A stretch of DNA of 64,000 bases from an uncultured Pseudomonadales bacterium (GTDB taxonomy: Bacteria > Pseudomonadota > Gammaproteobacteria > Pseudomonadales > Azotimanducaceae). This document shows, piece after piece, positions 1-64,000 of this stretch; within the stretch, counting starts at the first letter, position 1; each line of letters begins with the position of its first letter. The stretch covers positions 1,984,001-2,048,000 of the forward strand of contig OY282455.1 of the NCBI GenBank assembly GCA_958296195.1, in the 5' to 3' direction. Both the position numbers and the translations under genes were made by a program. A model generated the notes under the pieces. It was not told where the DNA came from. It saw only the letters and a list, made by a program, of their open reading frames with translations, and made no database searches.

Positions 1-2
1 CT

Positions 3-1397
3 TCCGAAGTTGACCTCAAGACCCGGCTGACTCGGGAGATCAGTCTCAGCATCCCCATCATGTCCTCCGCCATGGACACCGTGACCGAGGCGCGGCTCGC
101 CATCGCCGTCGCCCAGGAGGGCGGCATCGGCATTGTCCACAAGAACATGAGCATTGAGTCGCAGATGCAGGAGGTTCGGGCGGTGAAGAAATTCGAGACC
201 GGCATCATCCGGGACCCGATCACCATAGAGCCACACCGAACCGTGGCGGAGCTGCTTGCCTTGACCCAGGAAAACCGCATCTCCGGCGTCCCGGTGGTGG
301 AGGGAGACGCCTTGGTGGGCATCGTCACCGCCCGGGACATTCGCTTTGAGAAGCGCTTGGACGCCCGCGTTCGGGATGCAATGACGCCCAAGGAGCGGTT
401 GGTCACCGCCCCGGAGAACGCCACCTTTAATGAGGTCACCAAGCTCCTGCACGAGCACCGCATCGAAAAGATATTGCTGGTCAACAGCGCCTTTCAGTTG
501 AAGGGCATGGTGACCGTGAAGGACATCCACAAGTCCCAGGCGTTTCCGGACGCCTGCAAGGACGAGGCTGGGCAGTTGCGGGTGGGCGCCGGGGTGGGCG
601 CCGCCGCCGACACCAATGACCGGGTGGATGCCCTCATTGAGGCTGGGGCGGACGTCATCGTGGTCGATACCGCCCACGGCCATGCGCAGAGCGTCCTTAA
701 CCAAGTTAGCCTGATCAAGCAACGCTATCCGCACATGCAGGTGGTCGGCGGCAATGTGGCCACCCGCGGCGGCGCCCAGGCGATGCTGGCGGCTGGGGCG
801 GACGCCATCAAGGTCGGCATCGGCCCCGGCTCCATCTGCACCACCCGCATCATCGCCGGCATCGGCGTGCCCCAGGTCACCGCGGTCTCAGAGGCGGCGG
901 CGGCGGCGAACGAAGTGGATGTGCCGGTCATCGCCGATGGCGGCATCCGCTATTCGGGGGACATCGCCAAGGCTGTGGCGGCCGGCGCCAGTTCGGTGAT
1001 GGTGGGCAGCTTGCTGGCCGGCACTGAGGAGGCGCCCGGCGAAGTGGAGCTCTACCAAGGCCGCACCTACAAGTCCTACCGCGGCATGGGCTCCCTAGGC
1101 GCCATGGGCGACCGGCACGGCTCCAGCGATCGGTATTTTCAACAGGTTGAGGGCGATGGCGGCAAGCTGGTGCCGGAAGGCATTGAAGGCCGAGTGCCCT
1201 TTCGCGGGCCGGTGGGGCCGATCATCCATCAGTTGCTCGGGGGGTTGCGGGCATCCATGGGCTACACCGGCTCGGCGGACATCGAAGCGATGCGCACTAA
1301 CCCGGAGTTCATCCGCATCAGCGCCGCCAGCATGGCCGAAAGCCATGTTCACGACGTGGCGATCACCAAGGAAGCGCCGAACTACCCGTTGCGCTGA
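3..1397 (+). CDS. guaB: IMP dehydrogenase (5' end outside window)
   Basis: Oxidises IMP to XMP with NAD+, the first committed step to GMP, in the cytosol. The frame is already open at the first bases, and the residues before the ATG at 60 match the family N-terminus (…[19 protein letters not shown]), so the true start lies before the window. The order is a TIM-barrel segment, two CBS domains (about codons for residues 50-165 of the visible part), then the rest of the barrel. The catalytic cysteine is in GSICTTR (Cys codon at 837), followed by the flap region with [10 protein letters not shown]. guaA follows 77 bp downstream, the usual guaBA arrangement. The identity is certain; only the missing N-terminus (roughly 25-45 residues) is unknown. 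Confidence 0.97.
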
Positions 1398-1474
1398 AAT
1401 GTCGCCCCATTCCTCAGGTGTGGACCAGTCGGCTAGTCTTCACATGTGGCCGCACGGTTCTGGCGAATCGCAAT

Positions 1475-3067
1475 ATGCCGGCTAGTGGGCCCATTGCGGC
1501 GGCGGGCATTCAGAGCCAGCGGCTGCTCATCATCGACTTCGGCTCCCAGTACACGCAGCTAATCGCCCGTCGGGTGCGGGAGGCCGGCGTCTATTCGGAG
1601 ATACTGCCCAGCACGGTTGACGCCGCGGCCTTGGCCACCTGTGGCGCCCGGGGCCTGATTCTGTCCGGCGGGCCGGAATCCGTTGCTGCCGAGGGCGGCC
1701 CCGGATTGCCGGAGGGCCTGTTTGACTTGGGTGTTCCTGTCTTGGGAATTTGCTACGGGATGCAGGCCATGGCGGTCCACTTTGGCGGCGGCGTGGCTGG
1801 TTCATCGAAACGGGAGTTCGGGCCGGCGGAGATCAAAGTCCATGGGCCTTCCCGGCTGCTTTCAGAACTCAAGCTGAGCGCCTCGGATGGCCTGGCGGTT
1901 TGGATGAGCCACGGCGACAAGGTGGTTGCGCCGCCGCCGGGGTTTCGCGTTACGGCGTCCACCGGCAGCGCTCCCATCGCCGCTATGGAGCACGCCACCC
2001 AGCCTTGGTTCGGCTTGCAGTTTCACCCGGAGGTCACCCACACGGAGCAGGGTGCGGACATCTATCGCCGCTTCGCGTTGGACATCTGCGGCTGCGATGG
2101 CGACTGGACTGCCGATCGCATTGCGGAGGACGCCATAGAGCAGGCCAAGCAGCGCATCGGCGATGGGCGGGTGATGCTGGGCTTGTCTGGCGGCGTGGAT
2201 TCCAGCGTGGTGGCGGCGCTGCTGTCCCGAGCCGTGGGCGAACGGCTCACCTGCGTGTTCGTGGACAACGGCCTGCTCAGAAAGAATGAACGGCAGGAGG
2301 TGGAGAGTGCCTTCGCCCCCTCCAACGCCTTAAGCCTGCAATTGGTGACGGTGGACGCCAAGGATGAGTTCTACGCCAAGCTGGCCGGCGTCACGGAGCC
2401 AGAGGCCAAGCGGCGCGTCATCGGCAACACCTTCATTGAGGTCTTTGAACGCACGGCCAAGGAGATCGAGGGGGCGGCTTGGCTGGCCCAGGGCACCATC
2501 TACCCGGATGTGATCGAATCCGCCGCCGGCGCCCACGGCAAGGCCCACGTCATCAAATCCCACCACAACGTGGGCGGCTTGCCGGAGCGCATGGCGCTGA
2601 AGCTGATAGAGCCGCTGCGCGACCTGTTCAAGGACGAAGTGCGCCAAGTGGGGCTGCGCCTCGGTTTGCCGGAAGCGCTGTTGAACCGCCATCCGTTTCC
2701 AGGCCCTGGCTTGGGGGTGCGCATTCTCGGCGAAGTGCGGCCGGAGTATGCCGATGCGCTTAGGGAGGCGGACGCCATCTTTCTTGAGGAGCTTCGCGCC
2801 GCTGATTATTACGACCGCGTGGCGCAAGCCTTTGCGGTTTACCTGCCGGTCAAGTCCGTGGGCGTGGTGGGGGACGCCCGCCGCTACGAGCACGTCATCG
2901 CCTTGCGGGCCGTGGAGACGGTGGACTTCATGACCGCCCGTTGCGCCCGGCTGCCGTTCGAGCTTATCGAGCGGGCATCCTCCCGGATCGTCAATGAAAT
3001 TCCCACCGTCTCCCGAGTGGTGTACGACGTATCGAGCAAGCCGCCGGCGACCATCGAATGGGAGTAG
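1475..3067 (+). CDS. guaA: GMP synthase (glutamine-hydrolysing)
   Basis: Converts XMP to GMP using glutamine and ATP. An N-terminal class I glutamine amidotransferase domain carries the nucleophile in GICYGMQ and the His/Glu pair in FHPEVTH. The ATP-pyrophosphatase domain carries the P-loop LSGGVDSSV, and the C-terminal dimerisation domain ends in PPATIEWE, the typical family terminus. With the ATG at 1475 the protein is 530 residues (E. coli 525). An upstream in-frame ATG at 1418 would add 19 residues with no family match, so I prefer 1475, although neither has a strong ribosome binding site. It forms the guaBA pair with the upstream gene. Confidence 0.96.
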
Positions 3068-3104
3068 GCGAGTCGGGCTTCCCTGTCCCTGGGAGAAGGC
3101 GTAA

Positions 3105-3635
3105 ATGAACCAAGGTTGTTTGCGCCGACCTGAGGTTTCAGGTGCGTCGCGCCCCGCCACTGAGGTGGCGACGCCTAGCGGCGGCGACCTGGAGTGGATG
3201 CGCCAAGCCTTGGCGTTGGCCCAGGAAGCGGCTAATAATGGCGAAGTGCCGGTGGGTGCCGTCGTGGTGGCCGCAGCCGAGGGCGCTTTGTTGGGACAAG
3301 GCCGCAACGGCTCCGTCGGTCTTTGCGACCCCACCGCCCACGCGGAGATTTTGGCGCTTCGTGAGGCGGCCGCCGCACGCGGCAACTACCGGTTGCCCGA
3401 CGCGGTGCTGTACGTCACCGTGGAGCCCTGCATGATGTGCGTCGGGGCGCTGGTCCACGCCCGCATCGAACGGCTGGTGTTCGGCGCCCTGGAGCCGCGC
3501 ACCGGCGCCGTCGTCAGCCGGGAGCAGGGGTTGGGCAGCAGCGCCCACAACCATCGTGTGGCCGTCACCGCCGGAGTCATGCAGGAGGAGTGCGCCGCCT
3601 TGATGCAAAGGTTCTTCCGGGAGCGTCGGCCATGA
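3105..3635 (+). CDS. tadA: tRNA-specific adenosine-34 deaminase
   Basis: Deaminates adenosine to inosine at the wobble position of tRNA-Arg(ACG). The cytidine/deoxycytidylate deaminase fold shows the zinc ligand and catalytic glutamate in THAEIL (written TAHAEIL) and the PCMMC zinc-binding pair. The ATG at 3105 is preceded at good spacing by GGAGAAGG. The 176-residue product has about 25 extra N-terminal residues compared with E. coli TadA (167); a later start is possible but no better site is visible. It sits between guaA and purL, as in Pseudomonas-type chromosomes. Confidence 0.93.
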
Positions 3636-3716
3636 ACGGCGCCGTCCAGACCGGAAGGCCAATGAACGGCCGCCTCCGGCCAGCGCTGTTTGGCGGGTTC
3701 CCTAGAGGTGCCGCAG

Positions 3717-6700
3717 ATGGCTGAGCTCCTCGCCTTAGCCGGGCCGCCGGCCCTCTCGGAGTTCAGGCTTGGCAAGCTCAAAGCGGCCTTGGGGCTTGAG
3801 GCCCTCTACGCGGAGCACGTCCATCTGCTGGCGCTGACGGAAGCCCTCAACGCAGTGGAGGCGGAACGCGCACAAGCCTTGCTGCGATATGGGCCGCAAC
3901 GCGGCCGGCCGGCCCGCGTCGGGCGGCGGGTGGCCACCGTCGTGCCGCGGCTTGGTTTGATTTCCCCTTGGTCGAGCAAGGCCACGGACATCTTCCGCAT
4001 TTGCGGCCTGAACAAGGTGGTGCGGGTGGAGCGGGGCGTACGCTGGTTCGCCAAAGCGCCCCTGCCGTCTGCGGCCTTGGCCCACCTCTACGACCGCATG
4101 ACGGAGGCGGTCTTGGACGAAGGACACTTCCCCAAGCTGTTCGCCGAGCAACCCCCCCGGCCGCTGACCAAAATTCCGCTTCTCAAGGAGGGGCAACAAG
4201 CGTTGCGGGAGGCGAACCTTGTGCTGGGCTTGGCCTTGACGGCGGACGAGATCGGCTATTTGGCGGCGGCCTTCGCCAAACTTGGCCGGGACCCCACCGA
4301 CGTTGAACTGATGATGTTCGCCCAGGCCAATTCGGAGCACTGCCGCCACAAGATCTTCAATGCCAGCTGGACCATTGATGGCGAGGTGCAACCCCGCTCG
4401 TTGTTTCAGATGATCCGCAACACCGCCGCCGCAATCGGCGGCGCCGGCATCCTCAGCGCTTACGCGGACAACGCCGCGGTCATTCAAGGCCACCGTTGCC
4501 GACGGTTTCTGACTGACCCGCGCAACCACCAATACGGCTATGTAGAGGAGGAAGTTCCCATATTGATGAAGGTGGAGACCCACAACCACCCTACGGGCAT
4601 CGCCCCCTATCCGGGGGCGGCCACCGGCAGCGGCGGGGAGATACGCGACGAGGGCGCCGTTGGCCGCGGCGCCAAGCCCAAGGCTGGGCTGACCGGGTTC
4701 ACCACCTCCCATCTGCGCATTCCCGGCCATCGGGAGCCTTGGGAGTTGGAGACCCCCACTCCGGCGCACATGGCCTCGGCGTTGGAAATCATGCTGGAGG
4801 GGCCGATAGGCGGCGCGGCCTTCAACAACGAGTACGGCCGGCCGGCTCTGTGCGGCTACTTCCGGACCTTTGAGCAGCCGGACCCCGCCAACCCCAGCCT
4901 ATTGCGCGGCTACCACAAACCGGTGATGGTGGCCGGCGGCCTCGGCGCGGTTCGCCCCAGCCATGTGCAGGCGCAGGCATTTCCGCCGGGTACGGCTTTG
5001 GTGGTGCTGGGCGGGCCGGCCATGCTAATCGGCTTGGGCGGCGGCGCCGCCTCCAGCATGGCTGCCGGCGTCAGCTCCTCGGAACTGGACTTCGCCTCCG
5101 TGCAGCGGGACAACGCCGAAATGCAGCGCCGCTGCCAAGAGGTCATTGACGCCTGCACCGCCCTCGGTGACGAAAACCCCATACGGCTGATTCACGATGT
5201 GGGGGCAGGGGGGCTTTCCAACGCCTTGCCGGAGCTGGTGCGCGACGCCGGCGCCGGCGGCCTGTTCGATCTGCGCAGCATCCCCAGCGCCGACCCAGGC
5301 ATGTCGCCCCTGGAAATTTGGTGCAACGAAGCCCAGGAACGCTATGTGCTGGGCATCTCAGCGGAGCGGCTTGCGGAGTTTCAGGCGCTCTGCGAGCGGG
5401 AGCGCTGCCCTTGGGCGGTGGTGGGGCAGGCCACCGAAGATCCGACCCTAGTGGTCCGTGACGAGGGTTTTAGCGGCCATGCCGACACCAAAGTTGGAGA
5501 TGGCTCGCGCCGCCGGGACCGCCCTCTTGTTGAAGCGCCTGTTGGTGACATGAGTGTCGATGCGGTTAGTGAAGCTAGCGGCTTGCCCATTGCCGATGGC
5601 GTCGGCCTTAACAACCACCCAGTGGATTTGCCGATGTCCTTGCTGTTCGGCAAGCCGCCGGCCATGCGGCGCTCGATCAATAGGGGCCGGCGCAAGCTGC
5701 AACCCTTGGACTTGGCCGGCATCGACTTGGAGGACGCCATTTTCCGAGTACTCGGCTTTCCAGCGGTGGCGAGCAAGCAATACCTCGTCACCATCGGCGA
5801 CCGCAGCATCACCGGCTTGGTGGGGCAAGAGCAAATGGTTGGGCCTTGGCAGACGCCGGTGAGCGACGTGGCGGTCACCTTGGCCGGCTATCAAACCTTT
5901 CATGGGGAGGCTATGGCGATGGGGGAACGCTCCCCTCTCGCCCTGATCAATCCCGCCGCCTCCGCCCGCATGGCGGTGGCGGAGGCGCTGACCAACCTGT
6001 TCGCCGCCGACGTGGAAAGTTTGGGCCGGGTGGTCCTGTCCGCCAACTGGATGGCCGCCGTCGGGGCCGATGGAGAGGATGAAGCCCTGTACGACGCGGT
6101 GCGGGCGGTGGGCATGGAGTTGTGCCCGGCGCTCGGCATCGCCATCCCAGTGGGCAAGGACAGCCTCTCCATGGCCACCCGCTGGCGGGACGAGCATGGC
6201 GAACACCAAGTGGTTTCGCCCTTGACCCTGATCATCTCCGCCTTTGCGCCTGTGGCCGACGTGCGCCGCACCCTAGTGCCGATGCTGCACCGCATGCCTT
6301 CCCGCCTCCTGTTGGTGGACTTGGCCGGCGGGCGGCGGCGGCTCGGCGGCAGCGCCTTGGCGCAGTGCTTTGGGCAACTTGGCGACGACTGCCCGGACGT
6401 CGATGCACCGACGGCCTTGGCCCAAGCCCTTGAGGCCACCCTGGAACTGCGCCGTCAGGGCGTCTTGCTGGCCTACCACGATCGCTCCGATGGCGGCCTG
6501 CTGGCGGCGCTGGCGGAGATGGCCTTCGCCGGTCGTGTGGGTTGGGACGTCAACATTGAAGGGGACGATCTTCTCGCGTGGCTGTTCACGGAAGAGCTCG
6601 GCATCGTCCTGCAGGTGGCGGACGCCCAAGTTGCCGCGGTCAAGGCTCGCTACGGTGGTCTGGAGGTGGTGGATTTGGGGCGGGTGCGCAATGATGAGCG

Positions 6701-7694
6701 CCTGCGCATTTCCCACAAGGGCGAACTGGTGGTGGACGCCGAGCGCAGCGCTTGGCAACGCCGCTGGGCGGAACCAAGCTACCGGATGCAGCGCCGGCGC
6801 GACAATCCGCAAACCGCTGATGAGGAATACGCCACCATCGCCGAGGACAATCCGGGCTTGTCCGCCCATCTCCGGTTTGATCCCGAAGATGATCCCATCG
6901 TCACTTTCGCCGTGGGCAGGTCTCGACCGCGGGTGGCCATCCTGCGGGAACAGGGCGTCAACGGCCAGTTGGAGATGGCGGCGGCCTTTGATCGGGCTGG
7001 GTTCGAGTGCGTGGACGTCCACATGACCGATCTGCTTTCTGGCGCCGTCAGCCTGCTGGACTTCCCGGTCTTGGCGGCTTGCGGCGGCTTCTCCTACGGC
7101 GATGTGCTTGGCGGCGGCGGCGGCTGGGCCAAGAGCATCCTCTATCATGCCGCGGTGCGGGACGCTTTTGCCGCCTTCTTCGCCGCCGACCGCCTTGCCT
7201 TGGGCGTCTGCAACGGCTGCCAAATGCTGGCGCAGATCAAAGCGCTGATCCCCGGCGCCGCGCCTTGGCCGCGCTTTGTGCGCAACCGTTCCGAGCAGTT
7301 TGAGGGCCGCACCGTGCTAGTGCGCATCAACGATTGCGCCTCCCCTTGGCTGGACGGCATGGCCGACAGCGTCCTGCCGGTCCCCGTCGCCCACGGCGAG
7401 GGCCGCGCCGAATTTGACGACACCGAGGATTTCACCCGCTTGGCGGACGCCGGCGCCATCGCCGCCCAATATGTGGACAACCGCCACCAAGTCACGGAAA
7501 CCTACCCCGCCAACCCCAACGGCGCCGTCCAAGGCTTGGCCGGCCTCACCGCCGCCGAAGGCCGGGTGCTCACCCTCATGCCGCACCCGGAACGGGTGTT
7601 CCGCACCTGCCAAAACGCTTGGGCCGATCCGTCCTGGGGCGAGGACGGCCCTTGGCTGCGCCTGTTCCGCAACGCCCGCCGGGCGCTGGCCTAG
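3717..7694 (+). CDS. purL: Phosphoribosylformylglycinamidine synthase (single-chain)
   Basis: Fourth step of purine synthesis: FGAR + glutamine + ATP gives FGAM. This is the large single-chain form (1325 residues; E. coli 1295). It has the N-terminal PurS-like region, two AIRS-type ATP-binding halves ([27 protein letters not shown] with bound-phosphate glycine loops), and a C-terminal class I glutaminase with the nucleophile in GVCNGCQ (Cys codon near 7209) and PHPERVFR near the end. The ATG at 3717 follows AGAGGT at 7 nt spacing and is preferred over the upstream TTG at 3690. It completes a purine-related group with guaB and guaA. Confidence 0.97.
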
Positions 7695-7787
7695 CCGTGC
7701 GCGAGATGGAGGCTCGCCCGACCAACCATGTCGCTGATGTTTTTGGTGTATCATCGTGTCCGGAAATCACCACGCAGAGCAAGGTGC

Positions 7788-8657
7788 ATGGGTTGGCATC
7801 CCATTAAGCAAACCCACTCCATAGACGCTGTTTATTGGCGTGTGCGTCTAGCCCAGCCACTTCTGCAACGGCATCAGGCTTGGATACAGCAAAAGGACAG
7901 CAGACTGCGCGCCATTCTGCCTCGGATGGGTGTGGCGCAACGGGTTGTCGAAATTGGTCCGGATGGGGTTGTTCAAGCGGGGGACCCGGCTGACGACCAA
8001 CGCGCTCCCGCTATGTTGCGTTACGAGCGGTATTTCCCTAATGGCGAACTAGACCTTCAGTTGGAGGTGAGTAGTGCCGACCTGACGGTCACTAGCCGCA
8101 GCTATTCCCAATGGCGCAAAACCAGCAAAGTGGTGCATGGTTTGTTCTCTGATGCGGGCACGGCTCTTCGTGAGGCCAACGACATCCCCATTGCCCAGTT
8201 GGAGCTGGAGTACAGGGATGTGTTCTGGTGGGATGGCGCTTGGCAGGACGGTGTCTTGGGCGAACTGCTGCAGCAGCATGATCGACTGTCCCCTAAGTGG
8301 GTGTTCGAGGCGGGGACTGTGTGGCATTCCGACCAAGGATGGGTAGAACCTTCAGGTGCTTTTGCACAAGAAACCGTGGTCGAACGCATGTTTCTGCAAG
8401 GATTGCATGGCACAGTCAATAATAGGCCAAGCCCACTGCTGGTGGCTCACACCACCTTAAGGCAAAATGCACAGAATGGACAGCCGCTGCCGTTAAGGAT
8501 ACAGGACGCATTCAGCAACGTGGCGTCGATTGACAATACCCAAGACACTGCGCAGAGCCGCTTTGAAGGTATGCACGATCGGGCAAATAACATGCTGCGG
8601 GCTGTGTTGCAGCCTGATGTGTGCAATCAAATAGGTATGACTCAAGGAGTGGCGTAA
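7788..8657 (+). CDS. Uncharacterised protein, possible TIGR04255-like, first gene of a three-gene operon
   Basis: A 289-residue soluble protein with no signal peptide or membrane segment. The ATG at 7788 is preceded by CAAGG; an upstream in-frame ATG at 7728 would give 309 residues. The C-terminus has a helix of the type MHDRANNMLRAVL shortly before the end. Together with the small acidic partner gene, this reminds me of the sporadically distributed TIGR04255 family, whose function is unknown; this assignment is from memory and weak. Its stop (TAA at 8655) overlaps the next gene's ATG by one base, so the two are probably translationally coupled. Codon use is less GC-biased than in purL, which fits acquisition. 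Confidence 0.6.
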   Translation: MGWHPIKQTHSIDAVYWRVRLAQPLLQRHQAWIQQKDSRLRAILPRMGVAQRVVEIGPDGVVQAGDPADDQRAPAMLRYERYFPNGELDLQLEVSSADLTVTSRSYSQWRKTSKVVHGLFSDAGTALREANDIPIAQLELEYRDVFWWDGAWQDGVLGELLQQHDRLSPKWVFEAGTVWHSDQGWVEPSGAFAQETVVERMFLQGLHGTVNNRPSPLLVAHTTLRQNAQNGQPLPLRIQDAFSNVASIDNTQDTAQSRFEGMHDRANNMLRAVLQPDVCNQIGMTQGVA

Positions 8658-9208
8658 TGAACATGACAGCACAGACGTCATTGGAGCCGCCGAACAAACT
8701 CGGCAAGCCTAGTTTGCAATTGGTCCCTCCCCTTGACCATGCAAATGAGGATGGCCTTGCCTTCTCGCCGTTGATGGAGGGGCAACCAAATCTTCTTCTG
8801 GCAGGCGTAGCAGTGTCCAAGCGGTCCCTGTTGGACGACCTGCGCTGGCTTGTCCTGCAAGGGGTTGCCCCTCGCCAAGATGAGTTGGAGCGGAATCCCA
8901 CTGCGGACAGCGTGGCTTTGGCGGAGAGGTTAGTTTTATCGCTCCCAGATGACATTGCAATGCCGAAAGTTTGCTTGCCGGACGATGGTGAAATCACTTT
9001 TTCTTGGAAGGCCGTTGACGGTGATGGGGTGCGCTGGCGTGCGTTGCTTGCCGTTGGGAGGGACTTGGATGTGGAGTGCTTTGTCAGGCGCAGCGCGGAT
9101 CACCTGCCACAAGTCCACTTTGCCGATGATTGCGGGGTAGATATGATTTGCCTGCCTGACGACATGGTAGCCGCCTTGCGAGCGCATTGGGGAAATGGTG
9201 ATACCTGA
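8657..9208 (+). CDS. Uncharacterised protein, second gene of the three-gene operon
   Basis: Encodes 183 residues. The start is clear: AAGGAG lies about 8 nt upstream of the ATG at 8657, which overlaps the previous stop by one base (TAATG). The central part (about residues 55-150) shows a regulator-like stretch ending in MPKVCLPDDGEITFSW followed by alternating hydrophobic strands, suggesting a small beta-rich fold. There are no catalytic motifs, membrane segments or signal peptide. The next gene starts inside its last codons. Function unknown; the tight coupling suggests that all three products act together. Confidence 0.6.
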   Translation: MNMTAQTSLEPPNKLGKPSLQLVPPLDHANEDGLAFSPLMEGQPNLLLAGVAVSKRSLLDDLRWLVLQGVAPRQDELERNPTADSVALAERLVLSLPDDIAMPKVCLPDDGEITFSWKAVDGDGVRWRALLAVGRDLDVECFVRRSADHLPQVHFADDCGVDMICLPDDMVAALRAHWGNGDT

Positions 9209-9683
9209 CACCAAGCCGTCAGTTGCACCTTTTAAACCTCAAGTTGACAGGGTTGCCGACCACGAGACGCTTCAACGCGGTGTGCATCCCGATGCGGTCG
9301 ATGACGAAGGCTACCCCAACAGCCAAGCCTTTCCTGTGGGGGACTTGAGGGAGCCTAGGCGCCAGGGCATATCCGTGCATCGGAAGAAGTTTCCCTTTAG
9401 TGAAAGAGATGAAGATCATCCCATGAATCGTTGGCCCAAGCATGTAGATGCCGAGGCTGGTGACGTGCGCAGCATTCGATCCGCCAATGGGCAGCAAGCA
9501 TTTGAGGTTGATGCCGATCCCTCGTTAGAGGACATGGGCCATGCCTTGGTGCGGTTCAAGGACCCTGCTCATCCGCCGGCGTCTCCTCGTCTCGAACGGG
9601 ACAAGATTCTTGATGTCTTTCGAGACCCGGACGTTGCGGAACAGCAGACATTGCGGGTGGATTCATCTGGGCAAGCGCCATAG
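9195..9683 (+). CDS. Uncharacterised protein, third gene of the three-gene operon
   Basis: Encodes 162 residues, polar and proline-rich. The ATG at 9195 lies 14 bp inside the end of the preceding gene, after GGGGAA. The pattern LQRGVHPD…EGYPNSQAF…V near the N-terminus and a later MGHALVRF resemble small unnamed proteins I remember being encoded beside other unknown genes; no function can be assigned. It is followed by an AT-rich stretch ending in a run of seven T (about 9714-9720), which may end the transcript, although no strong hairpin is visible before it. Confidence 0.5.
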   Translation: MVIPDTKPSVAPFKPQVDRVADHETLQRGVHPDAVDDEGYPNSQAFPVGDLREPRRQGISVHRKKFPFSERDEDHPMNRWPKHVDAEAGDVRSIRSANGQQAFEVDADPSLEDMGHALVRFKDPAHPPASPRLERDKILDVFRDPDVAEQQTLRVDSSGQAP

Positions 9684-9724
9684 CACTTCGCAAATCCCCC
9701 CAATTAATTTCCCTTTTTTTGTGC

Positions 9725-9753
9725 TTGACATGGGCGTAAGTCGTCCGCATAGT
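9725..9753 (+). promoter_or_regulatory. Candidate sigma-70 promoter for the leu leader/leuA
   Basis: TTGACA at 9725-9730 matches the -35 consensus exactly. After a 17-nt spacer comes CATAGT (9748-9753; 4 of 6 to TATAAT). A start about 7 nt further on falls at 9759-9761, next to the ATG of the leader ORF at 9762. Confidence 0.55.
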
Positions 9754-9761
9754 GCGCCGCC

Positions 9762-9827
9762 ATGAGCCAGTTATCTCCCCAACTTGCTGTTTTGGCGCAC
9801 CTACTGCGCGGCCTGCTGCCGGCTTAG
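9762..9827 (+). CDS. leuL: Leucine-rich leader peptide upstream of leuA (candidate attenuator ORF)
   Basis: A 21-codon ORF reading MSQLSPQLAVLAHLLRGLLPA with seven leucine codons, including two LL pairs, ending at TAG 9825-9827, 82 bp before the leuA ATG. This is the composition expected of a leucine attenuator peptide. The predicted promoter would start the transcript at or within three bases of the ATG, so the peptide may be read from a leaderless mRNA. A perfect 6-bp hairpin (GCCGGC-TTA-GCCGGC, 9818-9832) spans the stop codon, and a GGGC-GCAA-GCCC hairpin (9850-9861) follows. There is no U-tract, so termination would have to be Rho-dependent or the control translational. The symbol is by analogy. 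Confidence 0.5.
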   Translation: MSQLSPQLAVLAHLLRGLLPA

Positions 9828-9861
9828 CCGGCAAAAATCATCCCCCACAGGGCGCAAGCCC
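9818..9861 (+). promoter_or_regulatory. Two hairpins in the leuA leader
   Basis: A perfect 6-bp stem with TTA loop (9818-9832) overlaps the leader stop codon. A second 4-bp stem with a GCAA tetraloop lies at 9850-9861. A ribosome stalled on the LL pairs would cover the first stem, which is compatible with leucine-dependent control; no competing terminator with a T-run was found before leuA. Confidence 0.35.
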
Positions 9862-9909
9862 GCCCCGACTGAATCCCCCCAAACCCAACCGAGCAGGAGA
9901 GCTTTGGCC

Positions 9910-11634
9910 ATGAGCGAGCAAGTTGCGGCCATTGAACAGGAGGCGTCTTTCGAGCCGCGCCAAGCGCAGGGCCGCGCTGGCGGCAAGATGCCGTTCCATA
10001 AGTACCGTTCCTTTCAGCCCATTGATTTGCCCAGCCGTCGATGGCCCGGCCGTGTGCTGGACCGGGCGCCGCGCTGGTGCAGCGTCGATCTGCGGGACGG
10101 CAACCAAGCGCTGATTGACCCGATGAACGTGCAGGAGAAGCTGCGCATGTTCGACCTGCTGCTGGAGGTGGGCTTCGCCGAGATAGAAGTGGGCTTTCCG
10201 GCGGCGTCGCAGCCGGACTTTGACTTCATCCGCCGCATCATCGACGAAGGCCGCATTCCCGAAGGCGTGGCCGTGCAGGTGCTCTGCCAAGCTCGGGAGG
10301 AGCTGATCGAGCGCACGGTGCAGGCATTGGCAGGTGCCCCCAAGGTGATCTTCCATCTGTACAACTCCACCTCCGAGCTGCAGCGCCGGGTGGTCTTCGG
10401 GATGGGCCGGGAGGGCATCATCGATTTGGCCGTCAAGGGTACGCGCATGGTCAAGAGCGGCCTGGCGGCGCTGGATTCGGACATCACCTTCGAATACTCG
10501 CCGGAGAGCTTCACCGGCACGGAGCTGGACTTCGCGGTCGATATCTGCACGGCGGTGGCGGAGGAGTGGGGAGCTTCCGTGGAGCAGCCCATGATCGTCA
10601 ACCTGCCCTCGACCGTGGAGATGGCCACCCCCAACGTCTATGCCGATCAGATCGAGTGGTTCGCCACGCGCTTCCCACATCGGGACAAGGCGATCATCAG
10701 CCTGCACACCCACAATGACCGGGGCACCGGCATTGCCGCCACGGAGTTGGCTCTGATGGCCGGGGCGGAGCGGGTGGAGGGCACTTTGTTCGGCAATGGC
10801 GAGCGCACCGGCAACTGCGACATCGTCACCATGGCCATGAATCTGTTCAGCCAAGGCGTGGACCCGGAACTGGACTTCCGGGACATGCCGCGCATTCGCC
10901 GCACGGTGGAGGCCATCAACAAGCTGCCGGTGCATGAGCGCCACCCCTACGCCGGGGACTTGGTGTTCACCGCCTTCTCCGGCTCCCATCAGGACGCCAT
11001 CAAGAAGGGCATGGCCAAGGTGGACCGGGACTGCTGGGAGGTGCCCTATCTGCCGATAGACCCAAGCGACGTGGGCTCCTCCTACAAGGAGGCGGTGCGC
11101 GTCAACAGCCAGTCCGGCAAAGGCGGGGTGGGCTTTTTGCTGGAGGAGTTCTACGGCATCGTGCTGCCTCGGGAAATGCTGAAGGAATTCAGCGGTGTCG
11201 TTCAGAAGTTGACGGAGACTCTGGACCGAGAAGTGAAGGTCCAGGAAATACACCAAGCGCTTCTGGATGAATATGCGGTGGAAAGCGGCCCCTACCGACT
11301 GATCGATTTCGATGTGCTCACGGGCCACAAGGCAGAGCAGCGCTGCGTGGCCCGCATTGAGGCGTCCGAGCAGACCCTGACCATCGACGGTGAGGGCGGC
11401 GGCCCCATTGAGGCGTTCACCAATGGTTTGCAGGAAACGTTGAACGAGCCGGTGAACATCGCCGACTACCACGAGCACGCCCTGACCACCGGCAGCGACG
11501 CCCAGGCGATCTGCCTCCTGGCCATCGAAGACGCCAACGGCGGCAGGTGCTACGGCGTGGGCGTCAGCCAAAACACCATCATGGCTTCTTTCAAGGCGGT
11601 GATCGCAGCAATGAACCGCCGCTGGAGGCTGTGA
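9910..11634 (+). CDS. leuA: 2-isopropylmalate synthase (long LeuA2-type)
   Basis: Condenses acetyl-CoA with 2-ketoisovalerate, the first committed step to leucine. The 574 residues start at ATG 9910 after AGGAGA. The catalytic TIM barrel carries the family signature RDGNQAL near residue 60 and the metal-binding HTHNDRGTG; the C-terminal part (about 430-574) is the leucine-binding LeuA dimer/regulatory domain. The N-terminal segment before the barrel (FHKYRSFQPIDLPSRRWP) marks the longer LeuA2 subfamily common in actinobacteria and many proteobacteria. A frame extension to 9784 exists but overlaps the leader ORF and has no family match. Probably controlled by leucine feedback and by the upstream leader. 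Confidence 0.94.
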   Translation: MSEQVAAIEQEASFEPRQAQGRAGGKMPFHKYRSFQPIDLPSRRWPGRVLDRAPRWCSVDLRDGNQALIDPMNVQEKLRMFDLLLEVGFAEIEVGFPAASQPDFDFIRRIIDEGRIPEGVAVQVLCQAREELIERTVQALAGAPKVIFHLYNSTSELQRRVVFGMGREGIIDLAVKGTRMVKSGLAALDSDITFEYSPESFTGTELDFAVDICTAVAEEWGASVEQPMIVNLPSTVEMATPNVYADQIEWFATRFPHRDKAIISLHTHNDRGTGIAATELALMAGAERVEGTLFGNGERTGNCDIVTMAMNLFSQGVDPELDFRDMPRIRRTVEAINKLPVHERHPYAGDLVFTAFSGSHQDAIKKGMAKVDRDCWEVPYLPIDPSDVGSSYKEAVRVNSQSGKGGVGFLLEEFYGIVLPREMLKEFSGVVQKLTETLDREVKVQEIHQALLDEYAVESGPYRLIDFDVLTGHKAEQRCVARIEASEQTLTIDGEGGGPIEAFTNGLQETLNEPVNIADYHEHALTTGSDAQAICLLAIEDANGGRCYGVGVSQNTIMASFKAVIAAMNRRWRL

Positions 11635-11690
11635 ACTGGCTTGGGGCGCCTTGCTGTGGAAACGGCTTGGGCGCCCCATCCAGACCAGTT
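11634..11690. terminator. Stem-loop between convergent leuA and corB
   Basis: Arms GGGGCGCC (11643-11650) and GGCGCCCC (11670-11677) are perfect complements, extended by AACTGG (11634-11639) with CCAGTT (11685-11690). It lies exactly between two convergent genes, so a bidirectional transcription stop is likely, although there is no T-run. Confidence 0.5.
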
Positions 11691-11693
11691 GGG

Positions 11694-12980
11694 TCAGTCG
11701 GCGTCCGCTAGTTGCGGCGGAGGGGCGGCGGCCTCCATGATCTTGAGGTGCTTGATGACGTTGTCCTTGATCTGCAGGGTTTCGATGAGGTAGCGATCGA
11801 TGCGCAGGCAGACATTAGTTTTCGGTATGGTCTCCAAAGCCTCGACCACCAAGCCGTTTAAGGTCTTGGGGCCGTCCGTGGGCAGGCGCCAGCCGAGTGT
11901 GCGGTTGATGTCCCGCAGCAGGGCGGCGCCGTCGATGAGGTAGGCGCCGGCGCCGGCGGACACTATTTCCGGCAAGTTGCCTGCGTAGTCCGTGGTGAAC
12001 TCGCCGACGATCTCCTCCAGGATGTCCTCCAGCGTCACCAATCCCTGCACGTCGCCATATTCGTCAACCACCAGCGCCGAGCGCCGTTTCCGCCGTTGAA
12101 AGTTGACCAGTTGAATGTTCAGCGGCGTCGCTTCGGGCACATAGTAGGGTTCCCGCACTAGCTCCGCCAAGTCTTGGTGGGTCAGGTCGCCTTGCTCCAC
12201 ATGCCGGGCGAGGCGCCGCAAGTGCAGTATGCCGACCGCATTGTTGACGTGGCTTCGGTACACTGGCAGGCGGGTGTGCTGGCTGCTTGCTAGAACTTGC
12301 AGAATGTCCTCCATCTTGTCGCTTAGGTCGATGCCGATGATTTCGTTCCGCGGCACCATGATGTCGTTGACCGTGACGTTCTCCAGATCGAGGATGCTGA
12401 TCAGCATGTCCTTGTGCCGCCTGGTAATCTGTGCGGATTCCCGAACCACGGTGCGCAGTTCACCCGCGCTTAGGCGGTCGTCCGCAGCGGCCGGCACGCC
12501 AATGAACGGCCGGACAACCGCGTTGCTAGCCGCATTGATCAGCCACACCAAGGGACGGGTTAGTCTCAGCAGCGGGGTCAGGACATGGGCCGAGGCGAAG
12601 GCCAGTGGCTCTGGTTTTCTGGCGGCGACTGTCTTGGGCGCCACCTCCGCGAAGACTAGGAAAAACAGCGTCAGCAAGATGGGCGCCAGCACCACCCCAG
12701 CGTCCCCGAACAGGTGCAAGCCGATCACCCCGCCGATGCTGGCGGCGAAGAAGTTGACGAAGTTGTTGCCGATCAGGATGACGCCGAGCAACTGGTCCGG
12801 CCGCTGCAACAGCTTCAGCGCCTTGTCCGCACCGGAATGCTTTTGGCCGGCCAAGTGCCGTAGCCGATAGCGGTTCAACGCCATCATCGCCGTCTCCGAG
12901 GAGGCGAAGTAGGCTGACACCAGCGTCAACCCCAAAATAACCAGCAACAATGTGGAGACGGAAAAATCCGCTAGGGACAT
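11694..12980 (-). CDS. corB: CorB/YfjD-type membrane protein, DUF21-CBS-CorC_HlyC
   Basis: Encodes 428 residues. An N-terminal DUF21 region with about four membrane helices (to about residue 160; SETAMMALN near the start) is followed by paired CBS domains (TVNDIMVPRNEIIGI… to about 330) and a C-terminal CorC_HlyC domain. The family is linked to magnesium/cobalt efflux or resistance in the inner membrane. The ATG at 12980 overlaps the stop of ypjD (TGATG) with AAAGGAG just upstream, so the two are translationally coupled; a TTG at 12983 is an unlikely alternative. The ypjD-corB pair divergent from ffh is a standard gammaproteobacterial arrangement. Confidence 0.92.
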   Translation of the reverse strand: MSLADFSVSTLLLVILGLTLVSAYFASSETAMMALNRYRLRHLAGQKHSGADKALKLLQRPDQLLGVILIGNNFVNFFAASIGGVIGLHLFGDAGVVLAPILLTLFFLVFAEVAPKTVAARKPEPLAFASAHVLTPLLRLTRPLVWLINAASNAVVRPFIGVPAAADDRLSAGELRTVVRESAQITRRHKDMLISILDLENVTVNDIMVPRNEIIGIDLSDKMEDILQVLASSQHTRLPVYRSHVNNAVGILHLRRLARHVEQGDLTHQDLAELVREPYYVPEATPLNIQLVNFQRRKRRSALVVDEYGDVQGLVTLEDILEEIVGEFTTDYAGNLPEIVSAGAGAYLIDGAALLRDINRTLGWRLPTDGPKTLNGLVVEALETIPKTNVCLRIDRYLIETLQIKDNVIKHLKIMEAAAPPPQLADAD

Positions 12981-13807
12981 CAACTCCTTTCCAGCAGTAT
13001 CTCAAGCACGAACTTGCTGCCCAGATAGCCGAGCAGGAGCAGAACGAAGGCCGCTAGGATCCAGCGCATCGCCGAAACGCCGCGCCAGCCAAACCAAAGA
13101 CGCCCAGCAAGCAGGAGCGCATACGCCAGCCAAGAGGCCGATGACAACACCGTATGATGAACCACATGCTGGGCGAACATGTCGTCCAGATACAGGAATC
13201 CGCTGCCGATGGCTGCTGTCAGCGTGATGAAGCCGGTCCAGACCATGACGAACAGCAGCCGCTCCATGGTTTCCAGCGGCGGCAGAATGCGCAGCAGAGC
13301 CAGATGGGTAGGGACCCTTATGCTGCGTTCAACAATGCCGACAAAAATGGATTGCAGCGCCGCCATCATCAAAATGCTGTAAGCCAGGATGGAGGTGAGT
13401 ATGTGGGTGGCCAACCCGGCGTCCGAGGCGTCGATTGGCGCCGCCCGCCCCGGCGCAAAGAGAGACGCCAGCAGCGCCGCCGCCGAGATGGGAAACAGAA
13501 CCACCAGCAGGCTGCGCACCGGCTGCAGGACGCTCATGAACATGACCAGCACAACCATCACCAAAGCGGTTAGGCTGGCGACGGAAAGGAGCCCCAAGCC
13601 AAAGCCCCCCGGCACGTTGACCTGCGCGTAAACGGCAAAGCCGTGCAGCGCCATGGCCGGTGCCGCCAGCGCCGCAAGAAGGCGCACGGACATCTTGCCG
13701 GCGTTGTGGGCCAAGGCCCGCCCATGCAACAGGGCGCCGGCCAAATAAAGCGCCGCGGCGATCACCCCCGGAATGATCGGGTTGGCAGCAGCGGCAGGCA
13801 GCGGCAT
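12980..13807 (-). CDS. ypjD: YpjD/CorE-type inner membrane protein of the cytochrome c assembly (CcsA/HemX) family
   Basis: Encodes 275 residues with about eight hydrophobic segments spread over the whole length. Tryptophan and histidine residues are placed as in the CcmC/CcsA/HemX superfamily (for example the HHTVLSSASW segment near residue 215). E. coli YpjD is of similar size (263). No cytochrome-maturation genes lie nearby; the family's role beside corB is poorly defined. The stop overlaps the corB start. In related genomes its 5' neighbour is ffh; here a 7-kb block of accessory genes lies between. Confidence 0.88.
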   Translation of the reverse strand: MPLPAAAANPIIPGVIAAALYLAGALLHGRALAHNAGKMSVRLLAALAAPAMALHGFAVYAQVNVPGGFGLGLLSVASLTALVMVVLVMFMSVLQPVRSLLVVLFPISAAALLASLFAPGRAAPIDASDAGLATHILTSILAYSILMMAALQSIFVGIVERSIRVPTHLALLRILPPLETMERLLFVMVWTGFITLTAAIGSGFLYLDDMFAQHVVHHTVLSSASWLAYALLLAGRLWFGWRGVSAMRWILAAFVLLLLGYLGSKFVLEILLERS

Positions 13808-13881
13808 GGCTTGTATGTCCTAGTTACAGCTTGCGGATGGGCGCCTAAGTGTGTCACAGGCCGCACGGCGGCGCTATCTCC

Positions 13882-15027
13882 TCAACCCGCTAGGCAGCCC
13901 TTTTGCCGGAGCCGGCGGTCATTTCCAATGACTGGATTGGTGGCTACGAGCTGCAGCGTTGCGCCTGGTAGTCCATCTGCATCGGTGCGCCTTCTTGCCA
14001 TTCGGGTGTGGCGGGCGTCGTTGTCTATGCCAAGCCATTGGCGGCCGAGTTTCTTGGCGACGGCGGTGGTGGTGCCGGTGCCGACGAAGGGGTCGAGCAC
14101 CACGCCGCCCGGTGGGGAGAACAGGCGGATCATCCGGGCGGCCAGTTCTTCGGGGAATTCGGCTTCGTGGCGGTCGTTGCGGCGGACTGAGCGGATGCTC
14201 CAGACGCCGCGGAAACCCCAGCTTGCCCATTCGTCGGCGGTTAGGCGATTCCGGTCATAGTCGGTGATGCCGGGACGCCAGAAGACGTAGATATGCTCGA
14301 ACTCATCGACGGCGCGGTAGGAGTTGGAGTGCCAACGGCTGTTGGCCCAACAGGGGTCCTTGTGCCAGATGCGCTGATCATAGAGGTGGAAGCCCGCTTC
14401 CTCCGCCCACTCCGCCACCATGCATCCGGTCAGCACAACTTTGGTGGAGGCGGCCTGCTTGCCGCCGCGCACGTTGTTGTCCTCTAGGCGGCGCTGAATG
14501 GTCTGCTCGCTGCAGCTCAGCAACTCGGCGAGTTCCTGCCGCTTGGCGTTGGGGTGCTGCTTCTTGACCGCAAGTATCTGCGCCCTAGTGACGGGCACCT
14601 TCTTGCGGCGCATGTTGTTGGCTTGGAAGCGTGGCATGGACGGGTCCGGGAAGCAGAGGATGTCCCCAATGTTGACGGCCAGGAACCCGCCCGGCTTGAT
14701 GATGCGGGTGTGGCAGTGGATGACCTCCCGCAGCAAGCTGCACCAGCCGTCAAAGGACAGGTGGCGCTCATAGGACTTGCCCATGTAGTAGGGCGGCGAC
14801 CAAAAGCTCAGGTCAATGCAGGCCTCCGGCAGTTTCGCCAAGTGACGGCGGGCGTCGCCGGTGAGGATGCGGGCGAAAGTAGTTTCCTCGCCCTTCCCCC
14901 CCGAGGGCCTTGTGATGGTGGCCGCTTCGCCTCTCTCCCCGTTCAGGCCAGCCGCTTGGACAACATCCAGCCCAAGCTGCACGTCACCCGCCGAGTCCTC
15001 TTGAACGCCTTTGCGCATGGCCCGCAT
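13882..15027 (-). CDS. Beta-class DNA methyltransferase (N4-cytosine or N6-adenine) with internal HTH
   Basis: Encodes 381 residues. Catalytic motif IV, SPPYY (about residues 77-81), precedes AdoMet motif I, DPFVGTGTTT (about 312-321), the order of beta-class amino-methyltransferases; SPPY is more common in N4-cytosine enzymes. Between them lies a helix-turn-helix-like segment (about 145-190: QELAELLSCSEQTIQRRL), possibly the target-recognition part. No endonuclease gene adjoins it directly, so it is either solitary or the modification partner of the large NTPase-nuclease transcribed upstream in the same direction. ATG at 15027, with another in-frame ATG at 15018. Part of the block inserted between ypjD and ffh. 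Confidence 0.85.
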   Translation of the reverse strand: MRAMRKGVQEDSAGDVQLGLDVVQAAGLNGERGEAATITRPSGGKGEETTFARILTGDARRHLAKLPEACIDLSFWSPPYYMGKSYERHLSFDGWCSLLREVIHCHTRIIKPGGFLAVNIGDILCFPDPSMPRFQANNMRRKKVPVTRAQILAVKKQHPNAKRQELAELLSCSEQTIQRRLEDNNVRGGKQAASTKVVLTGCMVAEWAEEAGFHLYDQRIWHKDPCWANSRWHSNSYRAVDEFEHIYVFWRPGITDYDRNRLTADEWASWGFRGVWSIRSVRRNDRHEAEFPEELAARMIRLFSPPGGVVLDPFVGTGTTTAVAKKLGRQWLGIDNDARHTRMARRRTDADGLPGATLQLVATNPVIGNDRRLRQKGCLAG

Positions 15028-15504
15028 TGCCTAACCCCTAGATGCGCTAGCCCATTAAACGCGGCTTATCCGCAGCGGCAGCAAAGATACTGTAAGGAAA
15101 TACAGATTTCAATCCTTTTTCCTCGTCGTCACTAGTGGAGCCTAGAGTGGCGGCGTTGGGCTCATGGCTTGCGCGGTCGGCATGATGGCTGTGGCTGGCA
15201 GATTGTAGCCTAGTATGGCGCAAGCTGGGCGCGACAGGCCAGCCCTTCATCCTCGGATAAGTCTTGGCGTTGACGGCCTTGGTGGTGCCCCGCCGCAGCT
15301 CCGTCCGGCCCCTAGCCTATTTTTGGGCGAAAGTTGACATGCCCCCAGCAGGCGGCCTGATTGCCAATTCACCGAGCAATAAGGCGCACACGCAAGTCGA
15401 TATGCCGCAGTACCTTGCCGAGATGGAGGTTCCTGCCGGCAATAGGCTGGCGATCAGCGGATTGGTGAAGTGCAATTTTCTCCGGAGGCACATCAGGGCA
15501 TTGG
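15028..15504. other. Intergenic stretch without a recognised gene
   Basis: 477 bp between the methyltransferase start and the end of the large NTPase gene. An open frame on the plus strand (TTG at 15264 running over the NTPase 3' end) has no recognisable product and is probably chance. The methyltransferase promoter must lie near 15028-15200, where the sequence is locally AT-richer (about 15090-15125). No tRNA or convincing repeat was seen. Confidence 0.5.
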
Positions 15505-18500
15505 TTAAGCTGCGGGCTTGGATACGTCTATCACTACCACCGATATCTTTCGGGCCTCGGCATTCGACAGGGTGTCGTATAGGCTCTTCTCGAGCTCCTT
15601 GGCGGTGTTTGGGCGCCTTCCTTCAGAGGGTGTGGCCTTGGTCCACTCCAGGCCGAACCAGAACACTAGGTAGATGCCGTGGCCATCCCTTGCGTATCTG
15701 GCGACTAGTTGGCCGTGAATTGCGGTCCATAAATCCCTGTGGGAGTTTTTCTTGACTTCTACCGGCACATTCAGCCCTTGAAAGCAGACTTTTATGTCCG
15801 CCCTGCCGTCATTGGCGTACTGCCCTTCTGGTTGGGCATTGACGCCCAGTGGAAGCCTTTCCTGCAAATCGGACAATAGCGCATCTCTGCACAGTTCCTC
15901 GTGCTTGGGTTCTTGCGGGTGCTTTATCGAATCGGTATTCCAGTATTGACGCCAACCGGAAGTCTCGCCGTGGCGGATCTGCTTAGCCAATTCAGCCAGA
16001 TGGTCCGTCACCAGCGCCGCTAAGTCAGCGGAATTCGCTGGGCGACTGCTGTCGAGTGTGCCCAGAACCTGCGTAGGGCTGGCGTAGCTGAAACAGGCTT
16101 CCCGACGAACTTTGCACTGCTGTTGCCTGGCGTGACGGATGCGGGGATGCCAAGGATGAAGCGCCGGGCGCTCCGCTAGCCGCTCTAGTATTTCTGTCGC
16201 CGGTGCAGTTGGTTCAGCAGCTATCTGCCCAATCAGGTTATGTACGAGCGGTCTTCCGGCATCTTCTGCTTCTGATATAAATCTCGGTTTTCCGTTGGCC
16301 GAGTCCGAACCATAGGGTCTATATAAGCCGCCGATAGTCTGAACTAGAAGTTCTTTAGCCGGCAGATCCAGATTTGCAATCCATGGGTTGAGTTCATTGG
16401 TGAGAAACGCCGCCAAGTGCGCGACTTGCTGCTGCCCGCCCCTTCCAGTCAGTGCCTTGGCTAGTGGCTCAAGGGTAGATTGAGGCTGCCTGAGAATCCT
16501 AGATGCTAGCCAGTACAGCCTTTGCGAGGTGTTGAGGCTTTTGAGAGCGATCTTTTTTTCCACTACTGCAAGAAACGCACCTTTTTCACAATGCTTTAGA
16601 GCAGCGACAAGGATCTGTTTGAGCATGTTCAACTGCCGCACTGTGCAACGATTGGGGAATGCCCTCATTAGCTGCGGAGTGGCAATGCAAGCCACTTCCG
16701 AATAGCCTGGGTCGTGCGCTAACTGATATAGGTCCATACGGTGTTCGCCGCCTTTGCGTATGGTGGCTCGAAAGACCTGAACCATAGATTCAGCAACCAC
16801 ATCCGGTTGGTAGGCCAGAATTAGCTCGTGCCCTAGCCACTTGTCGTTAGGGGGCAATATCTCACTGAAGTGCAGAGCAAGAGCCCGGCGCATGCCATCT
16901 TCATCCAAGGGAGGTTGGCCAGCACTGAGCTCGCCGGCAAGCTCCTGCAAGCCCGCGGCAAAGGGCAAGGCAAGATCATGTTGTTGATTCTGGGCCGAGA
17001 GGTGAAGAATCTCCGGCGCTTGAGGGAGGTCGCCGCGTTTTGTCGATTCTCGGAAAGCATTGAGGACTAAATCGACCAACCGTTCATCGCCGCCGAGCAG
17101 GCTGAGTAGCCGCTCTCGTCGGGTGTTTCCGTCGATGTCCAGGAAAAACCCAAAGTACGCCCCCGCCAATTGGTGCAATAACTTTGGCGGGGCCGAATTT
17201 CTCCGAAAGTCGGGTTCAAGAGATTTGATTGCCTCCCGCCAATTTTCGATATTCCTTTGTCGTTCTTCCGCATCCTTTTGTTGTTTTTCCAAATGCGCTT
17301 TTTGCCGCTGTTCTGGTCTATCAATAAGTTGTCGTTGGTGGTTCCTTATTGCTTTGTAATGATTTAGGATGACAGGTCGCCGCGCTATGCGCTTTTCAAG
17401 ACCTTCTTGAGAAAGGCCCTCGCAGCGGTTTTGACGGTCCAAGCAGTGAACTGCTTCCTCCAGAAACTTGCAGGCGAGGCCTTCGTCTTCGGCATTAAGA
17501 GCCTGCTCAAGGCACCAAAAGCCGAAATCCGGCGGTGCAGGAGCATGAAATAGATAACCTTCCGTTATCCACGGGAGCATAGAACTTTCAGTGCCCATTG
17601 CGAAAATGGCTTTATACTGGCTGGGATGGGTGCCAAACCAGTTTCTGACTTCCTGCACTTCCTCGCCACTGCCCTGGTTTCCACCAATATTGAACGATGC
17701 GCGAAGCCAACAAAATAGGCGTTGTTTATCTAGTTCATCAGTGCTGTCCAAATTTTTCAGATAAGTTGCAAGCAACAACGCCGGCAAATTTCTCATCTTG
17801 CTTGGCAGTGAGGTGACTCTACTTATCCAAGATTGGCTATTGCAAAAGCTGACGAAGGAATCAAGCGCCTCCGCTATGAGTTTCTGGCCCGCTGTCCTTT
17901 TCCTGAAAGTTTCGATCCAAAAGAATAGATAGCTGCCCAGAAAATTCATATTTTTTGGTACTCGGAAGTAGCGGCCAATATCGGACGGAAGCAGGTCATT
18001 TGGGTACAGGTGTTTGAGCAGATACCCAAGCAGTTGATCGTTAGGGTCAGATACAGCCCCGGAATGCACGGCTTCGAGTAGGTCTTGCAGTGCGTGCTTG
18101 GCTTGATTGTGTCTCCCAACTTGCTTGATGTAGGCTTGGAGCGCAAACTCTCTGATCCACAACCATCTCGCTTGGTCTCTAACCACTTTCATCAGAATCG
18201 GCCTGAGGCCGGGAATGGCTTGGCCGTGTTGCAGGGCGGTTAGGATTGCAATCACAACAGATTGCCGTGCGTCGTTCGTGGGTTCGTTCGTTAACAGCTC
18301 CTCAAACGACTCGCTCATGTCCGGAGTGGCCAACTCTCCCCAGCGAGTTTCCAGTTCTTGGTTGTTGGCGATGCTCCAAGGGTCGAGGTCCGCCTCCCGC
18401 TCAAGACTTGCCAGGATTTTGCGTTTTTCGTTGGCTGAAAACTGCTTGACGTCGCCATACATAGTCACCCCTTGGGGATCACGCTCGATGAGTTCGTTGC

Positions 18501-19608
18501 GCCCCATCGTGCTGTGGGTGGCGAGCCAAGCGGACAAACCGCGCAGCTCGGACACTACGCCGCCGTCCTCACCCGTGATCAGGGCCAAAATCCTGGACAC
18601 CGGCAAGCCGTTGTCGATCAAGCCTGCCAGATACTTACCGGCTAGAAACTCTGCGATGTGGCGGTGTATTGGCGCAGCAAGGCCATTTTCCACGTTGAAC
18701 AGCTTGGTGTGGATGGTTCGGTTTAGGATTTTTTGGCTTAGGTTGGGAATTTCTGACAACGAAAGGGAATTCGCATCGGCTTGGTCAGCTATCGCTCTGC
18801 ATCCGGTGTGGCCGCTAAGCAGGATCAGGGCGCAAATGCGGCTCGCCGCACCGAGTAGATCAGCATCGCTGTGCTGCGGTGGTAACGCCAAGTGATGTTC
18901 ACGATTGTGTTCCCGCAGCAGCTTCACGCATGCCCGCTCGAAGGTTTGCAAGCGCGTTTCCGGCCAGCTTCCGTCGGCGACCGCTTTCGCAAGCATCTCG
19001 AGGGTTTGCGGATTTTCAAGCAGCCGATCGATGCCTCTGTGCTGGGCGGTGGAAATGAAACCTTCAACGTCTTCGACGTCTTGGCAATTTTTGAGGATCT
19101 CCCGGATGCCTTCGTTGGGCAAGGGGTCGAGGCGCAGGACAAGAACCTCCCCATTGCTTGACACCGATTTTAGATGCGCCCGGTCGGTTGCGCCGAACCA
19201 ATCCGCTTCGCGGCAGGAGAGGCGGAAACTAGGATGCCCCAGCCTATCCAGTTTTGCGCGAATCCGATCAAATGGTGTTCGCTGGTCTGGGGCGCCCGCT
19301 CGCATTTCATCCAGGCCGTCGATGAACAGTGTGGTTTCGTGCCATTCAGGCCGGTCGTCAAAGGTAACGAAATTCCGCGCCGTGACGTAGCAGCCTGCTT
19401 GCGCCTCCGCTTGGCGCTCAAACGCTTCGGTTTGGGCCTCCGCCTCGCGCCTGAACATTTCGGTTTTGCCGGTGCCGGGCGCACCAAGCAGGACAATCGC
19501 CGGACTATCCCCAAACTCCTTCAGGGGTTTTGGCTGCGGGCGCTCGGCAGGATTGTCCCGGTGGTCTTGGGCAACCTCGGTGCAAGTGCGGTGAACGTAA
19601 ACGTTCAT
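15505..19608 (-). CDS. Large NACHT/STAND-like NTPase with C-terminal PD-(D/E)XK nuclease domain
   Basis: Encodes 1367 residues, soluble. The N-terminus goes straight into an NTPase: Walker A GAPGTGKT at 42-49, Walker B LFIDGLDE at 94-101 (the double-acidic pattern typical of NACHT), and a sensor-like FRLSCREADW near 128-137. A very long helical middle follows, with a highly charged coiled-coil stretch about halfway (KAHLEKQQKDAEERQRNIEN). The C-terminal ~100 residues carry a PD-(D/E)XK pattern: Asp1271, Glu1284-Val-Lys1286, and QLVARYA from 1300. The ATG overlaps the stop of the DUF4143 ATPase gene by 4 bp (ATGA). NACHT proteins with nuclease effectors often act in anti-phage defence, but the effector is usually N-terminal; here it is C-terminal. 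Defence is inferred, not shown. Confidence 0.8.
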   Translation of the reverse strand: MNVYVHRTCTEVAQDHRDNPAERPQPKPLKEFGDSPAIVLLGAPGTGKTEMFRREAEAQTEAFERQAEAQAGCYVTARNFVTFDDRPEWHETTLFIDGLDEMRAGAPDQRTPFDRIRAKLDRLGHPSFRLSCREADWFGATDRAHLKSVSSNGEVLVLRLDPLPNEGIREILKNCQDVEDVEGFISTAQHRGIDRLLENPQTLEMLAKAVADGSWPETRLQTFERACVKLLREHNREHHLALPPQHSDADLLGAASRICALILLSGHTGCRAIADQADANSLSLSEIPNLSQKILNRTIHTKLFNVENGLAAPIHRHIAEFLAGKYLAGLIDNGLPVSRILALITGEDGGVVSELRGLSAWLATHSTMGRNELIERDPQGVTMYGDVKQFSANEKRKILASLEREADLDPWSIANNQELETRWGELATPDMSESFEELLTNEPTNDARQSVVIAILTALQHGQAIPGLRPILMKVVRDQARWLWIREFALQAYIKQVGRHNQAKHALQDLLEAVHSGAVSDPNDQLLGYLLKHLYPNDLLPSDIGRYFRVPKNMNFLGSYLFFWIETFRKRTAGQKLIAEALDSFVSFCNSQSWISRVTSLPSKMRNLPALLLATYLKNLDSTDELDKQRLFCWLRASFNIGGNQGSGEEVQEVRNWFGTHPSQYKAIFAMGTESSMLPWITEGYLFHAPAPPDFGFWCLEQALNAEDEGLACKFLEEAVHCLDRQNRCEGLSQEGLEKRIARRPVILNHYKAIRNHQRQLIDRPEQRQKAHLEKQQKDAEERQRNIENWREAIKSLEPDFRRNSAPPKLLHQLAGAYFGFFLDIDGNTRRERLLSLLGGDERLVDLVLNAFRESTKRGDLPQAPEILHLSAQNQQHDLALPFAAGLQELAGELSAGQPPLDEDGMRRALALHFSEILPPNDKWLGHELILAYQPDVVAESMVQVFRATIRKGGEHRMDLYQLAHDPGYSEVACIATPQLMRAFPNRCTVRQLNMLKQILVAALKHCEKGAFLAVVEKKIALKSLNTSQRLYWLASRILRQPQSTLEPLAKALTGRGGQQQVAHLAAFLTNELNPWIANLDLPAKELLVQTIGGLYRPYGSDSANGKPRFISEAEDAGRPLVHNLIGQIAAEPTAPATEILERLAERPALHPWHPRIRHARQQQCKVRREACFSYASPTQVLGTLDSSRPANSADLAALVTDHLAELAKQIRHGETSGWRQYWNTDSIKHPQEPKHEELCRDALLSDLQERLPLGVNAQPEGQYANDGRADIKVCFQGLNVPVEVKKNSHRDLWTAIHGQLVARYARDGHGIYLVFWFGLEWTKATPSEGRRPNTAKELEKSLYDTLSNAEARKISVVVIDVSKPAA

Positions 19609-20885
19609 GGCGTTTCAAACCAGTGTGAAGCAGGGTGGGAGAGCAATTCACCGAGGGCCAGCCCGTCTGGACCGACAAGAATGGATTTCATAGGTTTGAA
19701 ATGGTTGGTGAATCTTTCCAGCCCTCTGGGTTGCGACCGTAGCCGGCCGCTTTTCACCTCAAAAGCCGCCAGCCGCCGGCCGCTTTCCAAAACGAAATCC
19801 ACCTCATTGCTCTTGTATCGCCAGTAGTAGAGACTCATTTCCGGCGTCTTGGTGTTGAATAAATGCGCGCCTACGGCGCTCTCCACCAACCGCCCCCAGA
19901 AGGTTCGGTCCGCCCGTGCCTCCGCGAAGCTGTATCCGGAGTAGGCCGACATTAGGGCAGTGTTGAGCACATTGAGTTTGGGGCTGGATGCCCGGCGGCG
20001 ACGCCTCAGTCCCTCGTACTTCAGCAGCCCGGCCACCAGCCCGGCTTGCTCAAGCAGGGTCAAGTAGCGGGCCAAGGTGGTGGTGTTGCCGGCGTCGGCA
20101 AGCTGGCCGAGCATCTTGTTGTACGCTAGGATTTCGCTGGAGAACTCCGCGCTCAAGTCAAACAGCCTTTTCAGCAGCGCCGGTTTGTCCACCCGCTCCA
20201 GCGCCAGTATGTCCCGCTCGATGTTCGGCTCCACTAGCGTCTCAGTAATGTAGCCCCGCCAGCGGGTCTGCTCCGACGCCAAGGGCGCGGCACCCGGATA
20301 GCCGCCAAAGTAAAGGTATTGGTTAAGGTCGAAGCCGAATGCCTCCGCCATTTCGTCGTAGGACCAGTGGGTGAGGCGGACGCTCTCGAAGCGGCCGGCC
20401 AAACTCTCTTTCATGCCACGCTGCATCAGCAAGGGCGCAGACCCCAACAGGACCACATGCAGGGAGCAATTTTCCCATCGGTCCGTGTCCCACAGCCCCT
20501 TGACGAGCTCAGACCAGTTGGGAATCTTCTGAATCTCATCGAACACCAAAACAAAACCCTGCTCCGATTGCGCGGCTTCCAAGCGGGCCAGCTCCCAAGC
20601 GCTCACCAACCAGCGACCATCTCTCTCCTCGGCATCCAAGGCGGACCACGTTTCCTTCCGGTCTGAACCAGTCCATGGTTCCGGCGCAGAGGGAATCGCC
20701 CTAGGTTCAGGCTTGTCCACCGCTAGGTAGCGGTAGCGCTTTGTCTGGCCAATTTGGTTTAGCGTCTGCCTAATCAGCGTGGTTTTGCCGCACTGGCGGG
20801 GGCCGTTGATGAAGACCAACCACCGAGGGGATTCGTTCAGCCGCTTGAGAACGGCGGATATCTGTTTGCGCTGGAAGACGGCCAT
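19605..20885 (-). CDS. AAA-type ATPase with C-terminal DUF4143 domain
   Basis: Encodes 426 residues. Walker A GPRQCGKTT at 28-36, Walker B FVLVFDE at 111-117, a sensor region HVVLLGSA near 150, then a winged-helix-like middle and a DUF4143 domain with a nuclease-like pattern (Asp363, Glu376-Val-Lys378). This family is widespread and abundant in some symbionts and archaea, with no agreed function. It is the first gene of a two-gene unit: its TGA overlaps the ATG of the large NTPase. A 34-bp imperfect palindrome sits 10-43 bp upstream of its ATG. Confidence 0.88.
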   Translation of the reverse strand: MAVFQRKQISAVLKRLNESPRWLVFINGPRQCGKTTLIRQTLNQIGQTKRYRYLAVDKPEPRAIPSAPEPWTGSDRKETWSALDAEERDGRWLVSAWELARLEAAQSEQGFVLVFDEIQKIPNWSELVKGLWDTDRWENCSLHVVLLGSAPLLMQRGMKESLAGRFESVRLTHWSYDEMAEAFGFDLNQYLYFGGYPGAAPLASEQTRWRGYITETLVEPNIERDILALERVDKPALLKRLFDLSAEFSSEILAYNKMLGQLADAGNTTTLARYLTLLEQAGLVAGLLKYEGLRRRRRASSPKLNVLNTALMSAYSGYSFAEARADRTFWGRLVESAVGAHLFNTKTPEMSLYYWRYKSNEVDFVLESGRRLAAFEVKSGRLRSQPRGLERFTNHFKPMKSILVGPDGLALGELLSHPASHWFETP

Positions 20886-20894
20886 AAGGCGAGA

Positions 20895-20928
20895 TTACAT
20901 CATTGAGAAACTTTACTCAATAGTGTAA
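20895..20928. promoter_or_regulatory. Imperfect palindrome upstream of the DUF4143 ATPase gene (candidate operator)
   Basis: Thirteen-base arms (TTACATCATTGAG and CTCAATAGTGTAA) with two mismatches around an 8-base centre, in an AT-rich patch unlike its surroundings. It lies 10-43 bp upstream of the ATG and overlaps possible minus-strand promoter elements (TTGAGT, 17 nt, TAATCT). It could be an operator of the two-gene unit. Confidence 0.45.
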
Positions 20929-21057
20929 TTCCTGCTTTCCAAGGCTGTTTCAGGCTGTGTTCGGCCGGCGAATCCGGACCCTGCTTCCCAGCGGGCGCTA
21001 CTTAAACGCCGCTGTCGCACCTGTCAGCCTCCTGTCTGCTGAACACAGCGCTTACTC

Positions 21058-21063
21058 TATAAT
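21058..21063 (+). promoter_or_regulatory. Candidate -10 element of the ffh promoter
   Basis: An exact TATAAT 30 bp before the ffh ATG. No good -35 hexamer is visible at 16-18 nt spacing, so this is only a -10 candidate. Confidence 0.4.
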
Positions 21064-21092
21064 GCCCCCAAATCCACCGCCCAGCGACCATC

Positions 21093-22457
21093 ATGTTTGA
21101 GAAGCTGTCTGACCGCCTGAGCGACGCCTTTAGGGGCTTGGCTGGCAAGGCCCGCCTTACGGAGGGCAATGTTGGCGACGCCATGCGGGAGGTGCGCGGT
21201 GCCTTGCTCGATGCGGACGTGGCCTTGCCGGTGGTGCGCTCCTTTACGGAGAGCGTGCGGCGGCGGGCCATCGGGCAAGCGGTCTCGGCGGCGCTTGATC
21301 CTAGGCAAGCCTTCATCAAGATCGTGCATGAAGAGCTTGTGGAGGTGATGGGCCAAGCCAATGACGCCCTGAACCTGGCCACCGCGCCTCCGGCCATCGT
21401 TCTGATGGCTGGGCTGCAGGGGTCTGGCAAGACCACCACGGCGGCCAAGCTCGCGCTCTTCGTTAAGCAGCGCCTGAAAAGGCGGGTCGCGTTGGTCAGC
21501 GCGGACGTTTACCGGCCGGCGGCCATCGAGCAATTGGAGGTTCTGGCCGGGGAGGTCGGTGCGCAGTTCATCAGTTCGAGCGCGGATGAGGCGCCGGCCG
21601 CCATCGCCGAGCGGGCGGTGGCGGAGGCCAAGCGCAAGCTGGCCGATGTGCTGATCGTCGATACCGCCGGGCGCTTGGCCATTGACGAGGCCATGATGCA
21701 GGAAATCCAGACCCTGCAGCAGCGCTTGCAGCCCATCGAGACCCTGTTCGTGGTTGACGCCATGACCGGCCAGGACGCGGCGGCCACCGCCAAAGCGTTC
21801 AACGAGGTCTTGGACCTCACTGGCGTCGTGCTCACCAAGGCGGACGGGGACGCTCGGGGCGGGGCGGCCCTTTCGGTTCGCTCCCTGACCGGCAAGCCCA
21901 TCAAGTTCATCGGCATGGGCGAGAAGACCGATGCCTTGGAGCCCTTCCATCCGGACCGGCTGGCGTCGCGCATTCTGGGCATGGGGGACATGCTCTCCCT
22001 CATCGAGGAGGCGGAGCGCAAGGTTGACAAGCGCAAGGCGGAGAGGCTGGTCAAAAAGGTCAGCCGCGGGCGCAAGTTCGACCTTGCGGACTATCGCGAC
22101 CAACTGCAAAGCATGGCCAGCATGGGCGGCCTCGGCAACATGCTCGACAAGATGCCGGGCATGGGCCAATTGCCGCCCGCCGCCCGCTCCCGCTTGGATG
22201 ACGGCCAGTTCCGGCAAGCAGCGGTCGTCATAGATTCCATGACGCCTCACGAACGGCGTTTCCCCGACCTCATCAACCCGTCCCGCAAGCGGCGCATTGC
22301 TCGCGGCAGCGGCACCGACGTTACCGACGTCAATCGAGTGCTCAAGCAGCACAAGCAGATGCAGAAGATGATGAAGAAATTCGGCGGCAAGAATATGATG
22401 CGCGGCCTGCAGGGGCTTGCCGGCGGCGCCGGCCGCCGTCCAAGCTTCAGGCGCTGA
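21093..22457 (+). CDS. ffh: Signal recognition particle GTPase Ffh/SRP54
   Basis: Binds 4.5S RNA and signal sequences and, with FtsY, targets nascent membrane proteins to the translocon. 454 residues (E. coli 453). An N-terminal four-helix bundle, then the G domain with P-loop GLQGSGKTTTAAKLA near residue 110, DTAGR, and TKADGDARGG, then the methionine-rich M domain (MASMGGLGNMLDKMPGMGQ and a C-terminal QKMMKKFGGKNMM stretch). It is followed by rpsP-rimM-trmD-rplS, a common order. The 4.5S RNA gene is not in the window. Confidence 0.97.
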   Translation: MFEKLSDRLSDAFRGLAGKARLTEGNVGDAMREVRGALLDADVALPVVRSFTESVRRRAIGQAVSAALDPRQAFIKIVHEELVEVMGQANDALNLATAPPAIVLMAGLQGSGKTTTAAKLALFVKQRLKRRVALVSADVYRPAAIEQLEVLAGEVGAQFISSSADEAPAAIAERAVAEAKRKLADVLIVDTAGRLAIDEAMMQEIQTLQQRLQPIETLFVVDAMTGQDAAATAKAFNEVLDLTGVVLTKADGDARGGAALSVRSLTGKPIKFIGMGEKTDALEPFHPDRLASRILGMGDMLSLIEEAERKVDKRKAERLVKKVSRGRKFDLADYRDQLQSMASMGGLGNMLDKMPGMGQLPPAARSRLDDGQFRQAAVVIDSMTPHERRFPDLINPSRKRRIARGSGTDVTDVNRVLKQHKQMQKMMKKFGGKNMMRGLQGLAGGAGRRPSFRR

Positions 22458-22525
22458 TGCGCTTTTTCAGCAATACAGCTGCCGACGCGACGAGGCCGCC
22501 TTGGTTTGACGGCCTTGCAAACGGC

Positions 22526-22554
22526 TTTCAATGGGTGGCGGTCTCCACTAGAAT
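22526..22554 (+). promoter_or_regulatory. Candidate promoter for rpsP-rimM-trmD-rplS
   Basis: TTTCAA (22526-22531), a 17-nt spacer, and TAGAAT (22549-22554; 5 of 6 to the -10 consensus), 31 bp before the rpsP ATG. Confidence 0.4.
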
Positions 22555-22584
22555 GCGCCGCCTGTTGTTTGGGGTGTGCAATCC

Positions 22585-22893
22585 ATGGTGACCATTCGCT
22601 TGGCGCGGCAAGGCGCCAAGAAAAATCCTTTCTACCACATCACGGTGGCGGACCGGGCCGCCAAGCGTGACGGACGCTTCATCGAGCGCGTTGGGTTCTT
22701 CAATCCGCTCGCCCGCGGCCAGGAGGAAAGCCTGCGGGTCGATCTTGCGCGGGTCGATCACTGGCTTTCCGTGGGTGCCCAGCCTTCGGACCGAGTCAAG
22801 AGCCTCATCAAGCAGGCGCGTTCGGAGGCGAAGGAATCCGCTCCGGCGGAGGAAGCGCCGGCCGCCGAAGGACCAGCCGCCGTCGAAGCCTAG
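22585..22893 (+). CDS. rpsP: Small ribosomal subunit protein bS16
   Basis: A 30S subunit assembly protein. The 102 residues start at [10 protein letters not shown] (ATG 22585), with the S16 signature [21 protein letters not shown] near the N-terminus. The C-terminus has an Ala/Glu/Pro-rich extension of about 20 residues ([11 protein letters not shown]…), longer than E. coli S16 (82) but seen in other high-GC proteobacteria. An in-frame codon at 22576 is less likely as the start. It leads the rpsP-rimM-trmD-rplS operon, with rimM 22 bp downstream. Confidence 0.96.
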
Positions 22894-22915
22894 GCCAGCC
22901 TAGGGGTCGTTGCGC

Positions 22916-23458
22916 ATGGCCGTGCCCAGTGGCGGGCCCAAGCCCGCGGACATGGTGGTCATCGGCCAGGTGGGCAGCCCCTACGGCGTTCGTGGTTGGG
23001 TCCATGTCCTGTCCTTTACGCAGCCGCCGGCCGGCTTGTTGAGCTATGCGCCTTGGCATTTGCGCCGGAAGCGCAAGACGGGCGCGTGGGACGCTTGGTG
23101 CCTGCATGATCGGGAAGCGGCCAAGGCCCACGGCGACGGCTTTGTCGCTTCCTTTGGCCGCGTTTGTGACCGCAACGCCGCTTTTGCGATCGCCGGTGCT
23201 GAAATCGGCATCAGCGCGGACCGCCTGCCGCCGCTCTCGGAGGACGAGTTCTATTGGCGCGATCTGATTGGTCTGCGGGTGTTGAACCAGCATGGCGAGG
23301 CGCTCGGCGAGGTGCAGCGGCTGCTGTCCAACGGCGCTCAGGACGTGATGGTGATTGGCGGCGATGCGGAGATATTGATTCCCTTTGTTCATGCCCATGT
23401 GGTGGAAGTGCGCCTTCAGGACGGCTGCATCCATGTGCATTGGGAGGGGTTGGACTGA
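22916..23458 (+). CDS. rimM: Ribosome maturation factor RimM
   Basis: Assists 30S head assembly. 180 residues (E. coli 182). An N-terminal RimM barrel (VVIGQVGSPYGVRGWVHVLSFT) is joined to a PRC-barrel (FYWRDLIGLRVLNQHGEALGEV; LIPFVHAHVVEV). ATG at 22916, followed directly by trmD with a 2-bp gap. The family's usual PYG/G-VRG motif is intact. Confidence 0.95.
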   Translation: MAVPSGGPKPADMVVIGQVGSPYGVRGWVHVLSFTQPPAGLLSYAPWHLRRKRKTGAWDAWCLHDREAAKAHGDGFVASFGRVCDRNAAFAIAGAEIGISADRLPPLSEDEFYWRDLIGLRVLNQHGEALGEVQRLLSNGAQDVMVIGGDAEILIPFVHAHVVEVRLQDGCIHVHWEGLD

Positions 23459-23460
23459 AG

Positions 23461-24222
23461 ATGTGGATCGGCGTCATTTCCATCTTTCCCGAACTGCTGG
23501 CCTCCATAGCCTCGGCCGGCGTGTTGGGCCGCGCCGTCAAGCGCGGCGACTTGGCCTTTGCAGTCTTCAACCCCCGGAATTATGCCGAAGACCGCCGCCG
23601 CACCGTGGATGACCGTCCCTACGGCGGCGGCCCGGGCATGGTCATGTTGGCGGAGCCTCTGCTGCAGGCGGTTGCTGCAGCGCGGGCAGCGGCGCCGTCT
23701 CCGCCCTTGGTGGTCTATCTTTCGCCCCAAGGGCGTCGCCTGGACCAGCCCAAGGTGCAAAGCCTTGCGGAACTGCCCAGCCTAGTGCTCTTGGCCGGGC
23801 GCTACGAAGGAATCGATCAGCGCGTCATCGACTTGGCGGTGGACGAGGAGTTGTCCATCGGCGATTATGTCTTAAGCGGCGGGGAACTGCCGGCAATGGT
23901 GGTGGTGGAGGCGCTTTGCCGCCTCCTGCCCGGCGTCCTCAACAATCAGGACTCCATTTTGAGCGAATCCCATCTTGATGGTTTGCTCGAATACCCGCAC
24001 TATACGCGCCCGGAAAGCGTTCGCGCCGCGTCGGTTCCCGAAGTGCTGATGTGCGGGGACCATGGTGCCGTGGCCAAGTGGCGCCGCAAACAGGCGCTTT
24101 TGCGCACTTGGCGGGAGCGTCCGGATTTGCTGAGTGCGCGGCGGCTTGAGGATGAGGACATCCGGCTGCTGCGGGACGCCTTGGCGGTGCAAGCGCAAGG
24201 TGGAAGCGGCGGCGAGGATTAA
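23461..24222 (+). CDS. trmD: tRNA (guanine-N1-)-methyltransferase
   Basis: Methylates G37 of tRNAs with AdoMet, preventing frameshifting. 253 residues (E. coli 255). It starts [13 protein letters not shown], right after the rimM stop. Conserved trefoil-knot elements are visible: [13 protein letters not shown], the [10 protein letters not shown] loop, and the [16 protein letters not shown] knot. A longer frame from 23254 overlaps rimM and is not real. rplS follows 13 bp later. Confidence 0.97.
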
Positions 24223-24235
24223 CAGGGAGCAGGCA

Positions 24236-24658
24236 ATGCGCAGGAACCTAGTATTGGAAGGGCTCGAAAACGAGCAGTTGAAAACCGATTCGCCCGATTT
24301 TTCCCCAGGAGACACCCTGGTCGTCCAAGTCAAGGTGCGGGAGGGCAACCGCGAGCGCCTGCAAGCGTTCGAGGGCGTGGTGATCGGCAAGCGCAACCGC
24401 GGCCTGAACTCCGCCTTCACCTTGCGCAAGATGTCCCACGGAGTGGGGGTGGAGCGCACTTTCCAAACCCACAGCCCGTTGATCGCCTCCATCGTCGTCA
24501 AGCGGCGCGGAGACGTTCGCAAGGCCAAGCTCTACTACCTGCGCGAGCGCTCCGGCCGCGCCGCCCGGATCAAGGAGAAGGTGGGCGCGGCGGTGCGCAG
24601 TTCCAAGGGGCCAAAGCCGGATGGCGGCGCCCAAGCCCCGGTCGAAACAGGAACCTAG
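24236..24658 (+). CDS. rplS: Large ribosomal subunit protein bL19
   Basis: A 50S protein at the 30S interface. 140 residues with the L19 core ([61 protein letters not shown]). The N-terminus reads [15 protein letters not shown]; the C-terminus is extended by about 25 polar residues compared with E. coli (115). AGGGAGC lies upstream of the ATG at 24236. Last gene of the rpsP operon. Confidence 0.96.
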
Positions 24659-24853
24659 GCGATATTGCGAACTTCTCCGCATTCAAGACGGTCGCCGCGG
24701 CGGCCCCCGCATCTCATTGGACCATTTTTCACGCAACGGGACGCGGCCAATTTTCGTAGGCTCCAGTTTGCCGTCACCAGACCCTGCGGTCTTATCGCGA
24801 CGCTTTTGGTTGAATGTGGCTAGACTCTAGCTGTTGCGGAGGAAGCCGAGCCC

Positions 24854-25726
24854 ATGGACCCCGCCATAGAGCAGTATCTTGAGGAGACTTGGCTGGAGAA
24901 GGGGCTGAGCGAAAATACCCTCGCCGCCTACCGCCGAGACCTGTGCGCCTTGGAGTCAGCCCTTGGCAAGAATTTGGCTGACGCCTCCCAAGCCGACCTC
25001 ATGCAAGTGCTGGCGCAGCGCTATGACCAGGGTTATCGCGTCGCTAGCTCCGCCCGTTGGCTATCCTGCGTCAAGGGGTTTTACCGCCACAGTTTGGAGA
25101 AGGGCCGCGTCTCGGTGGACCCCGCCGCCCATCTGGAGCCCCCCAAGCTCGGCCGGCCGCTGCCGGATTCGCTTTCCGAGGCGCAAGTTAGGGATTTGCT
25201 GGGCGCCCCGGACATCAGCACTGCGGTTGGTCTGCGGGACCGGGCCATGCTGGAGGTGTTGTACGCCACGGGCCTGCGGGTTTCCGAACTGGTGGGCCTC
25301 AACATCGCTTCGCTCAACCTTCGCCAGGGAGTCGTTCGGGTGGTCGGGAAGGGCGGCAAGGAGCGGTTGGTGCCGGTCGGCCAGGAGGCGCTGTCCTGGG
25401 TGGTGCGGTTTGTCGGCGAAGGCCGGGCGGCGCTGCACGGGGAGCGAACTCGGGTGCTGTTTCCCAGCCAACGCGGCCGACAGATGACCCGCCAGACCTT
25501 TTGGCATGCGATCAAACGCTACGCCCTGCTGGCCGGCATCGACCAAGGCCTTTCTCCGCACGGCCTTCGCCACGCCTTCGCCACCCATCTTTTGAACCAC
25601 GGCGCAGACTTGCGGGCGGTGCAAATGATGCTCGGCCACAGCGACCTCTCCACCACGCAGATCTACACGCATGTGGCTCAGGCGCGGCTCAAGGCGCTGC
25701 ACAAGGCGCACCATCCCCGCAGCTAG
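24854..25726 (+). CDS. xerD: Tyrosine recombinase XerD
   Basis: Resolves chromosome dimers at dif together with XerC. 290 residues (E. coli 298). An N-terminal SAM-like core-binding domain (to about 110) precedes a catalytic domain with Arg in ATGLRVSELVGL, HGLRHAFATHLL, GHSDLSTTQIYTH and the nucleophilic tyrosine in the last motif. GGAGGAAG lies upstream of the ATG. It sits upstream of dsbC, the conserved xerD-dsbC-(hom)-recJ order, which favours XerD over XerC. Confidence 0.93.
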   Translation: MDPAIEQYLEETWLEKGLSENTLAAYRRDLCALESALGKNLADASQADLMQVLAQRYDQGYRVASSARWLSCVKGFYRHSLEKGRVSVDPAAHLEPPKLGRPLPDSLSEAQVRDLLGAPDISTAVGLRDRAMLEVLYATGLRVSELVGLNIASLNLRQGVVRVVGKGGKERLVPVGQEALSWVVRFVGEGRAALHGERTRVLFPSQRGRQMTRQTFWHAIKRYALLAGIDQGLSPHGLRHAFATHLLNHGADLRAVQMMLGHSDLSTTQIYTHVAQARLKALHKAHHPRS

Positions 25727-25856
25727 GCCAGCGGACCGTGGCCGATTTCCCAGTGGCGCAAATGGCCAAAAGCTGACAGAATTTTCAGCCATTGCCGGAT
25801 TGAGGTTTTGCGGAGCTCCCCTAGAGTGGGGTCAACTTTCACTTTGGGGAGTGCTG

Positions 25857-26069
25857 ATGAGCACCATGGTCAAGGAAATCTACGAAGCGTTGAAAAGCGC
25901 CGGCGCGGAAGAGAAGTTGGCGATTGCCGCGGCTGAGGTGGTTCCGTCCGCCGAGGGCTTGGCGACGAAGGCCGATATTTTGGCGCTGAAAGCCGACATC
26001 TATCGCCAGCTATGGCTGATGGGCATTGGCCTATTGGGGGCTATGGTCGCCCTGAAGCTCTTCGCCTGA
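25857..26069 (+). CDS. Small coiled-coil membrane protein (DUF1640-like)
   Basis: Encodes 70 residues. An amphipathic N-terminal half of charged helices (MVKEIYEALKSAGAEEKLAIA, then TKADILALKADIYRQ) is followed by one C-terminal membrane helix (LWLMGIGLLGAMVALKLF). GGGGAG lies 6 nt before the ATG at 25857. The layout resembles small DUF1640/CCDC90-type proteins; no function is known. It interrupts the usual xerD-dsbC adjacency. Confidence 0.6.
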   Translation: MSTMVKEIYEALKSAGAEEKLAIAAAEVVPSAEGLATKADILALKADIYRQLWLMGIGLLGAMVALKLFA

Positions 26070-26239
26070 GCGCCCGCTTCTTTGGTCAGTTTTCGAACTT
26101 TTGAGTGGGGGTGGGCGTCGCGCCTTTGCTAGGCGCATCGCAATTCGTTGGGCAGCCCCGGTTGATAGTGCTCGTTCCGCGCTGTGCGGGTGGCTTGCTG
26201 TGGTAGCCTTTGCCGTTGCCACCCGCCTTAGGAGTTGCC

Positions 26240-26962
26240 ATGAACCGAATTTCGCGCGCCGTGCTGATTGCCGTTGGCCTAGGCGCAGCTTTCCCACTTT
26301 GGGCGCAGGGCTACGAGGCTCTGCTGGCCAACCTGAAGTCCGTCATTCCCGATGGGCAGGCGAAGGTGGTGGCGGAGAGCGGCGTCCCCGGCATGGTGCT
26401 GGTGGAGTACGGCAACGGCCAACTGCTCTACGCTAGCGCCGACGGTCGCCACCTGCTGTTGGGGGATTTGCTGGAATTTGACGCGGACGGCTTGGTCAAC
26501 CGCACGGAGGAGCGCCGGTCGCTGCGCCGCAAGGATCTGTTGGCTGGGGTGGACTCCGGCGAGATGGTCGTCTTCTCCCCGAAAGGTGAAGTGAAGGCGT
26601 CTGTCGCCATCTTCACGGACGTGGACTGCGGTTACTGCCGCAAGCTGCATCAGGAAATGGATGAAATCAACGCCCTTGGCATCGAGGTGCGCTACCTAGC
26701 CTTCCCCCGCGCCGGTCCCGGCTCCCGCTCCTTTGAAAAAACCGTCTCCGCTTGGTGCGCTGATGACCCGCACAAGGCCATCACGGAGTTGAAGCGCGGC
26801 AACAGCGTCCCCGACCGCACCTGCCCCAACCCGGTGGCCGCCCAGTACGAGCTCGGCGTTGACCTAGGCGTGACCGGCACTCCCGCCTTGGTGACCGAGG
26901 AAGGCAAGCTGCTGCCCGGCTACATGCCGGCGCTGCAGCTAGCGGACGCCTTGGGCCTCTAG
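26240..26962 (+). CDS. dsbC: Periplasmic thiol:disulfide interchange protein DsbC
   Basis: A disulfide isomerase. 240 residues (E. coli 236). A signal peptide at 1-22 (ISRAVLIAVGLGAAFPLWAQG) is followed by a dimerisation domain and a thioredoxin fold with FTDVDCGYCRKLH (active CGYC near 133-136) and the cis-proline in GTPALV near 217. A second cysteine pair (SAWC…RTC) matches the structural disulfide of DsbC. The ATG at 26240 follows TAGGAG; the earlier in-frame start at 26210 would spoil the signal peptide. Confidence 0.93.
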   Translation: MNRISRAVLIAVGLGAAFPLWAQGYEALLANLKSVIPDGQAKVVAESGVPGMVLVEYGNGQLLYASADGRHLLLGDLLEFDADGLVNRTEERRSLRRKDLLAGVDSGEMVVFSPKGEVKASVAIFTDVDCGYCRKLHQEMDEINALGIEVRYLAFPRAGPGSRSFEKTVSAWCADDPHKAITELKRGNSVPDRTCPNPVAAQYELGVDLGVTGTPALVTEEGKLLPGYMPALQLADALGL

Positions 26963-27154
26963 TACCCCATTCGGCCCGACCGTTTGGCTACGCCGCTCTT
27001 GCGAATCACCGAGGGCCGTGCGAGGGGCGCGGCCAGCGCAATTTGCGCCCGAGGCGTTCCCGAACAGTGGCTAGGCAACTTGTGGAAGGAGAAGAACATT
27101 TCAGCTTGGGACAAGTGGCTTGGCGCGATATGCGGGCTAGTGATTCGATGAATC

Positions 27155-28456
27155 ATGCGGGCTGACTCGAAGCCTTTGAGAATCGGCATCGCCGGCCTCG
27201 GCACCGTGGCCGGCGGGGTGGTGGCTTTGCTGCGCAACAACGCTGACGCCCTTGCCCGGCGCGCCGGGCGCCCCCTTTCGTTGGTGCGGGTGGCCAGCCG
27301 TTCGCCCAAGCCGGAGGTCGATCTAAACGGTGCCGCCTTCACCACGGATCTCAACGCCCTGCACGAACCGGACATCGATGTTGTCGTCGAACTCATAGGC
27401 GGCGAGGACCGGGCGGCGGAGTTGATGCGCCGGGCGCTGCAAGGCCGGCAGGCGGTGGTGACGGCCAACAAGGCCGTCCTAGCTCGGCACGGCGGCGAGC
27501 TGTTGGGTTTGGCGCAAACCCAGGGAGTGGCTTTGGGTTTTGAAGCGGCCGTCGCCGGTGGCATTCCGGTGATCGGCGCACTCACGCGGGGCTTGGCTGC
27601 CAACCGGGTGCAGATGGTTGCCGGCATCATCAACGGCACCTCCAACTACATCCTGACGGCGATGTCGCAGCATGGCGCCTCTTTTCAGGCGGCGCTCAGC
27701 CAAGCCCAGGCGCAGGGCTTCGCCGAAGCCGATCCGACCTATGACGTGGAGGGCACCGACGCCGCCCACAAGCTGGCCATTCTGGCGGCGTTGGCCTTTG
27801 ACATGGACTTCAGGTTCGCCGCGGTTTACACCGAGGGCATTTCCGGCATCACCAAGGAGGACTTGGGCTACGCGGAGGAATTGGGCTACCGCCTCAAGCA
27901 CTTGGCCATCGCCCGCCAAGGAGAGGGCGGCGTGGAAGCCCGCGTACACCCCACCCTGGTGCCGGAAAGCAGTTTGCTGGCCGGCGTCTCCGGGGTGATG
28001 AACGCCGTTTGGATCGATGGCGAAGGAATTGGCCCAACCCTCTACTATGGCGCCGGTGCCGGCGCCATGCCCACTGCATCGGCGGTGGTGGCCGACCTGA
28101 TCGCCATCGCTCGAGGCGATGCCCTAGCCTGCTGCACGGGTGCCAAGCAGCAGGCCGTGCTGCCGATTGAGCGAGTCGTTTCCGCCTTTTACTTGAGGAT
28201 CCCAAGCCGGGATGCGCCGGGCGTTTTTGCGGAAGTGGCTGCGGTGCTCGGCCGGCACGGCATCAGCATTGAAGGCGCCATCCAGCGCCAAGGGGCTGTT
28301 CGCTCTGGCGACGGCGGCGAATCTTGGGTGCCCATCATCATTCTCACTGCGCCGGTGGCGGAGGGGGCCATGGCCGCCGCGTTGCAGCAGGTGCAGGAAA
28401 TGCCGGAAGTGGTGGGCGACATCACCCGCATCCGGGTGGAGCGCGGGCTCACCTAG
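27155..28456 (+). CDS. hom: Homoserine dehydrogenase
   Basis: Reduces aspartate semialdehyde to homoserine for threonine and methionine. 433 residues. The Rossmann NAD(P) site GIAGLGTVAGGVV is near residue 10; the catalytic domain carries GGIPVIGALTRGLAANRVQMVAGIINGT and ADPTYDVEGTDAAHK. A C-terminal ACT domain (about 345-433) suggests feedback control by threonine. In Pseudomonas-type genomes thrC follows; here recJ follows directly. The 190 bp upstream (26963-27154) keep one frame open in phase with dsbC but show nothing I recognise. Confidence 0.95.
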   Translation: MRADSKPLRIGIAGLGTVAGGVVALLRNNADALARRAGRPLSLVRVASRSPKPEVDLNGAAFTTDLNALHEPDIDVVVELIGGEDRAAELMRRALQGRQAVVTANKAVLARHGGELLGLAQTQGVALGFEAAVAGGIPVIGALTRGLAANRVQMVAGIINGTSNYILTAMSQHGASFQAALSQAQAQGFAEADPTYDVEGTDAAHKLAILAALAFDMDFRFAAVYTEGISGITKEDLGYAEELGYRLKHLAIARQGEGGVEARVHPTLVPESSLLAGVSGVMNAVWIDGEGIGPTLYYGAGAGAMPTASAVVADLIAIARGDALACCTGAKQQAVLPIERVVSAFYLRIPSRDAPGVFAEVAAVLGRHGISIEGAIQRQGAVRSGDGGESWVPIIILTAPVAEGAMAAALQQVQEMPEVVGDITRIRVERGLT

Positions 28457-28606
28457 CCCGCATACGGCAACCAAGGCGGAAAGGATTGGCGATTTCAGCG
28501 TTTGGTGCATTGCGTCTGAATGGAAGGCGGCTGGAGGATGCGCCGGAAAGGTGCGTCGGGGGTGAGTGCAGTAGCCTTTGGCTTTTCTTAGCGGGGATTT
28601 GCGGTG

Positions 28607-28702
28607 GTGAACAAGGCACGTTTGCTCCTGCCGGTTTGGGCATTCGCTGCGGTGGGCGGAGTTGCCGTTGCGGTTTGGTTTTGCTTGGTGGGTGACGGGT
28701 GA
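28607..28702 (+). CDS. Putative 31-residue single-span membrane peptide
   Basis: A GTG-started micro-ORF encoding mostly one hydrophobic helix (LLLPVWAFAAVGGVAVAVWF). GGGGAT lies upstream, and its TGA overlaps the GTG of recJ (GTGA), so it could couple recJ translation. Its length gives little statistical support; it may be chance. Confidence 0.35.
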   Translation: MNKARLLLPVWAFAAVGGVAVAVWFCLVGDG

Positions 28703-30408
28703 GCGCCGTCAAGCAAATCGTCGAACGGACGGGACCGATTCCCGACCTGCCGGGCCTGCCGCTGTTTCTACGCCGAATCTATGGCGCTAGGGGCGTCAGC
28801 AGCGCTGCGGACTTGGACCTCGCCCTCGCCGGCTTGGAGCGGCCGGCCAAGTTGAGCCAGATAGACAAGGCGGCGCAGCGCATCGCCATTGCGGTGCGGG
28901 AGGGCCAGCGCATCCTGTTCGTGGGCGACTTCGATGCCGACGGCGCCACGTCGGTGGCCTTGGGCGTCTCGCTATTGCAGGCGTTTGGCGCTGAGAACCC
29001 GGATTTCGTCGTGCCGAACCGCTTCGAGTTCGGTTACGGCCTATCGCCGGAAATCGTCGAACTGGCGTTGGCCCGCGCCCCGGACCTCATCATCACCGTT
29101 GACAACGGCATCTCCAGCGTCGCCGGCGTGGAGCGGGCCAACGAGGCCGGCGTGGATGTCATCGTCACGGACCACCATCTGCCCGGCGCCGAGTTGCCGC
29201 CGGCCTACGCCATCGTCAACCCGAATGCGCCAGGCTGCGCGTTCCCGAGCAAGGCGTTGGCCGGCGTCGGCGTCATCTACTATGTGCTCAGCCAAACCCG
29301 GGCCGTTCTGCGTGCTTGCGGCTGGTTTGGCGGCGACGGCCCCGAGGAGCCGAACCTAGCCAAGTGGCTGGACCTCGTAGCGCTTGGCACCGTTGCTGAC
29401 GTGGTGCCCTTGGACCGCAACAACCGCCGTTTGGTGCATCAAGGCATGTTGCGTATGCGCAAGGGGCATTGCCGGCCTGGCATTGTCGCCTTGGCGGAAG
29501 TGGGCCGTCGAACCCTGTCCAGCTTGAGTGCGGCGGATTTGGGTTTTGCCCTAGGCCCGAGGCTAAATGCGGCCGGTCGCCTTGACGACATGACCGTCGG
29601 CATCAAATGTTTACTGGCGTCTTCTCTCGATGACGCTAGGGAATGTGCGGTGCAGCTTGACGCCTTGAACCGGGAGCGGCGGGAAATCGAACAGTCCATG
29701 TTGGCGGACGCCGAATTGTTGCTGACGCGGCATCCAGTCGATGCGGATGATCGCTACGGCATCGTCGTGTTCGACCCGTCCTGGCATGAGGGCGTCGTCG
29801 GCCTGATCGCCGGGCGCCTGCGGGAGCGCTGCCACCGCCCGGTCGTCGCGTTTGCCGAAGGAGGCAACGGCAGGGAGTTGAAGGGCTCCGCCCGCTCCCT
29901 GCCCGAACTGCATGTCCGTGACGCCCTCGACGCCATTGCCGCCCGCAACCCGGCGTTGCTGACCAAGTTTGGCGGCCACGCCATGGCCGCCGGCATGAGC
30001 ATCAGCCGCCATGCGCTTGAGCGGTTCGCCAAGGCTTTTGACGAGGAGGTGCGCCGCCGGCTGCCGGCTGCGGCCTTGCAGTCCAGAGTGGAGACGGACG
30101 GCAAACTTGAGGCGGAGGAATTGACGTTGGACAACGCCTTGGCGCTGGCCGCCGCCGGGCCTTGGGGCCAAGGATTTCCGGAACCCCGCTTTCATGGCGA
30201 GTTTGATTTGGTCAGCCAGCGAGTGGTCGGTGGCGAGCACCTTAAACTGACGTTGCGCTGCGAGGACCGCTTGCTCGGCGCCATCGCCTTCGGGCAGCCG
30301 CCCATGAACGGCTGCGAGCGGGTGCGGGTGGTTTACGCCTTGGACGTCAACGACTACCAAGGCCAGACCTTGCAACTGCGGGTGGCGCAGATCGAAGCCA
30401 TTGGATGA
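28699..30408 (+). CDS. recJ: Single-stranded-DNA-specific exonuclease RecJ
   Basis: A 5'-3' ssDNA exonuclease in recombination and mismatch repair. 569 residues (E. coli 577). DHH-family metal motifs are visible: FVGDFDADGATS near 75, VDNGIS near 134, VTDHHLPG near 155, and GTVADVVPL near 232. The DHHA1 domain has GGHAMAAGMS near 430; the C-terminal OB fold follows. GTG start at 28699. In the conserved dsbC…recJ-prfB-lysS order. Confidence 0.95.
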   Translation: MSAVKQIVERTGPIPDLPGLPLFLRRIYGARGVSSAADLDLALAGLERPAKLSQIDKAAQRIAIAVREGQRILFVGDFDADGATSVALGVSLLQAFGAENPDFVVPNRFEFGYGLSPEIVELALARAPDLIITVDNGISSVAGVERANEAGVDVIVTDHHLPGAELPPAYAIVNPNAPGCAFPSKALAGVGVIYYVLSQTRAVLRACGWFGGDGPEEPNLAKWLDLVALGTVADVVPLDRNNRRLVHQGMLRMRKGHCRPGIVALAEVGRRTLSSLSAADLGFALGPRLNAAGRLDDMTVGIKCLLASSLDDARECAVQLDALNRERREIEQSMLADAELLLTRHPVDADDRYGIVVFDPSWHEGVVGLIAGRLRERCHRPVVAFAEGGNGRELKGSARSLPELHVRDALDAIAARNPALLTKFGGHAMAAGMSISRHALERFAKAFDEEVRRRLPAAALQSRVETDGKLEAEELTLDNALALAAAGPWGQGFPEPRFHGEFDLVSQRVVGGEHLKLTLRCEDRLLGAIAFGQPPMNGCERVRVVYALDVNDYQGQTLQLRVAQIEAIG

Positions 30409-30517
30409 ATGACGGTAGGCGGGCCGGGGGCGCTGAGATTGCAGGGCGGGATGTTGTGGCCCAAGCGGGAGGTTTATACTGCCGCCACACTTGATGTTCC
30501 ATCTTGGCGGGAGTCCC

Positions 30518-31616
30518 ATGCCTGAAATCACCTCCATCAGAGAACGAGTCAAGAAGCTGAGCGACCGCGCCGCGGCGCTTCGGGGGTATCTTTGACTTCG
30601 ACAAGCGCAGGGAGCGGCTGGAGGAGGTCGAACGGGAACTCGCGGTCCCATCGGTGTGGGAGGACCAGGACAAGGCCCAGGCGCTGTCTCAGGAGCGGGC
30701 CAACCTCGCCGAAATCGTGACGGTGCTGAGCGATTTGGGCGGCGGTCTCGCGGAGTTCGCCGAACTGGCCGAACTGGCCGCCGCAGACGACGACCAGGGC
30801 GCCTTGGCGGAGGTCGATCAGGAACTGGACGGCTTCGACGGGCGCCTCGGCCAGTTGGAGTTCCGGCGCATGTTTCAGGGGGAAATGGACGCCCATGCCG
30901 CCTTTGTGGAAATCCAATCCGGCTCCGGCGGCACCGAAGCCCAGGATTGGGCGGAGATGCTGCTGCGCATGTACCTGCGCTGGGGGGAGAAGCGGGGTTT
31001 CAAGGCGGACATCGTGGAGCTTTCCGCTGGTGAAGTGGCAGGCATAAAGAGCGCAACCGTGCAGTTCGATGGTGCCTACGCCTTCGGTTGGCTGCGCACG
31101 GAGACCGGCGTTCACCGCTTGGTGCGCAAGTCTCCGTTCGACTCCGGCAACCGCCGCCACACCTCCTTCGCTTCGGTGTTCGTCTCGCCGGAGATCGAGG
31201 ACGACATCGTGGTGGACATCAACCCCGCCGACGTGCGGGTGGACACCTACCGCGCCAGCGGCGCCGGCGGCCAGCACGTCAACCGCACGGACTCCGCGGT
31301 GCGCCTCACCCATCTGCCCACCACCACCGTGGTGCAGTGCCAAAGCGAGCGCTCGCAGCACCAGAACAAGGACAAGGCGTTCAAGCAGTTGCGGGCCAAG
31401 CTCTACGAGCTGCGGATGCTGGAGCGCCGGGCGGAGCGGCAAGCCATTGAGGACGCCAAGGCGGACATCGGCTGGGGCAGCCAAATTCGCTCCTATGTGC
31501 TCGATCAGTCCCGCGTCAAGGATCTGCGCACCCGGATCGAGCGCAGCGACCCTAACAACGTGCTGGACGGCGATCTGAATCCTTTTATGGAAGCCAGCCT
31601 CAAGGCCGGGCTGTAG
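30518..31616 (+). CDS. prfB: Peptide chain release factor 2, programmed +1 frameshift
   Basis: RF2 recognises UGA and UAA. The ATG at 30518 reads 25 codons to CTT followed by in-frame TGA (30593-30595) in the context GGGGGTATCTTTGAC, the classic RF2 slippery site with its internal Shine-Dalgarno-like G-run. Skipping one base joins the long frame from GAC at 30594, giving 365 residues, exactly the E. coli length. The codon-recognition tripeptide SPF (in RKSPFDSG) and the hydrolysis motif GGQ ([10 protein letters not shown]) are present. Autoregulated: low RF2 promotes frameshifting. It is not a pseudogene. lysS follows 11 bp later. Confidence 0.97.
30581..30596 (+). promoter_or_regulatory. RF2 +1 frameshift site
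   Basis: CGG GGG TAT CTT TGA C: the G-run pairs with the anti-Shine-Dalgarno sequence, the CTT-TGA pair slips by one base, and the following C weakens the stop. The two reading frames meet here. Confidence 0.95.
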
Positions 31617-31627
31617 GGGGCAGCGGA

Positions 31628-33133
31628 ATGGGCGAAGAGCGGGATGCGCTAAAGACTCGGCAACTGCGCAGCGACCGCTGGCGGGCGGCGGGCGGCGCCT
31701 TCGCCAATGATTTCCGCCCGGACGCCAACTCTGGGGACCTTCAGGCCCGCTACCAGAATTGGGACAAACAGGCGCTCGCTGCGCAGCCAAGGACTGTGGC
31801 GGTGGCCGGACGGGTAATGCTGCGCCGGGTGATGGGCAAGGCCAGCTTCATCAGCCTGCAGGACGGCGCCGGACGCATTCAGTGCTATTTGAGCCAAGCC
31901 GATTTGGGCGTTGACGCCTATCAAGGGTTCAAGGATCAGTGGGACATCGGTGACATCGCCGGGGTGCGCGGCCGACTGATGCGCACCAACCAAGGCGAAC
32001 TAACGGTTCGCGCCGCCGAGGCCGTGCTGCTGACCAAGTGCCTGCGTCCCCTGCCGGAGAAGTTCCACGGCTTGGCGGACACGGAGACCCGCTATCGCCA
32101 GCGCTATCTGGACTGCATCATGAACGAGCAGACCCGCGCCACTTTCGCCCTGCGCTCGCGCATCGTGCAGGAATTGCGGGGGTTCTTCCAGGAGCGGGAC
32201 TTTTTGGAGGTGGAGACGCCGATGATGCACCGCATCCCCGGCGGCGCCAACGCCGAACCCTTCGTCACCCACCACAACGCCTTGGACCTGCCGCTCTATC
32301 TGCGGGTGGCGCCGGAGTTGTTTCTCAAGCGGCTCACCATCGGTGGCTTCGAGCGGGTGTTCGAGATCAACCGGAACTTCCGCAACGAGGGGCTCTCCAC
32401 CAAGCACAATCCCGAATTCACCATGCTGGAGTTCTACTGGGCCTACCGCGACTATCGGGACCTGATGGACCTGACGGAGGAACTGCTGGAAAAGCTCGAC
32501 AGGGACTTGTTCGGTGACGACGGCTTCTCCTATCAAGGGGAAAGGCTTAGGTTCCGCAAGGGTGGTTTTGAGCGCCTGACCCTAGCCGAGTCCTTAGTCC
32601 GCTACAGCACCCTGACAGAGCGGCAGGTGGAGGATGGGGATCGCTTGCGGGCGCTGCTGCAAGGCCGGGGTGCGCCGGTGGCGGAGGCTTGGGGCTTGGG
32701 CAAGCTGCAAATGGAGGTTTTTGAAGCGGAGGTGGAGCGCAAGCTGGCCGCACCCACCTTCATCACCGAGCATCCGGCGGAGGTTTCGCCCTTGTCCCGC
32801 CGCAATGACGCCAACCCCTTCGTTGCCGACCGCTTTGAACTGTTCGTGTGCGGGCGTGAAATCGCCAACGGCTTCAGCGAACTGAACGACCCGGAGGATC
32901 AAGCGGAGCGCTTCCGCCGCCAAGCGGAGCGCAAGCAGGCTGGGGATGCGGAGGCCATGCACTTCGATCAGGACTACATCACCGCCTTGGAGCACGGCTT
33001 GCCGCCCACCGCTGGGGAGGGCATTGGCGTGGATCGCTTGGTGATGCTGTTGACCGATTCGCCATCCATCCGCGACGTGCTGCTGTTTCCGCTGATGCGC
33101 CCGGTGCCCACTCAGCCGGAGGCGCCCGAATGA
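31628..33133 (+). CDS. lysS: Lysyl-tRNA synthetase, class II
   Basis: Charges tRNA-Lys. 501 residues (E. coli 505). An N-terminal OB fold for anticodon binding (about 60-150) precedes the class II core: motif 1 around [19 protein letters not shown], motif 2 [20 protein letters not shown], motif 3 [22 protein letters not shown]. The stop overlaps the ung start (ATGA). Confidence 0.96.
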
Positions 33134-33840
33134 GCACCGCTAGCGCCGCCGACCGGGTGCGCTTGGAGGCGTCGTGGAAGGCCGCCTTGCTCGGTGAGTT
33201 CGAGAAAAGCTACATGCTGCGCCTGCGCGAGTTCCTGCAAGGGGAGAAGCAGGCGAAGAAGGCGATCTATCCCAAGGGGGAGCGCATTTTCGCGGCCCTG
33301 GACCTCACCCCGTTGCCGGACGTCAAGGTGGTCATCATCGGCCAGGATCCCTACCACGGCCCCGGCCAAGCCCACGGCCTGTGCTTCTCCGTGCGCCCCG
33401 GCGTGGCCTTGCCGCCTTCCTTGGTCAACATCTTCCGGGAGATCAACGAGGACCTCGGCACCGACGAACGCCGGCTCTATGACGACCGGGGCTGCTTGGA
33501 ATCCTGGGCGCAACAGGGCGTGCTGCTGCTGAACGCGGTGCTGACCGTGGAGCGGGGGCGGGCCGGCTCCCACCAGGGCCAGGGTTGGGAAGCCTTCACC
33601 GACGAGATCGTGCAGGTGCTCAACCGCGAGCGCGAGGGTTTGGTCTTCATGCTGTGGGGCAGCTACGCGCAGAAGAAGGGCGCCATCGTGGACCGCAGCC
33701 GGCACTGCGTCCTCACCGCCCCGCATCCGTCGCCCCTGTCCGCCCACCGAGGCTTCTTCGGCTGCAAGCACTTCTCCGCCGCCAACACCTATCTGCAAGA
33801 GCGCGGCGCGGCACCCATCGACTGGTTTAAGGTGGGCTGA
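33130..33840 (+). CDS. ung: Uracil-DNA glycosylase, family 1
   Basis: Removes uracil from DNA in base-excision repair. 236 residues (E. coli 229). The water-activating motif [18 protein letters not shown] is near 75, and the [17 protein letters not shown] leucine-loop motif near 200. The ATG overlaps the lysS stop (ATGA), so it is probably co-translated with lysS, which is not the usual place for ung in E. coli. Confidence 0.96.
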
Positions 33841-33946
33841 TCCGCTCCTTGCGCATGATCGCCACTCGCAGCGCGGTGGACGTCGATGTCCAAGGCGCTG
33901 CGACCTGAATTCGTCCGCCATTGCCGTTGGGCGCTTCGGCAGCAAG

Positions 33947-33975
33947 TTGTTAAACTTTAGGCCCTAAGTCTTAAT
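33947..33975 (+). promoter_or_regulatory. Candidate promoter of the Fic gene
   Basis: TTGTTA (33947-33952), a 17-nt spacer, and CTTAAT (33970-33975; 4 of 6) in an AT-rich patch 31 bp before the ATG. Confidence 0.4.
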
Positions 33976-34005
33976 ATCCAAGACGTCAATTCAAGAACCT
34001 TTAAC

Positions 34006-35175
34006 ATGGACCGAGTCGTGCGTAGAAAGAGAACGGGCTGCTATCGCGTCACGACGGTGGTCGGCGAGCCCGTGCGGGCTTTTGTGCCCGACCCGCTGCC
34101 GCCCGTTCCGCCGGTATCACTGAACAGCGCCCTAGGGAGGCTTCTCGAAGCGGCCACGCTGGCCCTTGGGCGGCTCGACAGCGTCTCGACCCTGCTGCCG
34201 GACATCTCGCTGCTCCTGTATGCCTATGTGCGCCGGGAGGCAGTCCTCTCTTCCCAAATCGAAGGCACCCAGTCCTCCCTTTCCGATCTGCTGCTCTTTG
34301 AGCTCGAAGAGGCTCCGGGCGTTCCGGTGGAGGATGCCGCCGAGGTCTCGAACTATGTGGCGGCGCTGCAACGGGGCCTTGATCTACTCGAAGATGGTCT
34401 GCCGCTTTCGAACCGGTTGCTATGGGAAACCCATCGTGTGCTGCTGTCTAGTGGCCGCGGGGCAGCCCTCCTTCCGGGCGAGTTCAGGCGTTCGCAGAAC
34501 TGGATCGGCGGCACTCGCCCGGGAAACGCTCGCTATGTGCCACCCCCGCCTGCCGATGTTCCCGACTGCATGGCCGCCTTGGAGCGTTTCATCCACGCCG
34601 AGGACGATCTGCCGGTGCTCGTTCGCGCCGGCTTGGCGCATGTGCAGTTCGAGACCATTCATCCCTTCCTCGATGGCAACGGACGCCTCGGCAGATTGCT
34701 CATCACGCTGATGCTCGTTGACGCCGGCGTGCTGCATCAGCCGCTCCTATACTTGAGTCTGCACTTCAAGCGCCATCGCTCCACCTACTACGACCTGCTT
34801 GATGGTGTGCGGCGTGACGGCGACTGGGAAGCATGGCTGGCGTTCTTCTTGACCGGCGTACGCGAGACCGCCGAGACCGCCATCGACGTCGCGCAGCGCA
34901 GCCGCGAGATATTCGAGCGAGACCGCAAGCGCATTGAGGAAACAGGCCGCCGGGGGGCCGGTTCGGCGCTGCGGGTGTTCGATGCGCTGAGGGCGCGGCC
35001 CATCCTGACCAATGCGGGGGCGTCCCGGGCGACCGCTCTGTCGTTCCCCGCCGCTTCGGCGGCGATGCAGCTCTTGGTTGAACTGGGCATCGCCGAGGAG
35101 CAGCGGCCCACGCGCCGCGCCAAGCTATTCCTCTACAGGGATTACTTGCGTGTTCTGACGGACGAAAAGGGCTGA
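34006..35175 (+). CDS. Fic family protein (likely AMPylator) with N-terminal inhibitory motif
   Basis: Fic enzymes usually transfer AMP to a hydroxyl side chain of a target protein. 389 residues. A Fic_N-type region is followed by the Fic core HPFLDGNGRLGR at 219-230, which matches HxFx(D/E)GNGRxxR fully, so the enzyme should be active. Residues 82-87 (SSQIEG) match the inhibitory helix motif (S/T)xxxE(G/N), placing it in the self-inhibited class II type. A C-terminal winged-helix-like region (about 315-389) ends the protein. There is no neighbouring antitoxin gene. The sequence upstream is AT-richer than its surroundings, suggesting acquisition. Confidence 0.9.
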   Translation: MDRVVRRKRTGCYRVTTVVGEPVRAFVPDPLPPVPPVSLNSALGRLLEAATLALGRLDSVSTLLPDISLLLYAYVRREAVLSSQIEGTQSSLSDLLLFELEEAPGVPVEDAAEVSNYVAALQRGLDLLEDGLPLSNRLLWETHRVLLSSGRGAALLPGEFRRSQNWIGGTRPGNARYVPPPPADVPDCMAALERFIHAEDDLPVLVRAGLAHVQFETIHPFLDGNGRLGRLLITLMLVDAGVLHQPLLYLSLHFKRHRSTYYDLLDGVRRDGDWEAWLAFFLTGVRETAETAIDVAQRSREIFERDRKRIEETGRRGAGSALRVFDALRARPILTNAGASRATALSFPAASAAMQLLVELGIAEEQRPTRRAKLFLYRDYLRVLTDEKG

Positions 35176-35265
35176 GAAGGTGCCATAGATGAAGCGCTGG
35201 ACGCCAAGGACCAACCCCGTACAAAGAGTAATCCGGTTGGTTTCTTGACACATATTTTTCAATTA

Positions 35266-35278
35266 AATCAACCTATTA
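35266..35278 (+). promoter_or_regulatory. Candidate IHF site upstream of the valine-degradation operon
   Basis: AATCAACCTATTA matches the IHF consensus WATCAANNNNTTR at every defined position, inside an AT-rich stretch (about 35240-35290) that also holds an exact TTGACA (35245-35250). No well-spaced -10 hexamer goes with that TTGACA. Confidence 0.35.
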
Positions 35279-35359
35279 TATGGAATTTGTTGCGAAAGTC
35301 AGACGGGCTGGGACCCGAGCGGGGAGATTCTTGGTTCGACATTGGACTAAAATAGCGTC

Positions 35360-36532
35360 ATGGAATTTGAACTGACCGACGAGCAGACCGCTTACCAAGA
35401 CTTGGCCCGCCAGTTCTCCGATGGGGAGTTGGCCCCCTTCGCCGCCCAGTGGGACGAAAAAGAGGAGTTCCCCAAGGCAGTGCTCAACAAGGCCGGTGAA
35501 CTGGGCTTTTGCGGCCTCTACACCCCGGAGGCGGCCGGTGGCTTGGGATTGCCTCGGCTGGACGCCAGCATCATCTTTGAGGAGCTGGCCCGGGGCTGCA
35601 CTTCAACCGCCGCCTTTCTGACCATCCACAACATGGCGCTGTGGATGGTGGCCAGCTTCGGCGAAGCGGCGGCCCGTGACAAGTTTTGCCCCGGCTTGGT
35701 CAGCGGCGAGAAGCTGGCTTCCTACTGCCTAACGGAACCTGGTGCCGGCAGCGACGCGGCGGCGCTAAAGACCGCCGCCCGGCGGGTGGCCGGCGGCTAT
35801 GTGCTGGACGGCGTCAAGGCGTTCATCTCCGGTGCCGGGGACACCGACGTGCTGGTGGTCATGGCCCGCTTGGTCAACGGCGAGGTTGCGCAGCAGGGGG
35901 CGAGTGGCATTTGCGCCTTCGCCGTGGAGGCGGAATCCACCGGCATCGGCTTCGGGCGTAAGGAGGCCAAGATGGGTTGGAACAGCCAGCCCACCCGGCA
36001 GGTCATCTTCGAGAACGTGTTCGTGCCGGAAGGCCATCGCCTTGGCGCCGAAGGCGATGGCTTCAAGATCGCCATGAAGGGGCTGGACGGCGGGCGCATC
36101 AACATCGCCACCTGCTCGGTGGGCACGGCGCAGGCGGCGGTGGAGCAGTCCCGAACCTACCTGGGGGAGCGCAAGGCTTTCGGCCAATTCATCGGCAGCT
36201 TTCAAGGTCTGCAGTTCAAGCTGGCGGACATGGCCACCAATTTGGTGGCATCCCGGCAGATGGTGCGCCTAGCCGCAGCCAAGTTGGACCGCGGCAGCCC
36301 GGACGCCACCACCTACTGCGCCATGGCCAAGCGCTTCGCCACGGACATGTGTTTTGAGGTCTGCAACGATGCCCTGCAGTTGCACGGCGGCTACGGCTAC
36401 ATCAAGGAGTTTCCGCTGGAGCGCCATGTGCGGGACACCCGGGTGCATCAGATTCTGGAGGGCACCAACGAAATCATGCGCGTCATCATCGGTCGCCGCT
36501 TGCTGTTGGACAGCACCGCCGCCGTGCTTTGA
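35360..36532 (+). CDS. Acyl-CoA dehydrogenase, probably isobutyryl-CoA dehydrogenase
   Basis: An FAD enzyme oxidising isobutyryl-CoA to methacrylyl-CoA. 390 residues with an N-terminal helical domain, middle beta domain (YCLTEPGAGSDAAALKT; FISGAGDTDVLVVMAR) and C-terminal helical domain. The C-terminal stretch RDTRVHQILEGTNEIMRVIIGR matches the ACAD8/isobutyryl-CoA type and contains the expected catalytic Glu region. The three downstream genes complete the valine route to methylmalonate semialdehyde, which supports the substrate. A short-chain acyl-CoA substrate remains possible. Confidence 0.88.
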   Translation: MEFELTDEQTAYQDLARQFSDGELAPFAAQWDEKEEFPKAVLNKAGELGFCGLYTPEAAGGLGLPRLDASIIFEELARGCTSTAAFLTIHNMALWMVASFGEAAARDKFCPGLVSGEKLASYCLTEPGAGSDAAALKTAARRVAGGYVLDGVKAFISGAGDTDVLVVMARLVNGEVAQQGASGICAFAVEAESTGIGFGRKEAKMGWNSQPTRQVIFENVFVPEGHRLGAEGDGFKIAMKGLDGGRINIATCSVGTAQAAVEQSRTYLGERKAFGQFIGSFQGLQFKLADMATNLVASRQMVRLAAAKLDRGSPDATTYCAMAKRFATDMCFEVCNDALQLHGGYGYIKEFPLERHVRDTRVHQILEGTNEIMRVIIGRRLLLDSTAAVL

Positions 36533-36564
36533 ATTCGCTTTTTTTGTTTTAGGGAGGCAACCAC

Positions 36565-37353
36565 ATGACCCAATCCCCTTCCGGCCTGCTGCTATCGGAG
36601 CGGCGCGGCCACAGCCTGCTGCTGACCATCAACAACCCTCCGGCAAACACCTGGAACAAGGAGAATTTGGGAGCGCTCAAATCCGTGGTGGAGCAAAGCA
36701 ACCAAGACCGGGAAGTTTACGCCATCGTCATCACCGGCCAAGGGGAGAAGTTCTTCTCCGCCGGGGCTGACCTCAACCTTTTCGCCGATGGCGACAAGGG
36801 CGTGGCGCGGGAGATGGCGGAAGGCTTTGGCGCCGCCTTTGAGACGCTGGCCAACTTTCGCGGCGTCTCCATCGCCGCCGTGAACGGCTACGCCATGGGC
36901 GGCGGCTTGGAATGCGCCTTGGCCTGCGACATCCGCATCTGCGAAGCCCATGCGCAGATGGCCCTGCCGGAGGCCAGCGTGGGTCTGCTGCCCTGTGGTG
37001 GCGGCACTCAAAACCTAGCGTGGACCGTCGGCGAGGGCTGGGCCAAGCGCATCGTCCTGTGTGGGGAGCGGGTGGACGCCAACCGGGCCAAGGAAATCGG
37101 CTTGGCGGAGGAAGTGGTGGAGAAGGGCGAGGCTTTGCCCCGGGCGCTCTCGTTGGCCGAACGGGTGGGCCGCCAGAGCCCGCCGGCGGTCTCCGCCTGC
37201 AAGGGCCTGATTCAGCAGGCCCGCTCCGGCCCCATCAACAGCGCCTACAGCGCGGAGCGGGACGCCTTTGTGGGCCTGTTCGACACCCTGGACCAAAAGG
37301 AGGGGGTCAACGCCTTCCTGGAGAAACGGCAGCCGCAATGGATCAATGGTTAA
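36565..37353 (+). CDS. Enoyl-CoA hydratase (methacrylyl-CoA hydration)
   Basis: A crotonase-fold enzyme. 262 residues, with the oxyanion-hole loop FSAGADLNLFADG near 62-75 and GYAMGGGLECALACDIRI near 108-125. Glutamates at the expected catalytic places (GGLECAL; ALPEASVGLLP) are present. AGGGAGG lies upstream of the ATG at 36565. Within this operon it would hydrate methacrylyl-CoA to 3-hydroxyisobutyryl-CoA. Its last codons overlap the next gene's start. Confidence 0.87.
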   Translation: MTQSPSGLLLSERRGHSLLLTINNPPANTWNKENLGALKSVVEQSNQDREVYAIVITGQGEKFFSAGADLNLFADGDKGVAREMAEGFGAAFETLANFRGVSIAAVNGYAMGGGLECALACDIRICEAHAQMALPEASVGLLPCGGGTQNLAWTVGEGWAKRIVLCGERVDANRAKEIGLAEEVVEKGEALPRALSLAERVGRQSPPAVSACKGLIQQARSGPINSAYSAERDAFVGLFDTLDQKEGVNAFLEKRQPQWING

Positions 37354-38485
37354 GCTCATGCGCCGCCTGAATGAGGAAGGCGCCAGCGTGGCGCTGCTGG
37401 AGCATGAAGTCAGCGGGGGACGCTTGGTCGCCGAGGCCCAACTCGACGCCCAAGCGACTTTGAACTCGCTCAGCGTCGCAATGACGCAAATTCTCATCCC
37501 GGCGCTTAAGGCTTGGGGCCGTGACGAGCGGGTGGCGGCGGTGCTGTTCACCGGTGCCGGCGACCGCGCCTTCTGCGCCGGCGGGGACATTCAGGCTCTG
37601 TACCGCGCCATCGTCAGGAACCAAGCCGCCGGGGAAACGGTGGACAGCTACCCCTTCGACTTCTTCACCAGCGAATACCGCATGGACTACCTCATCCACA
37701 CCTTGCCCAAACCCACCGTCTGCATGGGCCACGGCGTGGTGATGGGCGGCGGCTTGGGCATCTTCTCCGCCTGCCGCTTTCGGGTGGTGACGGAGCGCTC
37801 CCGCATTGCCTATCCCGAGGTGACCATCGGCCTGTTCCCGGACGCCGGCGGCTCCTGGATGCTGCGCAACATGGCGCTGCACCATGCCATCTTTCTCGGC
37901 TGCACCGGCGTCCACTGCAATGGCAGCGATGCGCTGGCCTTGGGGATTGGCACCCACAGCATCGCCAATGCGGGGCGGGACGCCGTGCGCAACGCCTTGC
38001 TGGACATCGACTACACCGGGGACGCCTCGGATGAGGAGCGCATTGACGAGGCGTTAAGAACCCTGCCCGCCGTGGAAATGCCGCTCGCCCAAGTGGACGC
38101 CATTCCGGGCAGCCTAAACTTGGAGGGCGGCTATTCCGGGGTGGTGGAGCAACTGCGGCGGCTGCGCGGGGATGGCTGGCTCGGCAAGGGCGTGGCCACC
38201 ATGGAGCGGGGCTGTCCCACCACCGTCGGCGTGGTGGTGGAGCAACTGCGCCGGGCGCCGGGCCTGAACTTGGCGGACTGCTTCCGCATGGAGATCTGCA
38301 TCGCCACCCACTGCGCCCTGAACCAAGACTTTCCAGAAGGAGTGCGCGCCCTGCTGATCGAGAAGGACAACCAGCCAAAATGGCTGTTCGGCAACTTGGA
38401 CGGGCTGGACCAAGACCATGTGCTAGATCACTTTGAGCCGCCTTGGCCGCGCTCCCCGCTGCATGATTTGGAAGATAGTGCGTAG
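37346..38485 (+). CDS. 3-hydroxyisobutyryl-CoA hydrolase
   Basis: A crotonase-superfamily thioesterase releasing 3-hydroxyisobutyrate. 379 residues, longer than hydratases, with the HIBCH-type motifs FCAGGDIQALYR near 82-93, YRMDYLIHTLPKPTVCMGHGVVMGGGLG, and AYPEVTIGLFPDAGGSWML (written IAYPEVTIGLFPD). The ATG at 37346 overlaps the hydratase stop by 8 bp; an in-frame ATG at 37358 is the alternative. A hairpin (GCCTTG-CGGG-CAAGGC, 38493-38508) follows the stop. Confidence 0.88.
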   Translation: MVKLMRRLNEEGASVALLEHEVSGGRLVAEAQLDAQATLNSLSVAMTQILIPALKAWGRDERVAAVLFTGAGDRAFCAGGDIQALYRAIVRNQAAGETVDSYPFDFFTSEYRMDYLIHTLPKPTVCMGHGVVMGGGLGIFSACRFRVVTERSRIAYPEVTIGLFPDAGGSWMLRNMALHHAIFLGCTGVHCNGSDALALGIGTHSIANAGRDAVRNALLDIDYTGDASDEERIDEALRTLPAVEMPLAQVDAIPGSLNLEGGYSGVVEQLRRLRGDGWLGKGVATMERGCPTTVGVVVEQLRRAPGLNLADCFRMEICIATHCALNQDFPEGVRALLIEKDNQPKWLFGNLDGLDQDHVLDHFEPPWPRSPLHDLEDSA

Positions 38486-38492
38486 GCGGGGG

Positions 38493-38508
38493 GCCTTGCG
38501 GGCAAGGC
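38493..38508 (+). terminator. Short hairpin after the hydrolase gene
   Basis: A perfect 6-bp stem with a CGGG loop, no T-run; a weak terminator or processing site between the hydrolase gene and mmsB. Confidence 0.25.
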
Positions 38509-38618
38509 TTCTCGTGGTGGTTCGCTTGGGTGACTTAGGCGGCAGCGCGTAAGCAGCAAGCCGGGACAGCGGTTTCCGCGAGGGGGCGGCAACGCCGGCA
38601 CAAGGAGGAGGACAACGC

Positions 38619-39518
38619 ATGAGCAGCACAATCGGCTTCGTTGGCCTAGGCAACATGGGCGGACCCATGGCCGCCAACTTGGTCGCCGCCGGGCTTGAGG
38701 TCAAAGTGTTCGACTTGGTGGCGGATCTGATGGACAAGGTGCAGGGGGGCATCCCCCAGGCTTCCGCTTTGAACGCCGCCACCGATGTGGACGTGTTCAT
38801 CAGCATGCTGCCCGCCGGCGTCCATGTGGCCGGGCTCTACCTGGAGCAGGGCGTGTTGGACCGCTTGCCCAAGGGCGCGCTGGCCATAGATTGCAGCACC
38901 ATTGACCCCGGCACTGCCCAGCAGGTGGCCGCCGCCGCCGCTGACAAGGGCGTCGCCATGCTGGATGCGCCAGTTTCCGGCGGCACCGCCGGCGCCCAAA
39001 ACGGCACCCTGACCTTCATCGTCGGCGGCGCGGCGGACGCCTTGCAGCGGGCGCACCCCCTGTTCGACATCATGGGCGCCAACGTCTTTCACGCCGGCGC
39101 CGCCGGCGCCGGCCAGACCGCCAAGATATGCAACAACATGCTGCTGGCCATCCTAATGGCCGGCACCGCCGAGGCCCTCTCCCTAGGGGTGGACAACGGC
39201 TTGGACCCCAAGGTGCTCTCCGACATCATGAAGCAGTCCTCCGGCGGCAACTGGGCGCTCAATGTCTATAATCCCTACCCCGGCGTCATGGACGGCGTCC
39301 CCGCCAGCCGCGCCTACCAAGGAGGCTTCTTGGTCGATCTAATGGCCAAGGACCTAGGGCTGGCGATGGCCACCGCGGAGGCGTCAAAGAGCTCAGTGCC
39401 CCTCGGCAGCTTGGCAAGAAATCTGTACCGGGTGCATGAACAAACCCAAGGCGCGGGACGGCTGGATTTCTCGAGCATTCAGCGGCTGTACAAACCGGAG
39501 TTGGTTGGGGAGCAGTGA
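38619..39518 (+). CDS. mmsB: 3-hydroxyisobutyrate dehydrogenase
   Basis: NAD-dependent oxidation of 3-hydroxyisobutyrate to methylmalonate semialdehyde. 299 residues. The Rossmann motif GFVGLGNMGGPMAANL is at the N-terminus, followed by substrate motif DAPVSGGTAGAQNGTL near 116, GAGQTAKICNNMLL near 165-178 with the catalytic Lys, and KDLGLAMATAEA near 245. AGGAGGAGG lies upstream of the ATG. Final step of the local valine route; methylmalonate-semialdehyde dehydrogenase (mmsA) is not in the window. Confidence 0.94.
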   Translation: MSSTIGFVGLGNMGGPMAANLVAAGLEVKVFDLVADLMDKVQGGIPQASALNAATDVDVFISMLPAGVHVAGLYLEQGVLDRLPKGALAIDCSTIDPGTAQQVAAAAADKGVAMLDAPVSGGTAGAQNGTLTFIVGGAADALQRAHPLFDIMGANVFHAGAAGAGQTAKICNNMLLAILMAGTAEALSLGVDNGLDPKVLSDIMKQSSGGNWALNVYNPYPGVMDGVPASRAYQGGFLVDLMAKDLGLAMATAEASKSSVPLGSLARNLYRVHEQTQGAGRLDFSSIQRLYKPELVGEQ

Positions 39519-39618
39519 TCCGCGCAAGGATGTGTTGAAGTGAGGGCTTTGCAGGCAACGCTCTTGGCGACGGGCCTTTCCGCTTGGCGCGAGCACTTTA
39601 GAAATGGAGGAGTCAAGC

Positions 39619-39906
39619 ATGACAAAGACGCGCACAGATCCTTGGGATGCGTCGGACTACCTAGCAACTGACGAGGATGTTTCCGCGTATCTGGAGGCAG
39701 CGTTCGATGACGGCGATCCGCATCTAATCGCGGCCGCGCTCGGCGACATTGCCAGATCCAAGGGCATGACGAAGATCGCGGCGGAAGCCGGCATGGGCAG
39801 GGAAAGCCTCTACAAGGCGTTATCTGTCGATGGAAACCCCGGTTTCGCCACGGTGCTCAAGGTGCTGCGGACTCTCGGTTTTCGGCTGCGTCCTTCCGCG
39901 GCATGA
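39619..39906 (+). CDS. Addiction-module antidote-like HTH protein (COG3636-like), no toxin partner seen
   Basis: Encodes 95 residues. The N-terminal DPWDASDYLATDEDVSAYLEAA and the HTH (GMTKIAAEAGMGRESLYKAL) match the 'putative addiction module antidote' family, a HigA-like group usually encoded next to a RelE/HigB-like toxin. Only about 100 bp separate it from mmsB, and no toxin frame fits there. GGAGGAG precedes the ATG at 39619. Its TGA overlaps the ATG of the next short ORF (ATGA), which in turn overlaps the endonuclease gene, so it could act as a controller of the restriction locus; that role is inference. Confidence 0.75.
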   Translation: MTKTRTDPWDASDYLATDEDVSAYLEAAFDDGDPHLIAAALGDIARSKGMTKIAAEAGMGRESLYKALSVDGNPGFATVLKVLRTLGFRLRPSAA

Positions 39907-40217
39907 AGGGCCTCACCACCGTCAAGCGCGGTGCGTCATGGCCCGCTCCGGCGGCGTTCGGCAGGCTTTGCAGCGAGGCAGTCGTTTCGGCATTGAGGAG
40001 CCGGGCAAACAAAAGCCCCGACCAAGGCGGCCGCCGCTTGCGGCCCGGTCGCCCCGCCCACACCATCCGCGCCGAATGCCACGGCAACATACAGTTCCAC
40101 TATGAACTGGACAGGCGAATCTCCATGCGGGAGGCGGCCAGATTGCAGTCCTTTCCCGACAGCCATGTTCGGGCTAGCTTGGGCGGGCGAAGAGTCCTGC
40201 TACCTGCAGACGAATGA
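39903..40217 (+). pseudogene. Short ORF containing a duplicated C-terminal piece of the cytosine methyltransferase
   Basis: A 104-codon ORF. Its first ~30 residues match nothing; the part from SRANKSPDQGG to SFPDS is almost identical to the methyltransferase encoded on the other strand at 41269-42267, in the correct frame, but motif X is missing and the end reads HVRASLGGRRVLLPADE. It overlaps both neighbours by ATGA (39903-39906 with the antidote-like gene, 40214-40217 with the endonuclease), so it may be translated only as a coupling spacer. It cannot be an active methyltransferase. Confidence 0.7.
39998..40163 (+). repeat. Inverted repeat, left copy (166 bp)
   Basis: By eye, 160 of 166 bases match the reverse complement of 41383-41548; the six differences are all transitions. 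It encodes the methyltransferase region before motif X. It flanks the endonuclease gene together with the right copy. Confidence 0.85.
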
Positions 40218-41230
40218 GCGAGCGGATGGACCAAGGAAAATTTGAAACGGTGCTGGACAGCGTCGCTAGGCAGCTTGCCCTTGAGGCACAGGAAAAACCG
40301 TTTCCAAACTCTGGAGACTTTGAACAACGAACCCGAGAATTGCTTTCGGAGAGGGGCGGCGACCAAATGAAGGTGGACTTCGACCCGCATCCCCACGTCT
40401 TCCCGGATATTTGCCTTGGTCAGTATGGCGTCGAAGTGAAATTCACGGCGAAGGATACTTGGCGCAGCGTTGCCAACAGCGTTTTTGAGAGTTCCAGGAA
40501 TGAGGATGTGCAGCATGTGTACATCTTGTTTGGCAAAATGGGGGGAGCGCCGGAAGTACGTTGGGGCCACTACGAATCATGCGTCATGCATGTTCGGACA
40601 TCTCATGTACCACGATTTGAGGTGGAGATGTATCCGGAAAGTTCTCTTTTCGAGAGGTTCGGAATCACTTACGAGGAATTCCACAGATCCGATCCTGAGC
40701 AAAAGATGAACTATGTGCGGCAGTATGCGCGGGCGCGTTTAAAACCTGGGGAAAGGCTCTGGTGGTTGGAGGAGAAGTCGGAGTCAGAACATACGTTGCC
40801 GCTACAAGTCAGACTGTATATGCATCTGCCCCAAGATGAGAAGCGGGCCTTGCGGGCGGAAGCCGCGTTGCTTTGTCCGCAGGTGGTGAAGCCTTCAAGG
40901 AGTCGAAACAAATACAACGATACCGTCATGTATCTAATAACCCGCCATGGAGTCCTATGTCCACAGGCTCGCGATCTGTTTTCCGCGGGAAGCGTCGCCT
41001 TGCGTACAGACGAAACCAGAGGGGGAAACTACGTCGAGCGCGCCTTGCGTGATATTGAAAGCGAAATGCGAAACGCCGCTGAAAGGCTGGAAGCAGCCGC
41101 GTTTGTGGAATATTGGGGATATGACGTCCCTAAAGAGCGGCGTATAGCAGAATGGCTTAAGCAGGCTGATATGCTGGCACGGGATTGGCGTCCCTCCGGT
41201 GTTTTGTTCCAAAGGCGACGGTTTGATTGA
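40214..41230 (+). CDS. Probable type II restriction endonuclease, PD-(D/E)XK
   Basis: Encodes 338 residues, soluble. A nuclease core near the N-terminus reads FPDICLGQYGVEVKFT (PD, then eight residues, then E-V-K; about residues 62-77), an almost canonical PD-(D/E)XK spacing. The rest is unlike any family I can name. It is convergent with a DNA cytosine-5 methyltransferase whose end is 38 bp away, the normal pairing of a type II system. Base composition is distinctly AT-richer than the neighbours, a sign of transfer. ATG 40214 overlaps the preceding ORF (ATGA); the ATG at 40226 is an alternative start. Confidence 0.75.
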   Translation: MSERMDQGKFETVLDSVARQLALEAQEKPFPNSGDFEQRTRELLSERGGDQMKVDFDPHPHVFPDICLGQYGVEVKFTAKDTWRSVANSVFESSRNEDVQHVYILFGKMGGAPEVRWGHYESCVMHVRTSHVPRFEVEMYPESSLFERFGITYEEFHRSDPEQKMNYVRQYARARLKPGERLWWLEEKSESEHTLPLQVRLYMHLPQDEKRALRAEAALLCPQVVKPSRSRNKYNDTVMYLITRHGVLCPQARDLFSAGSVALRTDETRGGNYVERALRDIESEMRNAAERLEAAAFVEYWGYDVPKERRIAEWLKQADMLARDWRPSGVLFQRRRFD

Positions 41231-41268
41231 AGATGCGTCGGCGCTCTGCGAGTTTTGTGGAAAGGCTT

Positions 41269-42267
41269 TCAGTCGTTTCTTAAACAACCCCGCACCGCAA
41301 CCGCGACATGCCAGGCAAGTATTGGCGGAACAGCGTTCCCGACTTGCCGCTCAGTCTCCCGCAGTTTGGACTTGAAGATGAAGCTGTCGGGAAAGGACTG
41401 CAATCTAGCCGCCTCCCGCATGGAGATTCGCCTGTCCAGTTCATAGTGGAACTGTATGTTGCCGTGACATTCGGCGCGGATGGTGTGGGCGGGGCGGTCG
41501 GGCTGCAAGCGGCGGCTGCCTTGGTCGGGGCTTTTGTTTGCCCGGCTCCAAATGTGGTTTGTTCCCGGGTTCTCCGCAAGGGATTTGAGGTCGTCCAAGG
41601 CTTCGCCGGCGGTCATGGGTGTTGTGGCGTAGGGCTGAGGATGGGGCGGAGGCTTGAAGGACGCTGACCCGGGACGGGTGCCCACGATGAAGACGCGCTC
41701 CCGGCTTTGCGGCACCCCGTAGTCCGACGCTTGATGCAGGTGGAAGGATACGTCGTACCCCAAACTGGAGAAGTCCGTCACCACCTTGCGCAACGACTCG
41801 GCGTTGTGCCGCATCAGCAAGCCCTTGACGTTCTCGGCGACAAAGACTCTTGGTTGCAAGCGCGACGCCGCCTCGACCATGGCCCGGTAGAGGCCGCTGC
41901 GGGCGCCGTTCACTCCGGTGCCCTTGCCGTTTACGGAAATGTCTTGGCAAGGGAAGCCGCCGATCAGGACATCGCATTGTTCGGGCAGCGTCCCCAGCAG
42001 CGCCCAGACGTCTCCTTGGCGTATGCCAGCGTCCAAATTGTGCCGGTAGGTGCGGCAGGCGGCTGCGTTCAGGTCGTTCGCCCAGATGACCTCAAAGGGT
42101 AGCCGTGGATAGTGCCGGCCAAAGACGGTGAACCCGCCCCGAAAGCCGAGGTCCATCCCCCCACAACCGGAAAACATGGAGACGACCCTGTGCTTCACCG
42201 GGGCATCAACGCCATTTGTGGTCGATGGGCCGGTGCGCAAATCGAAGCTCCCTTGCTGTAGCCGCAT
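41269..42267 (-). CDS. DNA (cytosine-5-)-methyltransferase
   Basis: A type II modification enzyme. 332 residues with the ordered C5 motifs: I (FSGCGGMDLGF, near 33-43), IV with catalytic Cys (GGFPCQDIS, near 103-111), VI (ENVKGL), VIII (QSRERVFIVG), a short target-recognition region, IX (REAARLQSFPDS) and X (QVGNAVPPILAWHVA). It protects the recognition site of the convergent endonuclease gene. A 166-bp piece of it, ending just before the codons for motif X, is repeated in inverted orientation at 39998-40163. Confidence 0.93.
   Translation of the reverse strand: MRLQQGSFDLRTGPSTTNGVDAPVKHRVVSMFSGCGGMDLGFRGGFTVFGRHYPRLPFEVIWANDLNAAACRTYRHNLDAGIRQGDVWALLGTLPEQCDVLIGGFPCQDISVNGKGTGVNGARSGLYRAMVEAASRLQPRVFVAENVKGLLMRHNAESLRKVVTDFSSLGYDVSFHLHQASDYGVPQSRERVFIVGTRPGSASFKPPPHPQPYATTPMTAGEALDDLKSLAENPGTNHIWSRANKSPDQGSRRLQPDRPAHTIRAECHGNIQFHYELDRRISMREAARLQSFPDSFIFKSKLRETERQVGNAVPPILAWHVAVAVRGCLRND
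41383..41548 (-). repeat. Inverted repeat, right copy (166 bp), inside the methyltransferase gene
   Basis: Counterpart of 39998-40163, with six transitions over 166 bp. The segment between the copies (40164-41382) holds the endonuclease gene and the last ~38 codons of the methyltransferase, including motif X. Confidence 0.85.
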
Positions 42268-42377
42268 GAGAACAAAGGCTAGCAGTGTGCTGTGGAGGCG
42301 TCCAGTATTTTTTCAAGGGTGCTAGCGGCAAATAGCGGGCCTGCTATTGGCGGACGATATGGCCTGGATTTCGCTGT

Positions 42378-42926
42378 TTAGGTGGAGTGCGGCTGGTCGG
42401 CGTGGTGGCGCAGAAATTCCTCTTCAAACATCAGTTGCCTTGGGTCGGCGAGGCGGTCGATGTACAGCTTGCCGTCGAGATGGTCGAATTCGTGCTGCAG
42501 CACGGTGGCTAGGAAGCCCTTGAGCTCCAGTCTTTGAGGCTCCCCCTTCAGGTTCAGGGCATCCACCCGAATGCCGCTGGGCCGCTCGACGTAGCCGCGC
42601 AGGCCCGGCACTGACAGGCAGCCCTCCCAAACCCCGTTCGGTTTTTCGTCCAGCACCCGCACTTCGGGGTTGATGAAAACGGTGAGCGGCAGCCTGGGCA
42701 CCTCTCCGTAGCGGGTCGGTCCGCCCGGCACCTCTATGACGGCGAGGCGGATGGATTCATTGATCTGCGGCGCCGCCAGCCCCACGCCGCCGTAGTCGTG
42801 CAGCGTGTCCACCATGTCATCGACCAGCCTTGAGAAAGCGGTGCTGCCGACGATCTTGGGGTCCACAGGTTGCGCAACCTGGCGCAGGGTGGGATGGCCC
42901 ATGCGGATGATCTTGCGCACCGCCAT
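42378..42926 (-). CDS. def: Peptide deformylase
   Basis: Removes the N-formyl group from nascent proteins. 182 residues (E. coli 169). Metal and active-site motifs are GVGLAAPQI near 48, EGCLSVPG near 95 and QHEFDHLDGKLYID near 137. It lies 18 bp after ygfA in the same direction, unlike the common def-fmt pairing; a second def copy elsewhere in the genome is possible. Confidence 0.95.
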   Translation of the reverse strand: MAVRKIIRMGHPTLRQVAQPVDPKIVGSTAFSRLVDDMVDTLHDYGGVGLAAPQINESIRLAVIEVPGGPTRYGEVPRLPLTVFINPEVRVLDEKPNGVWEGCLSVPGLRGYVERPSGIRVDALNLKGEPQRLELKGFLATVLQHEFDHLDGKLYIDRLADPRQLMFEEEFLRHHADQPHST

Positions 42927-42943
42927 GCCGGAACTCCGACAAG

Positions 42944-43612
42944 CTAGGCGCTAGACCGCGGGCTGGCTTGAAACAGCCCACCCGCCGGCGACTTTGACGC
43001 CTTTGCCAGTTCCTCCCGGCAGTCGCAGAAGCCCATTCGGCTGCTGAAGGAGCGCCAGCCCCGTTCAGTCAGAACGCCGTCCAAGGGGACGTCCCAAGGG
43101 CCGCTGGGAAGTTTCTCGGCTTGCTGGATGGCGTGGGCGACGCCCACCAGCAAGGGCCGCATCCGGGGGGGCAGGGCGCTGAAGCGCCGGTCATAGAAGC
43201 CGCCGCCCATGCCCAAGCGATTGCCTTGATGGTCAAAGGCGGTGAGGGGGGTCAGCACTAGGTCCAGCGCCAAGGGCTGGAGCCATGCGGCTTGCGGCCC
43301 CGGCTCCTCAATGCCGAAGCGGTTGACGACCAGGGGCCAGTCCGGACGGTGGACGAAAAAACTCATGCGGTTGCCGGCCTCCACCACGGGCAGGGCCGAG
43401 ACTTTGCCCAATTCGTGCAGGCGGCGCAGCAAAGGGCGCAGGTCCGGTTCGCCGTCCACGCTTAGGTAGGCGGCGATGCGCCTGACCCGCCAAAGCAGGG
43501 GCGACGCCAGAAAGAGGCGGCGGATACGGTCCGCATGAACCCGTTGTTGCCGTTCCGACAAGCCCCGCCGCCGTGCTCGATAGCGGCGGCGCAAGCTGGT
43601 GCGCTCATCCAC
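42944..43612 (-). CDS. ygfA: 5-formyltetrahydrofolate cyclo-ligase
   Basis: Converts 5-formyl-THF to 5,10-methenyl-THF with ATP. 222 residues, about 40 longer than E. coli YgfA (182), with a C-terminal tail after GWRSFSSRMG. N-terminal RRRYRARRRGLS basic helix; motif LTPLTAFDHQGNRLGMGGGFYDR near 118-140 (nucleotide and folate site). The start is GTG at 43612, just after the 3' end of the 6S RNA, the conserved ssrS-ygfA arrangement that suggests co-transcription. Confidence 0.93.
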   Translation of the reverse strand: MDERTSLRRRYRARRRGLSERQQRVHADRIRRLFLASPLLWRVRRIAAYLSVDGEPDLRPLLRRLHELGKVSALPVVEAGNRMSFFVHRPDWPLVVNRFGIEEPGPQAAWLQPLALDLVLTPLTAFDHQGNRLGMGGGFYDRRFSALPPRMRPLLVGVAHAIQQAEKLPSGPWDVPLDGVLTERGWRSFSSRMGFCDCREELAKASKSPAGGLFQASPRSSA

Positions 43613-43619
43613 GAAGGGC

Positions 43620-43813
43620 GAGTCTCCCGAAGGTGCCGCTGCTGGATAGCCCTGAACCGTTGTGGTTCAAGGCGGAGACCCGCGCAACGCCTAAGGCGTC
43701 CCAAGCGAGCGCAAACTCGGTTTGGGCTAGCACACCGCCGCTGCCGTCAGACCCCCTGATTTTTCTATAACGGCTCAAGGACGACACCAACTGGCGAACA
43801 CCTCAGGAGACGA
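43620..43813 (-). ncRNA. ssrS: 6S RNA
   Basis: Binds sigma-70 RNA polymerase as an open-promoter mimic in stationary phase. About 193 nt, located by comparison with remembered E. coli 6S: the 5' part has CTCCTGAGGTGTTCGC and GAGCCG, and the 3' part has CCTTGAACC…GGTTCAGGG…CAGC..GCGGCACC ending in GGGAGAC. The ends pair (GTCTCC with GGGAGAC; GAGGTG with CACCTT), closing the terminal stem, with the central bulge between. A -10 element TATACT (43825-43820 on the minus strand) lies seven bases upstream. Position between zapA and ygfA is the conserved one. Ends are accurate to a few bases. Confidence 0.88.
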
Positions 43814-43819
43814 AAGCCA

Positions 43820-43825
43820 AGTATA
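43820..43825 (-). promoter_or_regulatory. -10 element of the 6S RNA promoter
   Basis: TATACT on the minus strand, placed so that transcription would start near 43813, the predicted 5' end of 6S. The -35 is weak. Confidence 0.55.
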
Positions 43826-43980
43826 GCCAAAACTTGCGGCGGTGCGTGAACTTCTGTCGGCCTTGGCCCTTGCAGGCCAGCCGGGCTCTCGGTTTGCGGC
43901 TTGCGCAAGGTTGACAGCCGGTCGGACTTGGGCGGCGGGGTGATTGGATTCGGTGCGGATTTGGCGGTGCGATATGTGGA

Positions 43981-44259
43981 CTAGTCGCTCAGGGCCACGT
44001 CGATCTTCGCCTCCAACCGACTGATCTGCTCCCTTTGCTCCTCCACATGGGCCAAGTGGTCATCGATGATGTTCAGGGCCGCCGCGACGGCAAGATTGTC
44101 ATGACCTATCACGTTGCGGGCCTCACGAATATCCCGCATCTGCTTGTCGAGGTGTCGCGCCGCCGCCTCGACCGCATCCGCCTCCTCCGGCCGGCACTTG
44201 ATCGGGTACTTCAGGTTCACGATCTTCACATGGACCGTGGTGAACTTGCTTGACGACAC
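43981..44259 (-). CDS. zapA: Cell division protein ZapA
   Basis: Cross-links FtsZ filaments at the Z ring. 92 residues with the ZapA pattern: an N-terminal VHVKIVNLKYPIKCRPEEADAVEAAARHLD and a C-terminal coiled coil (HVEEQREQISRLEAKID). Slightly shorter than E. coli ZapA (109). Starts where the TIGR02449 gene ends (one-base overlap at 44259), with 6S RNA and ygfA downstream, as in other gammaproteobacteria. Confidence 0.93.
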   Translation of the reverse strand: MSSSKFTTVHVKIVNLKYPIKCRPEEADAVEAAARHLDKQMRDIREARNVIGHDNLAVAAALNIIDDHLAHVEEQREQISRLEAKIDVALSD

Positions 44260-44489
44260 TAATCCCCCGCCAAGGACTTCAACCGGGCGATCATCGCCTC
44301 TAGGCCGGATTTCGCCAGCTCGTTCCTGCGAATTAGGTCCGCTCGCTCAGTGGACCACTTCCGCTGCTGTCGGCGCAACGCTTCATTTTCCTTGGCGAGT
44401 GCGTGGTTGCGCTCAATAAGTTGGTCTATCTTGGCGTCAAGCGCATCCCAACTCGCGCTAAGGTCTTGGTTGCCTAAATTCTCGCTCAT
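44259..44489 (-). CDS. TIGR02449-family coiled-coil protein
   Basis: Encodes 76 residues, almost entirely one coiled coil (ALDAKIDQLIERNHALAKENEALRRQQ… to AMIARLKSL). It resembles ZapB in form and is regularly encoded upstream of zapA in Pseudomonas-like genomes, so a divisome role is likely but not shown here. Divergent from ygfB, with only 47 bp between the two starts. Confidence 0.85.
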   Translation of the reverse strand: MSENLGNQDLSASWDALDAKIDQLIERNHALAKENEALRRQQRKWSTERADLIRRNELAKSGLEAMIARLKSLAGD

Positions 44490-44536
44490 CTCAAGGGTGG
44501 CGGGCGTTCGTTCAGCAGTTTACCGCAGATGCGTCT

Positions 44537-45121
44537 GTGTACTTGGAAATAACTGCTAGCATACCGGCTACAGAGCACTTGGGGGGTATTGACGGTTTGG
44601 CCGATCTAGCGGCGCTGGCGGCTAGCGCCGGCCCGTTCATCTCAGGGTCTGAGTTGCACGGCGCCGTTTGCGGGCTGGTGGCGGGCAAGGTTGAACGCCT
44701 TGAGAACGGCTGTGCGGACGACGGCCTTGTGCAGGAGCTCATCGACTTGCTCGGCAGCGATGCCCTTGCCGATGCCGGCAGCATTGACGCCTTCGTGCGG
44801 GCGAGCTCGGAAGCCCTCTTCGCCGAAGACATGGGCTTTCAGCTGTTGCTGCCCGGCGATGACGCCGCCGTGGCCGACCGAGTGCAGGCAATCGCCGAAT
44901 GGTGCGGCGCCTTCGCCGCCGGCTATGGCGCGGCCGGCGCCTCCCACGATGAACAGAGCGAAGAGTTGCTGCGCGACTTCATCGCCATCTCCGGCGCGGT
45001 CATGGAGGACGACGACGAAGACACCGCCGACGCGGCCCTGCTTGAATTGGAGGAGTACGCCAAGGTCGGTGCCCTGCTCCTAGCGACGGAAGCGCGCCGG
45101 AGGACGCATGGCGACGACTAG
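44537..45121 (+). CDS. ygfB: UPF0149 family protein YgfB
   Basis: Encodes 194 residues (E. coli YgfB 192). An all-helical UPF0149 fold with GSELHGAVCGLVAG near 35-48, QAIAEWCGAFAAGYGAAG near 112, and a C-terminal acidic stretch (MEDDDEDTADAALLELEEYAKVG). In Pseudomonas the homologue has been tied to regulation of an AmpDh3-type amidase; that is from the literature as I remember it. The start is GTG at 44537. It overlaps pepP by 14 bp. Confidence 0.9.
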   Translation: MYLEITASIPATEHLGGIDGLADLAALAASAGPFISGSELHGAVCGLVAGKVERLENGCADDGLVQELIDLLGSDALADAGSIDAFVRASSEALFAEDMGFQLLLPGDDAAVADRVQAIAEWCGAFAAGYGAAGASHDEQSEELLRDFIAISGAVMEDDDEDTADAALLELEEYAKVGALLLATEARRRTHGDD

Positions 45122-46442
45122 AATCAGCCGCCGGGAGCACCAACGGCGGCGCCGCAAGTTGCTGCGAATGATGGCGCCTGGAAGCCTTGCAATCGTTCCC
45201 GGCGCCGGCGTCTTTGGCGCTGATGGTGGCATGGCGTCCGCCTTTCGCCAGGACAGCGACTTTTGGTACTTGAGCGGCTTTGCGGAATCGGGGGCGGTGC
45301 TGGCGTTGCGCCGCGGGCGAGAAGGGAGGAGGAACGGCGGCGACAAGGACGCGGCGATCCTGTTTTGTCGCGAGCGCAATGCCTTGGAGGAACTCTACGA
45401 CGGCGAAAGGCTGGGTCCGCAGCGGGCGGCCAAGGCGCTTGGTTTGGATGCGGCTCATCCGCTTTCCGAAATGGATGCAAGAATGCCCGCCCTCGTCGGC
45501 GCCGCCAGCGCCATCCACTGTTCGTTGGGGGAACATTCCGACTTTGACCAGCGCTTGAGCGGTTGGCTGGCCCAAGCCCGCGCCAAGCGCTTGCGCCCTG
45601 CGGACAACATCCTCGGCCTCAAACCCCTGCTGCATGAGTTGCGCCTGATCAAGTCGGCGGCGGAAATCGGGCTGATGCGTCGAGCGGCGGAAATCACCGT
45701 GGAAGGCCACTTGCGGGCCTTGCGAGCCTGCCGTCCCGGCCTGCTGGAGGGCAACTTGGAGGCGGAACTGCTCTATGGCTTCCTGCGCGGGGGCGCTCGG
45801 AATACGGCCTATCCGTGCATCGTCGCCGGCGGCGCCAACGCCTGTGTGCTCCACTACATGGCTAACGATGCGCCCCTCGGTCAGGACGACTTGGTGCTCG
45901 TCGACGCCGGTTGCGAGTACGAGCGCTACGCTGCGGACCTCACCCGCACCTTTCCTGTCGCGGGACGCTTCTCCCCCAAGCAGCGGGCCTTGTACGAAAT
46001 CGTCTTGGAAGCGCAGCAGGCCGCCATTGCCGCCTGCCGGCCCGGCGCTTTGTTCGATGCGCCGGATGCGGCGGCGCTGAAGGTCATGCAGGACGGTTTG
46101 GTACGCCTGGGCCTTCTCTTGGACGAGCAGCCGGACGGCGCCGCTGCCGAGCGCCCGGCGTTCTGTCCGCATCGCACCTCCCATTGGCTGGGCTTGGACG
46201 TCCACGACTGCAGCGGCGACCGGCCCGAAGACGGTGTGCGCACCTTGGCGCCGGGCATGGTGCTCACCGTGGAGCCGGGGCTGTACGTCCCTCCGGGCAT
46301 GAAGGAGGCGCCAAGTAAGTGGCGTGGCATGGGTGTGCGCATTGAGGACGACGTGCTGATTACGGCGGACCGCCCGCAAGTGCTGACAAGCGGCGCACCG
46401 AAGAGTGTTGAGGACATTGAACGGGTGATGGCCAGTGGCTGA
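45108..46442 (+). CDS. pepP: Xaa-Pro aminopeptidase (aminopeptidase P)
   Basis: Releases the N-terminal residue preceding proline. 444 residues (E. coli 441). An N-terminal creatinase-like domain (QDSDFWYLSGF) precedes a pita-bread metallopeptidase domain with metal ligands in VDAGCEYERYAADLTRTFP, HRTSHWLGLDVHD, LTVEPGLYVP and GVRIEDDVLIT. It overlaps the end of ygfB and is followed by ubiH, the conserved ygfB-pepP-ubiH order. Confidence 0.95.
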   Translation: MATTRISRREHQRRRRKLLRMMAPGSLAIVPGAGVFGADGGMASAFRQDSDFWYLSGFAESGAVLALRRGREGRRNGGDKDAAILFCRERNALEELYDGERLGPQRAAKALGLDAAHPLSEMDARMPALVGAASAIHCSLGEHSDFDQRLSGWLAQARAKRLRPADNILGLKPLLHELRLIKSAAEIGLMRRAAEITVEGHLRALRACRPGLLEGNLEAELLYGFLRGGARNTAYPCIVAGGANACVLHYMANDAPLGQDDLVLVDAGCEYERYAADLTRTFPVAGRFSPKQRALYEIVLEAQQAAIAACRPGALFDAPDAAALKVMQDGLVRLGLLLDEQPDGAAAERPAFCPHRTSHWLGLDVHDCSGDRPEDGVRTLAPGMVLTVEPGLYVPPGMKEAPSKWRGMGVRIEDDVLITADRPQVLTSGAPKSVEDIERVMASG

Positions 46443-46528
46443 ATCTCTGCGTCCGGGGTGTTGGAGCACGGGGCTCAGTCGATCAGTGCATCTGGTTGGG
46501 GAGCCGACGTCCGTTTGGTGTTGCTGTT

Positions 46529-47728
46529 GTGAAGCTGCCGGAGGCAAGTGACAACCCCGATGTGGCGATCATCGGCTGTGGGCCGGTGGGGGCTGCCGCC
46601 GCGCTGGGGTTGGCCGACGCCGGTCGGCGGGTTGCGCTAATCGACAAGAAGCGCCCGCCGCCGCAGCTAGGCCGGTTCGGCGGCGACTTGCGGGCCATGG
46701 CTCTGTCTCCGGCTTCCCAAGCGTTGTTGGCGGAGCTCGATCTGTGGCAGCGCCTCCGTCCAACGCCGTATCGATTGATGCGTGTTTGGGAGGAGCGGGG
46801 CACGGCGGAGTTGCGGTTTGACGCCGCTGAGGCGGGCCGTGCGGAATTGGGCTGGATTCAGGAATCCGGCCCCTTGTCGGAGGCCGCTTGGGCAAGGCTG
46901 GCCGAACACCCGAACGTGGAACTCCTGCTTGGCGAATCGCCGTCGGCCGTAACGCCGACGCCGCCGGCGGTCGCTCTTCAGGTCGGGAGGCGGAGGTTGT
47001 CCGCCGCGCTGCTGATCGTCGCCGATGGCGCCCAGTCGCCCGTGCGGCGGCAGCTTGGCGTAAAGGCGCAGGCTTGGGACCCGCAGCAAGTTGCCATCGC
47101 CAGCATTGTGCGCACTTCCAGGGGCCATGCGAACACCGCTTGGCAGCGCTTTTTATTGGACGGCCCTGTGGCCCTCCTGCCGTGTGCGGACGCTCAAACC
47201 GCGGCACTGGTTTGGTCCCAGTCTCCCGCAGCCGCCGAACGGCGCATGGCGTTGACCGAAGCCGCCTTCTGCGCCGAACTAACCTGCGCCACGGAAGCCT
47301 GCCAAGGCGAGGTTGAGGCGGTGGACCGCCGCTTGCGCTTCCCCTTGGCCCAATCCGTGGCGAGGACCTTCAGCCCCCATCACCGCGTCTTGTTGATCGG
47401 CGACGCCGCACGGGTGGTGCATCCGCTGGCCGGCTTGGGCCTGAACCTTGGCTTTGAGGACGTCTCTGGTCTGCTGCGCACCGCCAAGGGCGCCTTGGAC
47501 CCAGGCGCCCCCGGATTGTGGCGCACCTTCGCCCGCCGGCGACGGGCGCGAGCGCTCGGCATGGCGCACTTCCTCTCCGCCTTGCAGGGTTTCTACGGCT
47601 TGTCGCAACCGGCCGTGGGCTGGCTGCGCAACATCGGGGTGCGCATGGTCAACAACAGCGCTCCGATCAAGCGTCAACTCATCTCCGAAGCCCTCGGCCT
47701 TGGGCCATTGGCGCAACGGCTGCGTTGA
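46529..47728 (+). CDS. ubiH: FAD-dependent ubiquinone-biosynthesis hydroxylase (UbiH type)
   Basis: A flavin monooxygenase of the UbiH/UbiF/VisC/COQ6 family; by position next to pepP it is UbiH (C6-type ring hydroxylation). N-terminal dinucleotide motif AIIGCGPVGAAAAL, a second FAD motif LLIGDAARVVHPLAGLGLNLGFED near 295, and the family C-terminus with NNSAPIKRQLISEALG. The start is uncertain: GTG 46529 gives 399 residues; an upstream TTG at 46496 gives 410. UbiI/VisC, often the next gene, is not present. Confidence 0.88.
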   Translation: MKLPEASDNPDVAIIGCGPVGAAAALGLADAGRRVALIDKKRPPPQLGRFGGDLRAMALSPASQALLAELDLWQRLRPTPYRLMRVWEERGTAELRFDAAEAGRAELGWIQESGPLSEAAWARLAEHPNVELLLGESPSAVTPTPPAVALQVGRRRLSAALLIVADGAQSPVRRQLGVKAQAWDPQQVAIASIVRTSRGHANTAWQRFLLDGPVALLPCADAQTAALVWSQSPAAAERRMALTEAAFCAELTCATEACQGEVEAVDRRLRFPLAQSVARTFSPHHRVLLIGDAARVVHPLAGLGLNLGFEDVSGLLRTAKGALDPGAPGLWRTFARRRRARALGMAHFLSALQGFYGLSQPAVGWLRNIGVRMVNNSAPIKRQLISEALGLGPLAQRLR

Positions 47729-47845
47729 AGGGGCGGCTCTGGGCGTGGAGTCGGGGTGGCTTCCGGCGGTCTCGTGTACGCTGTGGGCGATGGCGAAGCT
47801 GTTGGGTATGATGCGGAGACGAGCTTCGGAAACGGATGGCGTAAC

Positions 47846-49471
47846 ATGCCTGTTCAACCTGACCGCCCGCTGACGTTGACCCTCGCCATGCTGGGCGGGC
47901 AGGGCGGCGGCGTGGTCAGTTCCTGGCTGGTGAATGCGGCGGAGCGGGAGAATTTTCATGTGCAGGCCACTTCCGTGCCGGGGGTGGCGCAGCGCACCGG
48001 CGCGACCATCTATTACTTGGAGTTTCATCCTCGCCAAGAGGGGCGGTCGGCGCCGGTGATGGGCCTGATGCCGACGCCGGGCATTTCGGACATCGTGGTG
48101 GCTTCGGAGCTTTTGGAGGCCGCCCGCATGGTGGAGCGAGGCATCGTCAATCGACGGCAAACCACCCTGATCGCCTCCACCCACCGCGCTTACGTTATCG
48201 GCGAGAAGGCGGTTGCCGGAGATGGGCGCACACCTTCCGAGCATCTTCTCGCGCTAGCCCGAACCAACGCCAAGCGGCTGGTGGCGCTGGACATGGCGCG
48301 GATTGCGGAGGCCCAAGGCGCCGTCATCAGCGCTGTCGTCTTGGGCGCCATTGCCGGCGCCGGGGTTTTGCCCTTCGCCGTTGACGCCTACCGGCAGGCG
48401 ATTCGCCAAGCCGGCATCGCCGTAGCGGGAAACCTCGCTTGCTTTGATGCCGCCTTCAAGGTAGCCGCCGACAAAGTCGCTGGGGAATCGCCGCCTAAGG
48501 CGGCAGCTCACGCATCTACTGCATCGGCTGAAAACTTCGGTTCCGGCCTGGGCTTCCACTCGCCGGAAATTGACCGTGGAAAGATACCGGAACCCACCGC
48601 CGCGGAACCGCCGTCTCCACCCCTGCCGGAATCCTTGCGCACGGAGGTGGATGGGTTTCCGTCGCCCTTGCAGCCGACTCTGCGCCACTGCGTCGAGCGC
48701 TTGGTCGATTATCAGGATGCCCGCTACGGCGTTGAGTTTCTGAAACGCATCCGCGAAATCCTCCCACTCGATGATGCGGGGCGTGGCTATCGTCTCTCCG
48801 AGGGCGCGGCCAAGGGGCTGGCTCTGTGGATGAGCTTTGAGGACACCATTCGCGTGGCGGACTTGAAGACCCGTCGCGCCCGGCAGGAACGGCTGCGCAC
48901 GGAGGCCGCCTTGCAGCCCGGCCAAGTGCTGCGGGTGACGGAGTTCCTGAAGCCCCGGGTCGAGGAAATTTGCGGCACCCTGCCGCGGCCCGTCGGTGCG
49001 GCGCTCATGGCCTCCGCCGCCGGGCGCAAGTTCATCGGCAAATTCACCGGGCCGAAGAAGATCGTCTCCACCAACATCGGCGGCTACCTGCTGCTGAGGG
49101 GCATCGCCGGCTTGAAAATCATGCGGCGGCGCACCTTGCGCTACCATCAGGAATCAGCCGCCATCCAGGAGTGGTTTGATTTGGTCAAGGAATGCGCCCG
49201 CACCAACTACGGCTTGGCTTGCGAGGTCGCCCTGAGCCAAGAGCTGGCGTCAGGCTACGGAGACACTTTCGCCCGGGGCCAGAACGAATTGCACGATGTG
49301 ATGGCCTACGCCCGCTCGGCGGTGGCCCAACCGGGCGCCGCCGAGCAAGTGCGGACCATGCGCGAGGAGGTGCTGAACGGTACGCCCAAGGCAACAAATG
49401 CGCGGGTTCCAACAGCGGCTTTGCCTGACGGGGACGCAAACAGCAGGTCGGCCAACTTGGAGGCATCCTAG
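47846..49471 (+). CDS. Indolepyruvate oxidoreductase beta-subunit-like protein (2-oxoacid oxidoreductase gamma domain plus DUF6537-like part)
   Basis: Encodes 541 residues. The N-terminal ~190 residues (LAMLGGQGGGVVSSWLVNAAE; VPGVAQRTGATIYYLE) match the catalytic gamma/beta domain of 2-oxoacid:ferredoxin oxidoreductases such as IorB. The C-terminal ~300 residues resemble the DUF6537 region found in such fused proteins. The partner with thiamine and iron-sulfur domains, normally adjacent, is missing. The next coding unit overlaps its stop (TAGTG). Together with the ring-hydroxylating oxygenase it suggests breakdown of an aromatic acid, but the substrate is unknown. ATG 47846 is preferred over 47756. 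Confidence 0.78.
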   Translation: MPVQPDRPLTLTLAMLGGQGGGVVSSWLVNAAERENFHVQATSVPGVAQRTGATIYYLEFHPRQEGRSAPVMGLMPTPGISDIVVASELLEAARMVERGIVNRRQTTLIASTHRAYVIGEKAVAGDGRTPSEHLLALARTNAKRLVALDMARIAEAQGAVISAVVLGAIAGAGVLPFAVDAYRQAIRQAGIAVAGNLACFDAAFKVAADKVAGESPPKAAAHASTASAENFGSGLGFHSPEIDRGKIPEPTAAEPPSPPLPESLRTEVDGFPSPLQPTLRHCVERLVDYQDARYGVEFLKRIREILPLDDAGRGYRLSEGAAKGLALWMSFEDTIRVADLKTRRARQERLRTEAALQPGQVLRVTEFLKPRVEEICGTLPRPVGAALMASAAGRKFIGKFTGPKKIVSTNIGGYLLLRGIAGLKIMRRRTLRYHQESAAIQEWFDLVKECARTNYGLACEVALSQELASGYGDTFARGQNELHDVMAYARSAVAQPGAAEQVRTMREEVLNGTPKATNARVPTAALPDGDANSRSANLEAS

Positions 49472-49641
49472 TGGACATCGAGATGTTCATGGAACAAAGC
49501 CTCTGCCTTTGGCGCTTCGGACACGGCAGGAACGTGCCCCGCATCCAGCGCATGACGCGGTTGGACTGCGCCGCCTTGTTGGTTGAACAGAGCATGGCTG
49601 GCATCGGTTCGGCATCGAAACCAGGCCGCTACTTGCAATGA
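49471..49641 (+). CDS. 56-residue micro-ORF coupled to both neighbours
   Basis: A GTG start overlaps the preceding stop (TAGTG) and a TGA overlaps the following ATG (ATGA), so it bridges two genes of one transcript. The product (MDIEMFMEQSLCLWRFGHGR…) has no recognisable domain, with two cysteines and several arginines. Either a small uncharacterised protein or a chance open frame in a 166-bp gap. Confidence 0.4.
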   Translation: MDIEMFMEQSLCLWRFGHGRNVPRIQRMTRLDCAALLVEQSMAGIGSASKPGRYLQ

Positions 49642-50969
49642 GCAAATACACCGGCAATCCGCAAGCTGTGCAGTCCCTAGTGCGCCCGGACGCGGTGCAT
49701 CGGCATCTGTACATAGACGACGAACTGTTCGCCTTGGAGATGCAGCATCTCTGGCGCAACACCTGGGTCTATGTGGGCCACGACAGCCAAGTGCCGAAGG
49801 CGGGAGACTACTTCACCACGCAAATCGGCTTGGCGCCAGTCATCTTGGTGCGTGACCCGTCCGGCGACGTCAACGTCTTGATGAACCGCTGCGCCCATAA
49901 GGGCACCCGCCTGCTCAGCGCCCAGAGCGGCAACTGCGGTTCCACCATCCGCTGCCCCTACCACGGCTGGACGTACCATCTGAACGGCGCCATCCGCGCC
50001 ATTCCGGTGCGCCAGGGTTACGAAGGCACTGCGGCGATGGCAAGCGAAGCCGGACGCGGGGTGGTGCGGCTGCGCCATGTGGAAAACTACCGGGGTTTCG
50101 TGTTCGCCCGGCTGGCGGACGAGGGCATGGGCTTTCGGGACTACTTCGGGGATTCGCTGACCTCCATCGACAACATGGTGGACCGGGCGCCGGCGGGCCG
50201 CTTGGAGGTGGCCGGCGGTGTGCTGCGCTACCTGCACAACTGCAACTGGAAGATGTTCGTTGAGAACCTGAACGACGCCATGCACCCCATGATCGCCCAC
50301 GAATCCTCGGCCGGCACGGCCAAGGCGGTTTGGGAATCCCTGAACATGCCGGAGGATGCGCCCAAACCGATGGTGGTGGAGCAACTGCTGCCCTTCGTCT
50401 CCAACTACCGCTTCTTCGACGACATGGGGGTGAAGATTTACGACAACGGCCACAGCTACTCCGGTGTCAACTTCTCCATCCACTCCAAATACTCCAGCAT
50501 CGGTCCCTACGAGCAGGCCATGATCGACGCCTACGGCGAGCAGCGGGCGCAAGCCATTCTCGGAGAAGTGCGCCACAACACCGTCTATTACCCCAGCCTG
50601 ACCATCAAGGGCGCCATTCAGTCCATCCGCGTAGCCCGTCCGTTGGCGGCGGACAAGACGGTGCTGGAAAGCTGGACCTTCCGCTTGGTCGGCGCGCCGG
50701 AGGAACTGCTGCACCGCACCCTCACCTATTCCCGCCTGATCAACGCCCCCACCTCCATCGTCGGCCACGACGACCTGCACTGCTACCGCTCGATTCAGGA
50801 GGGCTTGGCGGCCAGCGGCAACGACTGGGTGAGCCTGCATCGGGACTATGATTCCGCCGAGGAAGGGGCCATCGCCGGGACATACAACGGCTTGAGCGAG
50901 GTTTCCATGCGCGGCCAGTTCAAGGCTTGGCGGAAGTTCATGGCGCCGGATGCGGGGGCCGGCCGGTGA
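49638..50969 (+). CDS. Aromatic ring-hydroxylating oxygenase, alpha subunit
   Basis: Encodes 443 residues. The Rieske [2Fe-2S] domain shows CAHKGTRLLS…CPYHGWTY near 88-115 (Cys-His and Cys-His pairs). The catalytic domain has the mononuclear iron site in NLNDAMHPMIAHES (Asp and two His near 212-224). It resembles benzoate/anthranilate-type dioxygenase large subunits. The small subunit gene follows directly; no reductase or ferredoxin gene is in the window. The true substrate cannot be read from the sequence. Confidence 0.9.
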   Translation: MSKYTGNPQAVQSLVRPDAVHRHLYIDDELFALEMQHLWRNTWVYVGHDSQVPKAGDYFTTQIGLAPVILVRDPSGDVNVLMNRCAHKGTRLLSAQSGNCGSTIRCPYHGWTYHLNGAIRAIPVRQGYEGTAAMASEAGRGVVRLRHVENYRGFVFARLADEGMGFRDYFGDSLTSIDNMVDRAPAGRLEVAGGVLRYLHNCNWKMFVENLNDAMHPMIAHESSAGTAKAVWESLNMPEDAPKPMVVEQLLPFVSNYRFFDDMGVKIYDNGHSYSGVNFSIHSKYSSIGPYEQAMIDAYGEQRAQAILGEVRHNTVYYPSLTIKGAIQSIRVARPLAADKTVLESWTFRLVGAPEELLHRTLTYSRLINAPTSIVGHDDLHCYRSIQEGLAASGNDWVSLHRDYDSAEEGAIAGTYNGLSEVSMRGQFKAWRKFMAPDAGAGR

Positions 50970-50982
50970 GCGCCCTGTCCCG

Positions 50983-51465
50983 GTGAACGCTCCTACCCCC
51001 GAGGATCTGGTGCAATTCGTCTATGATGAGGCGCGGCTGATCGACGAAAAGCGCTTGGATGAATGGTACGAACTGTTCGCCCCGGACGCTCTCTATTGGA
51101 TGCCCCTGACCCGCGGCCAGCCCGAAGGTGAGGGCCACACCTCCCTGTTCCACGAAGACAAGCTGCTGCTCAAAGTGCGCATCGAACGCCTCAAGCGCCC
51201 GCAATCCTACTCCCAAAACCAGCCGAGCTTCTGCCAGCATGTTTTGCAGCGCCCGCAGGTGCTGTCCTTGGACATCGAGGCCAACGAGTTCATCCTACGC
51301 ACCCCCTTCCTGTACGCGGAAAGCCGGCTGGACGATCAGTTCGTGCTGGCCGGCGTGGCTCGCCACCATCTAACCCGCATCGGCGAACACCTGCGCATCA
51401 AGCTGAAGAAGATCGAACTGCTGAACTGCGACGCCGCCCTGCCTTCCATTCAGCTGTTTCCGTAA
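50983..51465 (+). CDS. Aromatic ring-hydroxylating oxygenase, beta subunit
   Basis: A structural small subunit of the SnoaL-like fold. 160 residues from a GTG at 50983 (an ATG at 50938 lies in another frame; an in-frame codon at 50950 would give 171). Family signature LVQFVYDEARLIDEKRLDEWYELFAPDALYWMP near the N-terminus and a C-terminal KLKKIELLNCDAALPSIQLF. Forms the oxygenase with the preceding gene product. Confidence 0.87.
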   Translation: MNAPTPEDLVQFVYDEARLIDEKRLDEWYELFAPDALYWMPLTRGQPEGEGHTSLFHEDKLLLKVRIERLKRPQSYSQNQPSFCQHVLQRPQVLSLDIEANEFILRTPFLYAESRLDDQFVLAGVARHHLTRIGEHLRIKLKKIELLNCDAALPSIQLFP

Positions 51466-51481
51466 GCGGGCGGATGAGCTG

Positions 51482-51553
51482 ATGCCGCCCAACATCTCCA
51501 TTCTTCCCGTATACGTTGACGACCTGCTCCACGGTCGAGGTACCTCAGTTTGA
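51482..51553 (+). pseudogene. Remnant of the 5' end of an AlbA_2-type gene
   Basis: A 23-codon stub (MPPNISILPVYVDDLLHGRGTSV) ending in TGA. The first 20 codons match the start of the gene at 53479 (MNISILPVNVDDLLRCRG). It sits directly after the oxygenase operon and runs into the 5' end of the SEC-C gene. Confidence 0.6.
51491..51541 (+). repeat. Direct repeat, first copy
   Basis: By eye, 42 of 51 bases match 53482-53532. The two copies lie just before and just after the SEC-C gene, both as the first codons of an AlbA_2-like gene. Confidence 0.65.
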
Positions 51554-51578
51554 CGAATCGCTACGAAAGGAGGCGACT

Positions 51579-53468
51579 TTGCCCACCGAAGACTTGATGG
51601 GCCGCCGAACGGAGGGCGCATTCATCATCCACTCCCTAGCTGTGGCACGCATCATTGACGGCGAGGACGCGGATTCCCTTTTCACTTGGGCGCGCCAAGC
51701 CTTTCCAAGGATCGCGCCGGAATTGTTTGACGAACCTAGGCCCAAGGACAACAGCCGCCTTGCCTATTGGGTCGCTCGGAGCATTTGGAATGCGACGCCG
51801 TTGGAGTCCAACCGCTTCCGGCCCAAGCCGCTGCCGCGACCCAATCGGAATGATCCTTGCCCTTGCGGGTCTGGCAGAAAGTTCAAGCAATGCTGCCGCG
51901 GCTGGGTGCAGTTCGAGCCAACGCCCGCCGATATCACTTGGCCGCTGTTGGTCAGTAGCCGGTCCGATGCATATTGGCTGCAAGCCGAGGAATCCGGCCG
52001 CCTTCCGGTGATTGGATTTCTGCACGTCGGCATCTGTTTCCACGACGAGGAGCGCTGGCAGTCCCTGCGCAAGCTGGCGGAGCATCGGCTGGGGCCGGAA
52101 AGCGGCTTGAATGACGGCGGGCTCTCCATCGCCATCGATTGGCTATGCGACGCCTACGAGGTCCTGCACAAGACGGACCGCAAGAAAGAGGCGTTGCTCA
52201 CCCGCTTCGCCGCGCATAAGAACCGCGCCTTCCGCGCCACGGCCAATCAGCGGCTGGCTTCTTGGCTGCTGGACCAAGGCGAATCGGAGCGGGCTTGGCG
52301 TGCGTTCGCCGCCGCCGATAGGGCGGAACCCGACAGTCCCGCCAACGCCTTGCTGGAGATGACCATGCTCAGCTCCGAGGGCCGGCTGGAGTGGGCCGCC
52401 AAACGGGCAGGGCAATGGCTGACGGTGTTGGAAAAGGACGCTCATATATCGGAAGAAGTGCTGGCTTCATTGCGCCGCTTCCAAAAGAATCCCGGCCGCG
52501 CTTTGGACGACCAAATGCGCGAGTTCGCGCCAAGGGAAGTACAGGAGCTTCTGCACTGGATCGACGACCAGGCGGGCCGCCCTCTGCCCAGCCTGCACTG
52601 GGAGACGCTGAACGGCGAAGCCAATGACGCCGCTTTGCAAGAGCATCGGCAGAGCATCGGCTCGGCGATGCGCAAGCTTGAGAAGGAATGGCAGGTAGTC
52701 AGCCAAGCCGAGAAGCCCTTTTCCATCAATCCCTCTTCCAGAACGGAGGCTGACACCTGGGATATCGCCGACGAATGGCTGCCTTGGCTGCGTCAGCATC
52801 CAGAAGCGATGGACAGCTTTGCGATATTGGACGACCTGCTGTTGCTGCTCATTGAGGCCGACGCAGCGATCGCAAAATCCGACAACCGCTGGGTTACGGC
52901 GTTGCTGCATCGCGGGGTGGCGATGCTGGAGGAGCATTGGCCACCGACGCGCCGCGGCATCCTGCCCTGGATCATTGGGGACAACCGCCCGGCGTTGCGC
53001 ATTCTGGCCAACTTCATTCAGCACTTGGAAGGTGATTGGAGCGACGGCCGCCTGGAGCGCAGCATCCTCTTGTACATGCGCCTGAACCCCAACGACAACC
53101 ACGGCTACCGCTCTGAGTTCGTCAACCATTTGCTGACCGTCGGGCGAGACGCGGAGACCCTAGCCTGCGCCGAGCACTACCTTGATGACGTGTTCCCCGA
53201 AACCCGCTATGGACGGGTTCTGGCCCTCTACCGGCTGGGCCGGCGCGAAGAGGCGGAAGCGGCGCTGCGGGAGGCGGCGGAGCACTTGCCAGCGGTGCTG
53301 AAGTATCTGCTCCCTCGCCGGGTGGCAAAGCCAAAGATCGACCCTTACGGCATCCACATCGGCGGCGATGACCAAGCATGGCTCTACCGCCAAGCCATGC
53401 GCAAAGCATGGATGGAAACGAAGGGCATGCGAAGCTGGCTGGGCCAGTCGGCAAAGCTGCTGCAATGA
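51579..53468 (+). CDS. SEC-C motif protein with helical-repeat body
   Basis: Encodes 629 residues if started at TTG 51579, which has AAGGAGG at 5 nt spacing; the next ATG is 51597. A zinc-binding SEC-C motif (NDPCPCGSGRKFKQCC) lies at about residues 90-105. The rest is helical, with TPR-like repeats (ANALLEMTMLSSEGRLEWAAKRAG; ETLACAEHYLDDVFPETRYGRVLALYRLGRREEAEAALREAAE). SEC-C motifs occur in SecA and in many uncharacterised proteins, some with nucleic-acid or protein-binding roles. Lies between two AlbA_2 gene fragments. Function unknown. Confidence 0.75.
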   Translation: MPTEDLMGRRTEGAFIIHSLAVARIIDGEDADSLFTWARQAFPRIAPELFDEPRPKDNSRLAYWVARSIWNATPLESNRFRPKPLPRPNRNDPCPCGSGRKFKQCCRGWVQFEPTPADITWPLLVSSRSDAYWLQAEESGRLPVIGFLHVGICFHDEERWQSLRKLAEHRLGPESGLNDGGLSIAIDWLCDAYEVLHKTDRKKEALLTRFAAHKNRAFRATANQRLASWLLDQGESERAWRAFAAADRAEPDSPANALLEMTMLSSEGRLEWAAKRAGQWLTVLEKDAHISEEVLASLRRFQKNPGRALDDQMREFAPREVQELLHWIDDQAGRPLPSLHWETLNGEANDAALQEHRQSIGSAMRKLEKEWQVVSQAEKPFSINPSSRTEADTWDIADEWLPWLRQHPEAMDSFAILDDLLLLLIEADAAIAKSDNRWVTALLHRGVAMLEEHWPPTRRGILPWIIGDNRPALRILANFIQHLEGDWSDGRLERSILLYMRLNPNDNHGYRSEFVNHLLTVGRDAETLACAEHYLDDVFPETRYGRVLALYRLGRREEAEAALREAAEHLPAVLKYLLPRRVAKPKIDPYGIHIGGDDQAWLYRQAMRKAWMETKGMRSWLGQSAKLLQ

Positions 53469-53478
53469 GGGAACTGCC

Positions 53479-53799
53479 ATGAATATCTCCATTCTCCCCG
53501 TCAACGTTGACGACCTGCTCCGCTGCCGGGGCGTCGAGCCCGAACGGGTGGAATTCAAGGCGTCTTGGGATCCGGCCACGACCGGGCCGCAGGTGCTGCG
53601 CACGATCTGCGCGTTTGCCAACGACTACCACAACCTAAACGGCGGCTATGTGGTCATCGGCGTTGAAGAGCGGAATGGCCAAGCTATGCTGCCGCCGACC
53701 GGCCTATCCGCTGAGCAGGTGGATGTGGCGCAAAAATGGATCCGCGGCCACTGCAATCGCCTTGATCCGCCCTATCAACCGGTCACAGATCGCCCATGA
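53479..53799 (+). pseudogene. Truncated AlbA_2 (Schlafen-like) domain gene
   Basis: Encodes 106 residues. It starts MNISILPVNVDDLL after TGAGGGAA. The stretch ERVEFKASWDP…VLRTICAFANDYHNLNGGYVVIGVEE is the start of an AlbA_2 domain, found in larger ATP-binding or RNA-binding proteins related to Schlafen. It stops after YQPVTDRP, where full-length relatives would continue for several hundred residues; no continuation is found in other frames, so the 3' part has been lost. Confidence 0.65.
53482..53532 (+). repeat. Direct repeat, second copy
   Basis: Partner of 51491-51541 (about 82 % identical by eye), at the start of the truncated AlbA_2 gene. Confidence 0.65.
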
Positions 53800-53998
53800 T
53801 GACATTGCCGAGGTGATGGTGGCCGTGATAACCGCCCGTGCGAACCCGCCGAACCACCTTCCGAATGAACCGCAACTTAACGCCGAAGGGTTGCCCATAC
53901 AGATGATCTGGGCTGATAGGCAGGTGATTCGGTTCCAAAATAGATAGCGAAGCGACCAATACTCGAATCCCATCAGCTCCGTTTCTTTGAATCCAAGG

Positions 53999-54915
53999 CT
54001 AATTAGCGCCAATGTTCTTTACCCATATTCTACCGTTGCTACTCATGACAAACTTTGAAGCGGAACTATTTTCGAAGGCGATTGTTGATAGGTGATAGAG
54101 AGTTAACACTTCATCTTGTAGATTTTGGTCTTCTTCCAACTTATCGATCTTAATCTGCTGTCGCTCAGCTTCTTCACGGTCAATTCGCCTTCCATGGCTA
54201 CCATGTTTTTGGCTGCCGAAATACTCAGCCGCCTTCTTCGCCAATGCGACGGGATTCCCATGATCGGCAAACATATATTCCTTCAGCCAGTTTTCCACTA
54301 GCTCCTGTCCGTATGTAATGGACCTCCGAGCCTCCTCGAGCAACGCTGGTCCAAATGAACGCAATACAGGCGCCCAAGCATGCGCAAGATCTGTATTGCC
54401 GGCGATCTCCTGTTTTGCCTCTTCAAATTGAGCTACTATTGAATGTGCGGAAAATGATCCGTTGGCAACAATGAGCTGTGGATCGGTTGGCCAAGTTGGC
54501 TTTGTCTCCCCAATATGATACGATCGCATCCAAGAGCGATCATAGTCCCCGCAGACATCGCATAAGTTGGAACCAATGCAGCTATATTGGAGAATTTGCT
54601 GCGTAAATAGTCGACAATGGTTTGCGCGGCCTCCGCCAAGCCACCCGGCGTATGCAGAATCAAAAGAAGGCCCTTGCCAGAATCGAGGCCATGAACACCT
54701 GCCATAAATCCGTTGATTTCCTCTCTGTTAATGGAGGTGAATATACTTGGAATTTGAGGTTTTTGCAGGAAGCCAGAAGCGTAGTAAAGGACATTGCGCT
54801 TGTAAAGGCCGGCGATACGCTTCATTGAAGTGAGGGATTTATCCGCTATGAAATCCCCTCTATTCTCGGGTTGAATTTTGTTCAACTTATCTTGGAGTTC
54901 GGACCAAGTTACCAT
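53999..54915 (-). pseudogene. Frameshifted serine dehydrogenase proteinase (SDH_sah, ClpP-like)
   Basis: Two overlapping frames together match one protein of about 305 residues. The first part (ATG 54915) holds the ClpP/crotonase-like core with LLLILHTPGGLAEAAQTIVDYLR and the serine in YAMSAGTMIALGCDRIILG. At about 54485-54495 the frame breaks inside the expected QLGP(I/T)DPQL motif; losing one C there explains it. The second part continues DPQLIVANGSFSAHSIVAQFEEAK… and the GSHGRRIDREEAE stretch of the family. Either a recent mutation or an assembly error. It follows a small gene and two lipoprotein genes in the same direction. Confidence 0.8.
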
Positions 54916-54916
54916 G

Positions 54917-55132
54917 TTATCTTTCTTCCAAGACAAGCCCTATTGGGTTGGCCCACGAGTACTTTGGGTAGCTGACCTGAGAGGTTTCCGAATAGGACGC
55001 GAAGTCGGCAAGTTTCATATATTCTTCATATTGTTGGGTGGTGTTCTGAACAAGCCCCATAATTTCAGCCTCTGTGGGCCGCACTTGCTGGCCTGAACTA
55101 GCTGCCTCAGCAGAGCTTTTTCCGCTAGCCAT
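54917..55132 (-). CDS. Uncharacterised 71-residue protein upstream of the protease
   Basis: Starts MASGKSSAEAASSGQQVRPTE and ends SWANPIGLVLEER. No signal peptide or membrane segment. AAGAAG precedes the ATG at 55132. Its stop is one base before the protease ATG, so the two are probably coupled. A longer frame (to 55267) overlaps the lipoprotein gene and is unlikely. Confidence 0.5.
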   Translation of the reverse strand: MASGKSSAEAASSGQQVRPTEAEIMGLVQNTTQQYEEYMKLADFASYSETSQVSYPKYSWANPIGLVLEER

Positions 55133-55178
55133 GATGTTGCTTCTTGCCGGAGAATTGGTGCTGACAGGGTCGCCAACC

Positions 55179-55499
55179 TTATTCACATTCCTTCTCCCGC
55201 TGCAACTGGACCAGCTCCTCTTGCCTCTTGAGGGCGGACTTGCTGGCCGCGTTTCGTTCCATGGCATTACCCAAGCCGAAATCTCCTAGAAAGCCCCCAA
55301 CGCTGGCAATGTTGATCTTTGAGTTTTCCGCCATCTGTTTTTGAAACTCCTCGATCTTGGCCAGTTCGACCCGGATCTGCTCGCAGTCGTAAACCCCCTT
55401 TTCGACCTGCGACAGTGGGCTCAGCCTGCCGTGTCTCTTGGTGGCGCATCCAGCTAGTGTGATAGTCGCAATAACAGCGAAAAAAATTATCTTCTTCAA
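55179..55499 (-). CDS. Small lipoprotein
   Basis: Encodes 106 residues. A lipoprotein signal peptide with lipobox LAGC (cysteine about residue 18) is followed by a charged helical body (CEQIRVELAKIEEFQKQMAEN, ending KRQEELVQLQREKECE). AT-richer than the core genes. Probably anchored to the envelope; partner of the next lipoprotein gene, 3 bp away. Confidence 0.65.
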   Translation of the reverse strand: MKKIIFFAVIATITLAGCATKRHGRLSPLSQVEKGVYDCEQIRVELAKIEEFQKQMAENSKINIASVGGFLGDFGLGNAMERNAASKSALKRQEELVQLQREKECE

Positions 55500-55502
55500 G
55501 AC

Positions 55503-55895
55503 TTAGTCCTCCTCATTGGGGAAAGGTTTGAGTTCAGCTAGCTTATCAGTTCCGAATTCAACGTCCTTACAGACGTAGACGTTGAAAACCGTCACCACGC
55601 AGAGCTTTCCAGGCTTGACCATCACGGCTCGGTGTGGGTCGGCCAAAATCGCCTTGGTGACAAACCCCCTAGCCAACCCCGATGAAAGTTTCGTCTTGGG
55701 TGAGCTTTCGAAGTAATAATTGCTTCCTCTGGAGCCGATTGGAGCGTAGTGGCCTGGCGAGAGAGTGTAGAGACGGACTTTAACAGCTTCCCGGAGATAG
55801 AGACCGGTCTCTATCTGGGAATCCGTGGATTCCAAAGGTACACTGGTGCAGCCACCTCCCGCGATTAGCGGCAAAATTAAGAGAGATTTTTTCAT
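55503..55895 (-). CDS. Small putative lipoprotein
   Basis: Encodes 130 residues. MKKSLLILPLIAGGGC is a signal peptide with an atypical lipobox (GGGC rather than LxxC), so lipidation is less sure. A beta-rich body with VKPGKLCVVTVFNVYVCKDVEFG and two further cysteines. First gene of a minus-strand group of four that ends with the protease. The 282 bp upstream (55896-56177) hold no other gene; the promoter should lie there. Confidence 0.6.
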   Translation of the reverse strand: MKKSLLILPLIAGGGCTSVPLESTDSQIETGLYLREAVKVRLYTLSPGHYAPIGSRGSNYYFESSPKTKLSSGLARGFVTKAILADPHRAVMVKPGKLCVVTVFNVYVCKDVEFGTDKLAELKPFPNEED

Positions 55896-56177
55896 GACTA
55901 CCTTCCTTCCAGAATCAGGAATGAACTCTCACCCTGCGGTGCATCACCACCCTAGCCAAGAGGACCCCAATCGCCATTTGTGTTTTTCCTGACTCGCAAG
56001 CTTCTCCAAGAGAAGCTGTAGTCTAAGGTAGGTTCGGGGCCGTCAATAAAGAAATGCCCCCCTTTATCTGGTCGCCAAGTGGATGCAGATGGGCTGTAAA
56101 TGCAGGTGATTTTGGCTACCGACCGTCTCCGAATAGCAAGTTTTGCTGGGGTGAGGCACCTGCATTGAATGGCTCCA

Positions 56178-57794
56178 TTACGCGGCCCGCTCCACCCCGA
56201 AGGCGGCGATGTTGCGGTCCGCCCGGCTGAACTCCACGCCGATCAGGTGGACTGGCCGGCCCAGGTGCCGGTACTTGTCGGAGCCTTCAGCCGGAGAGCG
56301 CGAGGGGCTTGCCCCTCGCATGAAAGAGCAGTCCCTCTCCTTGATTTGGGCCAGCGCCAGCCCCGAAGACTCTTTCCCCACCGACTTGAACTCGAAAACG
56401 TAAACACCGCCGTCGAAGCGCACCACCATGTCGGCGCGGCCCGTGCTGGAGCTGTCCTCCGCAACCAAGTCCAAGCCCTGCGCCGCAAAGTACGAATAGA
56501 CCACGCTGGCGTAGTAGCCCTCGTAGTCCTGAATGTTGTTCCGGACGTGCCATTGGTGGGGAACGCCGGCGAAGACGGCCCGCAGCAGGGCCTCCAGGCC
56601 GGCGAAGTCGTTGTCCGCCAGCAGCCGGCGCAGAGACGTCTTCTGCGCCAGCCGCCGCGCGGCGTCTGGCAGCAGTGCCACGAGCAGGCGCTCGTTCAGG
56701 CTTTGGCGCACCTCCTGGTTCGGGTAGCCCAGCCGGTAGCGGATGCGCCCGCCGCGGTCCTCCTCATCCACGATGGTCAGGTAGCCGGTCTGGAACAGCA
56801 GCGCCTCGACGGCCATCTCATCGACGTCGAAGGCCGACAGCAGCGCCTCCGTGCCAACCATGCCCTCCAGGTCCGGGGTGGGGACGCCGCGCCGCAGCAG
56901 GGTGTCGATGAGGAACTTCGGCGAGCCGGTCTCGAACCAGTGCGCCTTGAACTCGCGCTGCCGGAGCAGCAGCAGGATGTCGAAGGGGTTGTACACCTTC
57001 TCCGCACCCCGCCAGCTGTAGCCGTTGTACCAGCGGCGCACCTCGGCGCGGTCCAAGCCGGGAAGCTCCGGCGCGAACACTTCATCCAAGTCCCGTTCCG
57101 TGTAGCCGCAGATGGCGGAGTAGGCTGGATCAAGCGTGATGTCGGTGAGGTTGTTCAGGCCGGAGAAGATGCTGACTTTTGCGAACTTGCTCACTCCCGT
57201 CAGCAAAGTGAACTCGATGTGCGCGTCGCAGGACTTGATGACGGAGTACAGGCCGCGCAGGAAGCTGCGGTTGGCGCGGGCCACCTCCGGCGTTCCCAAC
57301 GCATCCAGAATCGGCTTGTCGTACTCGTCCACCAGCACCACCACCCGCCGGCCGGTGCTTTCATGCAGCGCCTGAATGAGCCGTCGAAGGCGGATGGATG
57401 CGCTTGCGTTGCCGGGGCTGGTGTTCGCTTGCGCTTCAATGTCCGCCAATTGCGCCGCCGCCTCTTCCCGCAGGTAGTCGGGTTGTTCAAAGTCGCCGCC
57501 CCCGAAGTCCAGCCGCAGCACCGGGTAGCGCGTGCTCCAATCCCACTGATCGTGGATGGCCAGCCCCCGGAACAGCGCCTCGCCGCCTTCGAACAGCTCC
57601 TTGATGGTGTCCAGCAGCAGGCTCTTGCCGAAGCGCCGGGGGCGGGACAGGAAGTAGTGCTTGCCCCCTTCCGTCAACTGGCGGATATAGGCCGTTTTAT
57701 CGACGTAGTAGCAGCCCTCCTCTCGGATTTCCCGGAAGGTTTGAATGCCGATGGGCAGCCTGCGCCTGGCGGCGCTCTCATCGGGTGCGCTCAT
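56178..57794 (-). CDS. AAA-ATPase-like / PD-(D/E)XK_9 protein (DUF1703 type)
   Basis: Encodes 538 residues. N-terminal AAA-ATPase-like domain starting LPIGIQTFREIREEGCYYVDKT, P-loop SRPRRFGKSLLLDTI near 50-64, and acidic VLVDEYDKPILDAL. The C-terminal nuclease-like domain (GRADMVVRFDGGVYVFEFKS; Asp then Glu-Phe-Lys) belongs to the PDDEXK_9 group. The family is often present in many copies in gut and symbiont genomes, with unknown function. ATG 57794; the longer frame to 57869 lacks family support. Confidence 0.87.
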   Translation of the reverse strand: MSAPDESAARRRLPIGIQTFREIREEGCYYVDKTAYIRQLTEGGKHYFLSRPRRFGKSLLLDTIKELFEGGEALFRGLAIHDQWDWSTRYPVLRLDFGGGDFEQPDYLREEAAAQLADIEAQANTSPGNASASIRLRRLIQALHESTGRRVVVLVDEYDKPILDALGTPEVARANRSFLRGLYSVIKSCDAHIEFTLLTGVSKFAKVSIFSGLNNLTDITLDPAYSAICGYTERDLDEVFAPELPGLDRAEVRRWYNGYSWRGAEKVYNPFDILLLLRQREFKAHWFETGSPKFLIDTLLRRGVPTPDLEGMVGTEALLSAFDVDEMAVEALLFQTGYLTIVDEEDRGGRIRYRLGYPNQEVRQSLNERLLVALLPDAARRLAQKTSLRRLLADNDFAGLEALLRAVFAGVPHQWHVRNNIQDYEGYYASVVYSYFAAQGLDLVAEDSSSTGRADMVVRFDGGVYVFEFKSVGKESSGLALAQIKERDCSFMRGASPSRSPAEGSDKYRHLGRPVHLIGVEFSRADRNIAAFGVERAA

Positions 57795-57909
57795 GGACGC
57801 ACCATAGCCCTTCGCCAAAGTGCGGTCAAAGAGAGCGGCGCAACACCCTGGAAACTGGGCGTCATACAAGGGACATGCCTCGATTGGCCTTCTCTCCGCC
57901 CGCCGCTGC

Positions 57910-58075
57910 CGCCAGTGAGCTTGACGGCCCGGCTTGGTGCGTAGCAGTCAATATGGGGGTGCAGGCTGCGGGCTTGGGTGCGTCGGCTGCTCTTCACCTC
58001 CACGGGAACGATCCCGCCGTCCATGCTGCGGTGCAGGAACTCCACTTCGGCGCGGGCTTGGAACCAGCCGCGGCT
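57910..58075 (-). pseudogene. Remnant of a DUF4143 ATPase C-terminus
   Basis: The minus-strand translation GWFQARAEVEFLHRSMDG, then IVPVEVKSSRRTQARSLH…YAPSRAVKLTG, matches the nuclease-like end of DUF4143 ATPases (E-V-K with following helix). No Walker motifs or middle part remain upstream, so it is a fragment. Confidence 0.6.
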
Positions 58076-58377
58076 AGGCGCCCATATGAGATTGCCTCAC
58101 ACTAGCGTTCCTAGCACTATGTACGGTGATCGTGTCGGCTCGCGCCCTTGCTTGCGCCAAGTCATAGGTCATTTGCAGCCGCATCCAGCCATCGGCCTCA
58201 CCCCAACCCATCTTTTTCAACCGAATCGCCATCTGGAGGAAATGCCCGCCCGCCCGTTCAGGATGCGGCTCAAAGTTCCTCTGGCGACGCCCATTAGGGA
58301 TGCAGCGCTGGAGACATTCATATGAGACGCCTCCAAACAGTTCACACGAATGTGTTTTCCGGGATGCGGTGGGCATT

Positions 58378-58524
58378 TCAAATGAGCGCATCCACCCCGC
58401 CATCCTCATGGCGCTTCGACCAGTGATGGAAGGTGCGGTCGCTCACGCCCAGCATCAGCGCCGCTTCCTCCTGCGTCAATCGCCGCTCCATGCACAGATC
58501 GCAAATCTCCTCAAATCGGTTCAT
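58378..58524 (-). mobile_element. Transposase N-terminal HTH remnant (ISNCY/IS481-like)
   Basis: A 48-codon ORF from ATG 58524 to TGA 58378: MNRFEEICDLCMERRLTQEEAALMLGVSDRTFHHW and a short tail ending GGVDALI. This is the HTH start of ISNCY-type transposases. The catalytic part is missing. Terminal inverted repeats were not identified. Confidence 0.6.
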
Positions 58525-58961
58525 CCGCCTCTCCTGATTCACTCCGCCTCGACCCATGCGCCACCTCCAAAAAAAGTCAAAAGCACAGGGTGCTCCATGA
58601 ATGGAAAACCGGACAACTCGCTTGTTTTTGACAACATTTTGGCATCTGCCCCTTGCTCTGCTACCATGATGTTGTCGACTGGCTCTACATCTGGTCCCAC
58701 CGGATTCGCTTTTCCTGAGGGTGGAACTCGCCCGGACCCGACAAAATGGAGCGAGAAGGCGCGGTGCGCTGCCATATGCCTAGAGCATTGCGGCGCAAAA
58801 GCTAGCGCCGGGCGCTGAACCGCGTCGGCAGCGAGTGAACGGAGGCTTTATCGGGAAAACTCGCCGAGAACATGCGGGCCGGCGGTTCGCTGCCTTTAGC
58901 GCCTGCTAGTGCCCGTCCCTTGTGCCGGCGGTTCCCGAAGTGACAAATCAAGAGTTCCAGC
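58525..58961. other. Intergenic region with no recognised gene
   Basis: 437 bp between the transposase remnant and the small basic protein gene. An AT-richer part (58560-58680) may be the outer end of the former insertion sequence. No RNA gene, terminator or repeat was found. Confidence 0.5.
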
Positions 58962-59156
58962 ATGGCAAAAAAAGCAAAACGGCAACCCATCCTGTCTTCG
59001 GCGGACGCCCGCCAAACCATTGCCAAGGATGTTCAAGCCTTCCTGGCGTCGGGAAAAAAAATTCAGAAGATTCCAGCAGGAGTGAGCGGCTGGCGTGGCA
59101 ATACCGGTACCCGCCACATCGTGCTCAACAAGGCCAAGAAATCCTGGTCGGGTTGA
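58962..59156 (+). CDS. Small basic protein, weak SutA-like resemblance
   Basis: Encodes 64 residues, lysine-rich (MAKKAKRQPILSSADARQTI). The central IAKDVQAFLASGKKIQKI recalls the end of the RNA polymerase-binding regulator SutA (short helix, then GGKVQEI-like), but the acidic N-terminal part of SutA is absent, so the link is weak. No clear ribosome binding site. Could be a small uncharacterised DNA- or RNA-binding protein. Confidence 0.5.
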   Translation: MAKKAKRQPILSSADARQTIAKDVQAFLASGKKIQKIPAGVSGWRGNTGTRHIVLNKAKKSWSG

Positions 59157-59485
59157 TGATGCGGCGCCTAGACGCCGCCGCCTAACGTTCATTGCCCGCC
59201 AAGCGTTTCGCAAGGCGAGGAGCTGCGGCGCTAGGGTTCGTCACCCCGGCTGCAATGCAGTCTTGGCGCCGCACCCTTGACCTCGTCATGGCCCCAAATC
59301 CGTCAGGTGCCATCACCGATTCGGAGGTTTGACAGGAAACGGCTGTCAGTTGCGGGCAGGATGGCGCATGACAAACGGCGAGGACTAGCGACACAGAGCC
59401 TTATGCCTGTGCCAATTCGCCACGCTGTTTCCGCCGAATTCACCCAGCGGGCTTGGGGCATTGGGGCAGTAGACGGATTGCGGAC
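59157..59485. other. Intergenic region after glmM
   Basis: 329 bp between two convergent genes. secG and tRNA-Leu, which often follow glmM, are not here. No gene, RNA or strong hairpin recognised. Confidence 0.5.
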
Positions 59486-60820
59486 TTACACAGCTTGCTT
59501 GATCGTTTCGGCGATGTCGTTGGCGATGCCGGTCACTTCAAGGCTATCTTCGCCCTCAACGGTCACCCGCAACAGGGGTTCGGTGCCGGAGGGTCGGATG
59601 AGAATGCGGAAACGGTCGCCAAGCGCCTGCGTCTTCCCCTCCAACACCGCCGACGCCTGGTCAAGAACCTCCGTCGAGGAAGCGCCGTTTAAATCCACAT
59701 TGACCGAAACCTGCGGCAGCTTGCTCATGCCGTTCTTGAGCTCATGCAGCGTCTTGCCGGATTCGACTATGAGCACTAACGCCTGCAGCGCCGCCACAAT
59801 GCCGTCGCCGGTGTGGGCCAAGTCCAGGCACAGGATGTGCCCCGAGGGCTCTCCCCCCAACACCCAGTTCTTTTGTCGCAGCAGCTCCAGCACGTAGCGG
59901 TCGCCCACCTTCGAGCGGAGAAACGGAACTTGCAGCCTTTGCAGGCCGTGCTCCAAACCGGCGTTGGACAGGACGGTGCCCACGACACCGCCGCCCAAGC
60001 TGCCTTGGCGCTGACGCTGCATGGCGATTAAGTAGAGGAGTTCGTCTCCATCAACAATTTCCCCTTTGTGATCCGCCATGACGACGCGGTCGCCATCGCC
60101 ATCGAATGCGATTCCTAGGTCAGCGCCGACGGCTGCAACTTGTTTCGCCAGTTGCTCTGGATGGGATGATCCCTGGTTTTGGTTGATGTTGAACCCGTCG
60201 GGAGAGGCGCCGATCAGCGTGATGCGGGCGCCTAGCTCCTCAAACACCCCTGGCGCAACATGGTAGGTGGCGCCGTGGGCGCAGTCCACCACCATGTGTA
60301 GCCCTTGCATTCGGAAACCGCGGGGCACAGTGCCCTTGCAGAACTCGATGTAGCGGCCAGCCACGTCACCGATCCGCACCGCTTTGCCAAGGTCATCCGA
60401 CGCCGCAGGAGTCATCTCCAAGGCTAGCTGCTTTTCTATCTCGGCCTCCAGTTCATCGTCCAGCTTGTTGCCACTGCGATCGAATATCTTAATGCCGTTG
60501 TCGTGGTAAGGATTGTGCGATGCGCTGATGACAATACCGGCCGCGGCGCGGAGCGTACGGGTCAGGTAGGCCACGGCCGGCGTGGGCACAGGCCCCGTCA
60601 GGCCGACATCGGCGCCGGCGGACAGCAGACCGGACTCCAGCGCCGACTCCAGCATGTAGCCGGACACCCGGGTGTCTTTGCCGACCAGCACCTGCCCGTT
60701 GCCGCGGTGAGCGAACACTTTGCCGATGGTCCAGCCAAGCCGGAGGCAGAACTCCGCGGTCATCGGAGAGCGGCCAACCGTGCCGCGAATGCCGTCCGTT
60801 CCGAAATAAGCCTTGCTCAT
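59486..60820 (-). CDS. glmM: Phosphoglucosamine mutase
   Basis: Interconverts glucosamine-6-P and glucosamine-1-P for UDP-GlcNAc. 444 residues (E. coli 445). N-terminal KAYFGTDGIRGTVG, catalytic phosphoserine in GIVISASHNPYHDNGIK near 100, metal loop FDGDGDR near 242, sugar-binding GGEPSGH near 327, and phosphate-binding RPSGTEPLLRV near 413. ATG 60820; the TTG two codons earlier is less likely. It follows ftsH without folP, which separates them in E. coli. Confidence 0.96.
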   Translation of the reverse strand: MSKAYFGTDGIRGTVGRSPMTAEFCLRLGWTIGKVFAHRGNGQVLVGKDTRVSGYMLESALESGLLSAGADVGLTGPVPTPAVAYLTRTLRAAAGIVISASHNPYHDNGIKIFDRSGNKLDDELEAEIEKQLALEMTPAASDDLGKAVRIGDVAGRYIEFCKGTVPRGFRMQGLHMVVDCAHGATYHVAPGVFEELGARITLIGASPDGFNINQNQGSSHPEQLAKQVAAVGADLGIAFDGDGDRVVMADHKGEIVDGDELLYLIAMQRQRQGSLGGGVVGTVLSNAGLEHGLQRLQVPFLRSKVGDRYVLELLRQKNWVLGGEPSGHILCLDLAHTGDGIVAALQALVLIVESGKTLHELKNGMSKLPQVSVNVDLNGASSTEVLDQASAVLEGKTQALGDRFRILIRPSGTEPLLRVTVEGEDSLEVTGIANDIAETIKQAV

Positions 60821-60993
60821 TTGCAACGCCTCATCCGGCCCATTCCAGCCGCAAAAGCTCTAAGAACCTGGATGGCGGTCGCACACCAGGCGCCCGTCGT
60901 GCGGCTGCGCCGCCAAGCATTGCCGGCCTCCCCGCTGCTGGGAATTCGGAATGCGGAGCGGCGTGGGAGGCAAAACAATGTTTTTCCAAGTCC

Positions 60994-62883
60994 TTAGAGT
61001 TCCTCGGCGGGACCGCCGATGGCCGCTTCGGAGGCGCCGGACTGGCTGTCTTTGTCCGCCCTTGGAGGGGTGGGGGCGCGGGGTTTTGCACCAGCCATGA
61101 TGTCGTCGATTTGCTCTGGCAGCAAGGTCTCGAACTCGATCAAGGAGTTCGCCATGAGGTGCAGCTTGTCTTCGTTTTCGGTGAGCAAACGCTTGGCCTC
61201 AGCGTAGCATTCGTCAATGATTCTGCGCATCTCCTCATCAATGGCCTTGGCGGTTTGCTGTGAGTGGGGTTTCGGCTTGACGCCGGCCGACATGCCGAGA
61301 AAAACCTCCCCGTCGTCCTCGTCATACATCAGGGGGCCGAGCTTCTCCGACAGGCCCCACTTGGTCACCATGCTGCGCGCCAATCCGGTGGCCCGCTCAA
61401 TGTCGTTGGAGGCGCCTGTGGTCACCATGTCCGGCCCCAAAACCATCTCTTCGGCAATGCGTCCGCCGAACAGTCCGCAGATTTGCGCCCTGATGCTTTG
61501 GCGGCTCAAGCTGTAGCGGTCCTCCTCCGGCAGGAACATGGTCACGCCCAAGGCGCGCCCGCGGGGAATGATGGTGACCTTGTAAACTGGGTCATGGCCC
61601 GGCGTCAGCTTGCCGACAATGGCGTGGCCGGCCTCATGGTAGGCGGTGTTGCGCTTCTCCGCCTCAGACATCACCATGGAGCGACGCTCGGCGCCCATCA
61701 TGATCTTGTCCTTGGCGGCTTCGAACTCGACCATTTCCACAAGGCGCTTGCCGGCGCGCGCCGCGAACAGAGCCGCTTCATTGACCAAATTGGCCAGATC
61801 CGCGCCGGAGAAGCCGGGTGTGCCCCTGGCGATGATGCTCGCCTCCACGTCATCCGCCAACGGTACCTTGCGCATATGCACCTTGAGAATTTGTTCGCGG
61901 CCGCGGATGTCCGGCAGGTTCACCACCACCTGCCGGTCGAAGCGCCCGGGCCGCAACAACGCCGGGTCAAGAACGTCAGGCCTGTTGGTGGCGGCGATGA
62001 CGATGATGCCATCGTTCATCTCAAAGCCGTCCATTTCCACCAGCAGTTGATTCAAGGTCTGCTCCCGCTCATCGTGGCCGCCGCCGAGCCCGGCGCCTCG
62101 ATGCCGGCCCACGGCGTCAATTTCGTCAATGAAGATGATGCAGGGCGATTGCTTCTTCGCCTGCTGAAACATGTCGCGCACTCTAGAGGCGCCGACGCCG
62201 ACGAACATCTCCACGAAGTCCGAGCCGGAAATGGAGAAGAAGGGCGCCTTGGCTTCGCCGGCGATGGCCTTGGCCAGCAGGGTTTTGCCCGTGCCCGGCT
62301 GCCCGACCATCAATATGCCGCGGGGAATTCGGCCGCCCAAGCGCTGGAACTTGCCCGGATCCCGCAGGAACTCGACAAGCTCCTGCACGTCCTCCTTCGC
62401 CTCATCGACGCCGGCCACGTCAGCGAAGGTGGTCTTGATCTGATCTTCGGACAGCAGCCGGGCCTTGCTCTTGCCGAACGCCAAGGGCCCGCCCCGCCCA
62501 CCGGCGCCACCCTGCATCTGCCGCATGAACAGCAGGAACACGCCGATGATGATGAGGATTGGAAAGCTCGCGATCAAAAGCTGAGCCCAAAAGCTCTGCT
62601 TTTCCGGCTCCTTGCCGACGATTTCCACTCGATGGTTGTAGAGGTCGTCCAGCAGCTTCTGATCGTACAGATCCGGCCGGATGACGCGAAAGCTCTCCCC
62701 CGACTTGCGGGTGCCGACAATCACCAAGCCGTCAATGGTGACTTGTTGGACCTCATCCATGCGCACCAATTCGATGAACTTGGAGTAGCTGACCTGCTCC
62801 GGCCCCGGCTTGACGCTGAAGTTGTTGAACACCGTCAGCAGCACGGCGGCGATGACCAGCCACAGCAGCAGATTTTTTCCCAT
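60994..62883 (-). CDS. ftsH: ATP-dependent zinc metalloprotease FtsH
   Basis: Inner-membrane AAA protease degrading LpxC, sigma-32 and unassembled membrane proteins. 629 residues (E. coli 644). First membrane helix at 5-20 ([15 protein letters not shown]), periplasmic part, second helix near 100-118, then [14 protein letters not shown] domain with Walker A GQPGTGKT (Gln where Pro is usual) and [22 protein letters not shown], zinc site HEAGH. Start: ATG 62883, or the TTG at 62892, which has GGAGG at 7 nt. The longer frame to 63093 runs into rlmE. Confidence 0.96.
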
Positions 62884-62950
62884 GTCAGACAAGTGGTCGC
62901 CTCCCATGAATCCAACGGCGGATTCGTTTGTGGGGATGGGCAAGCCTACA

Positions 62951-63613
62951 CTACCTATCCGCCTCTGGCCAAGAGTTGGAGCGTCGATAGCCGAGGGCCA
63001 CGGCGTAGGCTTCGCGTGACCCGGCGCGGGAAGCAGCCGGCTTAACCAAGGTGAATTGGTCGAAATCAGGCCTTGCCGATTGCACCCAAGCATCGCAGCC
63101 GTCGCCCTGCATCAGCTTGACCACCAGGCCGCCGCCAGCCGCCAACCATTTGGCTGCGGCTGCGGCGGCCAAGTCCGCCAAGGCGAGGGCGGCCGCCTGG
63201 TCCGTCGCTCTTACGCCGGAGATGTTGGGGGCCATGTCCGACAAAACAAGGTCCACGGCCGATGCACGGGACGACTCCGCCAAAACAGCCTCAATGCGGC
63301 GGTTGGCTGTGGCCTCGCCAAAACGGGCGGTTATCGGCGCCACTCGGCTGCCGCTGACGGAAAGCGGCGAGGGGTCCACCGCGATGATGCGCCCCTGCGT
63401 GACCCGCTCCGTCAAATAGAGGGTCCAACCGCCGGGGGCGGCGCCGAGTTCAAGCACCCAGTGATGAGCTTGAACCAAACTGAAGCGCTCGTCCATCTGC
63501 GCCAGCTTGAAGTAGGCGCGGGAGACGCGGCCTTCGCGCCTAGCGGCCTTGGTGAAGCCGTCCCGTTTCTGTCGGGCCAGCCAGCGCTGGCTTGATTGGC
63601 TGCGCTTGGGCAT
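62951..63613 (-). CDS. rlmE: 23S rRNA (uridine-2552-2'-O)-methyltransferase
   Basis: RrmJ/FtsJ family, acts on U2552 in the A-loop. 220 residues (E. coli 209). The K-D-K-E tetrad is visible: Lys in [11 protein letters not shown], AdoMet motif [11 protein letters not shown] near 53, Asp in [13 protein letters not shown], Lys in [13 protein letters not shown], Glu in [10 protein letters not shown]. Upstream of ftsH as in E. coli. Confidence 0.95.
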
Positions 63614-63636
63614 CCCCGCCCTAAAGTTCGCTCGAC

Positions 63637-64000
63637 CTAAAGATGCTCCACGGCGTCGATTGAGTAGGTGGTTTCCCCGTTGGGGGTTTGCACCCTCACC
63701 TCGTCGCCGACCGACTTGCCGATTAGGGCCCTGGCGATGGGCGTCTTGATGGAGAGCCTGCCGGCCTTGGGGTCGGCTTCGTCCTCGCCCACGATCCTGT
63801 AGCGGATGGAATCCCCGGAATCACCGCCAGTCAGGGCGACGGTCACGCCGAAAATCACCTTGCCGCTGGGGGGAATCTTGGTGACGTCGATGACTTGGGC
63901 GTCCGCAAGGCGGCCTTCGATTTCGCGTATGCGGCCTTCGTTGAAGCTTTGCTCCTCCCGGGCGGCATGGTATTCGGCGTTCTCCCGCAAATCGCCATGC
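63637..64000 (-). CDS. greA: Transcription elongation factor GreA (5' end outside window)
   Basis: Rescues backtracked RNA polymerase by stimulating transcript cleavage. The visible 121 codons cover the second half of the coiled coil ([17 protein letters not shown], which carries the conserved acidic tip region) and the whole C-terminal FKBP-like domain ([44 protein letters not shown]). The frame is open at the window end; about 37 residues are missing. Same strand as rlmE-ftsH, 23 bp before rlmE. Confidence 0.94.

Follow-up and report, generated by a model that had tools for sequence, protein, structure and literature searches.

The window, which is the whole 64,000-nucleotide stretch analysed here, carries a large gene (P0001) on its minus strand and, directly upstream and overlapping it, a second gene (P0002). 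Both lie in an insertion between a ypjD-like gene and ffh, and the locus contains the following features:

12980-13807, minus strand: ypjD-like gene, flank of the insertion interval
13808-21092, no strand: insertion-bearing interval from the ypjD-like gene to ffh, 7285 bases
13882-15027, minus strand: N6/N4 DNA methyltransferase gene within the same insertion (Pfam, 3.6e-40)
15505-19608, minus strand: EruA-family NACHT-nuclease gene P0001 (NCBIfam NF058535), 1367-codon open frame, 1367 aa
15508-15936, minus strand: predicted PD-(D/E)XK-type nuclease domain, residues 1225-1367 (predicted topology, motif, weak LmuA/Cas4 matches)
15694-15798, minus strand: catalytic pattern D1271 ... E1284-V-K1286 ... 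Q1300-L-xxx-Y1305, with E1261 just ahead
16066-17262, minus strand: part of the solenoid homologous to stand-alone proteins, about residues 783-1181, helical in the model
19306-19320, minus strand: Walker B, residues 97-101, DGLDE
19462-19485, minus strand: Walker A, residues 42-49, GAPGTGKT
19605-19608, minus strand: 4-base overlap of the P0002 stop and the P0001 start
19605-20885, minus strand: partner gene P0002, an AAA_14-DUF4143 ATPase of 426 aa, PADLOC candidate PDC-S01
21093-22457, plus strand: ffh, flank of the insertion interval

The initial annotation stated no strand for the gene at 15505-19608, and it mentioned neither the minus-strand location, nor the gene that overlaps it upstream, nor that EruA already exists as a family; on the plus strand, frame 1 of this interval is full of stops. 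Five genomes from the genus have almost nothing between ypjD and ffh (about 100-590 bases), the interval measures 7853 bases in a sister genome, and the insert has a GC content of 0.57 compared with about 0.60-0.67 across most of the window. Neighbourhoods were fetched for 5/5 other genomes of a 58-genome survey, 18/24 others of a 398-genome survey, 14/18 others and 8/8 new genomes from two other searches, 5/34 plasmid records and 10 viral loci. Among these, only the window and the sister locus L058 have the methyltransferase gene next to the pair, which led us to reject this gene as a third subunit; it is probably a passenger outside the EruA-partner system.

The motifs that had been reported for P0001 are real, as the Walker and C-terminal patterns are identical in 31/31 rows of an alignment of the query and 30 relatives, and they are therefore not a product of chance. 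Walker A (G42-APGTGK-T49) and Walker B (D97-G-L-D-E101) both occur exactly where they had been placed, with G45, G47 and K48 of the former identical in all 31 rows, and the residues invariant throughout this alignment include K48, D97, D100, E101, E1261, D1271, E1284, K1286, Q1300 and Y1305. In a 22-row alignment, identity to the query falls as low as 18%. A wider set of 42 rows gives the same picture: the Walker residues are identical wherever a row has a letter (39 to 41 of 42), the nuclease residues are invariant in 42/42, and so is H315 in an "HR.xAEYLA" element, which we take to resemble the winged-helix histidine of NLRs. The L073 row in alignment A5 is without its C-terminal part. When the predicted N-terminal part was searched with Foldseek, NLRC4, NAIP-NLRC4 or NLRP3 structures made up 15 of the 18 best rows and NAIP5 one more, the best E among the NLRC4/NLRP3/NAIP matches being 4e-08. 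With an E limit of 0.5, Pfam NACHT was found in 10/22 rows, the lowest E being 8.7e-07, but not in the query protein itself. P0001 thus combines Walker A, an acidic Walker B and a predicted NACHT-type fold, and its assignment as a NACHT/NLR-like (STAND) NTPase is upheld. NLRs are animal immune receptors, of which P0001 is a large bacterial relative.

AlphaFold2 modelling of the protein in two pieces (mean pLDDT 80.5 and 80.8) places a NACHT-like alpha/beta region at the start. Helices then predominate as far as residue 1222 or so, and another alpha/beta domain follows from about residue 1237; the earlier figure of about 1100 helical residues was right in kind. The solenoid part aligns with the stand-alone proteins over 387 columns (hhalign probability 100, E 5e-40). 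One solenoid relative, L075, has ordinary surroundings near metH, and a viral scan using the stand-alone solenoid as query returned no match. At the C-terminus, the model contains a helix-strand-strand-strand-helix-strand core carrying D...ExK, which is the PD-(D/E)XK layout. The catalytic residues had been correctly identified, although QLxxxY stops at 1305 rather than at 1300. An LmuA profile matches 13/29 nuclease-domain rows within an E limit of 0.01 (1.6e-05 for the best row) and matches the query at E 4.7e-04 over 56 residues, and a Cas4 profile matches 1/29 rows. Foldseek and VIA-align of the C-terminal model returned only HEAT/importin-type helical-repeat proteins and other unrelated large proteins, with the helical part filling the search, whilst Pfam and PDB profile searches did not significantly name the nuclease domain and the PDB profiles yielded nothing convincing. 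Consequently, it is the predicted topology, the motif and the weak LmuA/Cas4 matches that point to a nuclease-like domain, as had been proposed. P0001 probably acts by cutting nucleic acid when phages infect the cell.

It is evident that P0001 is not the undescribed defence NTPase it had been suggested to be, since the NCBIfam model NF058535 (EruA, "NACHT domain-containing antiphage protein") matches it at E 2e-258 and 861 bits across residues 28-1363 and model positions 17-1318 of 1318, including the C-terminal domain, and likewise matches 22/22 aligned rows. As the equivalog cut-off of this model is 1000 bits, P0001 is a member of the wider EruA family rather than an equivalog. The domain order had been described as reversed, and it is unusual relative to the one given in the available portion of PMC12169576, in which an N-terminal effector is followed by a central NACHT and a C-terminal sensor; in P0001, the P-loop starts after only 41 residues, an N-terminal effector is absent, as had been claimed, and the effector candidate is C-terminal. 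However, the NACHT-first, nuclease-last order is EruA's own, given the nearly full-length match of the model to P0001 and its match to every aligned row. The order of NACHT, solenoid and C-terminal nuclease motif is also kept in L064 and L065, both of which exceed the cut-off, although these differ from the P0001 clade in having no DUF4143 gene directly upstream. Searches of E. coli with these two genes gave no match. Overall, the NACHT/NLR ATPase, the nuclease layout and the missing N-terminal effector of the initial annotation have stood, and the undescribed status has not. As a separate observation, nothing is recognisable ahead of the ATPase.

Comparisons with other known systems yield partial likenesses. 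The best match to HyoA (NCBIfam NF058534) covers residues 147-801 with 158 bits, but in two pieces and far under the cut-off of 1200. LmuA, the Lamassu effector that works with an SMC-like partner, shares its nuclease-domain profile with the EruA rows mentioned above, whereas the match in P0001 itself is restricted to its 56 residues. Avs (AVAST) proteins carry an N-terminal effector and a C-terminal sensor; P0001 was rejected as an Avs because its domain order differs. According to the available text of PMC12169576, bNACHT25/32 similarly combine a NACHT ATPase with a PD-(D/E)XK effector, a DNase, but theirs is N-terminal and that of P0001 is C-terminal. A PADLOC scan of P0001 found only mad8 at E 0.044.

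EruA relatives occur in 6/58 genomes (the window's own included) and in 25/398 genomes of the larger survey. They are found in 34/72,556 plasmid records, none covered to 80% and all being relatives of EruA rather than of the pair, and 10 EruA-type loci lie on IMG/VR contigs, one of which (L121) is a pair. Defence-type neighbours of the relatives include a type I restriction enzyme (L078), a DpdE-like helicase (L174), an HsdS-like protein (L081) and a YhcG nuclease (L082), and plasmid relatives lie near SIR2 (L144) and TrlF (L145). Among ten large neighbours, only two strongly match specific PADLOC defence families and a third matches the "subtilase" model. Together, this context and the NCBIfam and PADLOC names suggest that P0001 probably functions in defence. 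Alternatively, P0001 could be a STAND regulator of ordinary cell physiology with a non-catalytic or RNA-directed C-terminal domain, much as MalT-type STAND proteins control transcription in the account available from PMC10427625, and the unremarkable setting of L075 would agree with this. We regard such a role as highly improbable, due to the patchy distribution of the family, an insertion site that is nearly empty in other members of the genus, the invariant catalytic set and the lack of any DNA-binding output domain among the Pfam matches.

The partner gene product, P0002, matches Pfam AAA_14 (3.5e-23) and DUF4143 (6e-28) as well as the PADLOC model PDLC04791 (PDC-S01) at E 9.7e-157, and it thus has both domains that define PDC-S01. 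According to PMC12988326, PDC-S01 ranks fourth in frequency among the defence systems of prokaryotes, and candidates of its class are unvalidated. Nine residues of the partner are invariant in 17/17 sequences (G28, G33, K34, D116, E117, E335, D363, E376 and K378), and its C-terminal DUF4143 domain has an invariant E...D...ExK set of its own. An hhalign comparison of the EruA nuclease domain with the C-terminal part of DUF4143 is weak (probability 13, P 0.002, 28 columns); in this alignment, the D-ExK motifs fall on each other.

A partner is found directly upstream of EruA in 17 rows, all of which belong to a single 21-row clade (SH-aLRT 100). The rest of this clade consists of two rows that stop at contig edges and two without a partner (L080 and L119), where none was found even at E 0.1, which indicates that EruA can persist without it. 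Outside the clade, the partner was found in 0/23 rows, among which L086 (304 bases) and L082 (770) have little upstream sequence. Of the 17 paired loci, four do not show EruA as a whole gene, as L061 and L067 are cut by a contig end and L062 and L175 are split. Not counted among the 17 are L037, an eighteenth pair with only an EruA fragment on its contig, and L179, where partner and EruA are both in pieces. The EruA tree was calculated without L068, L069, L070, L072, L089 and L090 (broken or very divergent), the fragments L177 and L179, the fusions L176 and L178, and the viral L122, L124, L126, L127 and L128; the first six and the five viral loci gave no DUF4143 match at the limits used. On this tree, pairing requires at least three state changes, for example one gain and two losses, if L121 is coded as paired and the states of L060 and L066 are treated as missing; coding all three as unpaired gives four.

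The partners and EruA genes have diverged together (Mantel r 0.883, with 0/20000 permutations as high). In a DUF4143 tree calculated without L100, whose frame is incomplete, a single clade (100/99) unites the paired partners with two fusions and excludes seven solo DUF4143 proteins. The partner is not exclusive to EruA: among 14 genomes encoding DUF4143 at E up to 1e-30, only the window's and G216 hold the pair, and the other 12 have no EruA within about 1.5 kb, three of these loci (L106, L107 and L109) being short. It is therefore conceivable that EruA acts alone and that an independent DUF4143 ATPase was caught once in its operon and co-inherited. The solo genes, the unpaired rows both outside and inside the clade, and the scoring of PDC-S01 as a single-gene candidate in the available text of PMC12988326 would all fit this scenario, and plain linkage would also yield co-divergence. 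Nonetheless, we consider it rather unlikely. A start codon sits at the exact offset of the 4-base overlap in 15/17 pairs, even though EruA identity to the window drops to 28% among the paired loci, and two in-frame fusions join the partner to the EruA solenoid (L176, EruA residues 766-1191; L178, 777-1176), both of which are seldom seen with independent genes. These fusions may be what deletions have left behind, since neither retains NACHT or nuclease and the DUF4143 part has a dN/dS of 0.12 versus 0.21-0.34 for the solenoid part. PMC12988326 presents PDC-S01 as a candidate that consists of one gene, but here it is joined with an NLR-like protein in a unit of two genes, and the stable pairing suggests that, in the paired clade, it may not act as a single gene.

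Antitoxin genes are often translated first and overlap the toxin gene. The partner has this same arrangement, which raises the prospect of a selfish or plasmid-conflict module (addiction or anti-plasmid), in which the DUF4143 ATPase would restrain the EruA nuclease and loss of restraint would kill the cell. The plasmid-borne EruA relatives and the IMG/VR loci, with L121 among them, could be viewed similarly. Such a module seems improbable to us, since full-length EruA relatives without a partner are common, and restraint by a partner is thus not generally needed; furthermore, the NCBIfam name is an antiphage one and the partner, too, is an ATPase that carries a nuclease-like domain.

We consider it fairly likely that EruA and its partner constitute a horizontally acquired, NLR-like two-gene system that is probably anti-phage, and the comparisons made here suggest that the DUF4143-associated form may be a new variant of EruA. 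Its operation can be envisaged as follows. EruA would consist of an N-terminal NACHT ATPase, a long solenoid serving as sensor or interaction surface and a C-terminal nuclease as effector, with the partner presumably translated just ahead of it via the 4-base overlap. At rest, ADP-bound EruA would be inactive, held with or by the DUF4143 ATPase contacting the solenoid. An infection signal sensed by the solenoid and/or the partner would then cause the NACHT module to exchange its nucleotide and oligomerise. The nuclease domains, brought together in this way, would cut nucleic acid of the phage and/or the host, with defence as the presumed outcome.

A more specific version of this model is one that we offer only tentatively. 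EruA may be an inverted NLR with a C-terminal nuclease effector, on whose solenoid a dedicated DUF4143 ATPase docks and sets activation. Since the solenoid shares homology with a bacterial protein that occurs on its own, it may even be an integrated copy of a cellular target, acting as a decoy or guard surface. If this is the case, PDC-S01/DUF4143 would not be a stand-alone defence gene but a subunit that senses or licenses in an NTP-dependent manner, and it would be tied to an NLR in the paired clade. An operon of a DUF4143 ATPase and an NLR-like predicted nuclease would offer a direct handle on the role of PDC-S01, and it would also show an NLR-like ATPase with a C-terminal effector, contrary to the usual rule.

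When the window is compared with related genomes, it is evident that the EruA gene, a real gene in its own right, is closely associated with a second ATPase gene, and that the two share an insertion with a DNA methyltransferase gene:

13882-15027, minus strand: N6/N4 DNA methyltransferase with a short HTH-like stretch
15505-19608, minus strand: EruA gene, 1367 codons
19605-20885, minus strand: partner gene encoding AAA_14 and DUF4143 (Pfam), its stop overlapping the EruA start by four bases

Pfam gives no match above its cut-off for the EruA protein. The NCBIfam model NF058535 ("NACHT domain-containing antiphage protein EruA") covers residues 28-1363 (E 2e-258) at 861 bits, under the equivalog cut-off of 1000. 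Among the 22 rows of alignment A1, all match the EruA model, 21 match HyoA (E up to 1e-5) and 10 match Pfam NACHT (E up to 0.5, best 8.7e-07), the query not being one of these 10. The family already has a name, and the "undescribed" status proposed in the initial annotation falls. Its distribution is patchy: counting the window's genome each time, EruA occurs in 6 of 58 relatives, 14 of 200 family genomes and 25 of 398 phylum genomes, and the model matches 19 of 369 class genomes, six of the rows being solenoid-only matches. One of 50,697 phage records matches, as do 34 of 72,556 plasmid records, none of them covered to 80% in one place.

Both Walker motifs lie where they were initially annotated (Walker A at 42-49, DGLDE at 97-101), and the C-terminal pattern (D1271, E1284-V-K1286, Q1300-L-xxx-Y1305) was likewise correctly placed, except that its last element ends at 1305 and not 1300. 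Across the query and 30 relatives, K48, D97, D100, E101, R133 and W137 as well as E1237, E1261, D1271, E1284, K1286, Q1300, L1301 and Y1305 are identical in 31/31 rows. A wider alignment, two of whose 42 rows are split genes that we joined, has identical nuclease residues in 42/42 and identical Walker residues in each row with a letter at those columns. Since identity to the query is as low as 18% (22-row alignment), such invariance implies strong constraint on the pattern. AlphaFold2 models of residues 1-690 and 691-1367 (mean pLDDT 80.5 and 80.8; 9- and 10-row alignments) agree with a NACHT-like NTPase, as initially proposed: 15 of the 17 PDB chains found by Foldseek with the N-part model (E up to 0.001) are NLRC4, NAIP-NLRC4 or NLRP3 structures, the others being 9sfp_D (oocyte cytoplasmic lattice) and 8xqw_E (Ycf2-FtsHi). 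Scaled to the query length, TM-scores lie at a modest 0.19-0.39, which is unsurprising for one segment of a long protein.

The C-part model consists of a long helical solenoid followed by a helix, three strands, a helix and a strand. The first of these helices carries E1237 and the third strand E1284-V-K1286; D1271 immediately precedes the second strand, and Q1300-Y1305 falls in the helix after the three strands. HEAT/importin-like and other large proteins fill the model's Foldseek and VIA-align lists, so the nuclease domain was hardly probed. Isolated nuclease domains (29 rows) match the PADLOC LmuA profile in 13 cases at E up to 0.01 (best 1.6e-05, query 4.7e-04) and the Cas4 profile in one (2e-04). 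Pfam yields nothing convincing for the same rows (PDDEXK_4 in 1/29 at 0.09; unrelated families score lower E, e.g. Tcp11 0.0036), and a PDB profile search with the domain gave no convincing match. On its layout, motif and weak LmuA/Cas4 matches, we call this domain a putative PD-(D/E)XK-type nuclease. The resulting order of NACHT, solenoid and effector candidate differs from the bacterial order of effector, NACHT and sensor given as usual in PMC12169576, and is shared by the aligned EruA rows.

The partner matches the PADLOC candidate family PDC-S01 (model PDLC04791, E 9.7e-157), which PMC12988326 places fourth by frequency among prokaryotic defence systems, describing candidates of its class as unvalidated. 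Neighbourhoods were retrieved for most relatives found, and a DUF4143 gene lies directly upstream of EruA on the same strand in 17 rows: the window, L058 (sister genome), L059, L061, L062, L063, L067, L078, L079, L169-L175 and L121 (viral-contig locus). The contig ends within EruA in L061 and L067, and L062 and L175 carry split EruA genes; L037 is a further paired case with a fragmentary EruA. In the midpoint-rooted, 44-row EruA tree, all 17 fall within one 21-row group (SH-aLRT 100), whose other members are L060 and L066, at contig ends, and L080 and L119, without a partner. Even at E 0.1, no upstream DUF4143 gene was found in L080, L119 or the 23 rows outside the group, although for two of these the sequence available upstream is short, 304 bases in L086 and 770 in L082. 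An EruA start codon sits at the exact 4-base overlap in 15/17 pairs (exceptions L173 and L121), several rows also having other possible starts. In L081, an EruA relative (1736-7236, minus strand) overlaps by four bases at its start an HsdS-like gene (Pfam Methylase_S), and other operons have therefore captured EruA too.

The DUF4143 tree separates seven solo proteins from a single clade (100/99) made up of the paired partners and two fused ones. Pairwise distances of EruA and partner correlate at r 0.883, and at r 0.844 without the near-copy L058 (0/20000 permutations as high in either case). On these sequence distances, this shows stable co-inheritance of the two genes and not contact, because shared descent of adjacent genes adds to the correlation. 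Partner residues G28, G33, K34, D116, E117, E335, D363, E376 and K378 are kept in 17/17, marking an ATPase with a PD-(D/E)XK-like set of its own.

In two genomes of genus g7 (window's family), the DUF4143 frame continues in-frame into the EruA solenoid, reaching residues 766-1191 in L176 (G832, 7838-10465, minus strand) and 777-1176 in L178 (G864, 6165-8711, plus strand); NACHT and nuclease are absent from both. On the DUF4143 tree these fusions are not sisters, because the partner part of L178 is closest to intact L059. Comparing the two with each other gives dN/dS values, as quotients of computed dN and dS, of ~0.12 for DUF4143, 0.21 and 0.34 for the solenoid halves, 0.54 for the linker and 0.66 for the tail; the fusions are either functional and partly relaxed or recent deletion remnants. 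In L175 (7060-10640, minus strand), downstream of its DUF4143 gene, EruA exists as two open frames (residues 1-582 and 782-1366) overlapping by four bases, either a split version or decay.

EruA residues 783-1181 are also homologous to stand-alone proteins (hhalign probability 100, E 5e-40), 377-435 aa long in the five aligned (L071, L073, L075, L076, L077); those of L071, L073 and L075 were scanned and match no Pfam family. They occur in 7/369 class genomes, where three further rows are EruA itself, and in none of the viral contigs searched; that of L075 lies near metH. Such comparisons suggest, without proving it, that the solenoid originated as a cellular protein. Between the window's EruA and L058, synonymous divergence is 0.20-0.28 over residues 1-760, 0.07 over 760-1190 and 0.13 in the nuclease, a drop that looks like recombination inside the gene.

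The pair and the methyltransferase sit between ypjD-like and ffh, which are 7285 bases apart in the window and 7853 in the sister genome, versus about 100 (G002), 100 (G008), 140 (G003), 492 (G004) and 588 (G007) in the resolved genomes, G005 and G006 being left out. GC is 0.57 in the insert versus about 0.60-0.67 across most of the window. Judged from these comparisons, the insert was acquired and forms an island within a housekeeping site. No restriction gene was recognised beside the methyltransferase, which recurs in L058 (95% identity over 350 aa). Elsewhere in the window, a C-5 cytosine DNA methylase (41269-42267, minus strand) within a lower-GC stretch at 39-42 kb perhaps marks another restriction or defence spot, and a low-GC region (about 0.49; 53999-55895, minus strand) holds small frames, of which one matches a portion of an SDH/ClpP-like serine protease domain.

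Some EruA relatives lie close to defence genes, but among 10 large neighbours tested, only two strongly match specific PADLOC defence families and a third matches a "subtilase" model. With two of ten, gene context alone would lend modest support for defence. Our literature search, with subscription journals and preprints mostly outside it, found no paper on the EruA-DUF4143 pairing and none about EruA or HyoA in phage defence, which does not show that none exists. DUF4143 is named in one paper, and PDC-S01 together with anti-phage in two. DS-8, a NACHT-containing system with a metallophosphatase, is validated in the DefensePredictor study (PMC13092281); in the accessible part of that text neither Eru nor Hyo is named. 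Within an already named family, the pairing represents a new variant as far as the literature searched extends, and EruA and its DUF4143 gene most likely constitute a two-gene, NLR-like system. For this pair the architecture, conservation, pairing and fusion are shown, and we infer the trigger, the switch, contact, the substrate and protection: infection would be sensed by the solenoid and/or the DUF4143 ATPase, the NACHT module would pass from ADP to ATP and then oligomerise, and the candidate C-terminal nuclease would cut nucleic acid.
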